A stretch of DNA of 64,000 bases from a virus. The stretch covers positions 42,279 through 106,278 of IMG/VR virus record IMGVR_UViG_3300023179_000041; one strand, given 5' to 3'. A program made the position numbers and the translations under genes. A model generated the notes under the pieces. It made no database searches. It was given only the letters and a program-made list of their open reading frames with translations, and was not told where the DNA came from. Positions 1 through 64,000 of this stretch are shown piece by piece. The number at the start of each line of letters is the position of its first letter. Position 1 is the stretch's first letter.

Positions 1-2
1 GC

Positions 3-323
3 GTTCTTATTGGTAATGCATCCAACGTGCCCACCGCCACCGCGCTGAGCGGAGATATCACAGTTAGTTCGTCTGGCGTAACAGCAATTGCGTCCGGTGT
101 AATTGTCGACGCGGATATTAATTCTTCTGCGGCAATCAGCCAGTCAAAGATTGCGACATCTACTACACAGGTTTGGGGAACTGGGTCGATTGAACTTGGT
201 CACGCGACGGACACGACAATTACAAGAGTTTCGGCTGGAAAGATTGCAGTCGAAGGCGTTACCGTAGCCACTACAACGGATACGAGAGATGTTCTAGTAA
301 GGTTCTACATGGAGGTTATCTGA
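3..323 (+). CDS. tail fibre-like structural protein, 3' part
   Basis: The frame is already open at the left edge (reads VLIGNASNVPTATAL...), so the 5' end lies outside the window. The repeated style G-N-A-S-N-V-P-T-A-x-A-L-S-G-D-I-T followed by V-D-A-D-I-N-S-S-A-A-I-S is common in phage tail-fibre and stalk proteins just before a C-terminal receptor-binding or trimerisation domain. About 107 residues are visible. It sits directly upstream of three further virion-type genes with 1-2 bp gaps, consistent with one late operon. A GTG at position 27 could be mistaken for a start, but the frame continues upstream of it. Which fibre domain this is cannot be told from the fragment. Confidence 0.75.
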   Translation, partial: VLIGNASNVPTATALSGDITVSSSGVTAIASGVIVDADINSSAAISQSKIATSTTQVWGTGSIELGHATDTTITRVSAGKIAVEGVTVATTTDTRDVLVRFYMEVI

Positions 324-324
324 T

Positions 325-687
325 ATGCCATTGACACAAAAGAGACTGGTCGGACCAACTCAGTTGACTACGACGACAAGCACTGTTCTCTATACGGTTC
401 CCCAAAGCACGACCACTATCGTCAAGCAAATAGTGCTGTGCAATACCACGGCGAGCGCTGTGACGGTAACTATGGTCCTCAAGCCGCTGAACGTTGCCCA
501 AGCATCATCGCAGAACTTTTTTAATACCTTGTCAATTGCAGCAAACGAAACGTTGACGTTCCAAACCAACATGGTTTTGACCAATAATGGAAGCACGGCG
601 AACGCTACCAATAGCGACCAAATCATTGGTTCAGCGAGCGCAAATACGGCAATCAATGCATTTATTTATGGCGTAGAAGAGAGTTAG
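325..687 (+). CDS. small virion structural protein (fibre or spike accessory)
   Basis: 120 aa, low in charge, rich in Thr, Ser, Asn and Val, with an alternating pattern that suggests an all-beta fold. It starts with ATG one base after the preceding stop and ends two bases before the next gene, so it is translationally coupled. The region TTTIVKQIVLCNTTASAVTV resembles small beta-sandwich proteins encoded beside actinophage tail fibres. No catalytic motif, signal peptide or membrane segment is seen. The structural role is inferred from context and composition. Confidence 0.65.
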   Translation: MPLTQKRLVGPTQLTTTTSTVLYTVPQSTTTIVKQIVLCNTTASAVTVTMVLKPLNVAQASSQNFFNTLSIAANETLTFQTNMVLTNNGSTANATNSDQIIGSASANTAINAFIYGVEES

Positions 688-689
688 TC

Positions 690-1421
690 GTGGCTGGGTT
701 TGTTCGGATGAACAACTCCACCATTTCAACGGCGGAGTCAACTTCAAGCGTGTCTGGTTCGTTATTGAACCTCGCAACGTACTTGAATTTGCCTGACCCC
801 GTATACGGAACTGGCGCCGACGGCGACGTCACCATAAGCGCGGACACGACCCTGACATCCGACAAGAACTACAAAAACCTCACGTTGGGCGCATTTACGC
901 TCAATCCTGGTGGATACAGAATATTCGTTCAAAATGTCCTCACCTTGGCGAACGGCTCAAGAATTGGGTACACGACAGGATTCACCACCGCTGGAACGCT
1001 CGCCCAGGGTGGAGCAACAAATACTGCCGTTACCCACAGTCTTGGCGGCTCAAGTGGTGCACAAACGGCGACGGCGCCAACAGCGGCACTTGGCGGGTCT
1101 GAGTACTACAGACAGCCCTTACAGGCGATTCGTGGTTGGGCGGTAACGGCTTCCTCTACGACTCCGACATTCCTTCGCGGCGGCGCCGGCGGTTCAAGCG
1201 GCGCTGGCGGCGGGGTCGTTCTTATTTCTGCTCGCTACATCACGGTATCTTCTGGCTCTGCCACATTCAGCGCTCCAGGAACTTCTGGTTCTGGCGGTGG
1301 CGGCGGCGGAGTTATCTTAATTGTCTCATCTGCGTCGGTACTCAATAATGGAGTAACTACTGATGTAACTGGAGGCACTGGGGCGTCGGCGGGCAACGTC
1401 TACTACATGCAGGTCGCATAA
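690..1421 (+). CDS. Gly-rich fibre/adhesin-like protein
   Basis: 243 aa from a GTG start two bases after the preceding stop; an ATG six codons in (708) is the alternative. The N-terminal half carries P-V-Y-G-T-G-A-D-G-D-V-T-I-S-A-D-T-T-L-T and a Y-K-N-L-T-L segment that are repeated closely in the next gene (around residues 22-50 there), so the two are paralogues in this part. The C-terminal half has poly-Gly/Ser runs (GGAGGSSGAGGG and GSGGGGGG), typical of polyglycine-helix receptor-binding tips of phage adhesins. Likely a tail-tip or fibre adhesin; the receptor is unknown. Confidence 0.65.
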   Translation: MAGFVRMNNSTISTAESTSSVSGSLLNLATYLNLPDPVYGTGADGDVTISADTTLTSDKNYKNLTLGAFTLNPGGYRIFVQNVLTLANGSRIGYTTGFTTAGTLAQGGATNTAVTHSLGGSSGAQTATAPTAALGGSEYYRQPLQAIRGWAVTASSTTPTFLRGGAGGSSGAGGGVVLISARYITVSSGSATFSAPGTSGSGGGGGGVILIVSSASVLNNGVTTDVTGGTGASAGNVYYMQVA

Positions 1422-1423
1422 TC

Positions 1424-2458
1424 ATGCCAAACATACAAAGATTCGGGCAGGATAGAGCGCCAGTTCAAAAAACTGGCACGGACAAAATCTTTGGTACTGG
1501 AGTCGACGGCACCGTAACCATCTCGACAAACACGTCTCTTTCTAGGGATATGTATTACGCAAACTTGACGGTCAATTCGAGCGTCACCTTGTTTACCAAC
1601 GGATTCAAAATATTCGTCAGTGAAACGCTAACGAACAACGGAACCATTGGAATGCCCAAGGGCACTGCTCAAACTACTGCCGTACTGGCTGGAACAGTCC
1701 TAACAAGAGTTAATTCAACCGCATCGTGGACGGCAAACCAGTCAATAGATTCGGCAAACAGTTCTGGAAACTTGGCATTTAGTAACACAAAGGGATTTGA
1801 AAATATTCTTGAGGGCGCATATACCACTGGCTCTGCCGTCAACAGATTCTTTGCTGGAGCACAAGGTGCAGCAGGTACCGCAAATCCAGGGAATGCTGGG
1901 AGCGGAGGAAACTCAACTGCGGGGAATCCTGGAACTGCTGGCTCTGCTGGTCTTGGTGGCGGAACTGTGGCAGTGATTGCCAAGACGATTTCTGGTTCTG
2001 GAACTTTTATCAGCGAAGGAACAGACGGTACTTCTGGGTCAAACGGTAACCCTGGAACAACTCAACCTGGAACATCGTTCCACAACCCTGGTGGTCATGC
2101 CCATGCCCCAGCACATGCTCCTGGCCACAATCCTGGTTCGCACAATCCAGAACAATCATTTCACCACCCCGCTGGATGTTGCGCGTGGAACGGCGCACAC
2201 CACCATGACCATCATAGTCACCATCACGTAAACCAAAATGCTTGGCACCACCCAGGAAACCAATTCCATTATCAATATCACTATTCGCACTCACATCCAG
2301 GGAATCCAGGGCATAATCCTACATACCCAGGTGGCACTGGTGGCAGTGGAAATTCTGGAAACCCAGGAAAAGGTGGGAGTCTTTATGTGTTGACACGTGG
2401 TATTTCTACACATATAGCCTCTGGGAACATGACATACGTAGAAGACCTAGACGATTAA
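1424..2458 (+). CDS. Gly- and His-rich fibre/adhesin-like protein
   Basis: 344 aa. The N-terminal part (about residues 1-75) is a paralogue of the preceding gene product (TGVDGTVTI, YYANLTV). A Gly/Asn/Ala-rich collagen-like middle is followed at about residues 215-305 by a dense histidine segment with repeated H-N-P-G, H-A-H-A-P and H-H-D-H-H-S-H-H-H, then more G-x-G. Known phage short tail fibres coordinate metal through His clusters on the trimer axis, and this much larger segment could act similarly. The last about 40 residues return to beta-type sequence. The gene starts 2 bp after its neighbour. Metal binding is inferred from composition only. Confidence 0.65.
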   Translation: MPNIQRFGQDRAPVQKTGTDKIFGTGVDGTVTISTNTSLSRDMYYANLTVNSSVTLFTNGFKIFVSETLTNNGTIGMPKGTAQTTAVLAGTVLTRVNSTASWTANQSIDSANSSGNLAFSNTKGFENILEGAYTTGSAVNRFFAGAQGAAGTANPGNAGSGGNSTAGNPGTAGSAGLGGGTVAVIAKTISGSGTFISEGTDGTSGSNGNPGTTQPGTSFHNPGGHAHAPAHAPGHNPGSHNPEQSFHHPAGCCAWNGAHHHDHHSHHHVNQNAWHHPGNQFHYQYHYSHSHPGNPGHNPTYPGGTGGSGNSGNPGKGGSLYVLTRGISTHIASGNMTYVEDLDD

Positions 2459-2473
2459 AGAGCGATGTAGTGT

Positions 2474-2773
2474 ATGATTGAAGACAGACACATAAGAGAA
2501 CAACTCGGATTTACAGAGGTGATTCAAATGATTGATTTTTCTACTCTTCCAGCAGAAGAGGTTTCTTCGGTAGTTGCCAGAGTCAAAAACGACATTACTG
2601 CCGCTATTTATGAAGGAGTGTTAAGACTTGGTCTTGACCCTGCTTCGTTTGACGAGTCAACTTTTGCTAGTTCATTTGACGAAACGGATGTTGATTACGG
2701 TTTAAAGTCGGTTATTGTCAATTCAATCAATCGCCTCAACTGGGTAAATAACTGGGCTGCTGAAAACCTTTAG
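2474..2773 (+). CDS. hypothetical protein, end of fibre operon
   Basis: 99 aa, acidic, predicted mostly helical (SSVVARVKNDITAAIYEGVLRLGL). ATG 2474 is used; an internal ATG at 2528 (MIDFSTLPAEE) is a credible alternative because the first 18 residues are less conserved in character. No recognisable family. A GGCGC-CTT-GCGCC hairpin (2781-2793) follows the stop and may end the fibre transcript. Confidence 0.6.
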   Translation: MIEDRHIREQLGFTEVIQMIDFSTLPAEEVSSVVARVKNDITAAIYEGVLRLGLDPASFDESTFASSFDETDVDYGLKSVIVNSINRLNWVNNWAAENL

Positions 2774-2780
2774 CCGCTAG

Positions 2781-2793
2781 GGCGCCTTGCGCC
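2781..2793 (+). terminator. short GC hairpin after fibre operon
   Basis: GGCGC-CTT-GCGCC, a perfect 5-bp stem with a 3-nt loop directly after the gene ending at 2773. There is no U-tract. It lies between the structural genes and the oxygenase/halogenase cluster, so it may be a partial terminator. Confidence 0.35.
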
Positions 2794-2809
2794 TTGATAG
2801 TATCCGTAT

Positions 2810-3424
2810 ATGAACTTCATAGAACATTTTTCGTGTCTTCGTGAATACACGTCGGTCTATTCGCCTGGTGATTTTGTAGAACTTGTTGAGCAAGAATGCA
2901 AACAAGATTGGGGATATTTGTCTTGGTATCAAACCCCAATTGGCGGAAACAAGAACAACTTGACAAATGTGGTTGACATTCACCGAACTTCACTCGGTTG
3001 CGAGATGTCCCCAATATCAATGCCGGTGGAGAATGTTTCCCAAGAAAGATTAATACCGCTTGCTAAAAAATGGATGCACATAAGGGAAAGAATCGATAAG
3101 TGCATTTGGCATTACCGCAATACGTATTCCCTCAACCTGAGCGCTGACGAGGGTTTCAGGTTGTTGAAATACGGACGTGGAGCAGAATATAAGGGCCACG
3201 TAGACCACGCCCCAACGAACGCAAGAGTATTAAGTCTCGTGAGTTTTGTTAATGATGGATTTACTGGAGGCGAACTTGTTTTCCCTCTTCTGGACGTTAA
3301 AGTGACGCCGACCGCTGGCTCTGTGCTTTTGTTCCCGTCTAATTTCCCTTACTACCACTATGCCGCCCCAGTTGGCAAAAGTGACGAATCAATAAAGTAT
3401 TCATTAGTTACATGGTTGCAGTGA
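2810..3424 (+). CDS. Fe(II)/2-oxoglutarate oxygenase (prolyl-4-hydroxylase-like)
   Basis: 204 aa. The C-terminal half shows the double-stranded beta-helix signature: H130-V-D132 iron ligands, F-x-G-G-E-L-V-F-P at about 151-159, distal H183 in Y-Y-H-Y-A-A-P-V, and K196 in the position that usually binds the 2-oxoglutarate carboxylate. Family members hydroxylate protein side chains (Pro, Lys, Asp) or small molecules. It opens a seven-gene cluster with a halogenase and two more oxygenase-like proteins; the next gene starts 7 bp downstream. A TAGTAT hexamer ends 6 bp before the ATG, so the mRNA may be leaderless. The substrate is unknown. Confidence 0.85.
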   Translation: MNFIEHFSCLREYTSVYSPGDFVELVEQECKQDWGYLSWYQTPIGGNKNNLTNVVDIHRTSLGCEMSPISMPVENVSQERLIPLAKKWMHIRERIDKCIWHYRNTYSLNLSADEGFRLLKYGRGAEYKGHVDHAPTNARVLSLVSFVNDGFTGGELVFPLLDVKVTPTAGSVLLFPSNFPYYHYAAPVGKSDESIKYSLVTWLQ

Positions 3425-3430
3425 ACAACG

Positions 3431-4885
3431 ATGAAGATAGTAATTGTTGGCTCTGGAACATCGGGATTAGTATCGGCAATAATCCTTAGGGGGCTATTCC
3501 CCTTGTGGGATATCACTGTTGTCTCATCAAAAGACATTGGCATTATTGGGGTCGGCGAAGGCTCAACAGAGCATTGGAGACTTTATTTCCAAGACAAATA
3601 TAACATCCCTGTTTCGGAGATGGTCACAGCCTGTCGCGCAACGCACAAATACGGAATCAAATTTGAAAACTGGACAAAACATACGCCAAATTATTTCCAC
3701 AGCGTAAGTGCTGGAGAGTGGGGTCGCGCGTATTTCCCTGCAAATTATGCGTTCTGTTTGGAGAACAACAAACTATTGACCAATTCTATGGTGACTCATC
3801 TTCACGACAATACGATTGTGTTGAACGAAGGCAACCCACATCATGCCGTAAATCAATTTCATTTTGACACTTTCAAACTTAATGAGTATTTGACAAGCGT
3901 CTGCAAGTTGCGAAATGTATCTTTTATCGATGGAAAGGTATCGCGAGTCACAAGAAACTCAGATAATGGTTTCATAGAGTCGATTGACGTGGATTCTTTC
4001 GGCTTGATAAATGGTGATTTTTTTATTGATGCAAGTGGGTTTCGCAGAGTTTTAATAAGTGAACTCGTTGATTCTGATAAAGACTTTGTTTCATATAGAA
4101 AATACGTTCCTTGCGATTCTGCCGCCGTATTCCCAACGCCACGTGACGAGAGTGGCGAAATTCGCCCATACACAAGGGCAAGAGCGATGCCGAATGGTTG
4201 GATGTGGGAAATCCCGACCCAAGACAGACGAGGCAATGGATATGTATTCGCCTCAGATTTTTGTTCAGAAGAGCAAGCAGTTAGAGAGATTTCGGAAGCC
4301 CACGGAAAAGATATAGAACCAGCAAAAATCATAAAGTTTAAGTCTGGATACCATAAAACCGCTTTCGCATTTAATTGTGTTGCTGTGGGCTTGTCCTCGT
4401 CGTTTGTTGAACCGCTGGAAGCAACTGCGATATCAACATCAATTCAACAAGCGCGAATGCTTGCCTCAGTTCTGCCGACGTTTTCTATTGGCTCAACTGC
4501 AACTGTGTCTCAATATAATAAACAGTACGAATCACTGTTGGAAAACATAATCACCATGGTGGCAATGCACTACATTTCCGACAGAGATGATACCGAAATG
4601 TGGAGAGCACAACAAGGTCTTGAGAAGCCGCCCATGCTTGAACACTTGATATCCCTGTGGAAAGAAAGACTTCCAGAAGCATATGATGTCCCAATATTTG
4701 GGTATGAATTATTTCAGAACGCACACTTTTGGCATGTCGCTCAAGGACAAGGTCTATTGAACCCAGATTTGGCAACTATCCAACTTGACGCATTTGCCGT
4801 ACGTAGAGAAGCAGCAAAAAACATTGCAAATCTAAAAAACGCCGCACTTGGGTCAAAAACCGTTAAGCATCATGCGATTTTTTAA
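3431..4885 (+). CDS. flavin-dependent halogenase (tryptophan-halogenase family)
   Basis: 484 aa, full length for the family. It shows the FAD-binding G-S-G-T-S-G near residue 7, G-V-G-E-G-S-T at 40-46, the halogenase signature W257-M-W259-E-I-P262 (WxWxIP), and L-S-S-S-F-V-E-P-L-E at 321-330. The catalytic Lys (K77, in K-F-E-N-W) and the Glu near the Cl/Lys site (E330, in P-L-E-A-T) both appear present when aligned by eye with PrnA-type enzymes. Such enzymes make HOX from FADH2, O2 and halide and pass it down a tunnel to a lysine haloamine. A cyanophage member of the family is known to halogenate small aromatics in vitro. No flavin reductase is encoded nearby, so host FADH2 would be needed. 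Confidence 0.88.
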   Translation: MKIVIVGSGTSGLVSAIILRGLFPLWDITVVSSKDIGIIGVGEGSTEHWRLYFQDKYNIPVSEMVTACRATHKYGIKFENWTKHTPNYFHSVSAGEWGRAYFPANYAFCLENNKLLTNSMVTHLHDNTIVLNEGNPHHAVNQFHFDTFKLNEYLTSVCKLRNVSFIDGKVSRVTRNSDNGFIESIDVDSFGLINGDFFIDASGFRRVLISELVDSDKDFVSYRKYVPCDSAAVFPTPRDESGEIRPYTRARAMPNGWMWEIPTQDRRGNGYVFASDFCSEEQAVREISEAHGKDIEPAKIIKFKSGYHKTAFAFNCVAVGLSSSFVEPLEATAISTSIQQARMLASVLPTFSIGSTATVSQYNKQYESLLENIITMVAMHYISDRDDTEMWRAQQGLEKPPMLEHLISLWKERLPEAYDVPIFGYELFQNAHFWHVAQGQGLLNPDLATIQLDAFAVRREAAKNIANLKNAALGSKTVKHHAIF

Positions 4886-5735
4886 TCGCAACAAAAAGAG
4901 CAGGGTAGTTCAAGGTTCTGCATGGGAAGATGTACCAATCCCCAAACCCAATGAACTTTTTGTTGTTCCAGCAACGAATGTATTGCTACACCCAAAATTG
5001 TCCGTTTATGAGAATAGGTCAAAAACACCAGACTGGTACAAAAAGGCAATAAGCGGTGAGTCAAGTATCAAACGATGCTATGGGCTGGCTGATTATCTTC
5101 GAACTGGCTACACAATCCCATTGTGGGCAAAATTGGACATACGACCGCCGTTGAATAAATTACAACCCAAATGGGAAGCAAAATACGATTTTTCACACGG
5201 CAACGTTTCCCATGATTTGCAGTTTGTTGATGAACTGGTCGACGATGAATTTTTTTCTATGAATTCATTGTTTCATAATCAGTTTGGTCAAGACCAAGTT
5301 GGTGAGTGTCCAGTGTCTCGCATAAAAACACGACCAAATTCTGCATATCTCAAATTGACAAATCCGTGGTTATTCAAAACCGCACCAGGGTATTCAACGC
5401 TATTTATAGCACCGCAGTGGAGTCCTGACCCAAGATATCAGGTCATGTCTGGAGTTGTAAATACCGATTATTACCATCATGCAAATGTTGTTTTAAACAT
5501 TATTGCAAACGAAGAGTTTTCTATTGAAGAGGGAACTCCGATGCTTCACGCAATCCCATTCAAGCGAGAGGACGGAATAAAAAGCAGTTCATTAATTAGG
5601 GGAGATGAAAGACTACACAAAACCCTAGATGGGCTTGGATTTTTGAATGTTAGGCGTCCGACTGACTGGAAGGGAATGTACAAGCGCGAACAATCTCAAA
5701 TAGATAAGATGATTAAGGAACAAAACAGTGGATAG
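4872..5735 (+). CDS. conserved phage protein of unknown function in halogenase cluster (A)
   Basis: 287 aa from ATG 4872, which overlaps the halogenase stop by 14 bp; an upstream in-frame start at 4848 would overlap more. Features: a basic N-terminus, S-K-T-P-D-W-Y-K-K near residue 55, a motif T-N-P-W-L-F-K-T-A-P-G-Y-S near 166-178, and E-E-F-S-I-E-E-G-T-P-M-L-H-A-I-P-F-K-R near 215-233. The last two motifs have a loose counterpart in the protein at 6889-7620 (SPFFHKTEAF and AANEPLFYLEFL), suggesting two distant homologues in one cluster. It resembles an uncharacterised family often found in marine and freshwater phages beside oxygenases. No catalytic residues can be named. Confidence 0.65.
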   Translation: MRFFNRNKKSRVVQGSAWEDVPIPKPNELFVVPATNVLLHPKLSVYENRSKTPDWYKKAISGESSIKRCYGLADYLRTGYTIPLWAKLDIRPPLNKLQPKWEAKYDFSHGNVSHDLQFVDELVDDEFFSMNSLFHNQFGQDQVGECPVSRIKTRPNSAYLKLTNPWLFKTAPGYSTLFIAPQWSPDPRYQVMSGVVNTDYYHHANVVLNIIANEEFSIEEGTPMLHAIPFKREDGIKSSSLIRGDERLHKTLDGLGFLNVRRPTDWKGMYKREQSQIDKMIKEQNSG

Positions 5736-6195
5736 ATACGTTTTTTGCCCCAATGAATCCATGATGGATGAGGCTGTTTTGCTCGCCAAAGAGTGGTCAT
5801 TGCCAATATTAAACGGTGATTCGGAGCGGTCAAAAAATGTTCATTTTGATAGAAATATTGTTTCCGTTGTTCTGATACCGATATTTAACGGGTTCGAGAA
5901 TTGTCCAGAAGTTCTGGAGCCAAACATGGCATACATATTTAGATACAGAAATGATTTCATAGATTGCGGAGAGTTGGCAGCGGTTCTGTCAACAAAAAAT
6001 CTAGGACTAAATAAAAGTTCTTTTTTACCGATACGAATGGTGTCGCCGCATGAAATAGAAATACTCGTTACAATCTCAAGTCTTGGAGAGTACTCAGTTA
6101 TGATTGCTAAAGATAAAGAGGTTTTTGCTACTCACGATTTTGCGGTTTTGCCAGATGGAAGTTCCTCTATTGAGGACTTAAGCGCGTATGATTAA
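5728..6195 (+). CDS. hypothetical protein in halogenase cluster
   Basis: 155 aa from a GTG that overlaps the preceding stop by 8 bp; it overlaps the next gene by 8 bp, so translation is coupled on both sides. Hydrophobic strands alternate with short polar stretches (NIVSVVLIPIF, EIEILVTISSL), suggesting a small alpha/beta or beta protein. No cysteine clusters, no HxD and no transmembrane helix. Function unknown; position argues for a role with the halogenase and oxygenases. Confidence 0.6.
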   Translation: MDRYVFCPNESMMDEAVLLAKEWSLPILNGDSERSKNVHFDRNIVSVVLIPIFNGFENCPEVLEPNMAYIFRYRNDFIDCGELAAVLSTKNLGLNKSSFLPIRMVSPHEIEILVTISSLGEYSVMIAKDKEVFATHDFAVLPDGSSSIEDLSAYD

Positions 6196-6892
6196 TTTCC
6201 CCAGTGGCAGGTCTACCTGCATAGCATATATAGATAACGCAATATCTGTTGACGATTGCAACTTTCTGATAGCAGAATGCACTAAAAATTATGACAAACT
6301 ATTTTCCCCTGGCCCGACCATAGGTGGCGTAAACACAAGAATCAAAAACTCGATGGATTTTGGTTTGTCCGAAGAATCTGACAAGATTTATCAAACTGGC
6401 AACAATAATTTTTTGAAAGCAACGCAATTTGTCCTAGATGGTCTTGGAACCGCAATGGCTCTATATTTGGAAGAGTTCAAAGAATTGCAGCACTCAACAG
6501 CATTAACGAGTACTGGTTTTAGACTTCAGCACTATCCAAGAAAACAGGGTTATTACAGGCGGCATCATGATGGCGCGCCATGGGACCCGGACCCGATAAA
6601 CAGCAGAGTGCTTGGGGTGGTCATATACTTAAACACCATTAAGCATGGTGGTGGGACAGAATTCCCAGAACAAAATTGCGAGATAGAGGCAAAGGCTGGA
6701 AGAATCGCTCTTTTCCCAGCAAATTGGACACATCCACACGCGGGGAAAGTTCCAATATCATGCGACAAGTGGATTATCAGCACATTTATTGTCTGCGATA
6801 GAATACATTCAGAACAATCAGTCGTTGTTCAGCCAGAGCAAATTAAATCGTATGATGACATTGAAAAACTTTTAGCGAATGAGGAAAAGTGA
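6188..6892 (+). CDS. Fe(II)/2-oxoglutarate oxygenase (P4Hc/PKHD-like)
   Basis: 234 aa. R-R-H126-H-D128-G supplies the HxD iron pair, G-G-G-T-E-F-P-E at about 154-161 is the usual strand after it, and T-H-P-H184-A-G-K gives the distal histidine, with K194 as a possible 2-oxoglutarate ligand. The double His in T-H-P-H is typical of PKHD-type hydroxylases. Together with 2810-3424 and 7622-8233 this makes three oxygenase-like genes within 5.5 kb. The stop overlaps the next start by 4 bp. The substrate may be a protein side chain or the same small molecule handled by the halogenase. Confidence 0.85.
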   Translation: MINFPSGRSTCIAYIDNAISVDDCNFLIAECTKNYDKLFSPGPTIGGVNTRIKNSMDFGLSEESDKIYQTGNNNFLKATQFVLDGLGTAMALYLEEFKELQHSTALTSTGFRLQHYPRKQGYYRRHHDGAPWDPDPINSRVLGVVIYLNTIKHGGGTEFPEQNCEIEAKAGRIALFPANWTHPHAGKVPISCDKWIISTFIVCDRIHSEQSVVVQPEQIKSYDDIEKLLANEEK

Positions 6893-7620
6893 AACAAACT
6901 CCACTTACCATTTATTGGGCACCATACTGGCCGCTGTCTTTAAAATATGACCTAAATCATATATTTCCTTCACCAAAATCTCTGTATGACGAGTGGTTTG
7001 AAAAATATACGCCGCAGCGACGACCAGATGTTTACTTCAACTGCCCTGCGTCTACAAGAAAAATGAAACGAACATTTTCGTTTGTCAACATTGTAGACAC
7101 ACACACCAGATTTAATTCAGATGGGTCAATCGAATATTCACGACCAGAGAAATATCAACTACTGAATGAACTAATTCACCAACCGACTATAGAAAATCAC
7201 CGACTGATAAATGTTCAGTATTCGTTGCTTGTTTTTTGTGAGGAGTCTGTAGTTGCCTCAATGGAGTCCCCGTTTTTTCATAAAACAGAAGCATTCAAAT
7301 ATGGAGCCATAGTGCCTGGGGAGTTTGATGTTGGTCAATGGTACCGCCCATTAAATGCGGAGTTTCAATTATGGGAAAACGTAGACGAACTATATCTTGC
7401 TGCTAATGAGCCGCTCTTCTATCTTGAATTTTTGACCGATAGACCAGTAGTTATGCAAAGGTATCAAGTCACGAAAAGACTAAGCACAATTGCAAGTTCC
7501 CTAATTCATGTAAATCCTCTTGGGAAATTTGCGGGTCTTTCTGAAAAATATCGCATCTTTCAACAATCGCGACTTAGAAGTCAGGTATTGAAAGAAATCA
7601 AGAACAATTTGGTTGATTGA
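6889..7620 (+). CDS. conserved phage protein of unknown function in halogenase cluster (B)
   Basis: 243 aa from a GTG overlapping the previous stop. Recognisable pieces are Y-W-A-P-Y-W-P near the N-terminus, V-Y-F-N-C-P-A (about 48-54), F-V-N-I-V-D-T, E-S-P-F-F-H near 124, G-E-F-D-V-G-Q-W-Y-R-P-L-N-A-E-F near 141-156, and A-A-N-E-P-L-F-Y-L-E-F-L. The order S-P-F-F ... G-x-F ... RPLNxEF ... G/N-E-P-L is shared loosely with protein A at 4872-5735. I recognise it only as a phage-typical unknown family. No membrane segment. Confidence 0.65.
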   Translation: MKQTPLTIYWAPYWPLSLKYDLNHIFPSPKSLYDEWFEKYTPQRRPDVYFNCPASTRKMKRTFSFVNIVDTHTRFNSDGSIEYSRPEKYQLLNELIHQPTIENHRLINVQYSLLVFCEESVVASMESPFFHKTEAFKYGAIVPGEFDVGQWYRPLNAEFQLWENVDELYLAANEPLFYLEFLTDRPVVMQRYQVTKRLSTIASSLIHVNPLGKFAGLSEKYRIFQQSRLRSQVLKEIKNNLVD

Positions 7621-7621
7621 A

Positions 7622-8233
7622 ATGACTATTAAAATAGTTGATTTTTTGTCTGCCGACGAAAGAGCGCGCGTCATTGAGTATGCAATGTGCAGACCGTGGT
7701 CAAAAGACAGTTGGGGACGTTTCACTTGTGACTTTCCTGTTTGGGACGTTCAAAACCTTGACTGGCTGTACGAGAAATCCGCCAATGCGGCATCTGCTGC
7801 GTTTGGCGCAGACGGCATTATTCCGACCTACTACAAATTTTGCAAGTATTCACCGCGTTACGGTATTCCAAGAGTCCCACCACACATAGATGAAAATGCA
7901 TGCACATATACAGTTGACATACAACTTGATTCAAATATTGACTGGTCTATATATATTGATTTTGATGAATATCTCCTTAAGGATGGAGATGCGGTTTTAT
8001 ACATGGGCGAAGACCAACTTCATTGGCGCCCAAAATTTCCAACAGATGATGAGTCGGATTCAATCTCAATGCTTTTCATGCATTATGCGCACCAGAATCA
8101 TTGGTTTTTTGAATATGGACAAGATTTTATGAGAAATCCAGAACTTCACAATATTTGGGTTCAAAGAATGCAAACTTTGCTTGCCTCGAACAAACACAAA
8201 ACGATGACAGAAATTGACGACGGAATATTATGA
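7622..8233 (+). CDS. 2OG-Fe(II) oxygenase-like protein
   Basis: 203 aa. The start is taken at ATG 7622, one base after the previous stop, rather than a TTG at 7613. P-P-H88-I-D90-E-N-A fits the HxD motif, Y-M-G-E-D-Q-L-H134-W-R-P supplies the distal histidine and a possible arginine for 2-oxoglutarate, and the spacing of about 46 residues fits the family. Compared with the two other oxygenases the G-G-E/T-F-P strand is not clear, so assignment is less certain. A leaderless promoter for the next gene overlaps its 3' end. Confidence 0.7.
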   Translation: MTIKIVDFLSADERARVIEYAMCRPWSKDSWGRFTCDFPVWDVQNLDWLYEKSANAASAAFGADGIIPTYYKFCKYSPRYGIPRVPPHIDENACTYTVDIQLDSNIDWSIYIDFDEYLLKDGDAVLYMGEDQLHWRPKFPTDDESDSISMLFMHYAHQNHWFFEYGQDFMRNPELHNIWVQRMQTLLASNKHKTMTEIDDGIL

Positions 8234-8245
8234 ATGTGCTATCAT
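8214..8245 (+). promoter_or_regulatory. promoter, TTGACG / TGC-TATCAT
   Basis: TTGACG, a 20-bp spacer, then TATCAT with an upstream TG dinucleotide (extended -10). The ATG at 8252 lies 6 nt after the -10, which predicts a leaderless mRNA. The long spacer makes the -35 doubtful. Confidence 0.4.
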
Positions 8246-8251
8246 GTTTTC

Positions 8252-8692
8252 ATGAACAAATTTCAACAATTCTTCAGACCAACCACGCAAGATGAATTGG
8301 CAGAACTAGCCAAAAAACTAACCCCTCCAGACGACATAAGAGACCTAGTTCCGATTCCAGGTAGACCAGAAGACTGGCTATTTTACGGAGTACAAAAGAA
8401 AGCACAGTCATTTTTCTCGACGATGGCGGCTCAAACCAAAAGGTTTGGGTCTCGTGAATACTGGACAAAGGTCAACGCAATTGAGGCGATATCCTTCACC
8501 ACGAAGATATCTATCATTTTCCCTGGTCTTTTATTTGGCAAACAATGGTGGTGGCTGTATCTCTTCGCCCTGGTGTCAAGTGCGGCGCTTGTGGCAACAT
8601 CAACCATAAAGACTTTACCGACGATAATTTGGTTCAATATTATTTGGATTGTTCTAGCCTCACTATCAATCGCAAAGCACTTTATTCAATGA
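8252..8692 (+). CDS. small integral membrane protein
   Basis: 146 aa from ATG 8252, chosen because a TATCAT -10 box ends 6 bp upstream. The first about 85 residues are polar and basic and should be cytoplasmic. The rest has three hydrophobic stretches (SIIFPGLLFG, WWWLYLFALVSSAALVATS, IIWFNIIWIVLASLSIA), i.e. two or three transmembrane helices. No family recognised. It sits between the oxygenase cluster and the glycosyltransferases, so it could serve cell-envelope modification, but nothing in the sequence proves this. Confidence 0.65.
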   Translation: MNKFQQFFRPTTQDELAELAKKLTPPDDIRDLVPIPGRPEDWLFYGVQKKAQSFFSTMAAQTKRFGSREYWTKVNAIEAISFTTKISIIFPGLLFGKQWWWLYLFALVSSAALVATSTIKTLPTIIWFNIIWIVLASLSIAKHFIQ

Positions 8693-8809
8693 CGCAAGCG
8701 GCGGGATACTGATAGAAATTCAAGACAACTTGGTTGATTAACTACTTGTTTTCGTTGGCGTAATCAAAAGTCTTAAAAATTTGATGCCCTATACGTTACA
8801 ATTTAGTCA

Positions 8810-9886
8810 ATGAAAATTGGGTACATTTCTCAAGATTGGTCAAAGCATAATGGCAATTCTGTTCCAAACGGATGCACTTGGTACAGGTGCATAGTACCCG
8901 GCAAGGAAATGAAAAAATTTGGGGTGCTGACCGAAGTCGGTCTACTCGCAATGACAAGGAGCAATCAAATTGGCGTACAGCGTGTTGACGGAATGAAAGT
9001 CTCCGGGTTCGACATAATTGTTTTCAAATTGGCAATGCACGTGAGCACACTCGCAGCAGTTGATAGGGCAAAGGGAAACGGTCAAAAAATAGTCGTAGAT
9101 ATAGATGATTGGTTTGATGACCTACCTGATACAAATAGAGCAAAAATTATCACCGACCCAGAGCGAAACCCCTTCAACAACAGAAATATTTATTTTCAAA
9201 TAATTGAACTTGCGGATGCGCTTATTTGCTCAACCGATTTTCTTTATCGCTGGTATAAAAACAAATATCCAAATAAATTGGTATTTTTAGTTCGCAACGC
9301 CATTGATTTGGATAGGTGGGCCAAGTACAAGCCACCAAAAGGAAAACCAGTCATCGGATGGATGGGCGCAACGCCCTGGCGTGCACTTGACTTAGAGCAG
9401 TTGCGTCCGTTTTTTGGGAATTTTATAAAACAACACAAACTAACTTTTCATCATGCCGGCCACATAGAGAATGCCGAGCACGCCGCAGACCTTCTTGGCA
9501 TAGATAGGTCTTTTACTTCAACAGAACCGATGCAGCCAATTACAAATCTCCCTTCACTAATGAAAAAATTCAACATTGGGATTGTTCCGCTAAACAATAT
9601 TGATTTCAATAAGGCCAAGTCATATCTGAAGGGGCTTGAGTATGCGGTTGCCGGAATCCCGTTTGTTGCCTCTGACATGTTTGAGTACAGACTCTTATCT
9701 GATGCTGGGATTGGTCGAATTGCAGATTCCCCAGAGCAATGGCAAGCACACATGGAGGCGCTATTGGATTTCAAGACGCGCAATGAAGATGCTAGAATTA
9801 ATTACGAAATAGCAATATCTGAATTCTCAATAGGTTCGCGTGTCAATGAATGGTTGTCAGTATTCAAAAAAATCTTGGAGCAATAG
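8810..9886 (+). CDS. glycosyltransferase, GT-B fold (GT4-like), copy 1
   Basis: 358 aa, usual length for GT-B enzymes. Conserved points: N-G-C-T-W-Y-R-C near residue 20, K-I-V-V-D-I-D-D near 97-104, V-I-G-W-M-G-A-T-P-W-R near 183-193 (start of the C-terminal Rossmann domain), and K-S-Y-L-K-G-L-E-Y-A-V-A-G-I-P-F-V-A-S near 265-283, the nucleotide-sugar binding E-x7-type motif. It transfers a sugar from a nucleotide donor, probably to a surface polymer, a phage protein or DNA. A TACAAT box ends 7 bp before the ATG, so the transcript may be leaderless. It is a tandem paralogue of the next gene. Confidence 0.85.
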   Translation: MKIGYISQDWSKHNGNSVPNGCTWYRCIVPGKEMKKFGVLTEVGLLAMTRSNQIGVQRVDGMKVSGFDIIVFKLAMHVSTLAAVDRAKGNGQKIVVDIDDWFDDLPDTNRAKIITDPERNPFNNRNIYFQIIELADALICSTDFLYRWYKNKYPNKLVFLVRNAIDLDRWAKYKPPKGKPVIGWMGATPWRALDLEQLRPFFGNFIKQHKLTFHHAGHIENAEHAADLLGIDRSFTSTEPMQPITNLPSLMKKFNIGIVPLNNIDFNKAKSYLKGLEYAVAGIPFVASDMFEYRLLSDAGIGRIADSPEQWQAHMEALLDFKTRNEDARINYEIAISEFSIGSRVNEWLSVFKKILEQ

Positions 9887-9889
9887 TTC

Positions 9890-10984
9890 ATGGCAAAAAT
9901 TGAATTCAGCGTTGGTTTTGTTTCTACCGACTGGTCTCAGGTTGATGGTCAAATAGTGCCAAATGGCTGCACGTGGTACAGATGTATTTTGCCTTCACAT
10001 GAGTTGCTGAAGTCTGGAATAAAATCGGCGGTTGGGCTCATTCAAATTCACGAAAATAGAGGTTTTGGCGTTGGCGGCATCGGGGTGCAAAAAGTAGGTA
10101 CACATAAAATCATTGTGATGAAAGTAATAATGCATAAGTTGGTTCGCGACCATATTAAAAAAGCACAAAAGTACGGCCAAAAAATAGTTGTAGATATCGA
10201 CGATTTGTTTGATGAGATTCATGAAAGCAATATGGCTCACGGCTCGACAGACCCAACAAAAAACAAAGACAACAATCGAGTCATTTATAGTGAAATTATT
10301 GAGGCCTCTGACGCGCTTATTTGCTCGACCCCATTCATAGCGGAACATTACAAAGCAATGTTCCCAAGAAAACCTATATTTGTAATCAGGAATTCAATTG
10401 ATGCCGGTAGATGGATACCATTTAACTCCGTTGAGAGGCAGCCAATTATCGGCTGGCTAGGCGCAACTCCATGGCGCTCATTAGACCTTGAGCAATTATC
10501 TGGTTTTTTCAACGAGTATCTTGAGTCTAGAAATGCAAAATTTCATCATTCGGGATACTTAAAGTGGGCCCCGCTCGCCCATAACAAATTGGGGATTAAG
10601 GATGCAAAGCGCGTAACGGTGTCTCCAATGGTGCCACTTATGGAGTTGCCACAAACATACGCAAACTTTGATATTGGAATTGTGCCGTTAAACGACATAC
10701 CTTTCAATCGAGCAAAATCCTTCATTAAGGGCCTTGAATACGCGGCGGCTGGGATTCCATTTGTTGCTTCTGCACTGCCCGAATATGAATATCTTTCTGC
10801 TTGCGGCATAGGAACGATTGCGTCAAATAAAAGAGAATGGTTTGATGCCCTTGATTCATTGCTGGACGCAGGCAAAAGAGAGAAAGAAAGTTATAGGTGT
10901 AGGAAGATAGTTGAGGCCGATTTTTCTATTCAGGCGCACCGTAAAGAGTGGATTTCCGTGTTTAGGGAGATTGACAAGTTGTAG
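9890..10984 (+). CDS. glycosyltransferase, GT-B fold (GT4-like), copy 2
   Basis: 364 aa, 3 bp downstream of copy 1 and clearly its paralogue along the full length: N-G-C-T-W-Y-R-C, K-I-V-V-D-I-D-D-L-F-D-E, I-I-G-W-L-G-A-T-P-W-R-S-L-D-L-E-Q-L, and K-S-F-I-K-G-L-E-Y-A-A-A-G-I-P-F-V-A-S line up residue for residue. Tandem duplication with divergence suggests two linkages on the same acceptor or two donors. The acceptor is unknown. Nearby candidate acceptors in this window are the Thr-rich protein at 11034-13172 and the tail fibres. Confidence 0.85.
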   Translation: MAKIEFSVGFVSTDWSQVDGQIVPNGCTWYRCILPSHELLKSGIKSAVGLIQIHENRGFGVGGIGVQKVGTHKIIVMKVIMHKLVRDHIKKAQKYGQKIVVDIDDLFDEIHESNMAHGSTDPTKNKDNNRVIYSEIIEASDALICSTPFIAEHYKAMFPRKPIFVIRNSIDAGRWIPFNSVERQPIIGWLGATPWRSLDLEQLSGFFNEYLESRNAKFHHSGYLKWAPLAHNKLGIKDAKRVTVSPMVPLMELPQTYANFDIGIVPLNDIPFNRAKSFIKGLEYAAAGIPFVASALPEYEYLSACGIGTIASNKREWFDALDSLLDAGKREKESYRCRKIVEADFSIQAHRKEWISVFREIDKL

Positions 10985-11033
10985 GACTGCGATATTTTCT
11001 CTATCTGACCAAGAGAAATAGTATGCGGTCAAA

Positions 11034-13172
11034 ATGTCTACTCGCACCCGCATTCGTCGAATCCAGGCCATTGTTTGGCTGATTGCATTTACTGCGTCTC
11101 TTTTTACCTTTGTTAGTTTCCAGTCGCAGCGTGTCGTATTTGCCGACGATGAGCCAACAACAACGACGACGGTTTCCCCTACCACTACAGAGCCCACAAC
11201 AACAACAGTTGAATCTACGACAACAACTGTTGCCATAACTACGACTATTCCGGCGACTACAACTACGGTCGAATCAACTACGACCACTACGGTTTCGCCA
11301 ACTACCACTATAGAACAAGTAACTACGACTACTACGACTGTTCCGCCGACTACAACAACGACAACAGTCCCTCCAACAACAACTACTACCGTTCCCCAGC
11401 AAGTTACGTATACGGCTACGCAATCAACGCGGGACTTTTACTTAGAAATTACAGAAGCGAGAACATTGACAATCAGGACATATGCGCAGTCGTTCGGCAT
11501 TGACTCAATGTTGTGGCTCTACAACTCAAGTAACACAATTCTTGCCGCAAACGACGACTGGTTCGGGCTGGATTCACATATTTCTATTCAACTTCAACCT
11601 GGCACATATCGACTTAGGGCTGGCGTTTGCTGCGGCAACCCGGATGCATGGTACGGAACTTCATACACAATCCAAGCGAATTCTGCATTGGCGCCTACGG
11701 CCGTTACGACTACTACGACTGTTCCGCCGACTACAACTACGACTACAACTACGACTACAACGACAACTACAACGACAACTACAAGTACTACGAGTACTAC
11801 GAGTACAACTACTACGACTGTTCCAACAACTACGACTACGACTACGACTACGACTACGACAAGTACTACGAGTACGACTACTACGACTGTTTATGTAACT
11901 CCGCAGACTACGACGACGACCGCTCCTGTCGTGGAGACAACGCTTCCCCCGACAACAACTGTTCCTGAGCCAGAAGAGACTGCGCCTGAGACGACTGTTC
12001 CTGATGAGACTGAGACGACTGTTCCTGATGAAGCCGAAGAGCCTTCAACAACGACAACCACGATTTTAGAGCCTCAAGAAGAAGACGAAACAACAACAAC
12101 AACAACGACTACTCCTGTTGAGACTGACCCTGGTTTTGAGGCTGAGCCAGATGATGAACAGACCACTCCTCCTGACGAAGAAACAAAGACGCAAGAAGAG
12201 ACACAGTCGACAGAACCAGAAAACCCAGAAAGCCAAACAGAATCAGAATCTCCACAGGACGAAACTGTAACAGAAATAGTTGAAGGGCTTACTGAAGTTC
12301 TAGACGAAGATGCCTCGGCAGAAGATGTGACTGCTGCCGTTGAGGACGTCCTTGAATCAATCACGGATAAGGAAGAGGTAGCCGCCTTAGTCGAGGCAAT
12401 TCTTGATGCAATCACGGAAGATAAGCCTGTCGAGCAGTTGACCGAAGAAGATAAAGAAAAGATTGTAGCGGTGGTAGAAGCAGTCATAAGCGCCGGTATT
12501 GATTCTTCAGTCGCCTCAGAACTGGCTTCTAGCGCTGCGGTTCTTGAGTCTGTTTCTGTTGACCAAGCCAAAACCATTTTTGCTTCAGTAGACGAAAGCG
12601 CCCTGACTGAAGAGGTTGCCGAACAAATAGTTGACGCGGTGCAGGAAGCCCCCTCAGAGATTCGTGAAGTCTTTGAAGACGTCGTCAGCCTGTTCTCCGG
12701 CGCATTCGACTCCTATAAGATGCTCGGTTCAAATATCGATGTTGGGCAACGCCGAACAGTTGTTGCGGCAACTCTTCTAACTTCTGCCGGAGCGGCTTCG
12801 GCCATGCTCGGGACGTCTAGGCCCACCCCTAGCGGGTCTGCCCCGTCTAGTCCGAGCACACGGCAAGACACTGCGACTAGACGGGATGATGAGGAAGAAT
12901 CTGAGCCTGCCGGCGAGATTGCTGGCGACGGTCTGGATTGGATTAGGAGTATAAGTATTTACAAATACGTAAATGGAGTAAAGGTTATGGACTGGAAAGC
13001 ATTCATCAAAAAGTTTGTCTACGGGTTGCTCAATATGGGCTTCACCATCGCTGGCTCCCTTGTTGTGTATTTAACTCTGTCTGGAGCCATTCAGAAGATT
13101 GCTGGCATCTCAACAGTTCTGGCAATCGCTGCCGCTCTATATTTGCACATGAAGGAGCCTGGAGAAGGCTGA
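11034..13172 (+). CDS. secreted Thr-rich, membrane-anchored surface-type protein
   Basis: 712 aa. Residues 1-37 are a basic start plus hydrophobic core (signal peptide or anchor). Then come Thr-rich linkers with V-P-P/V-S-P punctuation (about 41-121 and 224-350) flanking a domain at about 125-216 (Y-x-L-E-I-x-E-A-R-T-L-T-I ... L-Q-P-G-T-Y-R-L-R-A-G) that looks like a PPC-type beta domain. A long acidic segment follows, then helical repeats around 410-560, and a C-terminal hydrophobic region at about 665-705. VPPTTTT linkers are typical of actinobacterial surface proteins and are candidate O-glycosylation sites. It lies just after two glycosyltransferases. Virion versus host-surface location is not known. 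Confidence 0.7.
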   Translation: MSTRTRIRRIQAIVWLIAFTASLFTFVSFQSQRVVFADDEPTTTTTVSPTTTEPTTTTVESTTTTVAITTTIPATTTTVESTTTTTVSPTTTIEQVTTTTTTVPPTTTTTTVPPTTTTTVPQQVTYTATQSTRDFYLEITEARTLTIRTYAQSFGIDSMLWLYNSSNTILAANDDWFGLDSHISIQLQPGTYRLRAGVCCGNPDAWYGTSYTIQANSALAPTAVTTTTTVPPTTTTTTTTTTTTTTTTTTSTTSTTSTTTTTVPTTTTTTTTTTTTSTTSTTTTTVYVTPQTTTTTAPVVETTLPPTTTVPEPEETAPETTVPDETETTVPDEAEEPSTTTTTILEPQEEDETTTTTTTTPVETDPGFEAEPDDEQTTPPDEETKTQEETQSTEPENPESQTESESPQDETVTEIVEGLTEVLDEDASAEDVTAAVEDVLESITDKEEVAALVEAILDAITEDKPVEQLTEEDKEKIVAVVEAVISAGIDSSVASELASSAAVLESVSVDQAKTIFASVDESALTEEVAEQIVDAVQEAPSEIREVFEDVVSLFSGAFDSYKMLGSNIDVGQRRTVVAATLLTSAGAASAMLGTSRPTPSGSAPSSPSTRQDTATRRDDEEESEPAGEIAGDGLDWIRSISIYKYVNGVKVMDWKAFIKKFVYGLLNMGFTIAGSLVVYLTLSGAIQKIAGISTVLAIAAALYLHMKEPGEG
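11700..11890 (+). repeat. ACT/ACG trinucleotide tract in Thr-rich coding region
   Basis: Within the second Thr linker the DNA is a long microsatellite of ACT, ACA and ACG codons in 6-base and 15-base sub-repeats. Such tracts expand and contract by slippage in multiples of three, which would change linker length without breaking the frame. Confidence 0.8.
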
Positions 13173-13221
13173 TTCGCGCTAGACTAATCGCACCAAATAA
13201 CCACAACCCAAAGAGGTGCAA

Positions 13222-13686
13222 ATGCAAGCAGAACAAGACGTCCTAGACATGGCCAAGCGCGAGTGCAAAGGCTTGGCAACAGACGAAGAAATTGCATGGC
13301 TTCACGATGACGAGAACAGATTGGCTTGGTGCCACGCGCTAATCACTGCCCTGTCCGACAGCGAATCTCAAGTTGTATTTCACAAAAGCCGAATTGATAT
13401 GATGGCTAAGGATGTCGAACTTGGGATTAAAGATGCAAACGATTACTACGAGGAAAAGCAAAAATTTGACGAGTGGGTTCGCAAGTCTCAGCGATACCGC
13501 AACGGCATCAGCAAAAGGCTTTCTGAAGTCAAGACCATCCTTGCAGATACGGATGGGTTGGACCTTGTCGAGGAAAACGCCAAACTTGTCAAGGCAATCC
13601 TTGAGCACAAGCGTGCTTCTTTTGATGGCGAATATACAGCCGAGCCGCACGACATAAAACTATGGTCGGTGATTCCAAGCCGGTAA
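13222..13686 (+). CDS. hypothetical protein upstream of SNF2 helicase
   Basis: 154 aa. ATG 13222 is chosen because GAGG lies 5-9 bases upstream; a GTG two codons earlier (13216) falls on that SD. Acidic and highly helical (LGIKDANDYYEEKQKFDEWVRKSQRYRNGISKRL), likely a coiled coil. It overlaps the SNF2 gene by 25 bp, so the two are probably co-translated and may act together. No known family. Confidence 0.65.
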   Translation: MQAEQDVLDMAKRECKGLATDEEIAWLHDDENRLAWCHALITALSDSESQVVFHKSRIDMMAKDVELGIKDANDYYEEKQKFDEWVRKSQRYRNGISKRLSEVKTILADTDGLDLVEENAKLVKAILEHKRASFDGEYTAEPHDIKLWSVIPSR

Positions 13687-15854
13687 TTGCTTACGACGTA
13701 GAGCCGTTAGCAAGAGCGTTTAGAAAAATCGCAGCCCTTTGCGATGGCGCAACTGAACAAGATGGAGTTGGCTTTAGTAAGGCTGATTCGCGGTTTGGCG
13801 CTCTTGTTGCACTTCTCCCAAGCAACAAGTGGTCTCCGGCAGTCACATACGTTGCATGGACCATTCTTGCAAACTATGGCTCGCAATTAAAACGTAACGG
13901 AATTGATTACGACTCGATTATTCCACCACCACGACCTGATACATACGCTGGCGCAGACACGGTTTCTCTGATATCTCAATTGCGGCAGAAGGGCGTAAAT
14001 AGGGTTTCGACAAACGGAGAATTGTTTGCAATCGAATGCGAGTATGACGAGCAACTAATTGGAGAATTACAGAAAATAAAAGGTATTGCCTGGAATCCCG
14101 AGGCAAGTATGTGGTTGGCCCCGCTTTCGAGTAGCGAGCAAGTAGCATCTCTTATAAGCCAATACAAATTCAATACAACAAAGGAACTTGACGAAATGGC
14201 TATCGTTCCAACAATCCCAACACAATCGGTTGACCGCTCGATAACCGTATCAAAAGGTGGGCGATTAATTTTCCAATTTCCATACGACCAAGACATAGTT
14301 GCAGAAATCAAGCAATTAAATGGGCGACTTTGGGACGTTAAAAAAAAGGTGTGGACCGCACCACCATCACTTACCGCTGTGGAGATTGCAGACAAATACG
14401 GCTTTGCGATTTCTCAGTCTCTTCGCGACTCATTGCTGAAAGCAGCAAAGCGCGAGACGGAACTTCTTGAAGCCTCAACCTCCACTGATGCGGAAGTTGA
14501 AATCCCGACTCTCTCTGGCACGCTGATGCCGTATCAAAGGGCTGGCGTTGCGTATGCATCTTCTGTCGGCAGATGCCTTATCGCAGACCAGATGGGTCTT
14601 GGCAAGACGGTTGAGGCGATAGCAACGCTTGAGGCAAAAGATGCGTTTCCTGCGGTCGTCGTTTGCCCCGCATCCCTTAAGGAGAACTGGCGCCGCGAGT
14701 TTGCAAAATGGCTTCCCCACAGAACGGTAAATGTCGTATCTGGAAAGACTGATATTGTTGCCTGCGATGTGAACGTAGTGAACTATGACATTCTGTATAA
14801 GTTTGTCGAGCCAATCCAGCACTTGGGACCGAATGGGCTAATCCTTGATGAATCACATTATGTAAAAAATGCTACGTCTAAACGAACTAAGGCGGCAAAA
14901 GAAATAGCGTCATCGATTGGCAACTCTGGTGCGGTTCTGCTGTTGTCTGGAACCCCAGTTATGAACCGTCCATCCGAACTGGTTTCTCAGTTGGAAATAA
15001 TGGGGATGCTGAGCAGATTCGGCGGCAAATGGGCATTCTTGAAACGCTATGCGGCAGCGCACCATAACGGTTTCGGTTGGGATACTGGCGGCGCAAGCAA
15101 TCTCATTGAACTCAATACAAAACTCAGGCAGAACTGTTATATCCGCAGAACAAAAGATGAGGTGCTTCAGGAACTCCCGGACAAAGTTAGAAACGTGGTG
15201 CATCTTGACGCTTCTGGTCCGGGTTTTAGGGAGTATAGGAATGCAGAAAATGACCTAGTTTCTTTTCTTATGGCAAACGGATACAAAGCAAAAGATTCAT
15301 CAGAACATCTGGCAAGAACACAAGTTCTGAAGCGTTTGGCTGCATTGGCAAAAATGGATGCTGTCGAGGAGTGGATTGACTCATTTCTTGAATCGTGCGA
15401 CCGCAAACTTGTCGTGTTTGCACACAACGTAGACATTGTGGACCACTTGTCTGATAAGTACGGCGGCTTGCGAGTTTCTGGACGAGACAGCCTTGAAGAA
15501 CGTCAGCACGCAGTTGACGCATTTCAAAATAACCCAAAAGCGCGTGTGATTATATTGAACCTGCAGGCTGGTGGAGTTGGTATTACATTGACCGCCGGTT
15601 CTGATGTTGTTTTTGTGCAGATGGGCTGGACTCCGGGCGAACACGACCAAGCGGAAGACCGTTGCCACCGAATCGGCCAGAAAAACAACGTTCAAGCATG
15701 GTACTTGCTTGCAGCAGACACGATTGATGAAGATATCTACGACCTTGTTGACACAAAGAGAAAAGTTGTTGATGCCGTTACCGAAGGCGACGAAGTGGAA
15801 CAACAATCAGTTGTAAAAGATTTAATGAAGCGGCTTCTAGCAAAAGCAGAATAA
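13662..15854 (+). CDS. SNF2-family (SMARCAL1-like) DNA helicase/translocase
   Basis: 730 aa. Residues about 95-270 hold two similar segments (GVNRVSTNGELFAIEC / SKGGRLIFQFPYDQ, each ending in W-N-P/W-D-V-K ... W-x-A-P) that look like tandem HARP-like modules, as in annealing helicases. The motor has Walker A D-Q-M-G-L-G-K-T at about 308-315, D-E-S-H at about 395, L-L-L-S-G-T-P-V near 426, and the SNF2 C-terminal H-R-I-G-Q-K near 669. Phage enzymes of this type are thought to remodel or anneal DNA during replication and recombination. It overlaps the preceding small gene. Not a restriction subunit: no nuclease domain is visible. Confidence 0.88.
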   Translation: MVGDSKPVIAYDVEPLARAFRKIAALCDGATEQDGVGFSKADSRFGALVALLPSNKWSPAVTYVAWTILANYGSQLKRNGIDYDSIIPPPRPDTYAGADTVSLISQLRQKGVNRVSTNGELFAIECEYDEQLIGELQKIKGIAWNPEASMWLAPLSSSEQVASLISQYKFNTTKELDEMAIVPTIPTQSVDRSITVSKGGRLIFQFPYDQDIVAEIKQLNGRLWDVKKKVWTAPPSLTAVEIADKYGFAISQSLRDSLLKAAKRETELLEASTSTDAEVEIPTLSGTLMPYQRAGVAYASSVGRCLIADQMGLGKTVEAIATLEAKDAFPAVVVCPASLKENWRREFAKWLPHRTVNVVSGKTDIVACDVNVVNYDILYKFVEPIQHLGPNGLILDESHYVKNATSKRTKAAKEIASSIGNSGAVLLLSGTPVMNRPSELVSQLEIMGMLSRFGGKWAFLKRYAAAHHNGFGWDTGGASNLIELNTKLRQNCYIRRTKDEVLQELPDKVRNVVHLDASGPGFREYRNAENDLVSFLMANGYKAKDSSEHLARTQVLKRLAALAKMDAVEEWIDSFLESCDRKLVVFAHNVDIVDHLSDKYGGLRVSGRDSLEERQHAVDAFQNNPKARVIILNLQAGGVGITLTAGSDVVFVQMGWTPGEHDQAEDRCHRIGQKNNVQAWYLLAADTIDEDIYDLVDTKRKVVDAVTEGDEVEQQSVVKDLMKRLLAKAE

Positions 15855-15877
15855 TAAAGACCTTAGTCAGACTATAC

Positions 15878-15926
15878 GACTCCTTGGTTGAGACTGTTGG
15901 TGGCAAAAGCCATCAACAAAGGAGTC
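15878..15926 (+). promoter_or_regulatory. alternative RNA hairpins covering the SD of the first holin-like gene
   Basis: Arm 15878-15891 (GACTCCTTGGTTGA) can pair with 15913-15926 (TCAACAAAGGAGTC) over 13 of 14 positions, burying the SD AAAGGAG. A competing inner hairpin, GTTGGTGGC-AAAA-GCCATCAAC (15896-15917), would leave the SD partly free. This is a plausible translational switch timing lysis. It rests on base complementarity only. Confidence 0.45.
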
Positions 15927-15929
15927 ATC

Positions 15930-16139
15930 ATGGACAAAAAGACCCAGACACTCGACCAAGTTGTTAAGGGCGGCGCTCTTGGCGTCGTTGTTTATCTTTG
16001 CGATAAGTACAGCGTCGACGCGACATTGACTGCTCTTTTGATGCCGCTTGCTGCTGCCGTTTTTGCTTGGGCAAGCACCAAGGTCGGTGACCCATCGGTT
16101 GCTTCATTCCTTGCAAAGAAGGAGCAGGCCAAGAAATAG
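15930..16139 (+). CDS. small membrane protein, holin-like (1)
   Basis: 69 aa from ATG 15930 with SD AAAGGAG at 15918-15924; upstream in-frame codons from 15888 are not used. Residues about 14-45 are hydrophobic (GALGVVVYLCD ... ALLMPLAAAVFAWAS), giving one or two membrane helices, and the tail is charged (KKEQAKK). Size, topology and position upstream of an endolysin fit a holin or its partner. A second small membrane protein follows, so this may be a holin/antiholin pair. Confidence 0.65.
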   Translation: MDKKTQTLDQVVKGGALGVVVYLCDKYSVDATLTALLMPLAAAVFAWASTKVGDPSVASFLAKKEQAKK

Positions 16140-16156
16140 GTATCGCTACCTCGGAC

Positions 16157-16195
16157 GTGTGCGCCCAGTGCGTAAACACTCCGCTGGGCGCACAC
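16157..16195 (+). terminator. strong hairpin between the two holin-like genes
   Basis: GTGTGCGCCCAG at 16157-16168 and CTGGGCGCACAC at 16184-16195 form a perfect 12-bp stem with a 15-nt loop. No U-tract follows and the next ATG is 15 bp away, so it may attenuate transcription or set relative expression of the two membrane proteins. Confidence 0.5.
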
Positions 16196-16210
16196 TCTGG
16201 CTGAAAGAAT

Positions 16211-16459
16211 ATGGACCTCATCAAAAACGTACTTTTGCGAATCATCGCGACATTCGTCGTGACTGGCCTTGGAGTTATTGGCGCAGGCACCATTGCTGGC
16301 GTGTCGATAGAAAAGGCAATATTTATGGCCGGAATCGGCGGCGTGGCAAATGTGCTTGAAGGTCTTGCTCGCGCATTTTTGACTGATGGCAAGTTGTCTG
16401 AAGACGAGGTCAATGCTGTCTTTTCAAAAATCGAACAAGAAAATCCAGCAGAGCAATAG
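16211..16459 (+). CDS. holin-like membrane protein (2)
   Basis: 82 aa. Hydrophobic segments at about 7-27 (LLRIIATFVVTGLGVIGAGTI) and 34-50, with a charged C-terminus (SKIEQENPAEQ). This pattern matches actinophage holins. It ends 9 bp before the endolysin, typical of a lysis cassette. Which of the two membrane proteins forms the lethal lesion cannot be decided. Confidence 0.7.
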   Translation: MDLIKNVLLRIIATFVVTGLGVIGAGTIAGVSIEKAIFMAGIGGVANVLEGLARAFLTDGKLSEDEVNAVFSKIEQENPAEQ

Positions 16460-16468
16460 GAGATACAG

Positions 16469-17323
16469 ATGTCAGAACTGTACATTGATAAATTGACCCC
16501 GCCAAAAGATGTTGCTGGTCATAAACCTGGAAAACTCCCGGATGGTCTGCTTTCAAAAGTTGACGGTGGACGTTTGCACTGGCTTGCTGCGAACGCCTGG
16601 AAAGCGCTCAAGGCCGCTGCCGCTGCAGAAGGAATTGAACTGAAGCCAACATCTGCTGGCGACTTGTATCGTTCTTATGATGCACAACTCAAAGTCTTTC
16701 TTGAGCGTTACACAAAAGAGCCGAATGGGAACAGCACTCGCACATTTGAAGGTGTGAAGTGGTACAAGAAGTCTGAAAAACTGGCCAGCCTTGCCGCGCC
16801 AGGTACCTCTCAGCACAACAGCGGATTGGCAGTAGACGTTCATACCGCAAGCGGCGAACGTCTTAAGTGGATGATTGCAAACTGCCGCAAGTTTGGGTGG
16901 AGTTGGGAAGTTGTTCCAGAAGAGCCATGGCACATCCGTTATACGCAAGGCGATAATGTCCCAGAAGCAGTGAAGGCATGGATGGACGCAAATCCAGCAG
17001 AGGTCTGCAAGGCCGGCGAGGTCACTGCTCCGGCAGAACAGCCCAAACCAGCACCTGCTGCTGCAGCACCTGCTGGAGATGTAGATGCTGCCGTGAAGCG
17101 CGGAAAGACAAATGCTGCCACGAATCCAGTTCTGCAACTTGGCGCAAAAGGTGGTACGGTTCGCACCCTCCAGCAACTGCTCAATAAAGCAGGAGTCAAG
17201 TGCGCGACCGATGGAGACTTCGGTCCGAAGACAGAAGCCGCAGTAAAAGAATTCCAGAAGAAAGTTGGTCTGGAAGAAACCGGCATCGTCAATCACAAGA
17301 CGTGGGCAAAAGTAAATCCGTAG
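16469..17323 (+). CDS. endolysin: M15 peptidase plus peptidoglycan-binding domain
   Basis: 284 aa. The N-terminal domain has the M15/VanY zinc-site signature S-Q-H116-N-S-G-L-A-V-D123-V-H and E152-P-W-H155-I-R-Y, predicting a D-Ala or L-Ala-D-Glu type carboxy/endopeptidase. An Ala/Pro linker (about 190-212) leads to a PG_binding_1 domain (about 221-284: L-Q-L-G-A-K-G-G-T-V-R-T-L-Q-Q-L-L, D-G-D-F-G-P-K-T-E-A-A-V-K-E-F-Q). No signal peptide, so release through the holin is expected. SD GGAGA lies 6 bases before the ATG. Confidence 0.9.
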   Translation: MSELYIDKLTPPKDVAGHKPGKLPDGLLSKVDGGRLHWLAANAWKALKAAAAAEGIELKPTSAGDLYRSYDAQLKVFLERYTKEPNGNSTRTFEGVKWYKKSEKLASLAAPGTSQHNSGLAVDVHTASGERLKWMIANCRKFGWSWEVVPEEPWHIRYTQGDNVPEAVKAWMDANPAEVCKAGEVTAPAEQPKPAPAAAAPAGDVDAAVKRGKTNAATNPVLQLGAKGGTVRTLQQLLNKAGVKCATDGDFGPKTEAAVKEFQKKVGLEETGIVNHKTWAKVNP

Positions 17324-17365
17324 AGAATACTTCGTCTATACATACAAACCTGTGAGACTTTACCC

Positions 17366-17381
17366 GTTCGCGAAAGCGAAC
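17366..17381 (+). promoter_or_regulatory. GAAA-tetraloop hairpin in tail-tube leader
   Basis: GTTCGC-GAAA-GCGAAC, a 6-bp stem capped by a GNRA loop, in the leader of the abundant tail protein gene 27 bp before its ATG. Likely a 5' stabilising or processing hairpin. Confidence 0.45.
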
Positions 17382-17408
17382 AACTAGCAGAACAAAGGAG
17401 TCATAACA

Positions 17409-17966
17409 ATGGCTGCATCAACATCCACAATCTCATTTGACGTTCACGACTGCAAGGTCTACCCCGTCACAGCAGATGCCACTGGTGGCATCACCTACGG
17501 CGCAGCCGTTGACGTTCCTGGTATCCAGGAAGTCTCGGTCGAGCCGAACTTCATCTCGGTTGAGTTGAAGGGTGACGGAAAGGTCCTTGCCAAGAAGGGC
17601 AAGGTCGACCGTCTCAACTTCTCCGCAACATACAGCGAACTGAGCCTCGATGTTCTCGCAGCCATCTTCGGTGGTTCGACAACAACAGCAGGCAGTGGCT
17701 CGGCTGAGTCTGCATCGTACGAGTTCGATGGCGACAGCCTTCCGTACTTCAAGATTGAAGTCTTGGTCAATGACCTTGAGTCTGAACTTGCCGAGATGGT
17801 CTTCACGCTGAACAAGTGCCAGATTACTGGTGGCACGATTATGTCTGGCTCGACAGACAACTTCTCGACACCATCGTTTGACGCCGAGGCAATCCTCCCG
17901 ATTGCAACTGGTGTCGGCTTTGGCAAGGTCACGCTCCGCGAGGCCGCTTCGGGTCTTACCGCCTAA
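17409..17966 (+). CDS. major tail tube protein (candidate)
   Basis: 185 aa, acidic, no Cys except in H-D-C and N-K-C, and a beta-rich pattern starting I-S-F-D-V-H-D-C-K-V-Y-P-V. Codon usage is strikingly uniform (GTC, CTC, AAG), a sign of high expression. It has a strong SD (AAAGGAG), a structured leader and a strong terminator behind it, and it is followed by the tail assembly chaperones and tape measure, the standard position of the tail tube gene in siphoviruses. The assignment is from position, size and composition. Confidence 0.7.
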   Translation: MAASTSTISFDVHDCKVYPVTADATGGITYGAAVDVPGIQEVSVEPNFISVELKGDGKVLAKKGKVDRLNFSATYSELSLDVLAAIFGGSTTTAGSGSAESASYEFDGDSLPYFKIEVLVNDLESELAEMVFTLNKCQITGGTIMSGSTDNFSTPSFDAEAILPIATGVGFGKVTLREAASGLTA

Positions 17967-17991
17967 TAACTGAATAGTTCTGCTGGCGCCT

Positions 17992-18031
17992 ACGCCAGTC
18001 TTGGGGATGTGTGTGACCCCAAGGCTGGCGT
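17992..18031 (+). terminator. strong hairpin after tail tube gene
   Basis: ACGCCAG-t-CTTGGGG, 10-nt loop, CCCCAAG-g-CTGGCGT: two 7-bp helices separated by one mismatch, followed by TTG. It separates the highly expressed tail tube gene from the chaperones. Confidence 0.7.
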
Positions 18032-18060
18032 TTGCGCGTTTGTGACCGTGTATGTATGCT
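18032..18060 (+). promoter_or_regulatory. promoter for tail assembly chaperone
   Basis: TTGCGC, 17-bp spacer, TATGCT; the ATG at 18067 begins 6 nt after the -10, predicting a leaderless mRNA. Same architecture as the promoters of the 43-64 kb region. Confidence 0.6.
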
Positions 18061-18066
18061 GTGTGC

Positions 18067-18597
18067 ATGGACTATACACCGCTAGTACTCAAGAACAAAG
18101 GCGTTCCCTGCCTCTTTGCAAAGACAACCAAAACTGGACCAGCAGAAGAGGATTGGACAAGACAAACAACAGAAGAAGGTGAGCCAATCACAGAAACAAT
18201 TCATGTCAGATTTACAAATAACTCAATTTCTGACATTGAAGAATTTTTTGGCAACCTTGAAAAATGGCAAGAAAGCCTTGAGCAGAAGCCATACAACACA
18301 CTTAGGCAGACACTTGCTTTTGCCTTGAAGCGCTCAATTTATGATATTGGCGAAGCGATGCTCGACGGTGAAATAGTTGGCTACTCAAATGTGATAGGAA
18401 CGGCTTGGTCAATCGCCAATGGCGTGGACCCTATCGTGGCGAGTCGAATGCTCAGCCAGACAATCGCACTCGCCGAAGAAAACAAAAAGCGTCTAGCCGA
18501 AAGTCTGGCTCAAGCACTACCGGATTTGCAGACTGGAAACAGTGGCTCGGACTCTGGGCCCAAACGGGCCAACCGCTCAAAGAATTCTGGGAACTAA
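18067..18597 (+). CDS. tail assembly chaperone (gpG-type)
   Basis: 176 aa, acidic and helical, between tail tube and tape measure. ATG 18067 is chosen because it lies 6 nt after a TATGCT box; an upstream in-frame ATG at 18052 lies inside that promoter. A second ORF in the -1 frame overlaps its 3' end, the hallmark of the G/GT chaperone pair. These proteins wrap the tape measure during tail assembly and are absent from virions. The C-terminus (GSDSGPKRANRSKNSGN) is low-complexity, as expected for the non-shifted product. Confidence 0.8.
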   Translation: MDYTPLVLKNKGVPCLFAKTTKTGPAEEDWTRQTTEEGEPITETIHVRFTNNSISDIEEFFGNLEKWQESLEQKPYNTLRQTLAFALKRSIYDIGEAMLDGEIVGYSNVIGTAWSIANGVDPIVASRMLSQTIALAEENKKRLAESLAQALPDLQTGNSGSDSGPKRANRSKNSGN

Positions 18598-18710
18598 GTC
18601 CAGCGCAACTAGCCGTTGTTTTTGAATCGCGCGGCTGGATGAAACAGCGCGCTGGCCAAGAGCAACTTATGTCTTTTGCTGCCCAGATGGGGCTGAAGAT
18701 AGAAAAGTAA
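18480..18710 (+). CDS. tail assembly chaperone -1 frameshift extension (gpGT-type)
   Basis: Reading in the -1 frame gives ASSRKSGSSTTGFADWKQW ... FESRGWMKQRAG ... MGLKIEK to the stop at 18710, with no good SD or start of its own. A slip on C-AAA-AAG at 18483-18489 (Lys-Lys codons, followed by GCG) would fuse it to the upstream protein. The heptamer is not a perfect X-XXY-YYZ, so the exact slip site is uncertain. Gene order and overlap strongly favour a frameshift product. Confidence 0.7.
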   Translation, partial: KQKASSRKSGSSTTGFADWKQWLGLWAQTGQPLKEFWELSPAQLAVVFESRGWMKQRAGQEQLMSFAAQMGLKIEK

Positions 18711-18758
18711 GGCTTTTCGCAAATTTGACATTTCTGCGGGTTGTGGAAAAATATTTAT

Positions 18759-21700
18759 ATGCCTGCAGCATCGAGTGGTGGTGTAACGCCCCTTAGCGTA
18801 CAAATAAAAATCACCACAACTGGTGTAAGCGCCGCAGCAAGAGGGATGGGTGCTGTTGGCAAGGCTGGCGGTTCAATGAGCAGGTCGCTTGCCGCAAGTT
18901 CAATATCTACAAGAACTCTTGGCGATGCAATGCGAATGACAGCAACCCTTATGAAATACACGGTTGTTGGCGCATTTATGAATGCTGGGAAACAAGCAAT
19001 CCAAATGCAGAGACAGTTTGAGGTGGCGTTTTCTCGGATTAAGGGCTTGGTCGTTGTTGGCGGAGACAGCGTCGACAAAATGCGAGAAAAGGTTCTCTCT
19101 CTTGCTGGAGAAACCACAAGAGCGCCATTGGAACTTGCTGATGCCCTTTATTACATCACCTCTGCCGGCATCAAAGACGCAAGTACGGCGATGGAAGTTC
19201 TTGAGTCTTCAGCGAAAGCGGCAGCAGCAGGTCTTGGAACAACCAATACCGTTGCCGACGCAATCACCTCTACATTGAATGCGTACGGACAGGAAAATTA
19301 CTCTGCGGCCAAAGCCACCGACATCCTTGTTGCCACCGTGCGTGAAGGTAAAGCAGAAGCCGATACATTTGCTCCTGCACTTGGTAAGGTTCTGCCAGTT
19401 GCTGCGGCATACGGTGCATCGTTTGAAGACGTATCTGCCGCAATCGCTGCCCTATCAAGAGGCGGTTTGTCTGCAGGAACGGCAGCCATCTATGTTCGTC
19501 AAACCCTGTCTCAGTTGCTTAAGCCATCAAAGCAAGCGCAAGAAGTTCTTGCAGGTGTTGGGACCAACGCAGACGAAATTCGCAAGAACATCCAAGAAAA
19601 AGGTTTGTTCCCAGCCCTTATGGAGTTGAGAGACCAACTTGGCGGTATTGAAAATGCTGCAGACTTTACAAAAGTCTTTGGAAACGTTCGCGCCCTAACC
19701 GCAGTTTTATCATTGGTCGGTCCTGCTGCCGAAGACAATGCAAAAATCTTTGAGCGCATGCAATCTGCCACTGGAGACTTGGACTACGCATTTGCTGCTT
19801 ACGCAGACACAACAGATGCACAGTTCAACAAAGCAATGGCAGAACAGCAGGCAGCCTTAATTAAACTCGGCGAAGCCCTTAAGCCAGTCATAACAACGTT
19901 GCTAAAACTCGGAACTGCAATATCAAAAACCCTCGGCGCATTTGTTGGGACTGGATTTGGTAAGGGATTTGCGCGCGTCGCTGCCGGTGCCGTTCTAGCG
20001 ATTGCTGCTCTTTCAACGGTAATGAAAACAATGTCTGCCCTTATTCGATTGGGTTCAAACTTAAACATCACATTGTTTGGAACTCAATTTAGATATAACG
20101 CAACAACTGGCGCCATTACAAAATATACAACTGGCACAATTACAGCGGCAACAGCAACTGGAACAATGACCAGGTCGGTTGGCGCATGGACTGTGGCAAA
20201 TGGATTCTTGGCAGGTTCAATCAGGCTCGTTGCTCTTTCCATGAATTTCTTGACCAAATCAATGACCTATATTATTCCTGTTTTGACTATTGGTTTGATG
20301 TTATTCGAAGGTTTCAAGTTTATTGCCGGAATGTTCAATAGGGGCAAAGATGGTGCTGATTCACTTGGTCAAAGTGTTGGAAAACTTAACACATTGCTCG
20401 ATGAAACCGTTAAATACGGAAGGTCAAACCTTGTATTTGACGTAACAATTAACACAGATAACGCCAATTCAATGGAGGCAATTAAGCGATTGCGTGACGA
20501 AATTGAAGAACAATCGCCGAACCTATTGCCGGACTTCAAGAACCTTGTCACAAAACAGGGCGCAGAAGCAGGAGCCCTTTATATCCAGTCAATGCTTGAC
20601 ACCGCATTTGCAGGAAATACAAAAGAGTTCAAAGACACGTTTGTGCAAATGATGCTCTCGGTCCGGCCAGATGTGGCCGCTGCTTTTAAAGAACTTGGCA
20701 GCAGCGTTGACTACGACGAAGCATTTGGTGACCCGGTTACTAACGCCGAAACATTCCAGGCCCTTGCATCTGCCGTGGCAAGTGGAGGGGATGTTATATC
20801 CAGAGCATCGATTAAGGCAGGCGATGGGCTTGAATCGTTCATTAAAAAAGTTACAGATACTGAAATGGACCAACATGCCGAAAGAAGCAAGGAGGCATTG
20901 GGCGCATATGGTCAGGCATTTACTGACACAATTCAAAACACCGGACAACTTAATCCACTTGTTGCAAATATTAAAAAGTGGCAAGCATATTTTGAATCTG
21001 CTGGCACCAATTCTACCGAACAAGCCGAAATCATTTCTCAAATTGTTGGACCGGCACTTACAGGTCTAACTGGAGATTTAGACCTTGTTGCAGATTCGAC
21101 TGGAAACTTTAGGAATGTGTTCCTAAAGACTGCCAATGAGACTGCTGCCATAAAGTTTATCGAAAATACATTTGGCGTTGAAGGAGCACGCGCTCTAGAA
21201 ATTCTTGAGGTTTTGCGCGACAGAATGAGAGCAATCCCAGAAGGTGCAGAAGGTGCAGCACAATCTGCACAAGTTCTTGTTGATGCCCTTGGTGAAATGA
21301 AAGTTAAAGCAGAAGATGTTGTTTATAGCGTTTATGACCTTGATACTGCGGTAACTGCTCTTGGCGACCGTTTTTCTGAAGGTCTGCATCCAGAAGTGCA
21401 GGGCCTCGTTGATGATTTTGATGCCGCTCAAGCGGCGCTCAAGAATTTCCAAAGAGGCCAAGAAGCCCTTATGGGCGTCACAAGGGGAATGACAGAAGCA
21501 CAAATTGACTTCCGTGACTCAATGCGAGGTTTTAGGGAAGACGCAGCGGCTGCCGGTGGAGACCTTTTCTCCGGAAGCGCCAATGCCGATAAAGCCCAAG
21601 AGGGCCTCCTTGACGCAATGGACAGCGTCCTCGAAGTGGTGAATCAGTTTGCCCTTAAGGGAGATGAGGCTGGAGCCACACGTGCGCTGGGTGAGGGAAT

Positions 21701-23660
21701 CGCTCGAATTGTCGGAGACGGGATGGCGGCAGGCTTAAATGAAGAGGATATTAATAAGTTCTTGGAAATGCACAGTTTCGGTCCCGAAATGATAAATACG
21801 CTTTTGGGCGCAAAAGATGCACAAAGCGCAAACGCCCAAAAAATTGGCAATGACCTTATGTCTGGATTTGCTACTGGTATCGAAAATGGCCGACCGTATG
21901 TTTCGCAAGCGATTGACGCTGTCGGAGATGATGTTATCGCTCGTCTTAAGCGCCGCCTTGGCATCAAGAGCCCGTCAACGGTTATGGCAAAAGAGGTTGG
22001 TAAACCGTCTGCGGAAGGTGTTGCTGTTGGGTTCAAGGCAGAAATGGCTGGTAGCGCTGGTCGAGTAATTGAAAAGTCAATGGAAAACGCCATTATGAAT
22101 GCATACAAAAAAGGTGGCTATAGGGGTGCTGGCTCTTTCTTCAAAAAGTTTCTTGAGCAAAAAGAGGATGTTGAAACTCCGGCCACTGATTATGTAAAAG
22201 CCGTAATGGGGCGAATGAAAGACATCATTGGCTCTCTTTCTGGTTATATCAAGTCTCAGTTGAATTTCCGTAAGGCTCAAGCGGACTTAGCAAAACTAAT
22301 CAATATGCAAAAGGGGCTTGATGACCGCAGAAAACGTGCTGCTCGCGAGCAGCAATATGCCCAAACAAGATTCGGCATGGGTGGCGGTGCGGAAGTAACC
22401 GGATATGAACAGGCCCAACTTGACGAATTGCAACTTGAATTTGAGCGCGTATCGCGCGATTATGCAATGGGACGTGCAACATACGTTCAACTTGTGGATG
22501 CAGAAATTGCATTGTTCGAAGCACGTGCTGCTGCATCCGAGATAAATGACACAGTCATTGATTCACAAAATAAGTTCATCGATGCATCTGTTGATGTAGA
22601 AAATAAACAACTGAATCTTGCTGATGCAACAGTAAACGTTCTTTCGGCTTATCAGGGTGTTCAGGAAGCGGCAGCGGAACTTTATAAAAATCATAAAGAA
22701 CTTGAGACTGTTTATAACAATTTGGCAACAGCAACAGGAATCGCCAGTGGGAAGTTGCAAATTGGCACAACCGACCTGACTACTTTGGGTGGAGAGGTTG
22801 GCAAATATGGTGGATACGTGTCCACCGTTGGAGGATATGTTTCGACTCTTGGAAACAATGTCACGGTAACTGGGCAAGCCTTTAACACAACTCTTTACGG
22901 CGAAAATGGAGTATTTGCAAACATCATAAAGGCTGGCGGAAACGTAAAAACTCTTACGGCTGGCATTGGAGCAGATTTTACAAATCTTGCAAGAGGCCTT
23001 CTTGACACAGATAGCCAAATGTACAAAGACCTGAAATCATTGGGGCCAGCAATTTTTAAAGCCATTCAAAGTTCAGCAAACGAATCATTCGCTAAGTCGC
23101 CACTTGTTCTGAAAATCCCAGTAAGTGCAATTATTGACACTGGCGGCGGCGGCGGCTACAAAGAGCCCGATGACAAGTCGGGCGCTGGACTTGGAACAAA
23201 GCCAATGACATATTCACAATGGCTGGCTAGTTCAAAGACATCAATTGAAAATGCCGCTTGGGCAAGTTTTGGCAGCCAATACGGAGGAGGAGGTCAAGCA
23301 GTTAGGAGCCAATTGATTGATTCCGGTGCATTTGATAGGCGATATCAGAGTCTTTTGACTAGCGAATGGGATAAGTATCTTCAAGGATTTAAGGCTGTTG
23401 GCGGACCAGTTACAGGAAATATGCCATATGTCGTTGGTGAGCGCGGACCAGAAATGTTTGTTCCAAAAGTTTCCGGAACAATCGTTACCAACTCAGCACT
23501 TGACCGATATGCGCGAAATACACAACGTCAGACAGCGACATCACAGGCATCATCTGGTCATCCTATTATTGTCACGGTCAATAACCCAGTCCCGGCAGCA
23601 GCAGAGGATTCAATTACTCGCCGCATGAAGGTTCTGGCAAATAGCGGATTGTTTGGGTGA
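18759..23660 (+). CDS. tape measure protein
   Basis: 1633 aa from ATG 18759 (a GTG at 18741 is the alternative). About residues 60-270 match the phage tape-measure core (LAGETTRAPLELADALYYITSAG, GLSAGTAAIYVRQTLSQLL). Hydrophobic segments lie at about 400-420 and 490-530. The C-terminus has the widespread motif G-G-P-V-T-G-N-M-P-Y-V-V-G-E-R-G-P-E-M-F-V-P before the last 70 residues. At the usual relation of about 1.5 A per residue the tail would be roughly 240 nm; this is an estimate from length alone. It follows the chaperone pair and precedes the distal tail protein. Confidence 0.92.
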   Translation: MPAASSGGVTPLSVQIKITTTGVSAAARGMGAVGKAGGSMSRSLAASSISTRTLGDAMRMTATLMKYTVVGAFMNAGKQAIQMQRQFEVAFSRIKGLVVVGGDSVDKMREKVLSLAGETTRAPLELADALYYITSAGIKDASTAMEVLESSAKAAAAGLGTTNTVADAITSTLNAYGQENYSAAKATDILVATVREGKAEADTFAPALGKVLPVAAAYGASFEDVSAAIAALSRGGLSAGTAAIYVRQTLSQLLKPSKQAQEVLAGVGTNADEIRKNIQEKGLFPALMELRDQLGGIENAADFTKVFGNVRALTAVLSLVGPAAEDNAKIFERMQSATGDLDYAFAAYADTTDAQFNKAMAEQQAALIKLGEALKPVITTLLKLGTAISKTLGAFVGTGFGKGFARVAAGAVLAIAALSTVMKTMSALIRLGSNLNITLFGTQFRYNATTGAITKYTTGTITAATATGTMTRSVGAWTVANGFLAGSIRLVALSMNFLTKSMTYIIPVLTIGLMLFEGFKFIAGMFNRGKDGADSLGQSVGKLNTLLDETVKYGRSNLVFDVTINTDNANSMEAIKRLRDEIEEQSPNLLPDFKNLVTKQGAEAGALYIQSMLDTAFAGNTKEFKDTFVQMMLSVRPDVAAAFKELGSSVDYDEAFGDPVTNAETFQALASAVASGGDVISRASIKAGDGLESFIKKVTDTEMDQHAERSKEALGAYGQAFTDTIQNTGQLNPLVANIKKWQAYFESAGTNSTEQAEIISQIVGPALTGLTGDLDLVADSTGNFRNVFLKTANETAAIKFIENTFGVEGARALEILEVLRDRMRAIPEGAEGAAQSAQVLVDALGEMKVKAEDVVYSVYDLDTAVTALGDRFSEGLHPEVQGLVDDFDAAQAALKNFQRGQEALMGVTRGMTEAQIDFRDSMRGFREDAAAAGGDLFSGSANADKAQEGLLDAMDSVLEVVNQFALKGDEAGATRALGEGIARIVGDGMAAGLNEEDINKFLEMHSFGPEMINTLLGAKDAQSANAQKIGNDLMSGFATGIENGRPYVSQAIDAVGDDVIARLKRRLGIKSPSTVMAKEVGKPSAEGVAVGFKAEMAGSAGRVIEKSMENAIMNAYKKGGYRGAGSFFKKFLEQKEDVETPATDYVKAVMGRMKDIIGSLSGYIKSQLNFRKAQADLAKLINMQKGLDDRRKRAAREQQYAQTRFGMGGGAEVTGYEQAQLDELQLEFERVSRDYAMGRATYVQLVDAEIALFEARAAASEINDTVIDSQNKFIDASVDVENKQLNLADATVNVLSAYQGVQEAAAELYKNHKELETVYNNLATATGIASGKLQIGTTDLTTLGGEVGKYGGYVSTVGGYVSTLGNNVTVTGQAFNTTLYGENGVFANIIKAGGNVKTLTAGIGADFTNLARGLLDTDSQMYKDLKSLGPAIFKAIQSSANESFAKSPLVLKIPVSAIIDTGGGGGYKEPDDKSGAGLGTKPMTYSQWLASSKTSIENAAWASFGSQYGGGGQAVRSQLIDSGAFDRRYQSLLTSEWDKYLQGFKAVGGPVTGNMPYVVGERGPEMFVPKVSGTIVTNSALDRYARNTQRQTATSQASSGHPIIVTVNNPVPAAAEDSITRRMKVLANSGLFG

Positions 23661-23665
23661 CATAG

Positions 23666-24538
23666 ATGGCCACAGCGCTTCCAACTGTTCTTGAGTGGTA
23701 TGACGTCAATGGCGTAGAACTAGCCACACACGGCTACATGCTCTCCAGCGTTGAACGAGGCATTCCGGCCAAAAAAGGCGACAACGTTGGGTCAGCAATC
23801 ATTCATGGCACTCAGTGGCGCGAGAAGCGCCTTGAGGCACGTACAGAAACATGGACGATTTGGATTACGGACAATGACCCGGTATCTGGCTCTGTTGCCG
23901 CTACGGAAGCGGGACGCCGTTCTCAGTTTAACGAAAACTACGACACAGTATTTAATCTACTCAACGAAATGCCAGAACTTCTTACTATCACTCATGTTCG
24001 CATTAATCCAGACAACCCCTCAAATTATTCATCGCGAGTTGCATATGGCGAGATTGTTAACGCAGTTACGGTATCTGACCATCGTGACTTGAATGTCACG
24101 GAGTTTTCAGTCGACGTGCAGTTCCCGGACCCACGCTGGTTTGCACCAACGTCCTCGTCTGCTTCTGCGGCTTTTGCTGGTTCAAATGTCGCTGTTCCAA
24201 TGCCCGCATCTGCTATCGGTACGGCTCCTGTTACATACATGACTATCACGTTCACATCGACATCAAATCTGACTAATCCGCGATTGACAAATGAAACCTA
24301 TGCGAACAGCCTCAGTTCTATTGGCTATACAGGGACGATTCCTACGGGACAATCAGTAATAATTGATACCGATGCTTTAACGCTTGAGAAAAGTAGCGTT
24401 AATGAAATCAGCAAACTGTATAGGGCTGGCTCCAGGCAGTCTTGGTTCGAATTGTTTCCGATAGCAAACGATTTGACCTTTTCCGCACAGTCTGGAACTG
24501 GTACAGTAACTATTTCTTATAGGAAGGCTTATTACTAA
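23666..24538 (+). CDS. distal tail protein (Dit-like)
   Basis: 290 aa, 5 bp after the tape measure. Acidic N-terminal half with V-E-R-G-I-P-A-K-K-G-D-N-V and E-A-R-T-E-T-W-T-I-W-I-T, then V-D-V-Q-F-P-D-P-R-W-F at about 149-159, which is characteristic of siphovirus distal tail proteins of actinophages; the C-terminal half is beta-sandwich-like. It links the tail tube to the hub. Its stop overlaps the next start (ATG at 24538). Confidence 0.8.
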   Translation: MATALPTVLEWYDVNGVELATHGYMLSSVERGIPAKKGDNVGSAIIHGTQWREKRLEARTETWTIWITDNDPVSGSVAATEAGRRSQFNENYDTVFNLLNEMPELLTITHVRINPDNPSNYSSRVAYGEIVNAVTVSDHRDLNVTEFSVDVQFPDPRWFAPTSSSASAAFAGSNVAVPMPASAIGTAPVTYMTITFTSTSNLTNPRLTNETYANSLSSIGYTGTIPTGQSVIIDTDALTLEKSSVNEISKLYRAGSRQSWFELFPIANDLTFSAQSGTGTVTISYRKAYY

Positions 24539-27500
24539 TGGCAAAGACAACCTGGGATGTTTGGGTTGTTCTGGCCAATAATCCAAACCAAACCATCGCC
24601 TACGTTCCGCGCTGGAAAACAATTCAGTTCTCTGACCAACTAAACGATGTTGGCTCGGCGACTCTTGAACATGATTTCTCTGACCCATTTTTTGCTGCCT
24701 TCCAAGCGGACCGTGGCGATTCGCTTCTTGACGGACCATACGCACTTCAGGTGCGTCGAGATGGAACTCCAGTATTTACGTTTTTTATTGAAGATGTTCA
24801 AGTCGACCGCGCAGGAGTAAGCCAGGCCCTGACCATGGGCGGAAGAGGAATTGCCTCTGCAATGGAGTGGGCAATTGTATTGCCAGAAGATTTTTCAAAT
24901 CAAATCCGTGTAACTGCCGGGACAACACAAAGGCCTCGATTCTTTGACCGCCTATTTCCTGGTTATGCATACAACGTTCGCGTAGCGACGACTGGCAATC
25001 TTTCTGCAACCTATTCGAATGGCCCACAAACTGACGTTCCTGGTGCTGGCGCTCGACTAACCGCAACATCGAATGGGTCAATTAATAATGCCGGTATTGA
25101 CGGTTTGACAGATTTGGTTGTTGGAGACACCGTCCTGGTAAAGAATCAAACGAATGCAGCACACAATGGTGTTTACTGGATTGCAACGATTGGTGGGGCT
25201 TCTGAGCCGTGGATTTTGCAGCGAACAGCACGAGCAGATGGCTCACCAATAGGTGACCTTGCTGTCGACAATACGGCTTTTGTAACTGATGGAACGACCA
25301 ACGGATACACGTCGTGGCGAATTTCAGACAATGGTTCTTTGTCCAATTCAAATCAGGTTGGAACAAACAATATTGTTTGGTCTTCTGTCAGTCTTGGCTC
25401 ATTTACTGGCATTTCAGCCTTTTACATTCTCTTTAAAGAGGCAGATACTGGCTACGAATACTCTACAAAGAAAGCAGATTTTGGAACGGTCAAAACGCTT
25501 TACGGACGTGGTGGAACTGGCTATGCGGTGGACTGGCCACTATCACTTGATGCAACGCTCAATGCCTCGATGGGCAAGACTGATTCAAAAGGACATGTCG
25601 TTCAAGACGGTGGCAATTTCAACATTGCGGTAGGCCGTACAATTCTTGACGTATTAAATGAAGTAGCCAGCAATACAGGTGTTGATTGGCACGTTGCGCC
25701 CACTGGCGCAATAAGTATTGCGGTTCGCCCGTTTTCAACGGCGACGGTTGTCTTTGATGACCCATTTGGGAACGACCTTACAAGTGGTTCTGCTGCGCTG
25801 TTGTTCAGCCTTCCAATGCTTGAGCAAGTAGAGACACGCACGTCTGTTGCAGAACTTCGAACTGTTGTATATGGTTCTGACGGATTCAATCTCGACAGGC
25901 AAATATCTGACCGTACTGGTATTTATGGTTTCCGCGAAACATTTATTGAAAACACAAGTGACGATGCTCCCGCGGTGGCAAACATAACTGCAGCGGCAGT
26001 CCGACAGGTTCGTGATGGAAAACTTCAAATCACGACATCATTTGCCGAAAGAGATGGGATGATTGCGTGGGAAGATTTTGGAATTGGCGACAAGGTTTTG
26101 GTTGAAATCGATACAGGAGTTTTTAGCGAACGGATTATTAGCGCCATCGGTGCGTCGGTGGATGAAAATGGTAATGAAACAGTCGAGGTTACGTTTGGCG
26201 ATGTGTTTCAGGACTTGGCCAGCAATCTTAAATACGCAGCGAATTACGGACGCTTATCTGCCGCTGAGATACCGACATTCACACTGCGAGGCACGTCGTC
26301 TCAGCCAACAAAAGCCACCGGAACATCAATCGGGGCAGAAGTTCAGGGTTTAAGCAACCGTGTTGTTGCCTCATGGGTCCCTGCAGACAATACAAGTGCC
26401 GCGCAATATGAGGCAATTGTTTATAGGGAAGAACAAAACTCTGTTGGGATTGCAATAACTTATCCAATAGTAAATATTTACCGTGATGGGAATATCGCAT
26501 ACTGTCAAGTTGATTCTGCTCACGGTTTTGATGTTGGTGACCGCATAAACATATACGACACGACAAATGACTATTTTGACCGCACAAGCGTGTTTCTAAC
26601 TAGCGCGAGCGGTGCTTACTTTACATTTAACGATGCCGGCCCAGACATTGATAGCGGGACATATACAAGCGGAGATGTTGTTCGAGTTGTCGAGCGCCAC
26701 TCCACATTTGTGCCAGCAAATCAAACATCTGCGACTTTTGAAAACCTTGCCGCGCCAGGACGTGAATATCAATTTACCGTTTTACCTTATACGTCAAATG
26801 GCCAAGCCGGTCTTCCAGCCGACCCAATCTCGTTTACTGCTTCCGCTAGCGCGCAAATACTTTTAGGCGGTGCAATTCGTTCAAATAACTATGTTCAGAA
26901 TACAAGCGGATGGACAATTGAGCACGATGGTTTTGCTGAATTAAACAATTTGATTGTTCGCAACGGTACATGGGTTCAAGGAACTCTGACTGCGCCAACG
27001 CTGCAAACCGCAACATCAAACCCAAAACTGGTAATTACATCAGCCGGATTGTATGCATATAACAGTGCTGGAGATATAGTTACGTCGATTGCTTCGACAA
27101 CTGGAGCATTTTCTACTGTTTCTGGTGCGTTTTCTGGCACTATTAACGTTGGCGGTAATGATGCAACATCTTTTCACGTTGACACAAACGGGAATATGTG
27201 GATTGGTGCAACAACGTTTGCTTCTGCGCCGTTTAGGGTTTCCAGTGCAGGAGAACTGACGGCCACAAGCGGAACTTTTAGCGGCGCATTTGCTGGCACG
27301 TTGGATATTGGAGGTAGCGACACAACCTCATTTCACGTTGACACTGCTGGGAACATGTGGCTTGGTGCTGCTACTTATGCCGCGGCTCCGTTCAAAGTAA
27401 GTAATGCTGGCGCACTGTCTGCAACTGGTGCAACCGTTACAGGCACCATAAATGCTTCGAGTGGAACGATTGGAAATCTTTCTATCAGCGATGGTGCAAT

Positions 27501-28347
27501 CACATATGCCGACTCAAGTAGCCGATTTCTGCGATTGGGTCCGCAGTCATGGCCGGATAATAACAGCGCTGCATCTCTTGTTATTTCTACAACAGTTGGA
27601 GGGGGTTCTTACACCAGAATTTTATCAACAGGTATCAATACACCATCAATAACTTCTGATGTCTTCTATGGGAGTTTTGCGCGAATTGACGATTATCGAA
27701 ACAGTGCTGGAGGAAATGCAAACTTTTTTGGAACTTTATACGGAAATATAACTGGGAATGCTGCCACCGCAGATAGTGCAAATAATGCAAATAATGCAAA
27801 TTACGCAAGCAATGCTGGTGCTGTTAGCGGATACGCAGTAAGTACTGGATTTGGAAGTACCAACAGCCTCCCAGTGCGCGAAGGTGATGCATCGATTGGT
27901 GCTCAATACTTTAGATTTGATGGCGGAGCATCAATCAATCCAGGACAAGGCCAAGAAATTCGCGTTCGTAATGATGGTTATATTTTGCGTTATAATTCCA
28001 GACGTGACCTTAAGGAGCAAATTCAAAACATAGAACCAGATTTTGCTATAAATTTGATTCAATCACTTCAGCCGGTATCTTTTAGGTGGAAAACAAATGA
28101 TTATGACGACCCTGTTTTTGCAGAACATACAAGCACGTATAAAGAATTTGGTTTTATCGCAGAAGATGTTGCTGCGGTAACTCCGCATTTGGCTAGTTTC
28201 CGAACTAATGAAGGCGGAACTGGCATTGCCCCATCATCGTGGCAGTCAAACGGGCTTATATCAATATCCGTTTCTGCCATTAAGGGGCTTATTGTCGAAA
28301 TTAATGCGTTGAAAGACCGTATTTCGGCGCTAGAATCTCAGCCATGA
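24538..28347 (+). CDS. tail hub / receptor-binding protein with S74 chaperone domain
   Basis: 1269 aa. Residues 1-145 and about 290-560 resemble the Gp37-type hub (Y-V-P-R-W-K-T-I-Q-F-S-D-Q-L-N-D-V-G-S-A; L-D-V-L-N-E-V-A-S-N-T-G-V-D-W). Between them, about 148-285 is an inserted fibre-type domain (V-A-T-T-G-N-L-S-A-T-Y-S-N-G ... V-L-V-K-N-Q-T-N-A-A-H-N-G-V-Y). Two about 50-residue stalk repeats (TSFHVDTNGNMWIG / TSFHVDTAGNMWLG) follow. The last about 120 residues are a Peptidase_S74 intramolecular chaperone (S-R-R-D-L-K-E-Q-I ... F-G-F-I-A-E-D-V ... ending in a coiled coil), which trimerises the stalk and usually cleaves itself off at the Ser. Confidence 0.85.
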   Translation: MAKTTWDVWVVLANNPNQTIAYVPRWKTIQFSDQLNDVGSATLEHDFSDPFFAAFQADRGDSLLDGPYALQVRRDGTPVFTFFIEDVQVDRAGVSQALTMGGRGIASAMEWAIVLPEDFSNQIRVTAGTTQRPRFFDRLFPGYAYNVRVATTGNLSATYSNGPQTDVPGAGARLTATSNGSINNAGIDGLTDLVVGDTVLVKNQTNAAHNGVYWIATIGGASEPWILQRTARADGSPIGDLAVDNTAFVTDGTTNGYTSWRISDNGSLSNSNQVGTNNIVWSSVSLGSFTGISAFYILFKEADTGYEYSTKKADFGTVKTLYGRGGTGYAVDWPLSLDATLNASMGKTDSKGHVVQDGGNFNIAVGRTILDVLNEVASNTGVDWHVAPTGAISIAVRPFSTATVVFDDPFGNDLTSGSAALLFSLPMLEQVETRTSVAELRTVVYGSDGFNLDRQISDRTGIYGFRETFIENTSDDAPAVANITAAAVRQVRDGKLQITTSFAERDGMIAWEDFGIGDKVLVEIDTGVFSERIISAIGASVDENGNETVEVTFGDVFQDLASNLKYAANYGRLSAAEIPTFTLRGTSSQPTKATGTSIGAEVQGLSNRVVASWVPADNTSAAQYEAIVYREEQNSVGIAITYPIVNIYRDGNIAYCQVDSAHGFDVGDRINIYDTTNDYFDRTSVFLTSASGAYFTFNDAGPDIDSGTYTSGDVVRVVERHSTFVPANQTSATFENLAAPGREYQFTVLPYTSNGQAGLPADPISFTASASAQILLGGAIRSNNYVQNTSGWTIEHDGFAELNNLIVRNGTWVQGTLTAPTLQTATSNPKLVITSAGLYAYNSAGDIVTSIASTTGAFSTVSGAFSGTINVGGNDATSFHVDTNGNMWIGATTFASAPFRVSSAGELTATSGTFSGAFAGTLDIGGSDTTSFHVDTAGNMWLGAATYAAAPFKVSNAGALSATGATVTGTINASSGTIGNLSISDGAITYADSSSRFLRLGPQSWPDNNSAASLVISTTVGGGSYTRILSTGINTPSITSDVFYGSFARIDDYRNSAGGNANFFGTLYGNITGNAATADSANNANNANYASNAGAVSGYAVSTGFGSTNSLPVREGDASIGAQYFRFDGGASINPGQGQEIRVRNDGYILRYNSRRDLKEQIQNIEPDFAINLIQSLQPVSFRWKTNDYDDPVFAEHTSTYKEFGFIAEDVAAVTPHLASFRTNEGGTGIAPSSWQSNGLISISVSAIKGLIVEINALKDRISALESQP

Positions 28348-28502
28348 CCAACAGTAGACCACAGCCAGACATAAACGTAGTTATCGCCGAATTGTCCATC
28401 CAGGTGGCCAATTTAACCCGTGAAAACGCCATTCTTAAGGCCACAATTCAGGCTATGCAGGGCACAAAAACAACAGATGGCGGCGAGTTGGAAACCGAAT
28501 AA
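28344..28502 (+). CDS. short coiled-coil protein after the tail hub
   Basis: 52 aa, ATGA overlap with the hub stop. The centre (VVIAELSIQVANLTRENAILKA) is a leucine-zipper-like heptad helix; the ends are polar. Probably an accessory or assembly factor of the hub. Its 3' end contains a TTGGAA -35 for the next gene. Confidence 0.6.
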   Translation: MTNSRPQPDINVVIAELSIQVANLTRENAILKATIQAMQGTKTTDGGELETE

Positions 28503-28517
28503 CACCCCGGCTATACT
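28488..28517 (+). promoter_or_regulatory. promoter before replication region
   Basis: TTGGAA, 18-bp spacer, TATACT, then a 38-nt leader and SD GGAGGG before the gene at 28556. It marks the switch from tail to replication genes. Confidence 0.5.
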
Positions 28518-28555
28518 GTTAGTACAACATAACCACAAACAAGTTAGGAGGGCGT

Positions 28556-29404
28556 ATGCCCGTAAACTTTGACGATTACATCTCCACCTCACTGAGGTGG
28601 GCAATGTTTAAGGCAGATTGGCCTGATGCCACTGTCGAATTCTCAGAAGGGACTGCTGGCGATGCTGGTATTCCTTCGTCTTTCCACAAGAAAGATGAGA
28701 AGGTGTGCATTGCGACAATCACCCGATTCGTTGGCGATAAGCGCCCAATGATTGGCTACAAGACGCTTTCTGATGCTCGCTCGCGCGATACCGATTCGTG
28801 GAACGTCCTTTGCTCAAAGGCAATGGGCCGTGCGCTGAAGAAGGCTGGCTATCCAGACAACATGAACGACCTCAAGGTCTGGATGCGTTTTCGAGAGGCA
28901 ACTGGCAGTGCAACTCCTGCCCAACCAAAGCAGGTTTCGCAGATGGAGACAAAGTCGGTTGTCGCTGGAGTTTCATTGACTCAGCCACAACTCCCGATTG
29001 AGTCCAAAGAGCAGCCGGTCAAGAAGCCACTTATGGACTGGCCAAATGAGACGGAGCGCGAAGAGGCGCACCGCCTATTCAAGCAGTCTTGCTCTGACCT
29101 CTCGCCTGACGACCTTGAGACTTTGCGTGACGCTCACGACAAACTCAATAACCGTGCTTGGCCAATGCCCAAAGCGGAATTGAACACTCTTATCATCACG
29201 CTTGAAGGCATCCGTTCAAACAAAAAAGAGAGCGGAACAATCGGCATTGACGCAGTGAAGTCAATGTACGATTTCTCTTCTCCGAGCATTCAGGCAATCG
29301 TTCGTGAAAAACTTGGCAACCCAGAATCTTGGCCAGCCGAGTTGAGCGAGGCTGAGTACGACCAGATGGTTCAGGTGTTTGAGGCTGCTTCGGAAGCCGA
29401 ATGA
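28556..29404 (+). CDS. hypothetical protein, possible single-strand annealing type
   Basis: 282 aa with SD AGGAGGG. The N-terminal 110 residues contain W-N-V-L-C-S-K-A-M-G-R-A-L-K-K-A-G-Y, reminiscent of the A-x-G-R-A-L-A-x-x-G-Y segment of Erf/Rad52-like annealing proteins, after basic strands (KVCIATITRFVGDKRPMIGYKTL). The remainder is a Pro/Gln linker and a helical C-terminal domain. It leads a run of overlapping genes including a HIRAN protein and a replication-type helix-turn-helix protein. The annealing idea is weak; treat as unknown. Confidence 0.55.
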   Translation: MPVNFDDYISTSLRWAMFKADWPDATVEFSEGTAGDAGIPSSFHKKDEKVCIATITRFVGDKRPMIGYKTLSDARSRDTDSWNVLCSKAMGRALKKAGYPDNMNDLKVWMRFREATGSATPAQPKQVSQMETKSVVAGVSLTQPQLPIESKEQPVKKPLMDWPNETEREEAHRLFKQSCSDLSPDDLETLRDAHDKLNNRAWPMPKAELNTLIITLEGIRSNKKESGTIGIDAVKSMYDFSSPSIQAIVREKLGNPESWPAELSEAEYDQMVQVFEAASEAE

Positions 29405-29763
29405 CGTCGTATATCGACGGAACAATGCCAGAACAATTCGTCACAAAAGTTGTTGGTGTCTCTTTCGTGGAGGCATATCCAGAGAACATTTATGCGCTTG
29501 CCAAAGATACGGCAATCATGAATGCCCCCCTGTCTCTAGTCAGAGACCCCAACAACGAGCATGATAAATATGCGATTCGCGTTGAGGCATTCAATGGCGC
29601 ACTTGGTCATCTGCCAAGGCTGATATCGCTGATTCTGGCCCCGAAACTAGATGCTGGAGAAGTGTGGAATGCTTCCGTCCATTCCATCGTTGTCTCTAGC
29701 GAAAATGTAAATCAACCAGGTATAAAAATTCACGTTTGGAGAACCAGCAATGAGAATGGATGA
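29401..29763 (+). CDS. HIRAN-domain protein
   Basis: 120 aa, ATGA overlap upstream. V-V-G-V-S-F-V-E-A-Y-P-E-N-I at about 17-30, L-V-R-D-P-N-N-E-H-D-K-Y-A-I-R-V-E at about 46-62, and L-G-H-L-P-R at about 68-73 are the HIRAN signature. HIRAN domains recognise 3' ends or stalled-fork DNA, usually as part of SNF2 proteins; here the domain stands alone while a SNF2 helicase is encoded at 13662-15854. It may guide that helicase or a replication protein. The C-terminus overlaps the next gene by 14 bp. Confidence 0.8.
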   Translation: MTSYIDGTMPEQFVTKVVGVSFVEAYPENIYALAKDTAIMNAPLSLVRDPNNEHDKYAIRVEAFNGALGHLPRLISLILAPKLDAGEVWNASVHSIVVSSENVNQPGIKIHVWRTSNENG

Positions 29764-30292
29764 ACTTATTGCCGATGTCGGCGAAACACTCAAGAAGGGA
29801 ATTGAATCTGTTGCCGGACGACTTGAACGCCAAGAAGAAAAAATTGATGAACAAGAACTATTTTACGCATTGGTTGAATTTGGCGAACTGAAATACCTAG
29901 TTAGGACATTGGAGACTCGCCTAAACATCATTCTCACCGAAAACATGAGACTGAGCGGAGAAAAATATTTAGAATTTAACGGCATGCTTGCAGAGCGCAA
30001 AGTAAGTTCGAGTCGCAAAAACTGGGAACACAACACCCTCATTGAGGCAGTCGTAAACAAGGCTATTTCCGGCGCTTCCGAAAGCGTCGTGGACCCCAAT
30101 ACGGGCGAGGTAGTGGACCTTGCTTCTATTTCAAAGCCCCTTATTGATGCCGTTGTCGAGAATTTGACTCGCGCAGCAGCCATTCGTGACTGGCGCGTTA
30201 CAGCGCTTCGTGCAATGATTCCTGGCCTAAATCCAGATGACTTTTGCGAAGTAGAAAAAGCAGAGCGCGTATCAATCAGGAGGAAGCAATGA
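29750..30292 (+). CDS. hypothetical helical protein
   Basis: 180 aa; the start could be ATG 29750 or 29756. About residues 8-60 are a probable coiled coil (GIESVAGRLERQEEKIDEQELFY), followed by a second helical domain ending in a basic tail (KAERVSIRRKQ). No known family. Overlaps on both sides suggest co-translation with the HIRAN protein and a tiny membrane protein. Confidence 0.6.
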   Translation: MRMDELIADVGETLKKGIESVAGRLERQEEKIDEQELFYALVEFGELKYLVRTLETRLNIILTENMRLSGEKYLEFNGMLAERKVSSSRKNWEHNTLIEAVVNKAISGASESVVDPNTGEVVDLASISKPLIDAVVENLTRAAAIRDWRVTALRAMIPGLNPDDFCEVEKAERVSIRRKQ

Positions 30293-30387
30293 GGCCACTC
30301 GGATTGACCGTCGCCGTAGTGGTGACAACTCTTGTGATGATTGTTTTGCTGATTAATCTTGACGGCGTAATTGGAAGTAACCTGTGA
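30289..30387 (+). CDS. 32-residue membrane microprotein
   Basis: MRPLGLTVAVVVTTL ... INLDGVIGSNL. SD AGGAGGA (30278-30284) is ideal and the ATG overlaps the preceding stop (ATGA), so the reading is well supported despite its length. Residues about 5-23 form a single membrane helix with N-in topology. Its own stop overlaps the next GTG. Too short for family assignment. Confidence 0.6.
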   Translation: MRPLGLTVAVVVTTLVMIVLLINLDGVIGSNL

Positions 30388-30563
30388 TTCCAACAAGAGA
30401 TGCTCCAGAAATCGTGGACGTAGCGGTAAAGCAGCATTTGCGCAAACTGACAAAGCCAACCTCAATCCATGGTATTTCTTCTGCACTCCGATACAGTCGT
30501 GAGGTCATTTCGCAGTCATTGGTCAGAATAGCAACAGAATTAGTGAGGAAAGATGTCAATTAA
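30384..30563 (+). CDS. small basic protein
   Basis: 59 aa from a GTG (GTGA overlap with the previous stop): MIPTRDAPEIVDVAVKQHLR ... ending RKDVN. Basic and helical; could be a small DNA-binding protein (ISSALRYSREVISQSLVRIA resembles a helix-turn-helix pair). It overlaps the next gene start by 11 bp. Confidence 0.55.
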   Translation: MIPTRDAPEIVDVAVKQHLRKLTKPTSIHGISSALRYSREVISQSLVRIATELVRKDVN

Positions 30564-31218
30564 AATCATGGACTGGGTATTCGAGAACTCCAAGGCTCAA
30601 GGCATCGAGCGATTGATTCTGCTCGTCATTGCTGACCATTGCAACAGCGAAGGCGAGCATGCATTCCCAAGAATCAGCGTGATTGCTAAGCGCGCCAATG
30701 TTTCCGAGAGAACCGTAAAACGCAAACTACAAGATTTGGTTGAACTTGGAGAACTAAAAGTTGTTAAGCGGCACGGAACGTCGAACCTATATAAAATTGT
30801 CACCAGAAAAAATAAAACTTCTTCAAACGAAATAGTTCCCATCGAGCCAAAGGTGCAAAAAAGCAAAAAGCGAGAACGCAATCCGATTTGGGACACGCTC
30901 CTTGAAGTATGTGGAGTCAACCCGAACAAAGTCAATTCAAACGAGGCATCTCGATATGGTCGAATGGTCAGGATTCTAAATGAATCTGATGCGACCCCAG
31001 AAGATATTCGCGTTCGTGCAGAAATATATAAACAAAAATTTTCCTACGCCACAATGACCCCAACGGCATTAGTGAATCGCTGGTCTGAATGTGACCCAGC
31101 AAGTCAACCGATGAACGGCTTGAACGGCGTTGTGCCGAAAGGCTGGAACGCTATTAAGGCAGCACGCGAACAGCGGCTATCTCAAGCCGTAACAGTGAAA
31201 GGTGAATTGAATGTCTGA
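30553..31218 (+). CDS. replication-type helix-turn-helix protein (HTH_36/DnaD-like)
   Basis: 221 aa with SD GAGGAAAG. Residues 1-80 are a winged helix: I-E-R-L-I-L-L-V-I-A-D-H-C-N-S-E-G-E-H-A-F-P-R-I-S-V-I-A-K-R-A-N-V-S-E-R-T-V-K-R, in two parts, typical of the replication initiator N-domains of phages and plasmids. A basic linker (about 90-113) leads to a helical C-terminal domain resembling DnaD-type helicase loaders (PTALVNRWSECDP). With the genes at 31211 and 31501 it may form the initiation module. Confidence 0.75.
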   Translation: MSIKIMDWVFENSKAQGIERLILLVIADHCNSEGEHAFPRISVIAKRANVSERTVKRKLQDLVELGELKVVKRHGTSNLYKIVTRKNKTSSNEIVPIEPKVQKSKKRERNPIWDTLLEVCGVNPNKVNSNEASRYGRMVRILNESDATPEDIRVRAEIYKQKFSYATMTPTALVNRWSECDPASQPMNGLNGVVPKGWNAIKAAREQRLSQAVTVKGELNV

Positions 31219-31501
31219 AACTTTTTACGACCCAGAAAAAAATTACCTTGGTGTTGGGCGCAATGCGATTCCTGGTGATACATCATTCGATGACTGGATG
31301 TCATTTGGCATCGCGCGCGGTTGGTGTGGACCACCAGTCTGCTACACCCATGATGGATTTCCAATGTCAGAAGAAGAAGGTCAAGAATTTGAATCTGGCG
31401 ACCCGTGCGTACACATGATTCGACTTTACAATGATGACGAACACAAAAAAGCAATTGAGGATTCCCATTCGCCAAGCCAATGGAGAAACAGTTACACATA
31501 A
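31211..31501 (+). CDS. hypothetical acidic protein
   Basis: 96 aa, overlaps its neighbours by 8 and 1 bp. Contains G-I-A-R-G-W-C-G-P-P-V-C-Y-T-H-D-G-F-P, a motif seen in several actinophage proteins of unknown role that accompany replication genes. Two Cys and one His are visible but no clear zinc motif. Confidence 0.6.
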   Translation: MSETFYDPEKNYLGVGRNAIPGDTSFDDWMSFGIARGWCGPPVCYTHDGFPMSEEEGQEFESGDPCVHMIRLYNDDEHKKAIEDSHSPSQWRNSYT

Positions 31502-31848
31502 TGACCCCTGACCAAGCAGACGCAATAATCGCCGAACTAAATGTTTGTTTCCCCTCCAAGAACCTTGTGGTTGAAGAAGTTCGTAGGTGGGAGCAAAACC
31601 TAGAGCGATTCCATTTTGAGGATGCCAGAGCGGCGGTAAAGCGGATTGAGGATACAAGCCGCTTTTTCCCGTCTTGGGCTGAGTTTCGCGAGACCATCTG
31701 GCCACTTCATGAGCACAGGCTCTGGGTCGAAAAGGAACGTCGCGACGCCGAACGCAAGCAACTTGAGAAGCCACAAACAGAAGAAGAAAAGCAACGCATC
31801 TCCGCGATTATCTCTGAAATTATGTCTGGGCTGCGCACTCCCAAGTAA
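31501..31848 (+). CDS. small helical protein, possible helicase-loader type
   Basis: 115 aa; the ATG shares its A with the preceding TAA. M-T-P-D-Q-A-D-A-I-I-A-E-L-N and W-E-Q-N-L-E-R-F-H-F-E-D-A-R-A-A-V followed by F-F-P-S-W-A-E-F resemble the N-domain of replisome organisers / phage helicase loaders (G39P-like), which hold a four-helix bundle. The C-terminal 40 residues are a charged helix. The match is by feel of the pattern only. Confidence 0.55.
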   Translation: MTPDQADAIIAELNVCFPSKNLVVEEVRRWEQNLERFHFEDARAAVKRIEDTSRFFPSWAEFRETIWPLHEHRLWVEKERRDAERKQLEKPQTEEEKQRISAIISEIMSGLRTPK

Positions 31849-31858
31849 ATACTTGTTC

Positions 31859-31864
31859 TATACT
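31859..31864 (+). promoter_or_regulatory. -10 box TATACT for ParB-like gene
   Basis: TATACT ends 7 nt before the ATG at 31872, suggesting a leaderless transcript. No good -35 is seen 17 bp upstream. Confidence 0.35.
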
Positions 31865-31871
31865 TGTCCGC

Positions 31872-33191
31872 ATGTCGGACAACATTCAAGTAAATACAGA
31901 GATAGTTGAAATCACCAGTCTTAAGCCATACCCAAAGAACCCGCGTCGCGGTGATGTTGAGGCAATCGCACAATCACTCAAAGTGAATGGACAGTACAAA
32001 CCAATCGTCGTGAATAAGCGCGACAACACCATTCTTGCCGGTAACCACACATGGAGAGCGGCACGAAGCCTGGGCTGGACACACATTGCAGTTTCGTTTG
32101 TCGATGTAGACGATTACGGTGCGCAAAAAATTGTTCTGGCTGACAATCGCACGTCCGATATGTCTTCCTATGACGATTCAAAACTCCTTGACCTTCTGCA
32201 ATCGTTGTCGACGCTTGATGGAACAGGATTCCAGCAGGTTGACATCGACCAACTTGAAGCACTAATTAGCGGAGACGGAGAATTTGAAGCGCCTAACCGA
32301 GATAGAACCGGCGCGGTTGGCAAGGAAATTCGTGTATGTGTTGGAAGTTACAGAATTCTTGTTGATGACGATGTTTACTCTGATTGGGCAAATGATATTG
32401 CTACAAAAGTTGGAGATGATGACAAGGTTCTAGTCGAACTCAAGAAGCGTTTACGTCTTTCAGATGTAACTCATTTACCACCAGAAAAAACAAAGCCAAA
32501 GCGACAAAAACGAAATATCGACAGGCAGCAAATGCACTCTGTGATGCTTTCTACGGAAAATGTCGACATCAATAGCGTCTTCCCATACCCGCTCAATGCA
32601 CGACAGGGCGATATCGGCCTGATTGCTGAATCTTTAAGCAAGAACGGTCAGTTCCGGCCAATTGTTGTCAACAAACGGGACAATTCAATCTTGGTTGGTA
32701 ATCACACGTGGAAGGCAGCCAAGATGTTGGGGTGGAAACAAATTGCGGCAACCTTTGTTGATTGCGATGAGGAGGAGGCAGCAAAGATTGTTCTTGTGGA
32801 CAACAAGACTGCAGACCTTGGGTCTTATGACCATGTTGAACTAGCAGAAATTCTTCAAACACTTCCAGTGTTTGACGGAACCGGATATACAGGAGATGAC
32901 TTAGACGACCTGATGCATGAGGTCGCCGGTTGGGGTATCAAAGAAAAACCAGTCAAAGAAAAGAACGATAAGCCCAGAAACGTTACGGCGATTATCGGAA
33001 AGTGGGAGTTCAAGATGGCGCCTAACTTTTATGAAGATTGGGAAGAGGCAATGTTTGTTGAGTTCGGATACTCATATGAAGAGGTTTGCGCTGGAATTGT
33101 TGGTCTTTTGGACATTCAAAACGATGCATGGGTTTCTACCCGTCAGCGACGTTCAAAGAAGGTCAGCCCGCGTAGGGCAAACGGAGAATAA
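31872..33191 (+). CDS. tandem ParB/Srx-domain protein
   Basis: 439 aa with two copies of the ParB/sulfiredoxin-like domain. Copy 1 (about 8-135): P-Y-P-K-N-P-R-R-G-D, V-N-G-Q-Y-K-P-I-V-V-N-K-R-D-N-T-I-L-A-G-N-H-T-W. Copy 2 (about 230-350): P-Y-P-L-N-A-R-Q-G-D, K-N-G-Q-F-R-P-I-V-V-N-K-R-D-N-S-I-L-V-G-N-H-T-W. Both keep the G-N-H nucleotide-site motif, while copy 2 has lost the P-R of N-P-R. ParB/Srx folds bind or hydrolyse nucleoside triphosphates; phage versions often accompany DNA methyltransferases. The stop overlaps the next ATG (TAATG). Confidence 0.85.
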   Translation: MSDNIQVNTEIVEITSLKPYPKNPRRGDVEAIAQSLKVNGQYKPIVVNKRDNTILAGNHTWRAARSLGWTHIAVSFVDVDDYGAQKIVLADNRTSDMSSYDDSKLLDLLQSLSTLDGTGFQQVDIDQLEALISGDGEFEAPNRDRTGAVGKEIRVCVGSYRILVDDDVYSDWANDIATKVGDDDKVLVELKKRLRLSDVTHLPPEKTKPKRQKRNIDRQQMHSVMLSTENVDINSVFPYPLNARQGDIGLIAESLSKNGQFRPIVVNKRDNSILVGNHTWKAAKMLGWKQIAATFVDCDEEEAAKIVLVDNKTADLGSYDHVELAEILQTLPVFDGTGYTGDDLDDLMHEVAGWGIKEKPVKEKNDKPRNVTAIIGKWEFKMAPNFYEDWEEAMFVEFGYSYEEVCAGIVGLLDIQNDAWVSTRQRRSKKVSPRRANGE

Positions 33192-34738
33192 TGAAGCCCG
33201 TTCTTGCATCAGTAACAGACTTAAGGCCATCTGCATACAATCCGCGCAAAGCGGATGCAGAGAGGCTTGAGTTGGTTGAATTATCGCTGCGCAAGTTCGG
33301 TTGGCTATTACCTATCTACGCAGACAAGGATGGCGAGATTCTCAGTGGTCACCAGCGCCACATGGTCGCCACAAATATGGGAGCCACGATGGTCCCCGTC
33401 GTGCGTGTTCCTTCGTTCAAGATTGAGCGACGCATGGGCATCAACGTCCTTTATAACCGTGCTACGAACGACATGTACAAAACTCGTTCAACCACAGAAC
33501 TCAAAGATGACCTAATGGCAAAACTTGGAGACCTTGAGAAAATCAAGATGCTCCCAGACATCCCTGTTGATTCTCTAGAATGGTATCCAGTACTTAAGAC
33601 CAAGCCGGTTTCCACTCTTAGGCTCATACAACTGAACGGAAAATGGCCGGAACAGCACGCAGTTGCTATGGCAGCGCAGTTAAAAACTAACGGGCTTCCC
33701 CAGATGCCGGTCATCTGCACCACTGACTACAAGGTTCTCAATGGCCTTGCCAGGCTGACATACGCAGTGTCAGTAAATGAAGACTTTGTTCAGACCGTAC
33801 AGGTAGCGCCAGACATTGCCGAAGAGGTAACAGCAATGCTGAACCTTCTGACGATGGATTACAACATTCAAGAACGATATGAAGACCTGCTTCGATACAA
33901 CTCGTTTCGTCGAAAAAACCAACGGGTTCAGATTCTCACACCAACATTCTTGGAAGATTTTCTCCGCCACTTCATTAACTCTGGCAATCGTAACGGCGCC
34001 TTTGAACTCGATAACCCGCGCCATGTAGAACTATGGAAAGAGTATTACGGCACTCACGTCATTGACTTTGGTGCTGGTCTATGCGACAAGACTCAGATTC
34101 TCCGAAACATGGGAGTGGATGCAGTTGAATTTGAGCCTTTCTTCCTTGCCAAAGACAACGAAACAATCGATACGGACGCCGCTCGCGAACTTACGTCAAA
34201 ATTCCTTGCCCGCGTTGCGGACGGTACGGAGTGGGACAGTATCTTTATCGCTTCGGTATTCAACAGCATCCCATTCCTGCAAGACCGCAAACACGTGATT
34301 GCCATTGTCGCTTCCTTGTCGTCCCCACATACAAAACTCCACACAGCCGCTATATGCACGGAATCAGACCGTTGGTTCAATCACACTCGCGGAGATTTAA
34401 AGAAGGGACACGACACGTCAAGCAACGGATTTGCCCTTGATTACGAGCCACGCATCATCATCTCCGATATCGCTCTAAAGCCAAAGGTCCAGAAGTACCA
34501 TACCGAAACCGAGTTCAGCGAACTCATTAGGCACGGCTACCGGCATGTAGATACGTTCTTGACCGCCAAAAACGGGCTTGTTCAAGCCGTTGGTTCCAAT
34601 GCCCGACAAATTGGGGTCGACGAACTACGTGTTGCAATTGAGTTTGAGTTCAATGTCCCACATCCAGAAGGCCGTCGTCTTGGAATGGTGGAGGAAGCAA
34701 AAGCGGCGTTTTCCAAGAGGCTTGGGATTCAATTATGA
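33191..34738 (+). CDS. ParB/Srx domain fused to methyltransferase-like domain
   Basis: 515 aa. Residues about 1-110 are a ParB/Srx domain (A-Y-N-P-R-K-A-D, L-S-L-R-K-F-G-W-L-L-P-I-Y-A, I-L-S-G-H-Q-R-H-M-V-A). About 110-270 is a helical middle with a second degenerate version (LRLIQLNGKWPEQHAVAMA). From about 290 a Rossmann-type segment V-I-D-F-G-A-G-L-C-D-K-T-Q-I-L resembles class I methyltransferase motif I, with E-F-E-P-F-F as motif II. No D/N-P-P-Y/W/F catalytic motif is obvious, so the modified atom is unclear. It sits between a tandem ParB and a carboxy-SAM synthase homologue, with ATGA coupling to the latter. Confidence 0.75.
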   Translation: MKPVLASVTDLRPSAYNPRKADAERLELVELSLRKFGWLLPIYADKDGEILSGHQRHMVATNMGATMVPVVRVPSFKIERRMGINVLYNRATNDMYKTRSTTELKDDLMAKLGDLEKIKMLPDIPVDSLEWYPVLKTKPVSTLRLIQLNGKWPEQHAVAMAAQLKTNGLPQMPVICTTDYKVLNGLARLTYAVSVNEDFVQTVQVAPDIAEEVTAMLNLLTMDYNIQERYEDLLRYNSFRRKNQRVQILTPTFLEDFLRHFINSGNRNGAFELDNPRHVELWKEYYGTHVIDFGAGLCDKTQILRNMGVDAVEFEPFFLAKDNETIDTDAARELTSKFLARVADGTEWDSIFIASVFNSIPFLQDRKHVIAIVASLSSPHTKLHTAAICTESDRWFNHTRGDLKKGHDTSSNGFALDYEPRIIISDIALKPKVQKYHTETEFSELIRHGYRHVDTFLTAKNGLVQAVGSNARQIGVDELRVAIEFEFNVPHPEGRRLGMVEEAKAAFSKRLGIQL

Positions 34739-35454
34739 GGGACAAAGACAACTACAAACCAAGTGGCAAATGGACATTTGATGAGGGTGTCACGAAGGTA
34801 TTTGAAGACATGATTTCCAGGTCAATTCCTGGATATCAAACAATGCGCGATTCTGTCGTCCGAGTGGCTACGCCAATTTTGTGCGCCGCAAACGTATCAA
34901 ACTTTTTGGATGTTGGCTGCAGCCGTGGTGAAACTATCTATCAAATCCTTAACGCTCTTCCTACTGACATCCCCGCGACTGCTGTTGGTGTCGACTCCAG
35001 CCAGCCCATGATTGATGCTGCTGCTGAACTTTTTGGGAACTTTGACAATGTTCGATTTGTTTGTGCGGATGTCAGCGATATCGAGATAAGGCCCTTCGAA
35101 TATTCGCTTATTACGTCGGTACTCACCGCGCAATTCATTCCTCTTGATGTCCGCCAAAATTTCTATCAACAGGTGCATAATGGTTTGTCCTTAAATGGGG
35201 CGTTTATTATCGTCGAAAAGATACTTGGCGAGACTCCACTTTGTCAGGATTTGCTGGTTGACATTTATCACACTTTTAAAGCCGACAACGGTTATACGCA
35301 CGAACAGATAGAAGAGAAGCGGAAGTCACTTCAGGGAGTTTTGGTTCCGCTTCGTGGTTCGGAAAATGAAAAAATGCTCAAAGATGCCGGCTTTATAAAT
35401 GTTCAGCGTTTCTGGCAATGCCTGAACTTTGCTGGTTGGGTGGCATTCAAATGA
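34735..35454 (+). CDS. cmoA: carboxy-SAM synthase homologue (CmoA-like)
   Basis: 239 aa, the same size as E. coli CmoA, and collinear with it by eye: W-T-F-D-E-G-V-T-K-V-F-E-D-M-I-S-R-S-I-P-G-Y (13-34), L-D-V-G-C-S-R-G (58-65), V-G-V-D-S-S-Q-P-M-I (84-93), T-F-K-A-D-N-G-Y (180-187), and the C-terminal W-Q-C-L-N-F-A-G-W-V-A-F-K. Arg196 falls on E. coli Arg199, which holds the carboxylate of the product. CmoA converts SAM and prephenate to carboxy-SAM, which CmoB uses on wobble uridine. No CmoB is visible here, so the phage may feed carboxy-SAM to its own ParB-methyltransferase or to a host enzyme. Confidence 0.85.
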   Translation: MRDKDNYKPSGKWTFDEGVTKVFEDMISRSIPGYQTMRDSVVRVATPILCAANVSNFLDVGCSRGETIYQILNALPTDIPATAVGVDSSQPMIDAAAELFGNFDNVRFVCADVSDIEIRPFEYSLITSVLTAQFIPLDVRQNFYQQVHNGLSLNGAFIIVEKILGETPLCQDLLVDIYHTFKADNGYTHEQIEEKRKSLQGVLVPLRGSENEKMLKDAGFINVQRFWQCLNFAGWVAFK

Positions 35455-35831
35455 AAAAGCAGGACAAGAAAGTCCATGTTCTTGAAGTTTGGGGCGAAAT
35501 GTGGACCTCCAATAAAGAACGAACACTCCATCATTTCACGCGCGCCAAGAAGGTCAAGGAGTGGCGTGAAGCAGCATGTGTGTCTGCCATTGCCCGCAAG
35601 ATTCCCAAGATGAAAGCAATCGAGGTCCGCTTCATCCCCCATCGGGTGAACAAACGGGGCCTAGCAGATACTGGTGGGCACTTCCCGGTAGCAAAGGCCA
35701 TGATTGACGGTTTGGTTGACGCCGGCATCCTTACTGGCGATGGACCGGATACTGTGCGTAGACTTATATTCGAAGCACCGATTATTTCTGGCGAAAGCAA
35801 AGCAGTAATCGAAATCACCGAGTTGGAGTAG
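35451..35831 (+). CDS. RusA-like Holliday junction resolvase (candidate)
   Basis: 126 aa, ATGA overlap with the preceding gene. V-R-F-I-P-H-R-V-N-K-R-G-L-A-D-T-G-G-H-F-P-V-A-K-A (in two blocks), I-D-G-L-V-D-A-G-I-L-T-G-D-G-P-D-T-V and the final V-I-E-I-T-E-L follow the RusA pattern, in which spaced acidic residues bind Mg at a junction. The classic D-x-D-N is replaced by A-D-T-G-G, as in many actinophage members. Expected to resolve recombination or replication intermediates. Confidence 0.65.
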   Translation: MKKQDKKVHVLEVWGEMWTSNKERTLHHFTRAKKVKEWREAACVSAIARKIPKMKAIEVRFIPHRVNKRGLADTGGHFPVAKAMIDGLVDAGILTGDGPDTVRRLIFEAPIISGESKAVIEITELE

Positions 35832-35834
35832 GAC

Positions 35835-36119
35835 ATGATTGAAGGAAAACTAAAAGAGGTTACAAAGATTTCTGACCCAGTCGAACGCGCGCGTATTCTT
35901 CATTTTGAATTACTCCCAGCAGTTGCAGAAATTCGCCGCAGCATCATTGAGCAGCGCGCTCTTGCAATCAAAGAGTCGTGTGAGTTTGGTGGACCTGACG
36001 CAGAAGGACTTTCCTATTCGGCAATGGCTGGCGAACTGACAGTTTCCAAGCCGCTAATCCAGCAAATGGTGGCGTTGGCTCGCAAAATTGTTGCTGGTGG
36101 TCGGGCTCCCCTCGAATGA
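35835..36119 (+). CDS. small helix-turn-helix-like protein
   Basis: 94 aa. Helical throughout; the C-terminal half (YSAMAGELTVSKPLIQQMVALARKIV) reads as a helix-turn-helix with S-K-P at the turn. Could regulate or bind DNA as a partner of the recombination proteins. It overlaps the next start by 4 bp. Confidence 0.6.
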   Translation: MIEGKLKEVTKISDPVERARILHFELLPAVAEIRRSIIEQRALAIKESCEFGGPDAEGLSYSAMAGELTVSKPLIQQMVALARKIVAGGRAPLE

Positions 36120-36322
36120 CATTGTTTTGGCTGATTGTTGCTGTCTTTGGGTGGCTCGGCGCTATTTTATTGTGCGTCTTACTTGGTTTTATTTTAGTTG
36201 TTCTTGGTGGCCTTCAATCTGAATATCAAGAACTAGAAAAAAAATACACTTTGCTCTTGGAACAAAAAAAGTCTGGCAGTAGCATGTGGGCCTTGCGAAA
36301 GGAAGTCCCATTCGGTGATTGA
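36116..36322 (+). CDS. membrane-anchored coiled-coil protein
   Basis: 68 aa. Residues about 3-33 are one long or two short membrane helices (LFWLIVAVFGWLGAILLC, LLGFILVVLGGL), then a short coiled coil (QSEYQELEKKYTLLLEQKK). Resembles phage spanin or Rz-type small membrane proteins in layout, but it is far from the lysis genes. Overlaps the next GTG. Confidence 0.55.
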   Translation: MTLFWLIVAVFGWLGAILLCVLLGFILVVLGGLQSEYQELEKKYTLLLEQKKSGSSMWALRKEVPFGD

Positions 36323-36593
36323 ACCCAATCCATATCGGCGTCAAAACCGATTTTACAAAGCAGTAAAAATTGTTGACCGAATAGAACAACTCGGTCTTGC
36401 ATTATTCAATGTAAAAAATATGTCAATAAAGTATCGAGCGAAGATTTCCAACGAAGCAGGATTCCCGGCCCCGTCTGAAGAAACTTGGGATAACGTCATC
36501 GATTTGTATTCAAAGAGGGTGGTATCCCCTTTAGTTCTGAAGGCGGCAGCGCGAAATACTGGCAGCGCATGTACGCCTCTGCGGTCGTACTAA
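36315..36593 (+). CDS. hypothetical protein (possible frameshift partner)
   Basis: 92 aa from a GTG overlapping the previous stop. The N-terminal 75 residues look like a normal helical protein (VKIVDRIEQLGLALFNVKN, SEETWDNVIDLYSK); the last about 20 (AAARNTGSACTPLRSY) are of a different character. In the -1 frame the sequence continues naturally as FKEGGIPFSSEGGSAKYW into the ORF that ends at 36820. Either the gene ends here or a -1 shift, real or a sequencing error, joins the two. Confidence 0.5.
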   Translation: MIEPNPYRRQNRFYKAVKIVDRIEQLGLALFNVKNMSIKYRAKISNEAGFPAPSEETWDNVIDLYSKRVVSPLVLKAAARNTGSACTPLRSY

Positions 36594-36820
36594 CGCAAAC
36601 ACTCCAGCGTCACGCACTCGACCCCAGCGAGTGCCAGATGTTGAGAAGTCAAGAAATCCATCATCTCTGCACGTCAAGCGGAATCTTCACCGAAGAAGAA
36701 GATGTCGTATTCAAAATTTCTGTTTTGATGTTGGAAGAACGACATGGCTGGTCGTATGGTGGTGGCGAACAACTCCACAAAAAGAAAGAAGAAGAACAAT
36801 GGTCACACAAAACCGATTGA
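36569..36820 (+). CDS. hypothetical protein overlapping the previous ORF
   Basis: 83 aa from ATG 36569, no clear SD. Y-A-S-A-V-V-L-T-Q-T-L-Q-R-H-A-L-D-P-S-E and E-E-E-D-V-V-F-K-I-S-V-L-M-L-E-E look like genuine protein, ending in a charged tail that overlaps the WhiB start. Its frame is open upstream to about 36489, so it may be the C-terminal half of the 36315 gene read after a -1 shift. Confidence 0.45.
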   Translation: MYASAVVLTQTLQRHALDPSECQMLRSQEIHHLCTSSGIFTEEEDVVFKISVLMLEERHGWSYGGGEQLHKKKEEEQWSHKTD

Positions 36821-37353
36821 GAGAAAATGGCGCCTTTAGCCCGGACCCAAAAGTTCGTGTCCATGTCCCACAGGACGTGTTTCTTCAGAACAACAAATAT
36901 TTGTTGGATGAAAAGATTGATACGCCGCGTGGCGGCGCTTGTCAAGGCCAAGACACTTCGATTTTCTTCCCACTACATGCAGACGGTCGCTACACAAAAA
37001 AGCAGTTGACAGATAGACAAACCGCTATATCGCTTTGCCGGTCCTGCGATATCAGACAAAAGTGTTTGATGTATTCACTGGAGTACGAGCCACAAGGAAT
37101 TTGGGGTGGATTCCCGGAACAAGCCAGAGCCCTACTCGGGAAGTTCTGGGGTATTGAAAACAAGAGAACTTGGAAGGTCAGAGCCTCCTTCTTGAGGTAT
37201 AGAAAGATTGTCGACTATATTGTCAATTCGGAAGACATTGCGTTTCTCAAGAAAGTAGCCCATGACCACAATCTTGCACAACCACCTTTTGATGAACGGT
37301 CAGGCCTATCAGCCGCCGCGCGACGTCGAATCAGTCAAGGAGTGGCTAACTAA
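36799..37353 (+). CDS. WhiB-family transcription factor
   Basis: 184 aa from ATG 36799. The four iron-sulfur cysteines are C48 (G-A-C-Q-G) and C80, C83, C89 (C-R-S-C-D-I-R-Q-K-C), followed by G-I-W-G-G at 100-104, the WhiB beta-turn. WhiB proteins bind a [4Fe-4S] cluster and region 4 of the primary sigma factor to redirect transcription. The family is confined to Actinobacteria and their phages, which sets the host phylum. Unusually long N-terminal (about 45) and C-terminal (about 70, basic) extensions; the latter could bind DNA. A phage WhiB could act on the repeated promoters of the 43-64 kb region. Confidence 0.88.
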   Translation: MVTQNRLRENGAFSPDPKVRVHVPQDVFLQNNKYLLDEKIDTPRGGACQGQDTSIFFPLHADGRYTKKQLTDRQTAISLCRSCDIRQKCLMYSLEYEPQGIWGGFPEQARALLGKFWGIENKRTWKVRASFLRYRKIVDYIVNSEDIAFLKKVAHDHNLAQPPFDERSGLSAAARRRISQGVAN

Positions 37354-37651
37354 GTTAGTTGCCGACATCGGCATGAAGATTGTTACTGGTCCTCATGCTT
37401 ACTATGTCGAGAGTGAAGGAAATCGCGGAATCACTGCGTGTGTATGTATTGAGACTTCGCACATCGCCTTCCACGTCTGGGATGAGGCAGTTCCCGCGCG
37501 CGTGCAGTTTGACCTTTACACATGCTCAACCCTCCCCACACAAGCAGTTCTAGAAGCGTGCGAAAAGTATTTCGACTTGGTGGATTATCAGTATGTTGTC
37601 CTTAACCGCGAAGATGGTTTTGTCATTGAGAAAACAGGTCAGCGCATTTAG
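37262..37651 (+). CDS. S-adenosylmethionine decarboxylase-like protein
   Basis: 129 aa, close to the size of bacterial AdoMetDC proenzymes. Around residues 56-89, G-I-T-A-C-V-C-I-E-T-S-H-I-A-F-H-V-W-D-E and F-D-L-Y-T-C-S align with the family: S66 is the residue that becomes the pyruvoyl group, H71 and C88 the conserved catalytic His and Cys. The residue before the cleavage Ser is Thr rather than Glu, so self-processing should be tested. The N-terminal H-N-H-L-L-M-N also fits. AdoMetDC makes decarboxylated SAM for spermidine. The start overlaps WhiB by 92 bp; ATG 37292 is a shorter option. Confidence 0.7.
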   Translation: MTTILHNHLLMNGQAYQPPRDVESVKEWLTKLVADIGMKIVTGPHAYYVESEGNRGITACVCIETSHIAFHVWDEAVPARVQFDLYTCSTLPTQAVLEACEKYFDLVDYQYVVLNREDGFVIEKTGQRI

Positions 37652-37653
37652 TC

Positions 37654-37869
37654 ATGGGCGCAAAGAATAAGAAGGTCGCCCGTGGCTCGCAACAGCGAAT
37701 CCGCCACAACTATCTGACCGGCAAGGATGAAACCATTCCTGGAACCAAAGCAGGTAGGAAGAGACAGCGACTTTCTTTGGGTGACCCACTACGCACACAT
37801 GACCTTCACGGCCCGGTCGGCAAGAAGAAGAAGCCCAAAAAGTCGGAGCGACAAAACCAAGAAGATTAA
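37654..37869 (+). CDS. small very basic protein
   Basis: 71 aa, rich in Lys, Arg and Gly with a K-K-K-K-P-K-K-S tail; two bases after the previous stop. Probably a nucleic-acid-binding protein. No family recognised. It ends the long rightward operon; a minus-strand gene converges on it. Confidence 0.55.
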   Translation: MGAKNKKVARGSQQRIRHNYLTGKDETIPGTKAGRKRQRLSLGDPLRTHDLHGPVGKKKKPKKSERQNQED

Positions 37870-37887
37870 GTTGGGAATTGATACCAA

Positions 37888-38460
37888 CTAGCGGTACGGC
37901 TCTCCATGTGCCCACGTAGTCAAGGAATACCTAACCCCCGACTCTACGGGTAGGACCTGATGAAGGGTCCACGAAGGCCACACGGTGGCGTACCCCTGAA
38001 CAGCGGAGATTGATTCCTCTTCCGGCCCCGCATATAAAACAACCCTCCCGCCTTTGTAGTTGTAGTGGGAGGACAGTTGGACGGTCATGGACAACTTCCG
38101 CTCCCGCGCCGCCCCGTATGACCAATCGGTATGACGCCCGTATCCATCCCCGACCTGATACTCCAGAACTCGGATGGACGGGATATCGGTATAGGACAGT
38201 TGCCACGGATTACCCCTGGCGAACCCCTCGTAGACGCGCTGAGAGAGGCTAGAAGCGTCGTTAAAGGTTAAACCATGTGGGTCTATCAAATATTCTTTAC
38301 AACGCCTTAAATCGCTTCCTGACGCTTGTGGGGAGTGGTGGACGAGGCCAGGTTGGGAATATCCCGATGAGATGGCGTAGTCAACGACCATTTGGGCTTC
38401 CTGCGGCGTGAACATCTGAAATTCATAATGAGTCCCCTTATTCAGCCCCTTGTTTTTCAT
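37888..38460 (-). CDS. Fe(II)/2-oxoglutarate oxygenase, minus strand
   Basis: 190 aa. G-R-H110-T-D112-W gives the iron pair, K-G-G-R-V-V-L-Y at about 136-143 the following strand, W-T-L-H167-Q-V the distal His, and R177-Y-S-L-T-T-W the 2-oxoglutarate arginine. This is the fourth oxygenase of the window and the only one on the minus strand, isolated between two rightward genes. It is related in layout to the 2810-3424 protein (both end Y-S-L-V/T-T-W). GC content is higher than in its 2.8-8.2 kb relatives, so it may have arrived separately. Confidence 0.82.
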   Translation of the reverse strand: MKNKGLNKGTHYEFQMFTPQEAQMVVDYAISSGYSQPGLVHHSPQASGSDLRRCKEYLIDPHGLTFNDASSLSQRVYEGFARGNPWQLSYTDIPSIRVLEYQVGDGYGRHTDWSYGAARERKLSMTVQLSSHYNYKGGRVVLYAGPEEESISAVQGYATVWPSWTLHQVLPVESGVRYSLTTWAHGEPYR

Positions 38461-38526
38461 ACATTCTCCCTATACTCGCGGTACTATCACAACGATACAC
38501 AACCGATAACACTAAGGTCTTGGACT
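38461..38526. promoter_or_regulatory. divergent promoter region
   Basis: 66 bp between the minus-strand oxygenase and the rightward HExxH gene. CTATACT on the plus strand (38469-38475) and several TAT/ATA steps could serve as -10 boxes for either direction; AAGG precedes the ATG at 38527. No clear -35. Confidence 0.35.
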
Positions 38527-39081
38527 ATGCCCCTTCAAAAAACCCACTACCCAGATTGGCTGAAGGATTACGTAAAAAAACTGCAGAGCGAGATGAAACT
38601 TGCTCATTGGCAGATTGAGTTTGAAAAGCACTACTGCGGAGAAGCAGCCTTCGCTGAAATCTCCGTCCTGCCAGCACAACACTCCGCAACGCTATCTCTG
38701 TGTCGAGGTTGGCGCAAGTGGTCACCAAGTTTGATGCGAAGCACCATCACTCACGAACTCATGCACTGCCATCTAAACGCAATAAACGAAATTGCGGAAG
38801 AACACTTGGAAGAGTTGTCCCCCAAGACGTATGAAGCACGCAAGAAGGGAATTGATTATGTCAATGAGAGGGTAACGGATGCCCTGGCAGAGATGATTTC
38901 CCCACACTTGACTTTGCCAAAAGTGCCAGTGGTCCGCAAGTCGCACACACTATCGCATACACTATCATACTCTCGCACACGAAGTAGTGCAAAATCGGGT
39001 AAGTCAAACGGGAAGAAAGTACAGAAGTCCGGTAAAAAGAATGTAAGGAAGAGGCCCGCTAAGCCGAAGAAACGAAATTAA
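38527..39081 (+). CDS. HExxH zinc-protease-like protein with Lys-rich tail
   Basis: 184 aa from ATG 38527. I-T-H76-E77-L-M-H80-C-H-L-N-A-I-N-E is a zincin motif within a small alpha/beta domain, as in SprT/ImmA-type metallopeptidases. The last about 45 residues are almost purely basic (GKSNGKKVQKSGKKNVRKR), suggesting DNA association like SprT repair proteases, which act on DNA-protein crosslinks. Targets unknown; it could also process a phage protein. Confidence 0.7.
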   Translation: MPLQKTHYPDWLKDYVKKLQSEMKLAHWQIEFEKHYCGEAAFAEISVLPAQHSATLSLCRGWRKWSPSLMRSTITHELMHCHLNAINEIAEEHLEELSPKTYEARKKGIDYVNERVTDALAEMISPHLTLPKVPVVRKSHTLSHTLSYSRTRSSAKSGKSNGKKVQKSGKKNVRKRPAKPKKRN

Positions 39082-39140
39082 GTAAAACAAGTTGGCCGAA
39101 AACCTAAAAAATCGACACGTGTGTGCGCGATAATTTTTTC

Positions 39141-39190
39141 AAGAAACGGCACCGGATTAAACCCATCACGGCTGGAACACCATTTTTTGC
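39141..39190 (+). repeat. interspersed 70-bp element, copy 1 (partial)
   Basis: GAAACGGC ... ATTAAACCC, then CCATCACGGCTGG-AACA-CCATTTTTTG. It has the same core and orientation as the copies further right but lacks the CCAAGGG and GGGGCAG ends. Lies between a rightward and a leftward gene. Confidence 0.75.
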
Positions 39191-39192
39191 GA

Positions 39193-39519
39193 CTAATCTC
39201 GCGCTAAATCCCGTCTTCGCAGCGTCTCATTTGAAACTTGTGCGTCCTTTATGAATTTAGTTTTCTCGTAAGCCATCAATGCAGCAATTCCACGTTCAGT
39301 AATCACAACATTCTTCCCCACTCGCATACACCAGCCGTTTTCCAAGTATCGACGAATGATTAACAGGGCCTGTGAGCGTGTTGGGACGTTCTTGGACTTC
39401 GCATTCGCTCCTTCGTGTGGAGAGACGAAGTCAATGTAGACGTCAGCGTTGAATTCCTTGCCGATGCGCGTGTAAAAGCGCATGATGTTGAGCATGTTCC
39501 ATTTGTGATTTGTTGCCAT
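39193..39519 (-). CDS. hypothetical winged-helix-like protein
   Basis: 108 aa on the minus strand. T-R-S-Q-A-L-L-I-I-R-R-Y-L-E-N-G-W-C-M-R-V-G-K-N-V-V-I-T-E-R-G, in order, reads as a winged helix (recognition helix then beta wing). It overlaps the 3' end of the next minus-strand gene by 77 bp, so both are likely on one transcript. Function unknown; a regulator is possible. Confidence 0.55.
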   Translation of the reverse strand: MATNHKWNMLNIMRFYTRIGKEFNADVYIDFVSPHEGANAKSKNVPTRSQALLIIRRYLENGWCMRVGKNVVITERGIAALMAYEKTKFIKDAQVSNETLRRRDLARD

Positions 39520-40045
39520 AGTTGTTCTTCTTCAATCTAGCGACCATCACGTCCTTTTCCAACTGCGTGAGTGGTCTTTTGTATGGTGTGTGTCTCTTGG
39601 AGTACTTGCAATTATGTTTCTTCATCGCGGCCTTTAGTTGTTTTAATTTCTCCCGACCAAAAAACAGAAGTACCAAATGCTGATATACGCGGCAAAACTC
39701 TCTTCCGTGTTCCTGTACATCTGCCGGAGTGAATAGATGCGCGAGTTCGTGGAGGATGGTGTGTTTATTTCGGAACTTGCGCGGGAATGAAACCCACATC
39801 TTGTCCGGAAGTATGCGGGCCCATGCCTTACGAGAGCCATCACCCTTGGATATCTTGAGCGGGATACGTCCAGATACGATATCGCGGGCCACTGGGTATC
39901 TTTTTTGGACCCGCCAGTTCGATAAAACTTTCCAAATGTATGCCTCGGCATCCCCCATGGTCTTGAATTCCATTGTCGGCCAGCCAAAGCACTCCCACTC
40001 CGCTGCGTAGAGGCGGCTTCTCTGGTTGTCTCGCGGGCGCGGCAT
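39443..40045 (-). CDS. actinobacterial HExxH metallohydrolase-like protein
   Basis: 200 aa. R-D-N-Q-R-S-R-L-Y-A-A-E at about 5-16 and I-L-H99-E100-L-A-H103-L-F ... E-H113-G-R-E-F-C match a family of putative metallohydrolases known mainly from mycobacteria and related actinobacteria and often tied to phage or mobile regions (I recall it as TIGR04338). Two histidines of HExxH plus H113 would bind zinc. Function is unknown in that family too. Supports an actinobacterial host. Confidence 0.72.
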   Translation of the reverse strand: MPRPRDNQRSRLYAAEWECFGWPTMEFKTMGDAEAYIWKVLSNWRVQKRYPVARDIVSGRIPLKISKGDGSRKAWARILPDKMWVSFPRKFRNKHTILHELAHLFTPADVQEHGREFCRVYQHLVLLFFGREKLKQLKAAMKKHNCKYSKRHTPYKRPLTQLEKDVMVARLKKNNYGNKSQMEHAQHHALLHAHRQGIQR

Positions 40046-40058
40046 GAAAACAGTTTAG

Positions 40059-40121
40059 AGAAACGGCAAAAGCAGAATAAACCCATTCCGGCTGGAACAC
40101 CATTTTTTTGGGACAGAGGCA
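40059..40121 (+). repeat. interspersed 70-bp element, copy 2
   Basis: GAAACGGC...AGAATAAACC, CCATTCCGGCTGG-AACA-CCATTTTTTTGGGA, CAGAGGCAGAAAA. Followed by a GTGCGCACTTTCACAA motif shared with the flanks of copies 8, 9 and 11. Confidence 0.8.
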
Positions 40122-40203
40122 GAAAAGTTTGTGATTGTGCGCACTTTCACAAACGAGGGCTCAAAATGATTTTACCGAGAGCAAAAATATTTTTTGAAAG
40201 AGG

Positions 40204-40232
40204 TTGTCGCATGCTCTATCACGCTGTATCAT
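40204..40232 (+). promoter_or_regulatory. promoter TTGTCG-17-TATCAT
   Basis: First member of the repeated promoter style; drives the gene at 40271 with a short leader. Confidence 0.6.
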
Positions 40233-40270
40233 GGATAGTGTCCCTAGACAACTCAAGAAATGAGAACCCA

Positions 40271-40480
40271 ATGAAAGAGTACAGAATCACCACCATGGTC
40301 ACCGTGGATGTTTTGGCCGCAAGTGAGACCCTTGCCGTCAAGTACGCCCTGGATGAGATTGACGACCACATCAGAAACAGAGAAGACACCAAGTCTGTTA
40401 AGAACCCAGTCGTTACCGGCATTGCTCAGACCTTGGATGGCGAGTTCATGGTTTTTGAACAGAAGCGTGCTAGAGCCTGA
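40271..40480 (+). CDS. hypothetical small protein
   Basis: 69 aa from ATG 40271, chosen because the promoter at 40204-40232 excludes the upstream in-frame starts. Pattern M-K-E-Y-R-I-T-T-M-V-T-V-D-V-L-A-A-S-E ... A-L-D-E-I-D-D-H resembles the beta-alpha layout of the protein at 44202-44441 (N-K-Y-V-V-R-V-T-A-S-L-D-I ... M-E-N-S-L-D-R-F-D). Possibly the same small ferredoxin-like fold. Confidence 0.6.
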   Translation: MKEYRITTMVTVDVLAASETLAVKYALDEIDDHIRNREDTKSVKNPVVTGIAQTLDGEFMVFEQKRARA

Positions 40481-40486
40481 TATAAT
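40455..40486 (+). promoter_or_regulatory. promoter TTGAAC-20-TGA-TATAAT
   Basis: A perfect TATAAT with extended TG, inside the 3' end of the previous gene; the -35 spacing of 20 is long. Drives 40520. Confidence 0.55.
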
Positions 40487-40519
40487 ATGATAACAACACA
40501 ATACGAGGAGGTGAAACAA

Positions 40520-40720
40520 ATGAGCATTGACTTAGACGCCCGCGTGGAAGAAGCGGTAGACGTGGGTCTTGAAGCCTTCTGGGCTGCCATCGTGGAGAAG
40601 TTCCCCGAGTCGCAATCCGGAGACTTTGACCCGATGCTAGAAGGTGCAATGTATGCAGATATGTCCGCATACCTTCGCCACTGGCTTACACTCAATACCA
40701 ACCTAATTCCAAAGGAGTAA
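40520..40720 (+). CDS. hypothetical acidic protein
   Basis: 66 aa, strong SD GGAGGTG. Helical (ARVEEAVDVGLEAFWAAIVEKF). Common small phage protein type; no function. First of four closely spaced genes. Confidence 0.65.
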   Translation: MSIDLDARVEEAVDVGLEAFWAAIVEKFPESQSGDFDPMLEGAMYADMSAYLRHWLTLNTNLIPKE

Positions 40721-40724
40721 ACGA

Positions 40725-41015
40725 ATGTCCTTAATCAGGAACAAATGGTTTTGGTGGTTTGTCGTTCTGGTGTTGTCCTTCGGTGTGCTGCCGGTGACGA
40801 ATGCGTCGCCGATGTTGGTCGCCATGGCAATGCTGTGGGCAATCTTTTTCCCAACCATGCAATTCACTGGAGGAGTATTTAAGTTCCTCAAGTTTCATCA
40901 ATTCCCAACCCCATTTCAACTACTGAAAGGATTCAAGCGCATATGGCCCGCCGTAAGAAAAGGTCCCGTCGTCACGCGAGTGCACCGACCACGCCCATCG
41001 TCACGTACACCGTGA
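40725..41015 (+). CDS. two-helix membrane protein
   Basis: 96 aa. Hydrophobic segments at about 8-28 and 30-48 with a basic C-terminal half (RPRPSSRTP). SD AAAGGAG overlaps the previous stop. The last 70 bp overlap the next gene. Confidence 0.6.
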   Translation: MSLIRNKWFWWFVVLVLSFGVLPVTNASPMLVAMAMLWAIFFPTMQFTGGVFKFLKFHQFPTPFQLLKGFKRIWPAVRKGPVVTRVHRPRPSSRTP

Positions 41016-41197
41016 CAGTGGCGCACGAGCCGAATGCTGAGTGTGATGCGTGCTGCATGCCGCGGCCAACGCTCATCGAGCAGGAAAGCGGCGCATGGAT
41101 TTGCGAGATGTGCGCCGGGCTCTCAAGAGGCGGCGGTGCGTTTTGGAGCATGGCATTCTTCAATGGAATCTACGATGCAGCAGGAGACGGCTGGTGA
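40943..41197 (+). CDS. zinc-ribbon-like protein
   Basis: 84 aa. Basic start (MARRKKRSRRH) and C-D-A-C-C ... W-I-C-E-M-C, two CxxC pairs separated by about 20 residues, a likely zinc ribbon that could bind nucleic acid. Overlaps the preceding gene by 73 bp in another frame; both readings look protein-like. Confidence 0.6.
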   Translation: MARRKKRSRRHASAPTTPIVTYTVTVAHEPNAECDACCMPRPTLIEQESGAWICEMCAGLSRGGGAFWSMAFFNGIYDAAGDGW

Positions 41198-41694
41198 AAA
41201 TAACCGACGACATCATCGAAAACAAGAACGCAGAACTGTGGAAGGATGCAGCGCTTAAGTACGGGACGAAATTCAAAGTTCCGAATAGCGAGCAGCAGCG
41301 CATCGGCGAACTTATCCGCGGGCTGTGCGTGATGCAGGTTTGGCAAAAAACGCCATCGGCCGGCAACATAGTGCGGTTTATGCGCGATTACTCGATTGCC
41401 CAGCCGGTAATCGAGTATCTCGTCACAGAGTACCTGGGGAAAGAACGGTTGAAAGAAGCGGTCCAAGAAAAGAAACCTGAGAAGCGCGCCGACAAGTGGA
41501 AAGCCCTTGAGGAGTGGTGCAAAAACAACACTTACAAGGAAGTAACCACCGAAGAGATTGTCGGCCTTTCGGGATTTTCTTATCCAACAGTTCTAAACTA
41601 TCTTAAAACTTCCCCATACTTCCGCAAAATACAGCGGGGCTCGTGGGAAGTGAGGGACCCCAAAGCGGATAGAGAACGAGAGAAGAATGGCTAA
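41194..41694 (+). CDS. hypothetical DNA-binding-type protein
   Basis: 166 aa from GTG 41194 (GTGA overlap, SD AGGAGA). The C-terminal third (YKEVTTEEIVGLSGFSYPTV, then LNYLKTSPYFRKIQRGSWEV) is a winged helix-turn-helix; the N-terminal part is helical. Likely a small regulator. Overlaps the next gene by 8 bp. Confidence 0.65.
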   Translation: MKITDDIIENKNAELWKDAALKYGTKFKVPNSEQQRIGELIRGLCVMQVWQKTPSAGNIVRFMRDYSIAQPVIEYLVTEYLGKERLKEAVQEKKPEKRADKWKALEEWCKNNTYKEVTTEEIVGLSGFSYPTVLNYLKTSPYFRKIQRGSWEVRDPKADREREKNG

Positions 41695-42148
41695 GAAGTC
41701 AACTGAGCGCATCGTACTGATGGACTTGAACGTGGCTTTGTCGTCCAACTTCAGCGAGATGCGTAATCATGCCTTTGAAGACTTCGTAAACAATCACGAG
41801 GACTATCGGAAGTGGATGACGGAACTACTTGACCCGGAATTTACGATTCTGATTACGGCGCGCAACATCAAGTGGGCCATTCCCACGTTGAAGCGCATAT
41901 ATGACCGTACCGGATGGCAGCCAGACCTCGCCCTCTTTAACGACACAGACATCGATGGCCAAGATGCTCCGGCAATCAAGGAGTATCAGATGGTCAATCG
42001 AGTATTCAAGAAATTCGGGAATGACACAGGTAAATACCACGCCATTGACTCAAACGCGAATACGCGGGCGATGTACAAGCGGCTTGGGCTGAGCAGCGTG
42101 CATGACTGTGCGCGCGGCAAGGACATGTGGTTCAGGCTCCCCTTTTAA
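41687..42148 (+). CDS. HAD-like phosphatase domain protein
   Basis: 153 aa. I-V-L-M-D-L-N-V-A at about 9-17 corresponds to HAD motif I (DxD with N as third residue), F-T-I-L-I-T-A-R-N at about 52-60 to motif II, and the later F-N-D-T-D and A-I-D-S-N-A to motif IV. Size and I-T-A-R fit the phosphatase half of phage polynucleotide kinases and 5'-nucleotidase-like proteins. The missing second Asp may reduce activity. Confidence 0.6.
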   Translation: MAKKSTERIVLMDLNVALSSNFSEMRNHAFEDFVNNHEDYRKWMTELLDPEFTILITARNIKWAIPTLKRIYDRTGWQPDLALFNDTDIDGQDAPAIKEYQMVNRVFKKFGNDTGKYHAIDSNANTRAMYKRLGLSSVHDCARGKDMWFRLPF

Positions 42149-42171
42149 CAAAACAAAGAAAGACATAAAAC

Positions 42172-42414
42172 ATGACAAGGAAGACGGAGTTCCGGCAGCC
42201 GCCGGGACCACGAAACGGCAGCCCATTTCAGGTTGCGCGTTTCGTAGACAAACTCAAAGAGACTCCTGGCGAGTGGGCGGTGTACTGCACCGGCAACATC
42301 GCGCGCACGGGTCACTCCAAAGCACAGCAATACAAGAAGCGATATCCGGGTACGGAATGGATTGTGCGACGCGAAGAAGGCGGCTACACCGTCTTTGGAA
42401 GATGGGTGGGGTAG
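42172..42414 (+). CDS. hypothetical protein
   Basis: 80 aa. P-G-E-W-A-V-Y-C-T-G-N-I-A-R-T-G-H-S-K-A-Q-Q-Y-K-K-R-Y-P-G (in two stretches) then E-W-I-V-R-R-E-E-G-G-Y-T-V-F-G-R-W, a pattern seen in small actinophage proteins that look like DNA-binding domains. No assigned function. Confidence 0.6.
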   Translation: MTRKTEFRQPPGPRNGSPFQVARFVDKLKETPGEWAVYCTGNIARTGHSKAQQYKKRYPGTEWIVRREEGGYTVFGRWVG

Positions 42415-42424
42415 ATTGCCGCAC

Positions 42425-42688
42425 ATGAAACCAATCACCGTGAGTGCTGCGGCAAATACCCGTAGTGATGGATTGCGCATCGTTGCAGTTTTGCGCGAAC
42501 TCGATGAAACAGGAGAACTCCTGTTACATGAAGCAAAGAAGGGAATGGGGTGGACGGTCACGGGCTATGTGTGCTTGTCCCTCGACAATCTTCGCAAACT
42601 ACGAAATCGTTTCAACGACATGGGTGTACTTGCCTCGGTGAAGGATGCTGACCGGCCACATGGCCCAAGGGAACGGCCTGCGCAGTAA
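42425..42688 (+). CDS. hypothetical winged-helix-like protein
   Basis: 87 aa from ATG 42425, which lies 10 bp after the preceding stop. L-R-I-V-A-V-L-R-E-L-D-E-T-G-E-L-L-L-H-E-A and the following V-T-G-Y-V-C-L-S-L-D-N-L-R-K-L-R read like a winged helix. The CDS runs into copy 3 of the interspersed element: the element start CCAAGGGAACGG encodes the last codons. Confidence 0.55.
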   Translation: MKPITVSAAANTRSDGLRIVAVLRELDETGELLLHEAKKGMGWTVTGYVCLSLDNLRKLRNRFNDMGVLASVKDADRPHGPRERPAQ

Positions 42689-42736
42689 AATAAAACCATT
42701 TCTACTGGAACACCATTTTTTGGGCTAGGGGCAAAA
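42664..42736 (+). repeat. interspersed 70-bp element, copy 3
   Basis: CCCAAGGGAACGGCCTGCGC, AGTAAAATAAAACC, CCATTTCTACTGG-AACA-CCATTTTTTGGG, CTAGGGGCAAAA. The first 25 bp overlap the coding end of the preceding gene. Confidence 0.85.
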
Positions 42737-42759
42737 TGAGACACTATTGCCGAAGTGTC

Positions 42760-42915
42760 TCACGGTAAACAGTTGAGACTGAACCAATCCTTTATTTTCT
42801 GCCAACGCGACCTATTTTCCCAATCGCGCATAGCCAGTTTCAGGCGCACATACAGGAGTTTTATTTCATCGTCGGTCATATTTTCCAGTTTGGTGTTGAA
42901 TGTTTGTTTGTCCAT
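42760..42915 (-). CDS. small basic protein, minus strand
   Basis: 51 aa; the start (complement of 42913-42915) has SD AGAAAGG, the same SD used in the right-hand region. M-D-K-Q-T-F-N-T-K-L-E-N-M-T-D-D-E-I-K-L-L-Y-V-R-L then W-E-N-R-S-R-W-Q-K-I-K. Helical and basic. Function unknown. It is one of the last minus-strand coding genes before the all-rightward block. Confidence 0.6.
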   Translation of the reverse strand: MDKQTFNTKLENMTDDEIKLLYVRLKLAMRDWENRSRWQKIKDWFSLNCLP

Positions 42916-42950
42916 ACCCTTTCTACGCACGAACTTTTTGGGGTGTGACG

Positions 42951-42979
42951 TTGGCAAATAAGATTCTTTGTGCTACAAT
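42951..42979 (+). promoter_or_regulatory. promoter TTGGCA-17-TGC-TACAAT
   Basis: -10 ends 6 nt before the ATG at 42986: leaderless arrangement. Confidence 0.8.
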
Positions 42980-42985
42980 GGGTGT

Positions 42986-43234
42986 ATGAATCAAACTTAT
43001 GTGCTCCAAAAAACCAATGATAAGGGATACCGGCGATTCGCAGCAAAGGTCTTAGGCGACCGAGGCGGAACCACCAACACCCTTCGCAATGCCTTGACTT
43101 GGGATAGTTTTGCCAATGCTGAGACTTTCCGTATTATCCATAACCTGACTCAGTTTGATGTTGTCCTTTCAGACAATACGGACGACGAGCAGACAGAAGT
43201 GCGCGCGTATTGGGCTGCCAAGAATGGAAAATAA
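42986..43234 (+). CDS. hypothetical protein, leaderless
   Basis: 82 aa from ATG 42986 (in-frame upstream codons at 42968 lie inside the promoter). Y-V-L-Q-K-T-N-D-K-G-Y-R-R-F-A-A-K then T-F-R-I-I-H-N-L-T-Q-F-D-V-V-L, beta-rich, unknown. Overlaps the next start by 11 bp. Confidence 0.6.
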   Translation: MNQTYVLQKTNDKGYRRFAAKVLGDRGGTTNTLRNALTWDSFANAETFRIIHNLTQFDVVLSDNTDDEQTEVRAYWAAKNGK

Positions 43235-43541
43235 ACCAGACTGGACGGATATGCTCCTTGCGCCACCCGAAAGTATCCCCGACTACATAATCGAAGACCA
43301 CGAAGACTGGTGGATTTGTAAGTGTAAGAACCAGCCAGACTCAGATGGGTTTAGTCCTTGTAGTCCTATCGGCGCGCGTTGCGAGCCAGATGACGACAGT
43401 TGGGACGGAACCCACTACCTATGTGAACGGTGTTTTCGTATCATCGACCAACATACACTTCAGATAATGGGTATCCCCTCAGACGAAGTAATCCAACAGA
43501 ACGAGTCGTATCGTTGGCACGATGTGTCCTTATTTGACTGA
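43224..43541 (+). CDS. cysteine-rich hypothetical protein
   Basis: 105 aa from ATG 43224 within the previous gene's end. W-W-I-C-K-C-K-N, C-S-P-I-G-A-R-C and Y-L-C-E-R-C-F provide six Cys that could bind one or two zinc ions. Very acidic. Unknown role. Confidence 0.6.
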   Translation: MENKPDWTDMLLAPPESIPDYIIEDHEDWWICKCKNQPDSDGFSPCSPIGARCEPDDDSWDGTHYLCERCFRIIDQHTLQIMGIPSDEVIQQNESYRWHDVSLFD

Positions 43542-43546
43542 TAAGG

Positions 43547-43575
43547 TTGCTAAGTGTGCTACAATATGATACAAT
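43547..43575 (+). promoter_or_regulatory. promoter TTGCTA-17-TGA-TACAAT
   Basis: A second TGC-TACAAT lies inside the spacer (43558-43566), a partial internal duplication. Drives 43619 after a 37-nt leader containing AGTGTAAGCAATAA, also seen before 46363 and 48457. Confidence 0.85.
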
Positions 43576-43618
43576 CTAAGTGTAAGCAATAATCAACTCA
43601 ACAAGAAAAGAGAAACTA

Positions 43619-43936
43619 ATGGCTACTACAACTATGGAAGATTACTGGCTTGATGTCGCAGAGGCGTGTCATGCGGCGCACCTCATCGCGTGGGATACGT
43701 GCCACAAGATTTATCTCGCTATGGACAAAACTCAGGCTGACTGGTTTGAGGAAAACTATCTCACTGAGCGCGGCACTCCAGAAGAAATGCTGGAAACTCT
43801 CAAGCGTTGGTACGAGCGTTCGTGCTGGCTTAGGTTCATTTCGGCGGTAGAAACCAACGAGGCTGACCCCAACGAAGGCTTCACCGACCTCATTCCTCAA
43901 GGCGCGGAAGAAGAAGAAGAGGAGGAGTATGCGTGA
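43619..43936 (+). CDS. hypothetical acidic protein
   Basis: 105 aa, helical (MEDYWLDVAEACHAAHLIAW), ending in a run of Glu. No family. Followed by a TGATG-coupled gene. Confidence 0.65.
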   Translation: MATTTMEDYWLDVAEACHAAHLIAWDTCHKIYLAMDKTQADWFEENYLTERGTPEEMLETLKRWYERSCWLRFISAVETNEADPNEGFTDLIPQGAEEEEEEEYA

Positions 43937-44142
43937 TGGAGAAAATTAACGTCATCCGCACCTTCACCTACGATGTCGCGGCAGTCAAAGAGTCAATTCG
44001 GGAACTTAACCACGACCCTGAGTTAGAAGTGTCTGACGACGAAGTGATGGACTTGGTCTATGGGTGGGCATATGAAGATATGCGCTCAGTCCCGTCCCGT
44101 CACGAACTCATCTTCCAAGATGAGGATGGCAACGATATCTAG
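43936..44142 (+). CDS. hypothetical acidic protein
   Basis: 68 aa. ATG 43936 overlaps the preceding TGA (TGATG); GTG 43933 is possible. I-N-V-I-R-T-F-T-Y-D-V-A-A-V-K-E-S-I then L-E-V-S-D-D-E-V-M-D-L-V, an alpha/beta pattern. Unknown. Confidence 0.6.
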   Translation: MEKINVIRTFTYDVAAVKESIRELNHDPELEVSDDEVMDLVYGWAYEDMRSVPSRHELIFQDEDGNDI

Positions 44143-44143
44143 G

Positions 44144-44172
44144 TTGTAAAACCACCTACAATGTGCTACAAT
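44144..44172 (+). promoter_or_regulatory. promoter TTGTAA-17-TGC-TACAAT
   Basis: A partial TACAAT sits in the spacer. Drives 44202 with SD AGAAAGG. Confidence 0.85.
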
Positions 44173-44201
44173 GTAATCAACCCAATAGAAAGGCAAACAC
44201 A

Positions 44202-44441
44202 ATGAACAAATATGTAGTTCGCGTCACCGCGTCCCTTGATATCTCCTATGTAATTGAGGGAGAGGATATGGACGACGCGATGGAAAACTCTCTTGACCGC
44301 TTTGACCCCAAGAATATTGTCGGAATAGACCACATTCATTGGGACAAGCCGTGGGACATTGAGGAGTACGCCGTAGGCGCGCCCCACCGTGTCCTTACAG
44401 AGAAAGAACTGAAGCCCTATCAGGAAGCAGGAATCATCTGA
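44202..44441 (+). CDS. hypothetical small alpha/beta protein
   Basis: 79 aa from ATG 44202 with SD AGAAAGG. N-K-Y-V-V-R-V-T-A-S-L-D-I-S-Y-V-I-E-G-E-D-M-D-D-A-M-E-N-S (in two stretches) matches small phage proteins with a beta-beta-alpha layout. TGATG-coupled to the next gene. Confidence 0.65.
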   Translation: MNKYVVRVTASLDISYVIEGEDMDDAMENSLDRFDPKNIVGIDHIHWDKPWDIEEYAVGAPHRVLTEKELKPYQEAGII

Positions 44442-44797
44442 TGGGCGCAGACTTCTTTCTATGTGTCCTCGAAATAAAACACACAAAGAGTGTCGCTCTG
44501 GCAAAGGCGAAAGACCTGAACCTGACCAAAGACGACTTTCATACCTTTGAGGACGCAGGCATTTGGTTTGACTGGACTGGCGATGACGCAGAACTGGTTA
44601 AAGAGATGCGTGCGAGGCTCCTAGAGGCTGTGGAGGCCGTTTATAGCGCAACCCAGCGTCGCGACTGTTCATACTTCTATGTGGACGGCGACAGGGTGTT
44701 CTACGCCACCGGTGGGACTTCGTGGGGCGGCGAACCAAGCGATGTCTGGGACGACTTCCTCCTTGTCCAGCAATACTCCAAAGAAATCTTGGAGTAG
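44441..44797 (+). CDS. conserved phage protein of unknown function
   Basis: 118 aa. M-G-A-D-F-F-L-C-V-L at the start and V-F-Y-A-T-G-G-T-S-W-G-G-E-P-S-D-V-W near the end are a pattern I recognise from many actinophage small proteins without assigned function. Acidic, no membrane segment. Confidence 0.7.
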   Translation: MGADFFLCVLEIKHTKSVALAKAKDLNLTKDDFHTFEDAGIWFDWTGDDAELVKEMRARLLEAVEAVYSATQRRDCSYFYVDGDRVFYATGGTSWGGEPSDVWDDFLLVQQYSKEILE

Positions 44798-44800
44798 AGG

Positions 44801-44829
44801 TTGGCAAGTGTGCTACAATGTGCTACAAT
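44801..44829 (+). promoter_or_regulatory. promoter TTGGCA-17-TGC-TACAAT
   Basis: A duplicated TGTGCTACAAT sits in the spacer. Drives 44867. Confidence 0.85.
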
Positions 44830-44866
44830 GTAAGTAATAACCAAACTCAATGAAAGGGAATACACA

Positions 44867-45346
44867 ATGGGATTAGACCAATACCTCTACGCAAAGAAAT
44901 ACTCTTGCCCGAACGACATAACTGGCAACGAGCGTTGGAAGCAGATGAACGCTGACTTCTCAAAGTTTAAGAAGTTGCTTGGCGACGACGCTAAATACAT
45001 TCATAAAGAGTTGCCAAGTATTTCTGTCGAGATGAAAATCGGCTATTGGCGCAAGGCAAATGCCATTCACCAATGGTTCGTGGACAACTGCCAGAAGGGT
45101 GAGGACGACTGCCGTGAAGCCTATGTGTCTCGTGAACAACTTGAGGAACTCTTGGGAGTAGTCAATAAAGTCCTTGCTGACCACAGCAAGGCTGATGAAC
45201 TACTGCCAACACAGTCAGGTTTCTTCTTCGGCTCAACCGAGTACGACGAGTATTACTTTGGCGACCTTGAACTGACCAAGAAGATACTGAAGAACGCCCT
45301 CTCTATGCCGAAAGAGTGGGACTTCGGATACTCAAGTTCTTGGTAA
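44867..45346 (+). CDS. conserved phage protein (GLDQYLY family)
   Basis: 159 aa, SD GAAAGGG. M-G-L-D-Q-Y-L-Y-A-K-K and I-G-Y-W-R-K-A-N-A-I-H-Q-W-F-V are hallmarks of a small protein found in many phages; its role is not known to me. Ends in S-S-S-W. Followed by a structured, gene-free interval. Confidence 0.75.
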   Translation: MGLDQYLYAKKYSCPNDITGNERWKQMNADFSKFKKLLGDDAKYIHKELPSISVEMKIGYWRKANAIHQWFVDNCQKGEDDCREAYVSREQLEELLGVVNKVLADHSKADELLPTQSGFFFGSTEYDEYYFGDLELTKKILKNALSMPKEWDFGYSSSW

Positions 45347-45354
45347 TAACTAAA

Positions 45355-45463
45355 CACATAAGGGCAGATGACTTGGCTGGGGCGGGACGCCGCTACTTCC
45401 AGTAATGGATGTCGTTGCCGATGCTGAAAAGATGGCTGAAATAAACCATCGTTCCCTTGTGTG
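45355..45463 (+). ncRNA. candidate structured RNA
   Basis: Arms CACATAAGGG (45355-45364) and CCCTTGTGTG (45454-45463) pair over 10 bp (one G-U), closing a 109-nt domain. Inside, GGCA..TGAC pairs with GTC-GTTGCC, CTGG with CCAG enclosing a GGCG-GGA-CGCC hairpin, and GATGG-(9 nt)-CCATC forms a third arm. This is a three-way junction layout. No ORF, no promoter directly upstream; it would be cut from the 44867 transcript. Not a tRNA (no T-loop). Confidence 0.5.
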
Positions 45464-45466
45464 AAG

Positions 45467-45495
45467 TTGTAAAACGACAAGAAAGGTGATACAAT
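45467..45495 (+). promoter_or_regulatory. promoter TTGTAA-17-TGA-TACAAT
   Basis: -10 ends 6 nt before ATG 45502: leaderless. Confidence 0.85.
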
Positions 45496-45501
45496 ATCAT
45501 T

Positions 45502-45726
45502 ATGGACAAGACAACCAAATACGAAAACATAATCAACAGTATTATCAACGCCATTACCCATCACGGCGACCTCGCCACTGATGGAGAGTGCCTAGATGAG
45601 GTTTGGGGAGTTCTTGAGCAGGCTGGCTACGGCGAGCAACTCAGGAAAGTCCAAGCCGAACAAGAAGCCGACCACTTGGCGTTCATAGAAGCAAACCGCG
45701 TTCGGAGTGGTGGCGATGACGACTGA
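45502..45726 (+). CDS. hypothetical helical protein, leaderless
   Basis: 74 aa. Y-E-N-I-I-N-S-I-I-N-A-I-T-H-H-G and E-V-W-G-V-L-E-Q-A-G-Y. Acidic tail. Overlaps the next gene by 11 bp. Confidence 0.65.
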   Translation: MDKTTKYENIINSIINAITHHGDLATDGECLDEVWGVLEQAGYGEQLRKVQAEQEADHLAFIEANRVRSGGDDD

Positions 45727-45982
45727 CCTTTGTGTTTACTGTCATCGCTCAACGGCGTTCGGTAGCGGCAACGGCCTGTTCGTGAACCGTATTCCAGTCG
45801 ATGACGGCTGGGGTTGCGCGGAATGCTCAGGCTTTGAGTGCGACGAGTGCGGAGAACAGATTTATCTGGACTCAGAAGTTCGCGTCGAGGGCTACGACGA
45901 AGGCAAATATCTGTACGGCAACTATCACCAAGAGTGCTACAACAGAACAAAACACGGCGACGCAAGTTATGGTGTCGTATGA
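45716..45982 (+). CDS. multi-CxxC zinc-binding protein
   Basis: 88 aa from ATG 45716. C-V-Y-C-H, C-A-E-C, C-D-E-C-G and H-Q-E-C-Y give a LIM-like series of four zinc half-sites (treble-clef or double ribbon). Probably binds protein or nucleic acid. Overlaps the next tiny gene by 4 bp. Confidence 0.65.
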   Translation: MTTDLCVYCHRSTAFGSGNGLFVNRIPVDDGWGCAECSGFECDECGEQIYLDSEVRVEGYDEGKYLYGNYHQECYNRTKHGDASYGVV

Positions 45983-46071
45983 AAGACATACTCGTGGTCA
46001 TTGCCCTGTTCGCTGTTCTTGCGGCTGTATTGGCCATTTACATCAAAACAAACGAAAGAGATACACAATGA
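45979..46071 (+). CDS. 30-residue membrane microprotein
   Basis: MKDILVVIALFAVLAAVLAI plus a polar tail. Single membrane helix; ATG overlaps the preceding stop and its own stop overlaps the next ATG (ATGA), so it is embedded in a coupled operon. Comparable to the 32-aa microprotein at 30289. Confidence 0.55.
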   Translation: MKDILVVIALFAVLAAVLAIYIKTNERDTQ

Positions 46072-46298
46072 GCATTGTCTATTGTGATGCTTGTAGCGGG
46101 ACGTGGTTTCTTGACGCCCCGGTACGCATCGATACGCAAGGCTGGGATGACGCCGACTGGAATGCGTGGGACAATGTGATGTCCGACGCCGAACGCGGCG
46201 ACTACGCAGATAAATACGCGCACGCACAAATGTACGGCACTGTCGACAAAATGCCTTCTCCTCAAGAATATTCTCGTGGACAGGTTGGAGATGGCTGA
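46068..46298 (+). CDS. hypothetical acidic protein
   Basis: 76 aa from ATG 46068. C-D-A-C-S-G-T-W-F-L-D plus an aromatic acidic body (WDDADWNAWDNVMSDAERGD). One CxxC pair only. The promoter for the next unit begins inside its 3' end. Confidence 0.6.
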   Translation: MSIVYCDACSGTWFLDAPVRIDTQGWDDADWNAWDNVMSDAERGDYADKYAHAQMYGTVDKMPSPQEYSRGQVGDG

Positions 46299-46313
46299 TT
46301 ATTGTGCTACAAT
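46285..46313 (+). promoter_or_regulatory. promoter TTGGAG-17-TGC-TACAAT
   Basis: Overlaps the end of the preceding gene. Drives 46363; leader has AGTGTAAGCAATAACC. Confidence 0.8.
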
Positions 46314-46362
46314 GTAAGTGTAAGCAATAACCAATAACCAACTCAATGAAAGGGAATACAAA

Positions 46363-47037
46363 ATGCCAAACTGGTGCTACAACGAATTAGAAGTCCACGG
46401 CGAAACAAGCGAACTCCAAAGGTTCGTTGACGCCACCAAGACCACCTACAAGGATGAGGAGACTGGCGAGACCAAAAAAGAAGTTGGTCTCAACCACCTC
46501 TTTCCTTGCCCCAAAGAACTGTCCGACACCGTGTCTGGCTTTCTGGGTGACGGAGAAGAACAGAAGAAACTGGAAGAACAGCAAAAGCGCAACATCGAGA
46601 AGTACGGTCACCAAGACTGGTATTCGTGGTGTAATGCCAATTGGGGAACCAAGTGGGGTGCTTGCGACTTTGACTGGACTTCATTCTTTGACGACAAGAT
46701 GGAAGAAAAAGCACAATACATTGGCGCCTACTTCCAGAGTGCGTGGTCGCCTGCTGAAGGTCTCATCAAAGAGATTTCCAAGCAGTTCCCAACTCTGGTG
46801 TTCTCGCTTGTTTACACAGAAGAAAGCCACGCCTTCGCAGGGTGCTCAGTCTTCCGTGACGGCAAACTTCTGGCAGAAGAAGGTGAAGAGCCACAGATGC
46901 CAGAAGGCTTAGAAGAACTTGCCGAGAAAGAAGATATGGACGACTACTACGAGGCAATGAGCGACTGGCAAAACGAATACTCGGACAAGTATCGAGAGAT
47001 GCGTGACTCCCTAGTTGCCAATGCCCTTGGCATTTAG
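46363..47037 (+). CDS. Api92-like / DUF1281-type protein
   Basis: 224 aa, SD GAAAGGG. M-P-N-W-C-Y-N-E-L-E-V-H-G-E-T-S-E-L at the start and W-Y-S-W-C-N-A-N-W-G-T-K-W-G-A near 107-121 define a ferredoxin-like phage/plasmid family (YubB, Api92). Function unknown although the family is widespread on plasmids and phages. It precedes the repeat block at 47054-47292. Confidence 0.8.
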   Translation: MPNWCYNELEVHGETSELQRFVDATKTTYKDEETGETKKEVGLNHLFPCPKELSDTVSGFLGDGEEQKKLEEQQKRNIEKYGHQDWYSWCNANWGTKWGACDFDWTSFFDDKMEEKAQYIGAYFQSAWSPAEGLIKEISKQFPTLVFSLVYTEESHAFAGCSVFRDGKLLAEEGEEPQMPEGLEELAEKEDMDDYYEAMSDWQNEYSDKYREMRDSLVANALGI

Positions 47038-47053
47038 GGGTCAATATGTGGGG

Positions 47054-47187
47054 GGTGACAGGTTGTCACCTCCACTACATATAGTATGTGACATCCGACA
47101 CAAGTAGTGACAGGTTGTCACCCTGGGGTGTCAGGCTGTCACCCCCTAGGTGACAGGTTGTCACCCCCTAGGTGTCAGGCTGTCACC
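47054..47187. repeat. array of GGTGACA-GGT-TGTCACC palindromes
   Basis: Palindromes at 47054-47070, 47106-47122, 47127-47143, 47149-47165 and 47171-47187, plus a weak one near 47087-47102. Two variants alternate (GGTGACAGGTTGTCACC and GGTGTCAGGCTGTCACC). The last four start 21-22 bp apart, two helical turns, so bound proteins would face one side. Confidence 0.9.
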
Positions 47188-47193
47188 CGCAAA

Positions 47194-47248
47194 TATGGTA
47201 CAAATCTCGGGAAACCCTTACCCAGTAAGGGTTTGAGCCTGTACCATA
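47194..47248. repeat. nested inverted repeat (cruciform-like)
   Basis: Outer arms TATGGTACA (47194-47202) and TGTACCATA (47240-47248); inner hairpin AAACCCTTAC-CCA-GTAAGGGTTT (47212-47234), 10 bp perfect. Could be a terminator for 46363 or part of an origin/partition site. Confidence 0.8.
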
Positions 47249-47255
47249 GATATCT

Positions 47256-47292
47256 AACCGTCACTTAACCGTCACTATAACCGTCACTTAAC
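47256..47292. repeat. three direct repeats AACCGTCACT
   Basis: Copies start at 47256, 47267 and 47279 (11-12 bp spacing, one helical turn), with a fourth partial AACC. They share the GTCAC core with the palindromes upstream. Confidence 0.85.
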
Positions 47293-47323
47293 CACAAAGC
47301 GCGAGTGACCTCGCGCACAGAGG

Positions 47324-47352
47324 TTGTGGTGATGTCAAACAGTATGTATAAT
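47324..47352 (+). promoter_or_regulatory. promoter TTGTGG-17-TATAAT
   Basis: Lies 31 bp after the direct repeats; drives the ribbon-helix-helix gene, which would allow autoregulation. Confidence 0.8.
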
Positions 47353-47391
47353 GAAGATGTAATACCAACACACATAGAAAGCAGAAAAGCA

Positions 47392-47556
47392 ATGAGCAAG
47401 ACCAAGACGGCGTCAAAGCCTAAGTACCCACTCATCGCCTTCCGTCTCTCGGAGGATATGGCGCGTCAAATCGCGACCGCATCCAAAGAGGACAAGGTAA
47501 GCAAGTCGGCAGTCATCAAGTCCGCTATTGAGGCTTACCTCAAGAAGCGCGGATAA
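47392..47556 (+). CDS. ribbon-helix-helix DNA-binding protein
   Basis: 54 aa from ATG 47392 (start codons further upstream lie in the promoter). P-L-I-A-F-R-L-S-E-D-M-A-R-Q-I is the beta strand plus helix A, and S-K-S-A-V-I-K-S-A-I-E-A-Y-L-K-K-R helix B of a CopG/Arc-type dimer. Such proteins bind short direct or inverted repeats in arrays and control plasmid copy number or partition. The GTCAC repeats just upstream are the obvious target. Confidence 0.8.
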   Translation: MSKTKTASKPKYPLIAFRLSEDMARQIATASKEDKVSKSAVIKSAIEAYLKKRG

Positions 47557-47563
47557 CGTAGCG

Positions 47564-47595
47564 TCCCTTGCGGCTGGGCAATCAGCCCCAAGGGA
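47564..47595 (+). terminator. hairpin terminator after RHH gene
   Basis: TCCCTTG-c-GGCTG-(6 nt)-CAGCC-c-CAAGGGA. The 3' arm is the CCAAGGGAACGG start of interspersed element copy 4, so element and terminator share sequence. Confidence 0.7.
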
Positions 47596-47660
47596 ACGGC
47601 CGCACTGTAAATTAAATCCAATTTATCTGGAACACCATTTTTTGGGCCAGAGGCAAAAAC
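47588..47660 (+). repeat. interspersed 70-bp element, copy 4
   Basis: CCAAGGGAACGGCCGCACTG, AAATTAAATCC, CCAATTTATCTGG-AACA-CCATTTTTTGGG, CCAGAGGCAAAAAC. Confidence 0.9.
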
Positions 47661-47666
47661 CAAAGT

Positions 47667-47734
47667 AGCCGGGTCAGGCAAGAACCACATCCGCGAACAT
47701 ATTCTTTCGGGAAGGTTGCAAACCTGACTCGGCT
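47667..47734. promoter_or_regulatory. 12-bp inverted repeat flanking XRE promoter -35
   Basis: AGCCGGGTCAGG (47667-47678) and CCTGACTCGGCT (47723-47734) match at 11 of 12 positions; the right arm lies in the promoter spacer. Candidate autoregulatory operator with looping, or a long hairpin. Confidence 0.5.
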
Positions 47735-47744
47735 ATGGTACAAT
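47716..47744 (+). promoter_or_regulatory. promoter TTGCAA-17-TACAAT
   Basis: Drives the XRE-type gene at 47781. Confidence 0.85.
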
Positions 47745-47780
47745 GTAGTTGTGGCACAACACCCACAGAAAGAAAAAATA

Positions 47781-48014
47781 ATGAACAACGCAATGAACAA
47801 AAAGGCACTGCTTGAAGTTGCAAGCCGAGTAAAGAGCCTGCGTGAGACCAACGGTCTCTCACAGGGTCAGTTGGCTGAGAGCGCAGGCATTGACCGCAAA
47901 ACCATCAACAGAATCGAGAACGGTCACTTCTCGCCGTCACTAGATACATTTTTCCGTATCTGCTACGCGCTTGATACCCGACCAGAAAAACTCGTGACGG
48001 GAATCAAGGTATGA
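47781..48014 (+). CDS. XRE-family helix-turn-helix regulator
   Basis: 77 aa from ATG 47781. R-V-K-S-L-R-E-T-N-G-L-S-Q-G-Q-L-A-E-S-A-G-I and R-K-T-I-N-R-I-E-N-G are the classic Cro/cI-type HTH; single domain, no effector region. It may repress its own or many of the repeated promoters. ATGA-coupled to the next gene. Confidence 0.85.
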   Translation: MNNAMNKKALLEVASRVKSLRETNGLSQGQLAESAGIDRKTINRIENGHFSPSLDTFFRICYALDTRPEKLVTGIKV

Positions 48015-48235
48015 GCAATACCAAAGTCAAAGGCAAGGCTCACTACGCTCAGTCACTTGTTGGCAAAACAATCGTCAGCGTTCGCTATCTTTCAGAAGCA
48101 GAGATGGAAAACCTAGGTTGGTTCCCAACGGGCGACCCGACGTGCGTAATCTCGTTTAACGACGACACATACGCGCTCGTGCAATCCGACCCAGAAGGCA
48201 ATGGCACAGGCTTCCTAGACATTGGTCGCTACTAA
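48011..48235 (+). CDS. hypothetical protein
   Basis: 74 aa. V-G-K-T-I-V-S-V-R-Y-L-S-E-A-E-M-E-N-L-G-W and I-S-F-N-D-D-T-Y-A-L-V, beta-rich. Resembles small phage proteins next to XRE regulators. Overlaps the next ATG (TAATG). Confidence 0.65.
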   Translation: MSNTKVKGKAHYAQSLVGKTIVSVRYLSEAEMENLGWFPTGDPTCVISFNDDTYALVQSDPEGNGTGFLDIGRY

Positions 48236-48408
48236 TGTCTGAACCCGTGACGGGCGATAAATACGAAGCAGCAAGAAAACTCGTGGATGAGGCTCTGTCG
48301 GAAATCTCCGGCAGAGACCTTGTCTCATCCGCAGAGATGACTGACCTACTCCTAGACATTCGTCTACATTTAGCAGCAGAAGAAGTTGCAACACAACCAA
48401 CTTCGTGA
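48235..48408 (+). CDS. hypothetical helical protein
   Basis: 57 aa: MSEPVTGDKYEAARKLVDEA, then LSEISGRDLVSSAEMTDLLL, ending TQPTS. Helical, acidic. The last codons and stop contain the -35 and part of the -10 of the next promoter. Confidence 0.6.
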   Translation: MSEPVTGDKYEAARKLVDEALSEISGRDLVSSAEMTDLLLDIRLHLAAEEVATQPTS

Positions 48409-48414
48409 TACAAT
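48386..48414 (+). promoter_or_regulatory. promoter TTGCAA-17-TGA-TACAAT
   Basis: Embedded in the end of the preceding gene; the TGA of the extended -10 is its stop codon. Drives 48457. Confidence 0.85.
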
Positions 48415-48456
48415 CTAAGTGTAAGCAATAACCAACTCAACAGAAAGAAAAACAAA

Positions 48457-48927
48457 ATGGGATACTTTGTACAGACAACCAATAACGACATAACCATCAA
48501 GAAAGAAAACTTTGTCAAGTGCTACGAGGCGATGTGCGCCCTCAACCAGCATGATGACTTGAAGCGTGGCGGCTCATACGGCGGCGATGGTGTGGACGCT
48601 CGTAGTCCACGACCAGAAGGTTTGGACTATCACCCCGCCAAATGGTTTTCGTGGATGCCAGCGGATTACCCTCACCAATACAAGACCTTTGAGGAAATCA
48701 TCAAGGCTCTTGGCTTTGACGCTGACTACAACCAAGATGGTGACCTCAGCGCTATCTACTACGACAACAAGATGGGTTCAGAAGACCTGTTCTTCCAGGC
48801 AATCGCCAAGTATGTCGAGAAAGATAGTTTCATTGATTGGCGTGGCGAAGACGGTGCCGAGTGGCGTTGGTTATTCAACGGCGACAGCATTGTGACGCAA
48901 AGCCTCATCAGAAAGGTTTGGGCATGA
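48457..48927 (+). CDS. conserved phage protein of unknown function
   Basis: 156 aa. M-G-Y-F-V-Q-T-T-N and Y-H-P-A-K-W-F-S-W-M-P near 58-67, A-L-G-F-D-A-D and W-R-W-L-F-N near the end are typical of a widespread phage family with no known function. Distant similarity in style to the protein at 52853 (M-G-Y-T-H-Y-W). Confidence 0.7.
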   Translation: MGYFVQTTNNDITIKKENFVKCYEAMCALNQHDDLKRGGSYGGDGVDARSPRPEGLDYHPAKWFSWMPADYPHQYKTFEEIIKALGFDADYNQDGDLSAIYYDNKMGSEDLFFQAIAKYVEKDSFIDWRGEDGAEWRWLFNGDSIVTQSLIRKVWA

Positions 48928-49331
48928 ACGGATATACCGAAACAAACGGATATACCGAAAAACGCGGAACCAAGTACGAAGACGTCGCCTATCTGTCTGA
49001 CGCAAACGACAGTGGCGTCACATTTACAGAAGGCAAAAGCCTCATCACTTTGTGGAACCACCACCAAACGTGGCACTTCGTAGAGGTAAAGCCCTATCTT
49101 TCTCAAAATCTGTTCCGTGTTTACATAGCCCGCAACGCATACGATGAGCAGTCATACGCGCGGCTAGAAAAGTTCATGGGTTCTGGCTGGGTCAAACTCC
49201 ACGAAATAGGAATCAACGGGACTCCTGCTGCACAGGTTTCATACATTCAGAAGTTGGGTCGTGTTGATATAGAACTATTCCGCCGCACCGCAGATATTTT
49301 GTGGGACATAAAGGCGTTCATGAATGAGTAA
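48924..49331 (+). CDS. hypothetical protein
   Basis: 135 aa from ATG 48924 (ATGA overlap). The first 12 residues repeat N-G-Y-T-E, from a 16-bp direct DNA repeat AACGGATATACCGAAA. The rest is beta-rich (GVTFTEGKSLITLWNHHQTW) with a helical C-terminus. Unknown. Confidence 0.65.
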   Translation: MNGYTETNGYTEKRGTKYEDVAYLSDANDSGVTFTEGKSLITLWNHHQTWHFVEVKPYLSQNLFRVYIARNAYDEQSYARLEKFMGSGWVKLHEIGINGTPAAQVSYIQKLGRVDIELFRRTADILWDIKAFMNE

Positions 49332-49464
49332 AGAAACGCGATATTGCGAAGCGGGATGCGGTTATAAGTTGCCAGAAGAATACGGCGACGACGAGACCAT
49401 CTGTGGAGCCTGTTTGGACAATCCTGAATCTTGGGAAGAGTCAGACTTGACATCCGTAAAATAA
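49324..49464 (+). CDS. small zinc-ribbon-like protein
   Basis: 46 aa: C-E-A-G-C-G near residue 8 and C-G-A-C near 27, enough for one zinc site; acidic tail. ATG overlaps the previous stop region. Confidence 0.55.
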   Translation: MSKETRYCEAGCGYKLPEEYGDDETICGACLDNPESWEESDLTSVK

Positions 49465-49475
49465 CTGTCATACTT

Positions 49476-49517
49476 GACGACGCGGCTGAGGCTTTCCTTC
49501 CTTGTGCCTCAGTCGTC
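49476..49517 (+). terminator. hairpin terminator
   Basis: GACGAC...CTGAGGC (to 49492) pairs with GCCTCAG-TCGTC (49506-49517); 7-bp inner and about 5-bp outer stems. Confidence 0.6.
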
Positions 49518-49573
49518 GGGTGCGCGGCCCGTCCAGGTTCTTAATCCCTTTCTGTCCTGGGCGGGCCCCCTGA

Positions 49574-49649
49574 CCCCAAGGGAACGGCCTGCCGGTATAA
49601 ATAAATCCATTATTCGAGGAACACCATTTTTTGGGGCAGGGACAAAAAC
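49574..49649 (+). repeat. interspersed 70-bp element, copy 5
   Basis: CCCAAGGGAACGGCCTGCCG, TATAAATAAATCC, CCATTATTCGAGG-AACA-CCATTTTTTGGGG, CAGGGACAAAAAC. Confidence 0.9.
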
Positions 49650-49695
49650 TCGGCAGCAAGATTCACAAACACACAACGGGGGCCCGGGCCGAAAG

Positions 49696-49716
49696 TTATC
49701 CACAGGCTGTGGAAAA
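49696..49716. promoter_or_regulatory. inverted DnaA-box pair
   Basis: TTATCCACA (exact DnaA-box consensus) at 49696-49704, then GGC, then TGTGGAAAA (one mismatch to the inverted box) at 49708-49716, followed by AT-rich ATAATTCTTGAAAT. Candidate replication origin element. Confidence 0.6.
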
Positions 49717-49733
49717 ATAATTCTTGAAATAGG

Positions 49734-49762
49734 TTGGCATTTGGGTATTCTCCCCCTATATT
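49734..49762 (+). promoter_or_regulatory. promoter TTGGCA-17-TATATT
   Basis: Distal of two tandem promoters for 49883. A GTG at 49775 could start an N-terminally extended product. Confidence 0.65.
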
Positions 49763-49803
49763 GGTATTACCAACGTGAACGAAATAAATATTCGCGATGG
49801 TGG

Positions 49804-49832
49804 TTGCGAAAGCAACGGCAATGTGATACACT
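49804..49832 (+). promoter_or_regulatory. promoter TTGCGA-17-TGA-TACACT
   Basis: Proximal promoter for 49883, standard family member. Confidence 0.85.
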
Positions 49833-49882
49833 TAGTAATAGCAATACCAACCCAAATAACCAAACACAGAAAGGCAATAGCA

Positions 49883-50926
49883 ATGTCCAAAGAAACTATG
49901 GAGTGGCTCAACTCCAACATTCTCGTCGGGTTCACCGCCGAGCGTGGGAACGCGTGGCACTACCGCGCCGACCTACAAGGTTCAGAGCCAAACCACTACG
50001 AAGGCGCGATTCCGACCGACGATATTCTTCGTCGGCTCTTCGCGTGGTCGGCAGTATCGGCTCCCGTTTTTGTTCGTGTCCCCGCGACACTTGAAGACGC
50101 GACCTCAACCGATGACGAAGGCAATCCAATCAAGTTCATTCGCGTAGAGCGTCAAGCAATCTTGCGCTCAGATACCAACGAACTGATGGAAATCTTCGGC
50201 AACGACTATCGCTCGCACCAATACGGCGAGTGGCTCGTTCAGAACCTTGCGAACATCGTTGATGGAAATATCAACTTTGGCTCGGCAGGGCTCTTGAAGA
50301 ACGGCGCAGTTGCGTTCGTCTCGTTGGAAATGCCAGAGTCAGTAGAAGTGTTGGAAGGATTCTCAGTCCGACCGCACCTACTCGCGACTACTTCGCACAA
50401 CGGAATGTTGGCAACGACCTACAAGAGCGTTTCTACATTCGTCGTGTGCGATAACACTCACGCGATGGCGATGAGCGAAAACACGAGTCAGTTCAAGACC
50501 CGACACAGCAAGTATTCGGGAATGAAGATTCAGTCTGCTCGTGACGCTCTTGGTATCGTTCACAAGATGACGGAAGATATCGTCGCGGAAGTGACGAAAC
50601 TGTCCGAAGTCAAAGTGACCGACGCAGAATGGCAAAAAGTGCTTGAAGCACTCGCGCCTATTCCGTCGCTTGCGAAAGACGAAAGCAACAAGGCAGCAGT
50701 GACGCGCGCAGAGAATAAGCGCGCCGAACTTGTCGGTCTTTACAACTACGATGTTCGCGTGGCACCGTGGAAGGGTTCAGCACTTGGAGTTCTTCAAGCG
50801 TTCAACACTTACAACCACCACATCGTCGGCAACGACAAGAACCGCGCCGAGCGCAATCAAATGAACGCGCTAATGGGCAAGACCGAGCAGAGTGACCGAA
50901 AGGTTCTCCAACTTCTCGGAGTCTGA
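49883..50926 (+). CDS. DUF932 (phage/plasmid-like) protein
   Basis: 347 aa from ATG 49883 with SD AGAAAGG. F-V-V-C-D-N-T-H-A-M-A-M near the middle and K-Y-S-G-M-K-I-Q-S-A-R-D-A-L-G are the DUF932 pattern (TIGR03299-type). The family is common on phages and plasmids and is of unknown function. Largest gene of the right-hand region, driven by two promoters and followed by 680 bp without a conventional gene. Confidence 0.82.
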   Translation: MSKETMEWLNSNILVGFTAERGNAWHYRADLQGSEPNHYEGAIPTDDILRRLFAWSAVSAPVFVRVPATLEDATSTDDEGNPIKFIRVERQAILRSDTNELMEIFGNDYRSHQYGEWLVQNLANIVDGNINFGSAGLLKNGAVAFVSLEMPESVEVLEGFSVRPHLLATTSHNGMLATTYKSVSTFVVCDNTHAMAMSENTSQFKTRHSKYSGMKIQSARDALGIVHKMTEDIVAEVTKLSEVKVTDAEWQKVLEALAPIPSLAKDESNKAAVTRAENKRAELVGLYNYDVRVAPWKGSALGVLQAFNTYNHHIVGNDKNRAERNQMNALMGKTEQSDRKVLQLLGV

Positions 50927-50936
50927 CCGCGTACAG

Positions 50937-50960
50937 GTGGGGTGCGAAAGCACCCCACCG
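50937..50960 (+). terminator. hairpin terminator, GAAA loop
   Basis: GGTGGGGTGC-GAAA-GCACCCCACC: 10-bp perfect stem with a GNRA loop, 11 bp after the DUF932 stop. Confidence 0.75.
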
Positions 50961-51030
50961 AACACGCGTTCGGGCCGCGAGCGCGCGGCGAGGCCGGGAA
51001 CAGGGACCGACGAACCGGACATGCCAGGGT

Positions 51031-51100
51031 CCAAGGGAACGGCGCAGCATAAGAATAAAACCATTGGTAATGGAACACCATTTCTTGGGTCGGGAGCAGG
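51031..51100 (+). repeat. interspersed 70-bp element, copy 6
   Basis: CCAAGGGAACGGCGCAGC, AAGAATAAAACC, CCATTGGTAATGG-AACA-CCATTTCTTGGG, TCGGGAGCAGGA. Here the variable part is itself a perfect palindrome. Confidence 0.88.
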
Positions 51101-51134
51101 AGCAGGTTTACAGCGCACCGGCGCATAGCAAAAC

Positions 51135-51152
51135 TGTTAGGCAAGCCTTACA
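51135..51152. promoter_or_regulatory. palindrome TGTTAGGC-AA-GCCTTACA
   Basis: One mismatch from perfect; same motif as 57500-57517 and 62227-62244. Candidate operator. Confidence 0.5.
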
Positions 51153-51182
51153 AAAGAAACTTTGCACAATCTCAGTTTCGGG

Positions 51183-51212
51183 TTGCGCACCACACCCCAA
51201 GTGTGGTACAGT
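51183..51212 (+). promoter_or_regulatory. promoter TTGCGC-18-TACAGT
   Basis: -10 ends 6 nt before an ATG (51219), the leaderless spacing. Confidence 0.65.
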
Positions 51213-51218
51213 ATAGGT

Positions 51219-51278
51219 ATGGGGTTAGCACCCCAGAAAATAATTCAGAATAAGGTTGCGAAAGCGACTAGAATGTGA
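51219..51278 (+). CDS. possible 19-residue leaderless peptide
   Basis: MGLAPQKIIQNKVAKATRM. Supported only by exact leaderless spacing from a promoter. The ORF runs through the next promoter and its stop is the TGA of that -10, so it may be fortuitous. Confidence 0.25.
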   Translation: MGLAPQKIIQNKVAKATRM

Positions 51279-51284
51279 TACAGT
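51256..51284 (+). promoter_or_regulatory. promoter TTGCGA-17-TGA-TACAGT
   Basis: No ORF follows for 270 bp; likely drives the RNA gene at 51290. Confidence 0.8.
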
Positions 51285-51288
51285 ATAA

Positions 51289-51530
51289 GTAGTGGGAAAC
51301 CACTACGGAATCACTAACAACATACGGATAGCATTACCAGTCACGCGTTGTATCACCAGCGATGTGCGAGAGAAGTGCCGCGGCACCCACTCAGTTCCTC
51401 TCCTGCGATGAGCCGCCTCTGCTAGTCCCTGCTATCGGCGGCAACCAGACTTGCTATCTGGTGGGTCGCAACGAAATGGGCAACGACGGTTGCTGTTGGT
51501 GGTTTCGTAGTGGTTTCTGACTGCGATAGG
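51289..51530 (+). ncRNA. candidate promoter-driven structured RNA
   Basis: Begins with GTAGTGG-GAAA-CCACTAC (51289-51306), then several hairpins: GTGCCGCGGCAC, GCCGCC...GGCGGC with an 18-nt loop, CCAGA...TCTGG and GCAAC-GACG-GTTGC. No ORF. The next promoter (51531) starts at its 3' end. The 3' boundary is not defined. Confidence 0.55.
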
Positions 51531-51559
51531 TTGCGAAAGTGCCTAGCGTGTGATACAAT
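51531..51559 (+). promoter_or_regulatory. promoter TTGCGA-17-TGA-TACAAT
   Basis: Drives 51610. The leader starts with a 9-bp hairpin GTAGTGGGC-(6)-GCCCACTAC. Confidence 0.9.
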
Positions 51560-51609
51560 CTAAGTAGTGGGCAATCCCGCCCACTACAAACACAAGGAAA
51601 GGCAACACA

Positions 51610-52062
51610 ATGAGTACCATCAGCAATACGACGGAACTGAGCGTGGGAGAAATCGTCTCACTGCTCGGCGCAAACTGTCTCAACACCAACCCGACTATCG
51701 GCACTGCCCCCACAAAGGCTCGTGTCGCACCCGTAGCGTTCCACGACGGACACCCAATCTGGGTCAAAGACTTGGAACAGCGTGGCGGAGATGTGTACGA
51801 CCTGCTGGATACAATCACCCCCGACGAGTCTGCGAACTATTACGGGGTCATTACGGCTGGTTGGGCTTCGCCCGTTGGAGACAACGACCACCTGCCACCG
51901 TCTCAGCACCCTGAGCGTCGGCGTGTGGAGTTGCTGGTCGTCGTCAATCGTGACGGCTCAATAGCAAGCGCACTCTCAATGTCGGGCAACGACGAACTGA
52001 TTATTGACGAAGGCAAAGCGCACGGCGCACTTGCCGACGCAGTTCTCGGTATCTTCGCCTGA
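51610..52062 (+). CDS. hypothetical protein
   Basis: 150 aa, SD GGAAAGG. A-P-V-A-F-H-D-G-H-P-I-W-V-K-D-L-E-Q-R-G-G-D-V-Y and later V-E-L-L-V-V-V-N-R-D-G-S-I-A-S-A-L read like a small alpha/beta fold. No family. Ends before a strong GGGCTGGTGGG terminator. Confidence 0.65.
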   Translation: MSTISNTTELSVGEIVSLLGANCLNTNPTIGTAPTKARVAPVAFHDGHPIWVKDLEQRGGDVYDLLDTITPDESANYYGVITAGWASPVGDNDHLPPSQHPERRRVELLVVVNRDGSIASALSMSGNDELIIDEGKAHGALADAVLGIFA

Positions 52063-52069
52063 GTCAGTC

Positions 52070-52096
52070 GGGCTGGTGGGCAACCCCCACCAGCCC
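52070..52096 (+). terminator. GGGCTGGTGGG hairpin terminator
   Basis: 11-bp perfect stem with a 5-nt loop, no U-tract. First of a recurring family. Confidence 0.85.
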
Positions 52097-52134
52097 ACAA
52101 CTCGGCCGGCAGGGGCAGAATCTTCCAAACAAAG

Positions 52135-52163
52135 TTGCAAAGCAACAGAAAGTGTGATACACT
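52135..52163 (+). promoter_or_regulatory. promoter TTGCAA-17-TGA-TACACT
   Basis: Leaderless: ATG 52170 is 6 nt after the -10. Confidence 0.9.
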
Positions 52164-52169
52164 AGAACT

Positions 52170-52382
52170 ATGAGCACAAACACCGAAATCAAATATCCAG
52201 AGATAACAATCCCGCTTGAGGGCGAGGACGGAAATGCGTTTGCAATACTTGGGCGTGTTAGCCGTATCGCCAAGCAGGAGGGTGTCTCAAAAGAAGAGAT
52301 TAAAGCGTTTATGGATGAGGCGATGAGTAGCGATTATGACCACCTTCTCCGCACCGTGATGCGCTGGTTCTCGATTACCTGA
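52170..52382 (+). CDS. hypothetical protein, leaderless
   Basis: 70 aa. E-D-G-N-A-F-A-I-L-G-R-V-S-R-I-A-K-Q-E-G-V-S-K-E-E-I (in two parts) then Y-D-H-L-L-R-T-V-M-R-W-F. This resembles a small family in phages of many hosts. Alpha-helical. Confidence 0.68.
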   Translation: MSTNTEIKYPEITIPLEGEDGNAFAILGRVSRIAKQEGVSKEEIKAFMDEAMSSDYDHLLRTVMRWFSIT

Positions 52383-52389
52383 GTTCGCT

Positions 52390-52428
52390 TCTACGGGATT
52401 GCACACACACCTAGGTGGTCTCCGTAGA
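52390..52428 (+). terminator. hairpin TCTACGG/CCGTAGA
   Basis: 7-bp stem, 25-nt loop, directly after the 52170 gene. Confidence 0.45.
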
Positions 52429-52432
52429 ACGA

Positions 52433-52470
52433 GGGCAGGGGCAGAGTATTCACTTTCTCTGTCCCTGCCC
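52433..52470 (+). terminator. hairpin GGGCAGGG/CCCTGCCC
   Basis: 8-bp stem plus inner CAGAG/CTCTG. Separates 52170 from a promoter remnant near 52480-52510. Confidence 0.6.
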
Positions 52471-52513
52471 GACTCTCAGGTTGCAAATTCAGAAAAACCG
52501 CTACGCTTTAGTT

Positions 52514-52593
52514 CTTCCCGAGTTGAGTTCCCGGCGGGCCTTTTCCTCGGGAAGGCGCAGGGGCAGGGCACGGGCCTCCGTAGTCCCTGCCCC
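52514..52593 (+). other. two GC hairpins, likely remnant of a lost unit
   Basis: CTTCCCGAG/CTCGGGAAG (52514-52554) and GGGGCAGGG/CCCTGCCCC (52560-52593). A TTGCAA with TACGCT at 15-bp spacing (52481-52507) precedes them. No ORF between: either a small RNA or a decayed gene cassette. Confidence 0.45.
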
Positions 52594-52603
52594 TCGCAGC
52601 AGG

Positions 52604-52632
52604 TTGCAAATCAACAGAAACTGTGATACAAT
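52604..52632 (+). promoter_or_regulatory. promoter TTGCAA-17-TGA-TACAAT
   Basis: Leaderless: ATG 52639 is 6 nt after the -10. Confidence 0.9.
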
Positions 52633-52638
52633 ATAACT

Positions 52639-52806
52639 ATGAAACCAAACCACTACTACGCACCATTCAAAAACTTTGAAGGCTGGGAAGTCTGGCTTTA
52701 CAGCGGGACAACTCGCCTAGACCGCATCTCTGGCCCTCATCAAGACCGCATCGCTGCCGAAAGAGCAGCAGCGCGTTTGATGAACGAAGAGTTGCTAAGT
52801 CAGTAA
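52639..52806 (+). CDS. hypothetical protein, leaderless
   Basis: 55 aa: MKPNHYYAPFKNFEGWEVWL, then YSGTTRLDRISG, ending ELLSQ. Basic-aromatic. No family. The next promoter begins inside its 3' end. Confidence 0.65.
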   Translation: MKPNHYYAPFKNFEGWEVWLYSGTTRLDRISGPHQDRIAAERAAARLMNEELLSQ

Positions 52807-52820
52807 ATAAGTGATACAAT
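52792..52820 (+). promoter_or_regulatory. promoter TTGCTA-17-TGA-TACAAT
   Basis: Its -35 overlaps the last codons of the preceding gene. Drives 52853. Confidence 0.88.
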
Positions 52821-52852
52821 AGAGATAACACAACAAGAAAGGCACAAACACA

Positions 52853-53344
52853 ATGGGATACACGCACTACTGGGTACGAGACAAGCGCAATGTCGGCTCG
52901 GCTTGGATGTTCGGCAAACTTGCCCTAGACACCAAGAAGATTATTGAGCAGGCAAAGTCAGAAGGCATAGAAATATGCGGACCTCTTGGCAAAGGCGAGC
53001 CCGAGTTCACCGAGGCACACTTCTGCTTTAACGGAACCGAAGTCGGCGGACTTGACCACGAGACCTTTTGGTGGGAAGCACTGCCAACTCAGCCCGACTA
53101 CCAATACGAATACAAGAAAGGCACCGACCGTGAGAATGAGATTTTTGAGTTCTGTAAGACTGCTTACAAGCCGTATGACTTGGTGGTCGTGGCAGTTCTT
53201 CTCAGGGCTAAATACTGGTACGGAAATGTCGTAGATGTTTTTTCTGATGGTGGCTGGGATAGCGACTGGAAAGAAGGGCGAGCCTTCTACGAGCGCATCT
53301 TTGACGAAGTCGCACAGTGTCCACGAGACGAGGTGTCGGCGTGA
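52853..53344 (+). CDS. conserved phage protein of unknown function
   Basis: 163 aa, SD AGAAAGG. M-G-Y-T-H-Y-W-V-R-D opens a family found in many phages. F-C-F-N-G-T-E-V-G-G-L-D-H-E-T-F-W-W-E near 58-76 and F-C-K-T-A-Y-K-P-Y-D-L-V-V-V-A-V-L near 97-113 are its strongest blocks. Function unknown. GTGA overlap with the next gene. Confidence 0.75.
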   Translation: MGYTHYWVRDKRNVGSAWMFGKLALDTKKIIEQAKSEGIEICGPLGKGEPEFTEAHFCFNGTEVGGLDHETFWWEALPTQPDYQYEYKKGTDRENEIFEFCKTAYKPYDLVVVAVLLRAKYWYGNVVDVFSDGGWDSDWKEGRAFYERIFDEVAQCPRDEVSA

Positions 53345-53505
53345 CGCGCCTCTATCGAGATATGGTCCACTTCGGCACCGAGGACTCATTCGACGCCTTT
53401 AAGCGGAAAGTAAACGATTACTACGACTGGTGTCTACGACTTGGTCGAGACCCCCAAAACGACGAGAACTGGATTACGTACCACGAGATGATGGCCAACG
53501 CTTAG
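53341..53505 (+). CDS. hypothetical protein
   Basis: 54 aa from GTG 53341: MTRLYRDMVHFGTEDSFDAF then KRKVNDYYDWCLRLGRDPQN. Coupled to the previous gene. Helical. Confidence 0.6.
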   Translation: MTRLYRDMVHFGTEDSFDAFKRKVNDYYDWCLRLGRDPQNDENWITYHEMMANA

Positions 53506-53558
53506 TCCTTGGCTGGCCCGGCCTCATCCTTTCCGGGCCGGGCCGGCACCCAAGGGAA
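53506..53558 (+). terminator. GC-rich hairpin after 53341 unit
   Basis: CCTTGG and GGCCCGG (53516-53522) pair with CCGGGCC (53533-53539) and CCAAGG (53550-53555); the outer arm merges into interspersed element copy 7. Confidence 0.55.
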
Positions 53559-53619
53559 TGGCGCAGCCTTAAATAAATCCGAATATCGAGGAACACCATA
53601 TTTTGTGGCAGGGGCAGAA
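53549..53619 (+). repeat. interspersed 70-bp element, copy 7
   Basis: CCCAAGGGAATGGCGCAGCC, TTAAATAAATCC, CCGAATATCGAGG-AACA-CCATATTTTGTGG, CAGGGGCAGAA. Confidence 0.88.
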
Positions 53620-53726
53620 TTCATCAATTGCTTATTAGCAAGTCGTGCAGATAAGCCGCAGGGGCCAAGGTCACTCTCCGTGGTCGAGCGGCCACCCTGG
53701 GCGGTCAGAACTTTTTTCCGTAGAAG

Positions 53727-53755
53727 TTGCCAACTGTCTAACAAACTGCTATAAT
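53727..53755 (+). promoter_or_regulatory. class II promoter TTGCCA-17-TATAAT (GTCTAAC spacer)
   Basis: Spacer carries CTGTCTAACA. Leaderless: ATG 53762 is 6 nt after the -10. Confidence 0.88.
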
Positions 53756-53761
53756 CTAGGT

Positions 53762-54157
53762 ATGAGAACATACACACTCCCAAACATCAACCGTGAAGGT
53801 CGCGAATGTGACCCCACAGAACTTATCCAGCAAATCGGACTAATGAACCTCTACGCCATCTCTGGTGGTCTTTGGGGCTCTCTCCGTGACGCTGAGCAAA
53901 ACATAATCGGTGCGTGGCTGCCTGTCGGTCAAGGTCGTATGGTTGAGGTGTCGCTTGACTTTGACGACACCTACCGTGTCCGTTGCGTTCGCCGTGTTAT
54001 GCGTGGCAAGAACCGTAATCAGGGCATTATTGAGACCGAAGTAGTCGGTGTCTATTGCGACCAAGTGGGCGAGGCTGCCTATCAAGCGTCGTGCTGGCGC
54101 ACCAACAACTACCGAAAAGAAATCGCGTCACAGGTTGCCGACAGCGCAACGGTGTGA
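53762..54157 (+). CDS. hypothetical protein, leaderless
   Basis: 131 aa. I-N-R-E-G-R-E-C-D-P-T-E-L and G-R-M-V-E-V-S-L-D-F-D-D-T-Y-R-V-R-C-V-R-R-V are the clearest segments; mixed alpha/beta. No family. Its last codons encode the next promoter (TTGCCG ... GTGTGA with the TGA as stop). Confidence 0.65.
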   Translation: MRTYTLPNINREGRECDPTELIQQIGLMNLYAISGGLWGSLRDAEQNIIGAWLPVGQGRMVEVSLDFDDTYRVRCVRRVMRGKNRNQGIIETEVVGVYCDQVGEAAYQASCWRTNNYRKEIASQVADSATV

Positions 54158-54163
54158 TACAAT
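54135..54163 (+). promoter_or_regulatory. promoter TTGCCG-17-TGA-TACAAT
   Basis: Embedded in the preceding gene's end. Leader has GTGTGGGGATAACCTCAC, a weak 5' hairpin. Drives 54213. Confidence 0.88.
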
Positions 54164-54212
54164 AGAGGTGTGGGGATAACCTCACGCTAAACCAAACAGG
54201 AAAGGCAATCAA

Positions 54213-54623
54213 ATGAGTAAAACAGTAAATGTTCGGGTCGCCAAGAGCAAGTTGCTCAAAGCCCTGAAAGAAGCACTTGACCGCAAGGTTGAGGAAGCGA
54301 ACAACCACGCCAAGGCTGAGAAGGCTCAGAAGCAGGCAATCGCAGACATCAAGAAGTCTGTCGCCGCGCTTGTGAAGTCTGGAAAACTCACGCCCAAAGA
54401 GGTGTCGTTTCCATACAACTATCACCGCTACGGCAACGAGGAAATCAACGAAGTCACCGTGACTTTCAGTCACAAGATTTCACTCCCCAAAATTGAGGGT
54501 TTCAGCGAGCACCGTAATCAGGAAGCGCAAGAGGAACTTTCTAACGCAATCCGAGTGCTGGAACTGTCCGACGAGGAGTATGTCCGTACTTCCTCATACG
54601 GCGCAGTAGCCAAGTATCTCTAA
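54213..54623 (+). CDS. hypothetical coiled-coil protein
   Basis: 136 aa, SD GGAAAGG. Residues about 10-60 form a long charged coiled coil (LLKALKEALDRKVEEANNHA); the C-terminal half is a small alpha/beta unit (ITVTFSHKI-like). Possibly a virion-host interaction scaffold; unknown. Confidence 0.65.
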   Translation: MSKTVNVRVAKSKLLKALKEALDRKVEEANNHAKAEKAQKQAIADIKKSVAALVKSGKLTPKEVSFPYNYHRYGNEEINEVTVTFSHKISLPKIEGFSEHRNQEAQEELSNAIRVLELSDEEYVRTSSYGAVAKYL

Positions 54624-54634
54624 GTGGTCAGCGA

Positions 54635-54661
54635 GGCTGGTGGGGCAACCCCCCACCAGCC
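54635..54661 (+). terminator. GGCTGGTGGGG hairpin terminator
   Basis: 11-bp perfect stem, 5-nt loop. Confidence 0.85.
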
Positions 54662-54665
54662 CAGC

Positions 54666-54737
54666 CCCAAGGGAACGGCGCAAGGCAAAATAAATCCATT
54701 TATCGAGGAACACCATTTTTTGGGGCAGGAGCAGAAA
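54666..54737 (+). repeat. interspersed 70-bp element, copy 8
   Basis: CCCAAGGGAACGGCGCAAGG, AAAATAAATCC, CCATTTATCGAGG-AACA-CCATTTTTTGGGG, CAGGAGCAGAA. Closest to the consensus. Followed by GGGCTTGTGAAAGTG, shared with copies 9 and 11. Confidence 0.92.
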
Positions 54738-54815
54738 TCGCTTTCACCGGCCCCGGGCTTGTGAAAGTGTGAACAAGCACAAGCCGAATGTCACACAACT
54801 GTAATACTTCTCAGG

Positions 54816-54845
54816 TTGCCAAATGTCTAACACTATGCCTATAAT
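54816..54845 (+). promoter_or_regulatory. class II promoter TTGCCA-18-TATAAT (GTCTAAC spacer)
   Basis: Leaderless: ATG 54852 is 6 nt after the -10. Confidence 0.88.
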
Positions 54846-54851
54846 GTAGTT

Positions 54852-55211
54852 ATGAACACCACACAAGGAACCAGCCCTAATGCTGGAAGCGCAATAGATA
54901 AGTTAGATGAGTTCACGGAATACTGCTTCGAGTTCTATCTGCTTGACCCAGAAAGACCGTCGCTGTACCCGTTTGCTCTGGATTGGGAAATCTGTCGTGC
55001 GGTAGTCGCCCACATGACTGACCCGAACCCGCTATTCCCGTTTGACGGTGATAGCGCAGACCGTGAAGCAGTCCGTGACCGTATTCTCGCAGACCGCCGT
55101 CTAATCGGCTGTGGCGAGACTAACTTCGACAAGGCTGTGGCAATGGGTCAGCACGGTATCCCGTCACGCTGGCGAACCTACGAACAGACGCTAGAAAAAA
55201 TCCTCAAATAA
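54852..55211 (+). CDS. hypothetical protein, leaderless
   Basis: 119 aa. D-E-F-T-E-Y-C-F-E-F-Y-L-L and T-D-P-N-P-L-F-P-F-D-G-D-S-A-D-R-E-A-V. Mostly helical, acidic. No family. Confidence 0.65.
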   Translation: MNTTQGTSPNAGSAIDKLDEFTEYCFEFYLLDPERPSLYPFALDWEICRAVVAHMTDPNPLFPFDGDSADREAVRDRILADRRLIGCGETNFDKAVAMGQHGIPSRWRTYEQTLEKILK

Positions 55212-55213
55212 GG

Positions 55214-55242
55214 TTGCTGTTCTGCCCCACATCTGGTATTCT
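55214..55242 (+). promoter_or_regulatory. promoter TTGCTG-17-TATTCT
   Basis: Lies within the 14-bp inverted repeat of 55220-55259. Drives 55288. Confidence 0.7.
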
Positions 55243-55259
55243 GTAGATGTGGGGCAGAA
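55220..55259. promoter_or_regulatory. 14-bp inverted repeat across a promoter -10
   Basis: TTCTGCCCCACATC (55220-55233) and GATGTGGGGCAGAA (55246-55259), perfect, with the -10 TATTCT in the loop. Candidate operator that replaced the usual TGTGATACAAT. Confidence 0.6.
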
Positions 55260-55287
55260 GCACCACCAACACAAGAAAGGCAAGGAA

Positions 55288-55512
55288 ATGGAAACAGAAA
55301 TCCAGAAGCCACGACAAGCGGCAACGCTCTACTCGTGGAACACAGCCATTGACCAAATCAAAGTCAGGGTGAACGGCGGTCACTTAGAGGTTCGCATTGG
55401 TGACCTCTCTATCGTGATGAGCGCAGTCTCAGGCGAGCAGGTGCTCGACCTTGCGGCGGCGTTCAGTCAGGTGGAAGTCACCGACACCGTCACCAAGACC
55501 GTCAGGGTGTAA
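55288..55512 (+). CDS. hypothetical protein
   Basis: 74 aa from ATG 55288, SD AGAAAGG. I-K-V-R-V-N-G-G-H-L-E-V-R-I-G-D-L-S-I-V is a beta meander; ends V-T-K-T-V-R-V. Unknown. Confidence 0.65.
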   Translation: METEIQKPRQAATLYSWNTAIDQIKVRVNGGHLEVRIGDLSIVMSAVSGEQVLDLAAAFSQVEVTDTVTKTVRV

Positions 55513-55519
55513 GTGGTGG

Positions 55520-55545
55520 GCTGGTGGGGTGAAAGCCCCACCAGC
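55520..55545 (+). terminator. GCTGGTGGGG hairpin terminator
   Basis: 10-bp perfect stem, 6-nt loop TGAAAG. Confidence 0.82.
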
Positions 55546-55601
55546 AAACACCCAGCCGATAGGCCGGGAATAGGGGCCGACGAAAATAATCGGCCGCCGA
55601 G

Positions 55602-55630
55602 TTGCGAAAGCGTCTTGGGTGTGATACAAT
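55602..55630 (+). promoter_or_regulatory. promoter TTGCGA-17-TGA-TACAAT
   Basis: Drives 55674; SD AGAAAGG. Confidence 0.9.
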
Positions 55631-55673
55631 AAAAGTGTAAGGTAAACCAACAACAGAAAGGTAAGAAACAGAA

Positions 55674-55940
55674 ATGGCAAATGTTCCAGTCCCGTTTCAG
55701 GGAACCAAAGAAGAGGCTGAGGCTAACTACCTCACGCATTCGTGGTGGTCGTTTGACGGCACGCCCGTTTGCGGAGAATGTGACGCAAAGGCTTGGCACC
55801 AAGCGGCCAACTACCCTTGCGGCACCGAGCCTGAGCGTCTTAATGTCGCAGACCTATCAGAGTGGGCAGCCCTAATCAAGGGTGAAATCACGCTGGCAGA
55901 GTTGCGAGAGCGTGAAAAGTGTGATACAATAGAAGTATAA
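55674..55940 (+). CDS. small zinc-finger-like protein (CxxC-H-C)
   Basis: 88 aa. V-C-G-E-C-D-A-K-A-W-H-Q-A-A-N-Y-P-C-G-T near 32-51 offers Cys, Cys, His, Cys, and is repeated as R-C-A-K-C-D-A-R-Y-G-G-K-W-H-N-L-P-C-G-T in the protein at 63380, so the two are paralogues. The C-terminal codons C-D-T-I-E-V are the -10 region of the next promoter. Confidence 0.7.
   Translation: MANVPVPFQGTKEEAEANYLTHSWWSFDGTPVCGECDAKAWHQAANYPCGTEPERLNVADLSEWAALIKGEITLAELREREKCDTIEV
55902..55930 (+). promoter_or_regulatory. promoter TTGCGA-17-TGA-TACAAT inside 55674 gene
   Basis: No ORF follows; 20 bp after the -10 a terminator hairpin begins. Predicts an about 50-nt RNA. Confidence 0.85.
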
Positions 55941-55990
55941 GGTCGAGTGCGGCTGGTGGGGTTCCTTACCTCCTTTCCCCACCAGCCCAA
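55936..55990 (+). ncRNA. candidate about 50-nt RNA: leader plus terminator with anti-SD loop
   Basis: From the promoter at 55902 the only product is a short leader and the hairpin GGCTGGTGGGG-(15-nt loop)-CCCCACCAGCC (55951-55987). The loop contains ACCTCCTTT, identical to the 16S rRNA anti-Shine-Dalgarno core. Could titrate SD sequences or simply be a promoter whose gene was lost. Confidence 0.4.
55951..55987 (+). terminator. GGCTGGTGGGG hairpin terminator
   Basis: 11-bp perfect stem, loop TTCCTTACCTCCTTT. Confidence 0.85.
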
Positions 55991-56038
55991 GACCTCCCCA
56001 CGGCAGGGCCGACAGGGGCAGAATCGCAGAAAGGCAGG

Positions 56039-56067
56039 TTGCAAAACGCGAACAGATGTGATACACT
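56039..56067 (+). promoter_or_regulatory. promoter TTGCAA-17-TGA-TACACT
   Basis: 6 nt before ATG 56074. Confidence 0.9.
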
Positions 56068-56073
56068 GGAAGT

Positions 56074-56328
56074 ATGAGGAAAGGAAAAACAATGACCAAG
56101 AAAATCAGGCAATACCGATACGAGCCCGTCGGACTGGATGTCTTTGACGCTCGCCCGCATCAGCCAAAGCGTGGAACCCTCGTGGTGAAGTGCTCAGGCG
56201 GAATGGGTGCGCCAAAGAACGGAACGATGGGTCACTCGTTCGTGAAAGACGCAGTGACAGGTGAGTTCTACGGCCTCGTGCTGAATAACTCACTGAAGCC
56301 CGCTGGCCTCGTCCCTACCTCACGGTAG
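56074..56328 (+). CDS. hypothetical protein, dual start
   Basis: 84 aa from the leaderless ATG 56074, or 78 aa from ATG 56092, which has an SD (AGGAAAGG) lying inside the first codons. Y-R-Y-E-P-V-G-L-D-V-F-D-A-R-P-H-Q-P-K-R-G-T-L and G-M-G-A-P-K-N-G-T-M-G-H-S-F-V, beta-rich. Unknown function. Confidence 0.65.
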   Translation: MRKGKTMTKKIRQYRYEPVGLDVFDARPHQPKRGTLVVKCSGGMGAPKNGTMGHSFVKDAVTGEFYGLVLNNSLKPAGLVPTSR

Positions 56329-56365
56329 GGCGAGTGCCGCCCGGAGGCAAACTTTGCCGCCGAGG

Positions 56366-56394
56366 TTGTCAAACAGCAAAATAGGTGATACAAT
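56366..56394 (+). promoter_or_regulatory. promoter TTGTCA-17-TGA-TACAAT
   Basis: Leader begins GTAGTGGGGC..GCACCACC hairpin. Drives 56441. Confidence 0.88.
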
Positions 56395-56440
56395 TTAAGT
56401 AGTGGGGCAAAAGCACCACCTAACAGAAAGGAAGTAAACA

Positions 56441-56905
56441 ATGCCATTGACATGGGATATCGGAAACACAAAGGCTTACGCCAAAGACCCTGACGGAATC
56501 TGGGTGAAAGACGAGTACGGTCACACCACCGTACGCGCCGACATTCAGACGTTCATCTTCTGGGGTGGCGTGGTCGGATACGGTCGCATCACCGAAGCAA
56601 ACGCTGCCGACTACTACGGTCGGTCAAAGGCTGTTGAGGCTCTGATGCAAAACTCAATGATGCACGAGTGGAGAGAAGATGGCGAACGCCACAACCTCTA
56701 CATCACTCCAGAGATGGTAGATGAGATGGTCGGACTCAGCACCAACCACAGCACCTACAGCATCACCGAGTGGGCAAACCGTATTGCGAAGTACGGAAAC
56801 AACGTGGTCGAGATGCCAGCAAAAGTCATCAAAGCCATCGTGACCACTGAGTCGTGGAACTACGAGCAGTGGGTCAAAGCCCAGAAAGAGTTAGTCACAG
56901 CCTGA
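56441..56905 (+). CDS. hypothetical protein
   Basis: 154 aa, SD AGAAAGG. D-V-F-like start replaced by M-P-L-T-W-D-I-G-N-T-K-A-Y; H-T-T-V-R-A-D-I-Q-T-F-I-F-W near 29-42 and W-R-E-D-G-E-R-H-N-L-Y-I-T-P-E-M-V near 78-94. Looks like a small globular alpha/beta protein. Not recognised. Confidence 0.66.
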   Translation: MPLTWDIGNTKAYAKDPDGIWVKDEYGHTTVRADIQTFIFWGGVVGYGRITEANAADYYGRSKAVEALMQNSMMHEWREDGERHNLYITPEMVDEMVGLSTNHSTYSITEWANRIAKYGNNVVEMPAKVIKAIVTTESWNYEQWVKAQKELVTA

Positions 56906-56912
56906 CGGGTCT

Positions 56913-56939
56913 GGCTGGTGGGGAACCACCCCACCAGCC
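56913..56939 (+). terminator. GGCTGGTGGGG hairpin terminator
   Basis: 11-bp perfect stem, 5-nt loop. Unusually, a gene with SD but no promoter follows, implying read-through. Confidence 0.85.
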
Positions 56940-56962
56940 GATGCCCGGAGGCAGAGGAAAAA

Positions 56963-57163
56963 ATGAACTACATCATCAAACTCGAAACAGCCGTGGGCGA
57001 AATCTGCCTCGGCCCATACTCAAAACTCAGTGAGGCGCTCAGAGTGGCAAAAACCAGGGGGCAAATCATTGCGGTCATCAAACCCACAAAACTAAACGCA
57101 GTAGATATTCAGGCCATGACCGAAGCAGAGTTGCTAAAACTCCTAGAGTGTGATACACTGTAA
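56963..57163 (+). CDS. hypothetical protein
   Basis: 66 aa from ATG 56963 with SD GAGG at 56954. Y-I-I-K-L-E-T-A-V-G-E-I-C-L-G-P-Y-S-K-L-S-E-A-L-R-V-A (in two parts) is a beta-beta-alpha pattern. It has no promoter of its own, only the terminator upstream, and ends C-D-T-L from the next promoter's -10. Confidence 0.6.
   Translation: MNYIIKLETAVGEICLGPYSKLSEALRVAKTRGQIIAVIKPTKLNAVDIQAMTEAELLKLLECDTL
57131..57159 (+). promoter_or_regulatory. promoter TTGCTA-17-TGA-TACACT
   Basis: Embedded in the preceding gene. Drives 57188. Confidence 0.88.
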
Positions 57164-57187
57164 TTATCCAACAAGAAAGGAAACACA

Positions 57188-57340
57188 ATGAGCAAGACAA
57201 CGTGGTGGGAGCATCTCCCAGAAGACATCCAAGAAGGCAAAGCGCCGCTTACAGAAGACGACTTCTGGCAAGCAGTAGCCGATGCCAACGACCTTGATGT
57301 CTCCGAGATAGCAGATGGAGACGTCATCGAGTGGCTCTAG
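57188..57340 (+). CDS. small acidic protein
   Basis: 50 aa: MSKTTWWEHLPEDIQEGKAP then LTEDDFWQAVADANDLDVSE. Start resembles the next-but-one gene (MSEVNVTYLTWDEVPEEIQ), suggesting related short acidic proteins. SD AGAAAGG. Confidence 0.62.
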   Translation: MSKTTWWEHLPEDIQEGKAPLTEDDFWQAVADANDLDVSEIADGDVIEWL

Positions 57341-57345
57341 CCAAG

Positions 57346-57378
57346 TGGGGTGAGTGGCCGGCGTGGTCACTCACCCCA
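57346..57378 (+). terminator. TGGGGTGAGTG hairpin terminator
   Basis: 11-bp perfect stem, 11-nt loop. Confidence 0.8.
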
Positions 57379-57390
57379 AGGCTCGGGAGC

Positions 57391-57464
57391 CCAAGGGAAC
57401 CGCCCCGAAAACAAAAATTAAACCATTTCTGACGGAACACCATTTCTTTGCCGGGGGCAAAAAC
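57391..57464 (+). repeat. interspersed 70-bp element, copy 9
   Basis: CCCAAGGGAACCGCCCCG, AAAAATTAAACC, CCATTTCTGACGG-AACA-CCATTTCTTTGCC, GGGGGCAAAAAC. Followed by GCGGGCTTGTGAAAGTTCG. Confidence 0.88.
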
Positions 57465-57499
57465 AAGGTCGCGGGCTTGTGAAAGTTCGTACTATCACT

Positions 57500-57517
57500 T
57501 GTTAGGCACGCCTAACA
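57500..57517. promoter_or_regulatory. palindrome TGTTAGGC-AC-GCCTAACA
   Basis: Perfect 8-bp arms. About 60 bp upstream of the weak promoter for 57624. Candidate operator. Confidence 0.6.
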
Positions 57518-57521
57518 CCTA

Positions 57522-57541
57522 TTGTTACAGTTGTGTAACAA
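57522..57541. promoter_or_regulatory. inverted repeat TTGTTACA/TGTAACAA
   Basis: Perfect 8-bp arms around GTTG, 4 bp after the TGTTAGGC palindrome. A related TTGTGTTACA direct repeat lies at 62284-62304. Confidence 0.55.
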
Positions 57542-57578
57542 GTGTCGCACAATGCGAGGAAATCTACCCCACCAATGG

Positions 57579-57584
57579 TATGCT
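57579..57584 (+). promoter_or_regulatory. extended -10 TGG-TATGCT, no -35
   Basis: Upstream of 57624; lacks TTGCRA, suggesting activator dependence, perhaps through the palindromes above. Confidence 0.4.
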
Positions 57585-57623
57585 TAGAGTGTAAGGTAAA
57601 AACAACAACAAGGAGAAAACACA

Positions 57624-57794
57624 ATGAGTGAAGTGAACGTCACCTACCTAACATGGGACGAAGTACCAGAAGAAATCCAATGGGAATACTACGAGCGCAT
57701 AATGGCGAAGACGTGGCACCCATGCGACCGCATGAACGAAGACAAGGCATGGAAGTACGCCGAAGAACTATGGGAAAACGAAAACGGTAGGTAA
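57624..57794 (+). CDS. small acidic protein
   Basis: 56 aa: MSEVNVTYLTWDEVPEEIQW then EYYERIMAKTWHPCDRMNED. SD AAGGAG. Acidic, aromatic. Paralogous in style to 57188. Confidence 0.62.
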   Translation: MSEVNVTYLTWDEVPEEIQWEYYERIMAKTWHPCDRMNEDKAWKYAEELWENENGR

Positions 57795-57813
57795 CTCCGT
57801 TACACCCATAAGG

Positions 57814-57819
57814 CATAAT
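57814..57819 (+). promoter_or_regulatory. -10 CATAAT, no clear -35
   Basis: Same leader as the 57624 unit (GTGTAAGG ... CAACAAGGAGAAA). Drives 57860. Confidence 0.4.
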
Positions 57820-57859
57820 GAGAGTGTAAGGCAATAACAAAACAACAAGGAGAAACCCA

Positions 57860-58132
57860 ATGAGAATAGAAGTAACCCAACTCAACTCAACGGCAGTGAG
57901 AAAACTCACTTACGTTCTGGGTGCTATTGACCCAGCCGAGACAGACGAAAATAACGAACTCACCTATGGTGAACTAGTTATTGAGTACGCCAACGGTAGC
58001 GAGTATGTCTACTACGACGTAATGCTCGGCGTGTTCACTGACCTACTCAATGCGAAGAGCATTGGGCGAGCCGTGAACGAAGACATAAAGCCGACCCACC
58101 GCTACGACAAACTCGCAACGGTAAACGCCTAG
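57860..58132 (+). CDS. KTSC-domain-like protein (1)
   Basis: 90 aa, SD AAGGAG. Y-G-E-L-V-I-E-Y-A-N-G-S-E-Y-V-Y-Y-D-V, then V-F-T-D-L-L-N-A-K-S-I-G-R-A-V-N-E-D-I-K-P, is the KTSC pattern (strand, N-G-x-x-Y-x-Y, S-x-G-x-x-x-N-x-x-I). KTSC domains are small and of unknown role, often beside nucleic-acid enzymes. Paralogue at 59833. Ends T-V-N-A like two other proteins nearby. Confidence 0.72.
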   Translation: MRIEVTQLNSTAVRKLTYVLGAIDPAETDENNELTYGELVIEYANGSEYVYYDVMLGVFTDLLNAKSIGRAVNEDIKPTHRYDKLATVNA

Positions 58133-58140
58133 TAGCAAAC

Positions 58141-58176
58141 GGGTGTAACACAGTTAGCAATAACTGTGTTACACCC
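58141..58176. terminator. GGGTGTAACACAGTT inverted repeat
   Basis: 15-bp perfect arms, 6-nt loop. Second copy with a different loop at 62631-62666. Confidence 0.8.
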
Positions 58177-58240
58177 CCACGCTAAAATGGGAGTGTGGGA
58201 GAGAACTGCGTTAGCCCAGGGGCAAAACTTTCAGACGAGG

Positions 58241-58269
58241 TTGCGAAATCACTAGAAGTGTGATACACT
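58241..58269 (+). promoter_or_regulatory. promoter TTGCGA-17-TGA-TACACT
   Basis: Drives 58307; SD AAGGAG. Confidence 0.9.
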
Positions 58270-58306
58270 TAGAGTGTAAGGTAAACCAACAACAAGGAGA
58301 AACACA

Positions 58307-58528
58307 ATGGGAACATACAGCAACCTGCCCCCGGGCGTCAGCGTCAGCGACCTCCCGGGCTGGCACGACATTACGGCAGAGGTAGAGATTATCTGCCCAA
58401 ACTGCGGCCACCAGTATTGGGAAGAACACGAAATTGACGGGCGTTGCGGATACACAACAGATGTCGAGACCCAGTGCCCAAACTGCCTACGCAGGTGGGA
58501 GCACCCAGTAACCGTGTCGCTTGACTGA
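58307..58528 (+). CDS. zinc-ribbon protein
   Basis: 73 aa. I-I-C-P-N-C-G-H-Q-Y and T-Q-C-P-N-C-L-R-R-W form a classic two-knuckle zinc ribbon around residues 29-65, with an additional Cys in G-R-C-G-Y. Likely nucleic-acid binding. Confidence 0.72.
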   Translation: MGTYSNLPPGVSVSDLPGWHDITAEVEIICPNCGHQYWEEHEIDGRCGYTTDVETQCPNCLRRWEHPVTVSLD

Positions 58529-58539
58529 CCGAGCGCAGT

Positions 58540-58559
58540 GGTGGGGCGCAAGCCCCACC
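58540..58559 (+). terminator. GGTGGGGC-GCAA-GCCCCACC hairpin
   Basis: 8-bp stem, GCAA tetraloop. Also stands at the far end of the minus-strand RNA unit. Confidence 0.78.
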
Positions 58560-58673
58560 CGAACGCGCAGGGGCAGAATCGAACAGGTGTTCGCCCGTGC
58601 GCCAGAGGCCGCGGCGGGCGGCGAGGCACGCGCAGAGGGCGGAGAGCGTCTCCCACCTCTCCCGTCTATTATT
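58560..58673 (-). ncRNA. candidate minus-strand GC-rich RNA (family member 1)
   Basis: Transcribed leftward from the minus promoter at 58674-58702. 5' end GACGGGAGAGGTGGGAGACG folds as GGAGA-(loop)-TCTCC; then very GC-rich sequence up to the shared terminator. No ORF begins after the promoter. Same 5' style as the RNAs at 59600-59694 and 61165-61284. Confidence 0.5.
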
Positions 58674-58702
58674 ATTGTATCACACAGCGAGAGAAAAAAC
58701 AA
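58674..58702 (-). promoter_or_regulatory. minus-strand promoter TTGTTT-17-TGA-TACAAT
   Basis: Divergent from the plus promoter at 58745. Confidence 0.85.
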
Positions 58703-58744
58703 CCTGAGCCGGCAAAAAGTTTCTGAAGTTTCTGCCCGAATAGG

Positions 58745-58773
58745 TTGCGAAGTGTCTAACAATCTGGCATAAT
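58745..58773 (+). promoter_or_regulatory. class II promoter TTGCGA-17-CATAAT (GTCTAAC spacer)
   Basis: Drives 58820. Confidence 0.85.
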
Positions 58774-58780
58774 TGAGTTA

Positions 58781-58802
58781 GTAGGGAAACCGAAGTACCT
58801 AC
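58781..58802 (+). promoter_or_regulatory. 5' leader hairpin with GAAGTA loop, copy 1
   Basis: GTAGG-GAAACCGAAGTA-CCTAC at the predicted mRNA 5' end; related copies at 59795, 60201 and 62351. Confidence 0.65.
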
Positions 58803-58819
58803 GAGAGAGAGGTAATGAA

Positions 58820-59110
58820 GTGAGTTATTACAAACTGCCGAGAGGCGCAAAGCGCACGAGCGAGTGGGCTGAGGTATCCAGCGAGGCTTACCCTACGGGG
58901 TGGGCTTACGACGAGATTACCAAAGTCACCTACGAAGCCGAAGTGACCTACGACGATGGCATAAAGGCAAACGCCGTTATGGTGGAGTTGTACCACAAAG
59001 GCAAGCGTGTCTATCGGCAAGCGTTCTACGGCGAGACAGCCGACAGCGACGCTTGGCGAGAGAGTGGCGACGCCCTCAACAAGTTGGCAATGGCAACGCC
59101 AACCGCATAG
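58820..59110 (+). CDS. hypothetical protein
   Basis: 96 aa from GTG 58820; SD AGAGAGG at 58805-58812. S-Y-Y-K-L-P-R-G-A-K-R-T-S-E-W and V-T-Y-D-D-G-I-K-A-N-A-V-M-V-E-L-Y. Beta-rich. No family. Confidence 0.62.
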   Translation: MSYYKLPRGAKRTSEWAEVSSEAYPTGWAYDEITKVTYEAEVTYDDGIKANAVMVELYHKGKRVYRQAFYGETADSDAWRESGDALNKLAMATPTA

Positions 59111-59119
59111 GTCGTGAGA

Positions 59120-59154
59120 GCACGGCGGGGTTCAACCTCCTTCCCCCGCCGTGC
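59120..59154 (+). terminator. GCACGGCGGGG hairpin terminator with CCTCCTT loop
   Basis: 11-bp perfect stem; loop TTCAACCTCCTTC presents an anti-SD-like sequence, as in 55951-55987. Confidence 0.8.
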
Positions 59155-59212
59155 CAGACCTCTCCCGCCAAAGGCCGGGAATAGGGGCTGACGAAAAAAA
59201 GTTGGGAATGAG

Positions 59213-59241
59213 TTGCGAAGTTATCGAGAGTGTGATACACT
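59213..59241 (+). promoter_or_regulatory. promoter TTGCGA-17-TGA-TACACT
   Basis: Leader hairpin GTAGTGGGGC-AACC-GCACCACTA. Drives 59288. Confidence 0.9.
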
Positions 59242-59287
59242 AATAGTAGTGGGGCAACCGCACCACTAGACCAAGGAAGGAAACACA

Positions 59288-59479
59288 ATGAGTACCCACA
59301 TCTACCACAACCTCAAAGCGGAGGGTGTCGTCGTAGAAATGCGAAACGGCACACTTGTTATCGAAATGCGCGAGGGAGACAAGTGGACTTGGCTGAACAT
59401 TACGGGCGAAATCGTAGAAATCGCTCGCAAGTTGGGCAACCCAACCGTCAAGGCAAAGCCAGAAACGGTAAACGCCTAA
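59288..59479 (+). CDS. hypothetical protein
   Basis: 63 aa: H-I-Y-H-N-L-K-A-E-G-V-V-V-E-M-R-N-G-T-L-V-I-E-M-R, a beta hairpin, then a helix. Ends P-E-T-V-N-A, matching the tail T-V-N-A of 57860 and V-N-A of 59833. Confidence 0.62.
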   Translation: MSTHIYHNLKAEGVVVEMRNGTLVIEMREGDKWTWLNITGEIVEIARKLGNPTVKAKPETVNA

Positions 59480-59541
59480 GAGCGCAAGTGGGCTGAGGGG
59501 GACGAGAAGTGCCCCCTCGGCTCAATGCTCACGGCCGGGAG

Positions 59542-59613
59542 CCCAAGGGAACGCCTAGCGCAAATAAATCCAATTATCAGGAAACACCATATTTTGGGCG
59601 GCCGGGAGCAGGA
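59542..59613 (+). repeat. interspersed 70-bp element, copy 10
   Basis: CCCAAGGGAACGCCTAGCG, CAAATAAATCC, CCAATTATCAGGA-AACA-CCATATTTTGGGC, then GGGAGCAGGA. Confidence 0.85.
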
Positions 59614-59694
59614 GCAGTCTGAGGCGCGCGGGAAAAGACAAGAGGGGGGAGGGCTAGGGCTCTCCCGTGTCGCCTGCCTTGCCCTACTACTATC
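59600..59694 (-). ncRNA. candidate minus-strand RNA (family member 2)
   Basis: Leftward from the promoter at 59695-59723. 5' part TAGTAGGGCAAGGCAGGCGA folds GGGC...GAGCCC; ends near the element. No ORF. Confidence 0.48.
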
Positions 59695-59723
59695 AGTGTA
59701 TCACACTCCGACGGAAAAAGCAA
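59695..59723 (-). promoter_or_regulatory. minus-strand promoter TTGCTT-17-TGA-TACACT
   Basis: Divergent from the plus promoter at 59759. Confidence 0.85.
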
Positions 59724-59758
59724 CCTCAAAAAGAAAAATAAGTTTCTGCCCGAATAGG

Positions 59759-59788
59759 TTGACAAATGTCTAACAGCGTGCCTATAAT
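59759..59788 (+). promoter_or_regulatory. class II promoter TTGACA-18-TATAAT (GTCTAAC spacer)
   Basis: Consensus -35 and -10; probably the strongest of the set. Drives 59833. Confidence 0.9.
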
Positions 59789-59794
59789 GTAGTT

Positions 59795-59816
59795 GTAGGG
59801 AAAAAGAAGTACCTAC
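59795..59816 (+). promoter_or_regulatory. 5' leader hairpin with GAAGTA loop, copy 2
   Basis: GTAGG-GAAAAAGAAGTA-CCTAC. Confidence 0.65.
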
Positions 59817-59832
59817 AGAAAGAGGTAATGAA

Positions 59833-60093
59833 ATGAAAGTCCTTATCGGCGCCGAGACCCCAGAAAGCACGGCTATCGCAAAGTGGCACTATTCCACTGA
59901 AGACGAGGCTGGCACTATGGGCGCTCTCTTTATCACTTTCACGAATGGAAGCGTGTACGGCTACCCCAACTGCCCACTGACTATGGCACTCGCTATGGCA
60001 CAGCAGGCAAGCGTTGGTCGCTACTTCGCCCACACCGTGAAGCCCTACTTTGGCGAGAACTTCGTCAAGGTTGGCGAACAGGTGAACGCCTAA
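59833..60093 (+). CDS. KTSC-domain-like protein (2)
   Basis: 86 aa. M-G-A-L-F-I-T-F-T-N-G-S-V-Y-G-Y-P and A-S-V-G-R-Y-F-A-H-T-V-K-P-Y match the KTSC strand-turn-helix layout and align with 57860. Driven by a near-consensus promoter, so it should be well expressed. SD AGAGG. Confidence 0.7.
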   Translation: MKVLIGAETPESTAIAKWHYSTEDEAGTMGALFITFTNGSVYGYPNCPLTMALAMAQQASVGRYFAHTVKPYFGENFVKVGEQVNA

Positions 60094-60104
60094 GACCCTC
60101 GCTA

Positions 60105-60128
60105 GTGGTGGGGCGCAAGCCCCACCAC
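60105..60128 (+). terminator. GTGGTGGGGC-GCAA-GCCCCACCAC hairpin
   Basis: 10-bp perfect stem, GCAA tetraloop. Confidence 0.85.
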
Positions 60129-60165
60129 AACAGCGAAGCCGCTGGGGCAGAAATCGTAGATGGAG

Positions 60166-60194
60166 TTGCGAAACCGCGATAGATGTGATACAAT
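60166..60194 (+). promoter_or_regulatory. promoter TTGCGA-17-TGA-TACAAT
   Basis: Drives 60238. Confidence 0.9.
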
Positions 60195-60200
60195 AAGAGT

Positions 60201-60222
60201 GTAGGGAAAAAGAAGTACCTAC
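60201..60222 (+). promoter_or_regulatory. 5' leader hairpin with GAAGTA loop, copy 3
   Basis: GTAGG-GAAAAAGAAGTA-CCTAC, here behind a class I promoter. Confidence 0.65.
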
Positions 60223-60237
60223 AAGAGAGAGGTAAAA

Positions 60238-60483
60238 ATGAGACACAAAGGAACAGTGGCAAGCGCCGAAGTGGTGCTGAGCCCAACAATGGAATACGGA
60301 GTACGGACAGAGTGGGCAGTTGCCTTACACTTCCAAAGCCCGACGGGTGACGCCTCGGACTTTATGGTGCGAGAGTTGCCCTGCCTGAACCGTGAACAGG
60401 CAGTGATTATCGCAGACAAGTGGAATAGCGAAGTTTGCCCAGAGTTAGTGGGCAGGTTCGCAGTCTCCGACTTGGTGAACTGA
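60238..60483 (+). CDS. hypothetical protein
   Basis: 81 aa, SD GAGAGG. A-V-A-L-H-F-Q-S-P-T-G-D-A-S-D-F-M-V-R-E-L and N-R-E-Q-A-V-I-I-A-D-K-W-N-S-E-V, alpha/beta. No family. Confidence 0.64.
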   Translation: MRHKGTVASAEVVLSPTMEYGVRTEWAVALHFQSPTGDASDFMVRELPCLNREQAVIIADKWNSEVCPELVGRFAVSDLVN

Positions 60484-60494
60484 AAACGGCGTAA

Positions 60495-60522
60495 GGCTGG
60501 TGGGGCGCTCCCCCCACCAGCC
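60495..60522 (+). terminator. GGCTGGTGGGG hairpin terminator
   Basis: 11-bp perfect stem, 6-nt loop. Confidence 0.85.
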
Positions 60523-60562
60523 GAGCCGCTGGGGCAGAACTCTAAAAATCTTTGCGAAAGAG

Positions 60563-60591
60563 TTGCGAAACCTCGCAGAGTGTGATACACT
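60563..60591 (+). promoter_or_regulatory. promoter TTGCGA-17-TGA-TACACT
   Basis: 6 nt before ATG 60598. Confidence 0.9.
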
Positions 60592-60597
60592 ATTCTT

Positions 60598-60744
60598 ATG
60601 GAGGTAAAGATGAAAAAGCAAAAGAGCAAGCGCAAGGGCTGGAACTCAGCCGATAGGCAAGCGTTCGCCGACGGGCTTCGCACCCGTGCGGTGACTATCC
60701 ACCACAAGCGCAAGCCTGCGCCTGACCGCCGAGAGTGGGACTGA
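60598..60744 (+). CDS. small basic protein, dual start
   Basis: 48 aa from the leaderless ATG 60598: MEVKMKKQKSKRKGWNSADR ... PAPDRREWD. The second ATG (60610) has SD GGAGG formed by codons 2-3 of the longer form. Highly basic, probably nucleic-acid binding. Confidence 0.6.
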   Translation: MEVKMKKQKSKRKGWNSADRQAFADGLRTRAVTIHHKRKPAPDRREWD

Positions 60745-60818
60745 CCCACCCAGGGCGGCGGGCAACCTAGGGCGCGCGGGCGGCGGAGGCCGCGGCGGGC
60801 AAAACTTTGCGCCGCAGG

Positions 60819-60847
60819 TTGCGAAATAGAAGTAGTTGTGATACACT
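60819..60847 (+). promoter_or_regulatory. promoter TTGCGA-17-TGA-TACACT
   Basis: Drives 60895; SD AAAGGAG. Confidence 0.9.
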
Positions 60848-60894
60848 AGAAGTAGTGGGGCAACCGCCTCACACAACACAAAGGAGAAAGAACA

Positions 60895-61137
60895 ATGGAT
60901 ACAATGACCGAGGGTGAGATAGCGCAGCAGAAGGCGAATGAAGTCAAGTTCATTCTGCGCCGACTGATTGACCAAGTAGAGGCAGCCGAAGCGGAGGCAG
61001 CCGACACGCCCCACGACGAAGAAAAGAGCAGCCTCATTCAGGGTGCACTGAGGGTCGTACAGCGACGTTGCAGCAACCTCGCCTACGACATTGTGTACGC
61101 ATACGGAACGCTGCTCAACACGCAAGAAGCAAAGTAG
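60895..61137 (+). CDS. hypothetical helical protein
   Basis: 80 aa, acidic and wholly helical (ANEVKFILRRLIDQVEAAEA, LRVVQRRCSNLAYDIVYAYG). Possibly a small coiled-coil dimer. Unknown. Confidence 0.64.
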   Translation: MDTMTEGEIAQQKANEVKFILRRLIDQVEAAEAEAADTPHDEEKSSLIQGALRVVQRRCSNLAYDIVYAYGTLLNTQEAK

Positions 61138-61144
61138 TCCCGAG

Positions 61145-61164
61145 GGGGGAGGGCGACCTCCCCC
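61145..61164 (+). terminator. GGGGGAGG-GCGA-CCTCCCCC hairpin
   Basis: 8-bp stem, GCGA (GNRA) loop. Confidence 0.78.
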
Positions 61165-61284
61165 ACAAGGGGCGGCCAGGGGCCGCGCGGGGCGCGGCGG
61201 GCAACCCAGGGCGAAGAGGGGCGCGCGGGCTGCCACTTGCCGGAGAGGGGCGCGAGCCGTCTCCTACCCCACCCCTACAATAAT
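61165..61284 (-). ncRNA. candidate minus-strand GC-rich RNA (family member 3)
   Basis: Leftward from 61285-61313. 5' part GTAGGGGTGGGGTAGGAGAC folds GGGG...GCCCC; followed by a very GC-rich tail ending at the shared terminator 61145-61164. No ORF begins after the promoter. Confidence 0.5.
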
Positions 61285-61313
61285 AGTGTATCACAGACTG
61301 ACGCAAAAAGCAA
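61285..61313 (-). promoter_or_regulatory. minus-strand promoter TTGCTT-17-TGA-TACACT
   Basis: Divergent from the plus promoter at 61346. Confidence 0.85.
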
Positions 61314-61345
61314 CCTCAAACAAAAAATAAAAAATGCTCAGGAAG

Positions 61346-61374
61346 TTGCGAAACCTTGCGAAGTGTGATACAGT
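61346..61374 (+). promoter_or_regulatory. promoter TTGCGA-17-TGA-TACAGT
   Basis: Drives 61395 with a short leader (SD GGAGG). Confidence 0.9.
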
Positions 61375-61394
61375 ATTAGTAGGAGGAAAACACA

Positions 61395-61646
61395 ATGAAC
61401 ATCGGACAACTAGCAACGGCACACATTCGCAACGGCGGAACCGCTAAGGCTTCGTCGTGGCGTGCTTATCAGGGCGAGAAGGTACGAGAAATCTACCACT
61501 ACACCACCTTGATGGCGAAGGTCGAAGGCAAGACCCTCACCAAGGTAAGTGAAGGTTGGGGCTCAGTCACCGATAAGCAAGGCTGGCGAAAACTGAGCAA
61601 CGCTGCCCGAAATGCAGGGTTCACCGTGAACGAGTTGCAAAACTAA
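61395..61646 (+). CDS. hypothetical protein
   Basis: 83 aa. H-Y-T-T-L-M-A-K-V-E-G-K-T-L-T-K-V-S-E-G-W-G-S-V-T-D-K-Q-G-W (in two parts), then a helix-turn-helix-like end (RKLSNAARNAGFTVNELQN). Basic. A promoter overlaps its last codons. Confidence 0.65.
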   Translation: MNIGQLATAHIRNGGTAKASSWRAYQGEKVREIYHYTTLMAKVEGKTLTKVSEGWGSVTDKQGWRKLSNAARNAGFTVNELQN

Positions 61647-61663
61647 TAGAAGTGTGATACAAT
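61635..61663 (+). promoter_or_regulatory. promoter TTGCAA-17-TGA-TACAAT, RNA-only unit
   Basis: Overlaps the end of the 61395 gene; no ORF follows. Confidence 0.85.
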
Positions 61664-61669
61664 AGGACT

Positions 61670-61736
61670 AGAGTGGTTGGGGCGGGCTAAACCGGCTGCG
61701 GAACAGAGGCGTCGTGCTCTCGCCTCAACCACTCAC
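61670..61736 (+). ncRNA. candidate hairpin RNA, 14-bp closing stem
   Basis: GAGTGGTTGGGGCG (61671-61684) pairs with CGCCTCAACCACTC (61721-61734) over 14 positions (one G-U), closing a 36-nt loop with CCGG and GAGGCG sub-motifs. The predicted transcription start (about 61670) coincides with the base of the stem. Confidence 0.6.
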
Positions 61737-61742
61737 AGAAAG

Positions 61743-61771
61743 TTGCAAAACCAAGGGAAATCTGTTATACT
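61743..61771 (+). promoter_or_regulatory. promoter TTGCAA-17-TATACT, RNA-only unit
   Basis: Followed by ATGATG, but the ORF is only 20-21 codons. Confidence 0.75.
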
Positions 61772-61777
61772 AAAGAT

Positions 61778-61892
61778 GATGCAAAGCGAGCCCGAAGGTA
61801 TTCGTACCTTCACCAAAGGGTTAGCCGAGCACCCTCGCTGAACAACCGAAACCCCCAGCCGCAAGGGCGTAGGCAGCGTTGATTGAGAAGGC
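61778..61892 (+). ncRNA. candidate three-way-junction RNA with UUCG loop
   Basis: AGCGAG (61785-61790) pairs with CTCGCT further on, enclosing GAAGGTA-TTCG-TACCTTC (a 7-bp stem with the very stable UUCG loop) and GGGT...ACCC. A GCC-GCAA-GGGC hairpin follows. Alternatively a 20-codon leader peptide MQSEPEGIRTFTKGLAEHPR starts at 61779. Confidence 0.5.
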
Positions 61893-61926
61893 CACGCAGG
61901 GTAGTTGCAAAACACTACCCTGCGTG
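61893..61926. promoter_or_regulatory. 13-bp inverted repeat around a -35 box
   Basis: CACGCAGGGTAGT (61893-61905) and ACTACCCTGCGTG (61914-61926), perfect; the -35 TTGCAA is in the loop. Acts as terminator for the upstream RNA and/or operator for the next promoter. Confidence 0.75.
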
Positions 61927-61933
61927 TTATACT
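61905..61933 (+). promoter_or_regulatory. promoter TTGCAA-17-TATACT
   Basis: Overlapped by the inverted repeat 61893-61926. Drives 61950. Confidence 0.85.
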
Positions 61934-61949
61934 AAAAACAGGAGGAAAA

Positions 61950-62096
61950 ATGACACCGAGAGAACAAAACAGACTAAACCGAGAGAACCACGAGAGGGTA
62001 GAAATCTTCGACTGGGCGCTCGACATTGACCTAAACGAGGACTTCGCCAAATGGGCAGAGGAACTTCGGAGGGCTCTGGAGAGCGACGAGGACTGA
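61950..62096 (+). CDS. small acidic protein
   Basis: 48 aa: MTPREQNRLNRENHERVEIF then DWALDIDLNEDFAKWAEELR. SD GGAGG. Helical. Unknown. Confidence 0.62.
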   Translation: MTPREQNRLNRENHERVEIFDWALDIDLNEDFAKWAEELRRALESDED

Positions 62097-62119
62097 CCTG
62101 CGAGCAGGGGCAGACCAGC

Positions 62120-62193
62120 CCCGAAGGAACGCTTTGCGCAAAAATAAATCCGAACATTCTGGAACACCATATTTTGGGCAGCCGGAGGCAAAA
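62120..62193 (+). repeat. interspersed 70-bp element, copy 11
   Basis: CCCCGAAGGAACGCTTTGCG, AAAAATAAATCC, CCGAACATTCTGG-AACA-CCATATTTTGGGC, AGCCGGAGGCAAAA. Confidence 0.85.
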
Positions 62194-62211
62194 GTGAAAG
62201 TTCGCACTTTC
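62192..62211. promoter_or_regulatory. palindrome GTGAAAGT-TCGC-ACTTTCAC
   Basis: Perfect 8-bp arms immediately after element copy 11; half-sites recur after copies 2, 8 and 9. Confidence 0.55.
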
Positions 62212-62226
62212 ACAAGGTCGCGGGTT

Positions 62227-62244
62227 TGTTAGGTCAGCCTAACA
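62227..62244. promoter_or_regulatory. palindrome TGTTAGG-TCAG-CCTAACA
   Basis: Third occurrence of the TGTTAGGC-type operator. Confidence 0.55.
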
Positions 62245-62317
62245 CGCTCGTCACTCTCCGTGACTGCCGACCACCTAGGGTGTTGTGTTACAGTTGTGTT
62301 ACAAATGGTCGTAGAAG

Positions 62318-62346
62318 TTGCGAAGTGTCTAACAATAGTGTACCCT
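62318..62346 (+). promoter_or_regulatory. class II promoter TTGCGA-17-TACCCT (GTCTAAC spacer)
   Basis: Weak -10. Drives 62393. Confidence 0.75.
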
Positions 62347-62350
62347 TGTA

Positions 62351-62378
62351 TTAGTGGCGAAAACGAAGTACCCACTAA
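62351..62378 (+). promoter_or_regulatory. 5' leader hairpin with GAAGTA loop, copy 4
   Basis: TTAGTGG-CGAAAACGAAGTAC-CCACTAA. The stem is rebuilt with different bases from copies 1-3 (GTGG/CCAC in place of GTAGG/CCTAC), i.e. covariation. Confidence 0.65.
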
Positions 62379-62392
62379 GGAAGGTTACCGAA

Positions 62393-62620
62393 GTGCTCAC
62401 TATCCACCCAACACCAGCCAACGCTACGGCTTGGCTTCGTGATAACGCCCGTAAGGGTGCTATGAAGTACACCATCAACGGCTTGACCGTCTTCGTGACG
62501 GGTGCCAAAGTCACCTACGGCGACCCCGACAAAGGCACCGAGCAGTGGCCGTTGTTCGCCCCGACCCACGCATTGGGCAAGGCGTACACCGACACCAGCA
62601 CGAAGCCCCAAATCGACTAG
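62393..62620 (+). CDS. hypothetical protein
   Basis: 75 aa from GTG 62393 with SD AAGGAAGG; an upstream in-frame GTG (62354) lies in the leader hairpin. K-Y-T-I-N-G-L-T-V-F-V-T-G-A-K-V-T-Y-G-D-P is beta-rich. Unknown. Confidence 0.6.
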   Translation: MLTIHPTPANATAWLRDNARKGAMKYTINGLTVFVTGAKVTYGDPDKGTEQWPLFAPTHALGKAYTDTSTKPQID

Positions 62621-62630
62621 GTGTATCAAA

Positions 62631-62666
62631 GGGGTGTAACACAGTTTCGTAACTGTGTTACACCCC
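62631..62666. terminator. GGGGTGTAACACAGTT inverted repeat
   Basis: 16-bp perfect arms, TCGT loop; arms identical to 58141-58176 apart from one extra G-C pair. Confidence 0.82.
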
Positions 62667-62762
62667 TGAACACTTGTTCGCCCGAACACGCGTTCGCAGG
62701 GGCAGAAATCGCCTGCGGGCGCAGTCTGCGAGTAGTGTCTAACAGCCCACCAGACGCAATAG

Positions 62763-62826
62763 GAAGCCCCCAGAGCGTTCGTTTCCAAAAGCCTTGACTA
62801 AGGGCAAGGTTTGTAAAACGCTCGCC
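62763..62826 (+). ncRNA. structured repeat unit 1 (AGCCTTGACTAAGGGC family)
   Basis: GAGCGTT (62773-62779) pairs with AACGCTC (62817-62823); inner AAGCCTTG pairs with CAAGGTTT. Shares GCCCCCAGAGCGT and AAAAGCCTTGACTAAGGGC with unit 2. A damaged promoter precedes it. Confidence 0.45.
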
Positions 62827-62894
62827 ACAAGGGCAGCCTAAACGCTTGTATTACACTCAGGCAACCACGCTCAGAAGACCCACCACACGCACCC

Positions 62895-62961
62895 GAGAGC
62901 CCCCAGAGCGTCGCAAACAAAAAGCCTTGACTAAGGGCTTATTTCTCTCAGCGAGGCGCGC
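62895..62961 (+). ncRNA. structured repeat unit 2 (AGCCTTGACTAAGGGC family)
   Basis: GAGAG (62895-62899) pairs with CTCTC (62945-62949); inner AAGCC pairs with GGCTT. Same GCCCCCAGAGCGT and AAAAGCCTTGACTAAGGGC blocks as unit 1, about 130 bp apart. Confidence 0.45.
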
Positions 62962-62992
62962 CAGGGCGTTCTAAAAAAATCTTCGTCAGAAG

Positions 62993-63021
62993 TTGCGAAG
63001 CGTTGCCAAGTGTGATACACT
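62993..63021 (+). promoter_or_regulatory. promoter TTGCGA-17-TGA-TACACT
   Basis: Drives 63039; short leader with SD AGGAGG, duplicated at 63334-63380. Confidence 0.9.
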
Positions 63022-63038
63022 GATAGCAGGAGGAAAAA

Positions 63039-63260
63039 ATGGAAACCCAAACAGAAACCCCAGAACAGAAAGCCCACTTAGACAGCAAGGTCTATAGCGG
63101 GACAGACGCTTGGCTGCTCGGCTGCCTAGACAAGGTAGGGGAAATTACCTACCGTGAGGCACTCGCAGCATTCCACGCCCGCGAGCAGGCAAAGGCGAAA
63201 ATGGCAGCAGCCACTATCGCCCTCGCTCAGGAAATACTGAGCCCGAGCCCGCGAGCCTAA
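63039..63260 (+). CDS. hypothetical protein
   Basis: 73 aa. M-E-T-Q-T-E-T-P start (shared with 63380), then G-T-D-A-W-L-L-G-C-L-D-K-V-G-E-I-T-Y-R-E-A and a long helix (FHAREQAKAKMAAATIALAQ). Unknown. Confidence 0.64.
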   Translation: METQTETPEQKAHLDSKVYSGTDAWLLGCLDKVGEITYREALAAFHAREQAKAKMAAATIALAQEILSPSPRA

Positions 63261-63273
63261 GGGCAAGACCCAC

Positions 63274-63297
63274 GTGGGGGAGGGCAACCTCCCCCAC
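63274..63297 (+). terminator. GTGGGGGAGG-GCAA-CCTCCCCCAC hairpin
   Basis: 10-bp perfect stem, GCAA tetraloop. Confidence 0.85.
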
Positions 63298-63333
63298 CAA
63301 GGGATTCGCAGGGGCAGAACTTGCCCCGCTGAG

Positions 63334-63362
63334 TTGCAAGATTACCAATAGTGTGATACACT
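63334..63362 (+). promoter_or_regulatory. promoter TTGCAA-17-TGA-TACACT
   Basis: Preceded by GGGGCAGAACTTGCCCC, a small hairpin in the upstream box. Drives 63380. Confidence 0.9.
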
Positions 63363-63379
63363 GATAACAGGAGGAAAAA

Positions 63380-63532
63380 ATGGAAACCGAAACCCAAGGA
63401 CATATCTGGACACAGACCGACGAGGAGAGCGTTCGCTGCGCCAAGTGCGACGCTCGCTACGGCGGGAAGTGGCACAACCTGCCGTGCGGTACCGACGGCA
63501 CCGACATTCACCTACTTGACATCGTTGAGTAA
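63380..63532 (+). CDS. small zinc-finger-like protein (paralogue of 55674)
   Basis: 50 aa: C-A-K-C-D-A-R-Y-G-G-K-W-H-N-L-P-C-G-T near 20-38, giving Cys-Cys-His-Cys as in the 55674 protein. Upstream 50 bp (promoter, SD, METxT start) duplicate those of 63039. Confidence 0.66.
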   Translation: METETQGHIWTQTDEESVRCAKCDARYGGKWHNLPCGTDGTDIHLLDIVE

Positions 63533-63548
63533 GTGAGGTTCGCCCAAA

Positions 63549-63568
63549 GGGGGAGGGCAACCTCCCCC
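63549..63568 (+). terminator. GGGGGAGG-GCAA-CCTCCCCC hairpin
   Basis: 8-bp perfect stem, GCAA loop. Confidence 0.82.
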
Positions 63569-63604
63569 GAAGGGGCGGTCAGGGGCAGAACTTGCCCCGC
63601 GGAG

Positions 63605-63633
63605 TTGCAATCTGTCTAACACTATGCTATACT
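63605..63633 (+). promoter_or_regulatory. class II promoter TTGCAA-17-TATACT (GTCTAAC spacer)
   Basis: Preceded by GGGGCAGAACTTGCCCC. Drives 63655; SD AAGGAGG. Confidence 0.88.
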
Positions 63634-63654
63634 AGAACCAAGGAGGGAAAACCA

Positions 63655-63876
63655 ATGAACAACGAAATCGCACCCGAGGAAATGGAAACCGAGCAAAAGT
63701 GGGAAGAAACGCCCTATTGCTTCGTGTGCAGTCGCTGCACCTGCCACATAGGTGAGCACGAGGACGAGGTAGCCGCAGGGCTCGCCGAGTACCGCGAGGG
63801 CTTGTATGTGGACTGGCGCGAGGGCGTCACCCGCGAGCAGGTAGAGGCGTTCTACGCCGCCCAGCGCGCGGGGTGA
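63655..63876 (+). CDS. small Cys-rich acidic protein
   Basis: 73 aa from ATG 63655. Y-C-F-V-C-S-R-C-T-C-H near 21-31 gives four Cys and a His in 11 residues, then an acidic helical tail. Probably zinc-binding. Unknown function. Confidence 0.64.
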   Translation: MNNEIAPEEMETEQKWEETPYCFVCSRCTCHIGEHEDEVAAGLAEYREGLYVDWREGVTREQVEAFYAAQRAG

Positions 63877-63894
63877 GGGTCGCCCCGAGGGGGA

Positions 63895-63931
63895 GGGTGT
63901 GAGCCCGCGGAAGCGGGTTTCGGAAACACCC
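63895..63931 (+). terminator. nested hairpin GGGTGT/ACACCC with CCCGC/GCGGG
   Basis: Inner CCCGC-GGAA-GCGGG (GGAA loop) within outer GGGTGT/ACACCC arms. Confidence 0.65.
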
Positions 63932-63971
63932 AACCCCAAGGGTCGACAGGGGCAAAACTTGTTTCGAGGAG

Positions 63972-64000
63972 TTGCAAAACATCGAGAAGTGTGATACACT
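63972..64000 (+). promoter_or_regulatory. promoter TTGCAA-17-TGA-TACACT at window end
   Basis: The next transcription unit starts beyond the right edge, so the modular array continues. Confidence 0.88.

Follow-up and report, generated by a model that had tools for sequence, protein, structure and literature searches.

The halogenase cluster and its surroundings

In all, an ORF check of the record identified seven consecutive open reading frames, named A to G, at positions 2810–8233 of the plus strand of the window, by which we mean the whole 64,000-nt stretch of viral DNA that was analysed. Five of the six junctions between them are overlaps of 4–14 bases, while A and B are separated by a gap of 6 bases, so that the description in an earlier, sequence-only reading of this DNA (seven genes, nearly all overlapping) holds. 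These genes are real and translationally coupled. The features of the locus, including the genes that flank the cluster (U1 to U4 upstream, H downstream), are as follows:

325–687, plus strand: U1, small protein preceding the fibre pair, conserved neighbour (phrog_20100, unknown function, 3e-9; 49 of 75 halogenase groups)
690–1421, plus strand: U2, glycine-rich fibre protein, N-domain in common with U3, without His-rich insert (N-domain profile; 60 of 75 groups)
1424–2458, plus strand: U3, glycine-rich tail-fibre adhesin, proposed substrate (N-domain matches hafunavirus adhesins; reciprocal linkage with the halogenase)
2078–2320, plus strand: His/Asn/Pro/Tyr-rich insert of U3, approximately residues 219–299, proposed modification site (composition; disordered in the model)
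2474–2773, plus strand: U4, small, probably helical protein (314 relatives in loci)
2810–3424, plus strand: A, predicted 2OG-Fe(II) oxygenase (PF13640, 1.8e-11; HxD, His and Lys/Arg conserved)
3431–4885, plus strand: B, predicted flavin-dependent halogenase (PF04820, 5e-97; catalytic residues in 74 of 74)
4872–5735 (from ATG; possible alternative TTG start at 4848), plus strand: C, predicted dUTPase-fold protein lacking the catalytic Asp (phrog_7084, weak DUF6065; 66 of 75 groups)
5728–6195, plus strand: D, conserved protein (present in 43 of 75 groups)
6188–6892, plus strand: E, predicted 2OG-Fe(II) oxygenase (PF13640, 2.5e-10)
6889–7620, plus strand: F, phrog_17480 protein (1.5e-19; 11 of 75 groups)
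7613–8233, plus strand: G, HxD...H protein, probably 2OG-type (phrog_2954, 1.7e-15; His, Asp and His in 19 of 19)
8234–8692, plus strand: H, small hydrophobic protein, probably in the membrane, often found nearby (39 of 75 groups)

The Gly/His fibre that the sequence-only reading had placed just upstream of the cluster is U3. Protein H gave no family match of useful score with the Pfam and PHROG profiles. No RNA element was matched with Rfam in positions 1–16,000, and scans for promoters and terminators yielded no useful excess. The virus carrying this cluster is a virus of freshwater bacteria.

Enzymes and companion proteins of the cluster

Protein B scored above the Pfam cut-off with PF04820 and also matched the PHROG tryptophan halogenase profile (5e-103) and the tryptophan halogenases in the PDB (1e-57). 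The family alignment comprises 74 of 75 representatives, the other one being of insufficient length. All 74 members share the three Gly of GxGxxG, the Lys (K73), the first Trp and the Pro of GWxWxIP and the two Glu of FVEPLE, whereas the second Trp of GWxWxIP is replaced by Phe in nine and retained in the other 65. By its motifs and Pfam score, B is predicted to be an intact flavin-dependent halogenase, and the WxWxIP, catalytic Lys and Glu noticed in the sequence-only reading are thus borne out across the family. That reading had also seen no flavin reductase: neither PF01613 nor PF03358 found one in the 106 kb record, each profile having matched in 13 of 14 control genomes.

Three HxD...H proteins had likewise been proposed, and all three stand. 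Proteins A and E scored above the Pfam cut-off with PF13640; among 199 sequences of the A/E family, the first His is present in 195, the Asp in 193, the second His in 193 and the Lys/Arg in 192. The iron triad, the 2OG-binding Lys/Arg and the score all agree with the PF13640 family, and A and E are classed here as predicted 2OG-Fe(II) oxygenases. Protein G gave nothing above cut-off in Pfam or NCBIfam, and its sole profile match was phrog_2954 (PHROG), labelled "ferrochelatase". All 19 members of its family have the His-x-Asp and the second, later His, and because of this HxD...H arrangement, G may work like a 2OG oxygenase; despite missing the PF13640 threshold, it is probably of the 2OG type, as a candidate function.

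PF00692 (dUTPase) matched 12 of 45 members of the C family, and the predicted model of C resembles dUTPases, the only proteins among the matches listed by Foldseek and VIA. Profile and model therefore assign a predicted dUTPase fold to C. The Asp of the third motif is a catalytic residue of dUTPases; at the aligned place, C has His or Asn, for which reason we rejected the family found here as working dUTPases. Protein F had no fold match. The suggestion that two unknowns of the cluster (presumably C and F) are distantly related was not established, the profile comparison giving 3% probability (P 0.015), and this kinship was dropped. Across 39 members, D yielded no Pfam family beyond weak rows at chance level.

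The fibre pair and its linkage to the halogenase

Within the record itself, the N-domain profile picks up U2 as well as U3. Over 90 fibres, His makes up 15.4% of the U3 insert versus 0.6% of U2. In the window, the parsed U3 insert (106 residues) contains 23 His, 3 Tyr and 2 Trp. Seventy inserts were usable, 20 of the 90 fibres having been dropped as cut or unparsable, and all 70 contain at least five His; Trp is absent from 26 of them and Tyr from one. Therefore, only His fits as the common target residue, and Trp of the U3 insert was rejected as a single general target. A Trp elsewhere in the fibre pair is a possible target: every usable locus has Trp in at least one of U2 and U3. The likeliest halogenated residues in the window are His and Tyr. 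The U3 model, with a pLDDT of 61 and no Foldseek match, does not confirm a polyglycine-II sandwich fold, and the insert is predicted to be disordered in it. U3 shares several traits with gp38-type polyglycine adhesins: it is glycine-rich, has a variable segment, lies at the end of the tail-fibre block and is akin to known adhesins.

The nearest known adhesins are those of hafunaviruses (haloarchaeal viruses), grouped with the gp38-type adhesins of T-even phages. The N-domain of U3 matches the former, which are host-range determinants according to PMC8651126. In the hafunaviruses HF2, HRTV and HJTV, the adhesin has a related N-domain, is glycine-rich like U3 and closes the tail-fibre block, and a relative of C lies about 0.9 kb downstream. 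Unlike the window, four hafunavirus records have no halogenase or 2OG gene beside the adhesin, and, unlike U3, these adhesins have no His-rich insert (0–3 His in the four examined).

The same gene set was also sought in other phages, as the sequence-only reading had proposed, and the arrangement proved common to many viral contigs. Counting from the halogenase, 44 of 53 groups have a U2/U3 fibre no more than 9 kb away; the commonest neighbours among 75 halogenase groups are C (66), 2OG genes (64) and then the fibre U2, while families from outside the module occur in 13 groups at most. Counting from the fibre (locus L075 included), a halogenase is present in 68 of 80, 64 of 80 and 60 of 68 loci in the three scans, in total 192 of 228. 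Among the 36 loci without halogenase, 34 are cut within 1.7 kb behind the fibre, and the remaining two represent one cut contig with a His-poor fibre. The counted loci are related and in part come from the same contigs, so the counts are not independent. The linkage is kept despite altered gene order and strand, at approximately 40–50% halogenase identity. Two loci (L021 and L023) combine halogenase, 2OG and C genes but lack a U2/U3-type fibre, which counts against a role in adhesin modification. In all, the linkage of fibre and halogenase is near-obligate.

A fibre neighbourhood recurs in two other, separate groups of phage halogenases. VirX1 of cyanophage Syn10 (PDB 6qgm) belongs to the same enzyme family as B but, unlike B, to a separate group of the halogenase tree, with another fibre family; its gene adjoins tandem Gly/His-rich fibre-like genes and a relative of C, with a 2OG gene further on. 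Gly-rich neighbours occur in 40 of 45 VirX1-type loci and in all three readable S-SRM01-type loci; at the VirX1 loci, Gly-rich ORFs number 95 of 413 up to 3 kb away and none of 44 beyond 6 kb, a difference in the expected direction, with a small far sample. In the cultured phage S-SRM01, the halogenase lies between a tail fibre and an annotated gp38-type adhesin. The loop of this adhesin, unlike that of U3, is Trp/Cys-rich and has no His, and this stretch, unlike the window, has no C and no match to the 2OG family.

The linkage could be the legacy of a single chance insertion of cargo beside the fibres, devoid of functional meaning. Indeed, 42 fibre-linked representatives share one clade of the halogenase tree with 13 that lack the link, a large part of which are cut, so most of the counted loci may stem from one event. 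Persistence of the linkage at such divergence and through changes of order and strand, its recurrence with other fibres in the two groups above and the invariant catalytic residues of B all speak against this origin, which we consider very improbable.

A proposed role in adhesin maturation

The enzymes adjoin a His-rich fibre in many related viral sequences, which suggests decoration of the phage's own host-recognition tip: the cluster probably serves to mature the tail adhesin of the phage itself. The sequence-only reading had named two possible targets, a protein of the virion and a small molecule that is secreted; comparative evidence favours the former, in the shape of the His-rich adhesin.

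Synthesis or decoration of a small molecule that carries halogen and hydroxyl groups (a free amino acid, a sugar-linked metabolite, a toxin or a part of the capsule) appears to us an unlikely purpose of the cluster. Such a reading is in print for cyanophages S-SSM7 and S-SSM6a, where a ten-gene halogenase/2OG/carbamoyltransferase cluster is taken as secondary-metabolite or capsule chemistry (PMC7824862); like the cluster A to G, it joins a halogenase with several 2OG-type enzymes but, unlike A to G, it includes carbamoyltransferases. VirX1 accepts many small aromatics (PMC8407142), and several cyanophage halogenases stand amid metabolic genes, some with no fibre near. However, Pfam and NCBIfam recognised neither a scaffold-making enzyme nor a carrier protein nor a precursor in the cluster, in keeping with the earlier remark that no NRPS or peptide precursor is visible, although U4 is a possible unrecognised precursor. 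A small-molecule product would also leave unexplained both the His-rich loop and the tie of the halogenase to one fibre family, where the loci without the enzyme are nearly all cut.

Linkage speaks for partnership, not for the identity of the substrate, and the enzymes could act on a different protein of the virion or the host (such as U2, the long fibre or one on the host surface), U3 being nearby by virtue of a shared host-range region. U2 and the long fibre lie just as near, and C stands near adhesins also where these enzymes are missing. The His-rich insert, however, is in U3 and absent from U2, and the S-SRM01 halogenase directly adjoins its adhesin; we hold another protein target to be improbable.

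In the proposed maturation of the adhesin, U3, with its His/Asn/Pro-rich disordered loop, would be made late in infection together with the enzymes encoded downstream. A, E and probably G would hydroxylate Asn, Pro, His or Asp side chains of the loop, and B, using FADH2 supplied by the host, would halogenate aromatic or imidazole rings (His, Tyr, and Trp where present). The modified tip would then bind the host receptor. What we infer is which substrate the enzymes act on, at which residue, with which halide and when, what C, D and U4 do, and how the phage benefits.

Phage enzymes are known to glycosylate phage tail and head proteins; the proposed module is alike in that the phage's own enzymes would modify its own virion proteins. 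To our knowledge, halogenation or hydroxylation of a phage adhesin has not been described, and none of the titles and abstract openings listed from the open-licence PMC literature reports fibre halogenation.

We lean slightly towards a broader reading, by which tailed phages add halogens and hydroxyl groups to their own receptor-binding tips, a task that would be the native function of fibre-linked viral flavin halogenases, including VirX1. Since the target here would be a His-rich loop, B would halogenate histidine (or tyrosine) in a protein, and C would be a factor dedicated to adhesins in viruses ranging from actinophages to those of haloarchaea. The purpose of viral halogenases becomes directly testable, as the candidate substrate is encoded by the adjacent gene, also for VirX1, an enzyme of known structure and activity. 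If true, phage host recognition would be tuned or diversified covalently, in a manner invisible in the protein sequence, and fibre-linked halogenases would offer starting points for the site-directed halogenation of proteins.

U4, D and C, for their part, would serve the adhesin and not the chemistry, e.g., as chaperone or adaptor. The gene preceding U4 is a fibre gene in 210 and C in 61 of its 314 relatives in loci.

Gene cluster and genomic setting

The seven-gene coupled cluster described by the sequence-only reading was recovered as seven plus-strand ORFs (A to G) in one run, directly 3′ of the tail-fibre genes; the order is U1 (a small protein gene), U2, U3, U4 and then the cluster.

690-1421: U2, Gly-rich fibre protein
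1424-2458: U3, Gly-rich fibre protein, proposed substrate adhesin
2474-2773: U4, small, probably helical protein
2810-8233, plus strand: cluster A to G
3431-4885, plus strand: B, halogenase
4872-5735, plus strand: C

B is a complete flavin-dependent halogenase (PF04820, 5e-97; PDB Trp halogenases, 1e-57). A and E are 2OG oxygenases by PF13640, and G has the HxD...H signature with no Pfam match. The family libraries searched gave nothing useful for C, D and F, save a weak DUF6065 match (C) and PHROGs of unknown function (C and F). The record is a virus contig of 106,278 bases, in which the 20 kb preceding the window encode a portal, a major head protein and a long fibre (1873 aa or more). Its two WhiB genes point to a putative actinobacterial host (Corynebacterium was the sole genome matched among 14 controls of that search). 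FADH2 for the halogenase would be supplied by the host, since a search of the record for two flavin reductase families found none.

Directly after the module lie two adjacent, related glycosyltransferase-like genes (8810-9886 and 9890-10984; phrog_7162), followed at 11034-13172 by a Thr-rich protein of 712 aa with long TTTTT runs, hydrophobic stretches near the C-terminus and no PHROG match.

Linkage of halogenase and fibre

We read the cluster as probably an adhesin maturation module. A halogenase-led scan of viral contigs (80 of 121 relatives kept) gave 79 loci, which with the window make 80; the L075 halogenase is a fragment not called as an ORF. At 90% identity these form 53 groups, a family being counted when any group member shows it. 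A U2 or U3 fibre lies within 9 kb of the halogenase in 44 groups; C occurs in 49, A in 44, D in 31, E and H (a small hydrophobic protein after G) in 24 each, and F and G in 10 each. The glycosyltransferase-like pair (3 of 53) is outside the conserved core. A search for the same gene set in other phages had been proposed from the sequence, and the module was indeed found across viral contigs: once isolates and the loci of the first fibre scan were included, the 75 resulting halogenase groups include C in 66, 2OG genes in 64, U2 in 60, U1 in 49, D in 43, H in 39 and G in 19, while no family outside the module exceeds 13 (U3 is too variable for this clustering). Gene order varies, the enzymes lying 3′ of the fibre or 5′ of it (L042, L064, L067, L073), and in L056-L060 the fibre is on the opposite strand. 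Contigs of two MAGs also carry the module (L167 and L169 in one, L168 in the other). Just 5′ of the halogenase in many loci, proteins of ~235 aa (L015:9273-9998, L105:12943-13665, L069:9234-9980) look methyltransferase-like by eye; the two scanned had no Pfam match.

Starting from the fibre instead, three scans, each with its own lead sequence, took the best 80 of 261, 324 and 396 relatives, respectively; 12 loci of the third were already in the set, leaving 68. A halogenase is present in 68/80, 64/80 and 60/68 loci (that of L075 counted from the halogenase-led scan), trials that are not independent, as loci are shared between scans and several contigs are near-identical. In 34 of the 36 loci lacking a halogenase, the sequence ends 1.7 kb or less past the fibre, at a point before or near the distance where the halogenase is usually found (median 1.3 to 1.8 kb, up to 2.5 kb). 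The remaining two entries, L134 and L485, represent a single contig truncated 0.5 kb 5′ of its fibre, which has no His-rich insert; a halogenase search of the contig's 35 kb gave no match.

In a halogenase tree (quick method), B belongs to a clade of 55 rows (SH-aLRT 99), 42 of them fibre-linked. Among the 13 unlinked rows, L206 and L168 retain a truncated His-rich fibre, the fibre-side sequence is cut off in L041, L072 and L194, and several others start ~1 kb or less 5′ of the halogenase; for L021 (and the similar L023), a fibre profile found no match in the record.

For a cyanophage cluster of related type, a published interpretation is a secondary metabolite or capsule decoration (PMC7824862, excerpt). 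Counter-evidence to adhesin maturation comes from the cyanophages S-PM2, S-RIM44, Sf-CH3, ACG-2014c and S-B64, whose halogenases lie amid metabolic or replication genes, and from P-SSM2 and HTVC008M, whose halogenases are near 2OG genes and not near this fibre.

Parallel halogenase groups and protein C

Outside the 55-row clade fall S-SRM01, on a long branch of uncertain placement, and the group of VirX1, the structurally solved viral halogenase (L332:5986-7575, cyanophage Syn10). The VirX1 locus likewise has tandem Gly-rich proteins with His/Tyr-containing ends upstream, a C relative downstream and a 2OG enzyme further on. After dereplication the VirX1-type set comprises 45 loci: Gly-rich neighbours lie within 5.5 kb in 40 of them, a C relative is present in 35 and a relative of the 2OG genes or of G in 33. 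Counted together with three S-SRM01-type loci, whose sole contribution is Gly-rich neighbours, the figures become 43, 35 and 33 of 48. The S-SRM01 halogenase gene is followed by that of an annotated gp38-type adhesin with a Trp/Cys-rich loop (HHpred match to PF05268; PMC8557907, excerpt); of four more S-SRM01-type loci, three have a Gly-rich gene at the adhesin position and the fourth comprises the halogenase end only. In L348-L413, VirX1-type loci show two or three nearly equal Gly-rich fibre genes in tandem 5′ of the halogenase, many with one or two extra halogenases on the opposite strand.

The N-terminal domain common to U2 and U3 matches "putative adhesins" of haloarchaeal hafunaviruses (best E 3e-4; of 17 matching records with E up to 0.1, 16 are haloarchaeal), which are described as host-range determining, glycine-rich and T-even-like (PMC8651126, excerpt). 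A C relative lies ~0.9 kb downstream of the adhesin in 4/4 records examined, across two unannotated genes with no halogenase or 2OG gene between, and the four adhesins have 0-3 His, a comparison weak on its own as haloarchaeal proteins differ in composition anyway. That these four records keep C without the enzymes and with few His suggests that C goes with the adhesin, and His-rich loops with the enzymes.

When 45 C proteins were compared with Pfam, 12 matched the dUTPase model (best 1.1e-6) and 14 DUF6065. For the structure model of C (pLDDT 87), dUTPases are the only matches among those listed by Foldseek and VIA (Z 9.2, rmsd 2.7, 114 residues); His or Asn occupies the position of the dUTPase catalytic Asp. 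A C-led scan gave 72 new loci, 67 with a halogenase and 59 with a fibre; near C, L214 and L240 lack both, and the remaining three halogenase-free loci are cut on that side. On the simplest idea, C would be a factor serving the adhesin and built on a borrowed fold.

Fibre insert and candidate target residues

U3 has glycine-rich stretches and a His/Asn/Pro/Tyr-rich insert predicted to be disordered. In 90 halogenase-linked fibres (representatives of 251 at 80% identity), His makes up 15.4% of the insert versus 0.6% of U2 and 0.7% of the N-domain. After 20 fibres were dropped, all 70 usable inserts hold at least five His, 69 hold Tyr and 44 Trp. Judged by composition, His would be the most constant candidate target; Tyr, being this frequent, and Trp, which every usable locus has in U2, U3 or both, are candidates as well. 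Both bromohistidine and halotyrosines occur as residues in nature (PMC8659048, excerpt). Other literature consulted in excerpt comprises PMC7029224, PMC10452541, PMC6864650 and PMC8407142. The cut fibre end L206:1-1326 is 24% His, with long NHHHHT-like repeat runs.

U4, of ~80 aa with the motif IYxxLxxxGLDPDT, has 314 relatives in the loci; 210 are preceded by a fibre and 61 by C, with D following in 133 and a 2OG gene in 90. Its role may be that of a chaperone for the fibre or of an adaptor for the enzymes.
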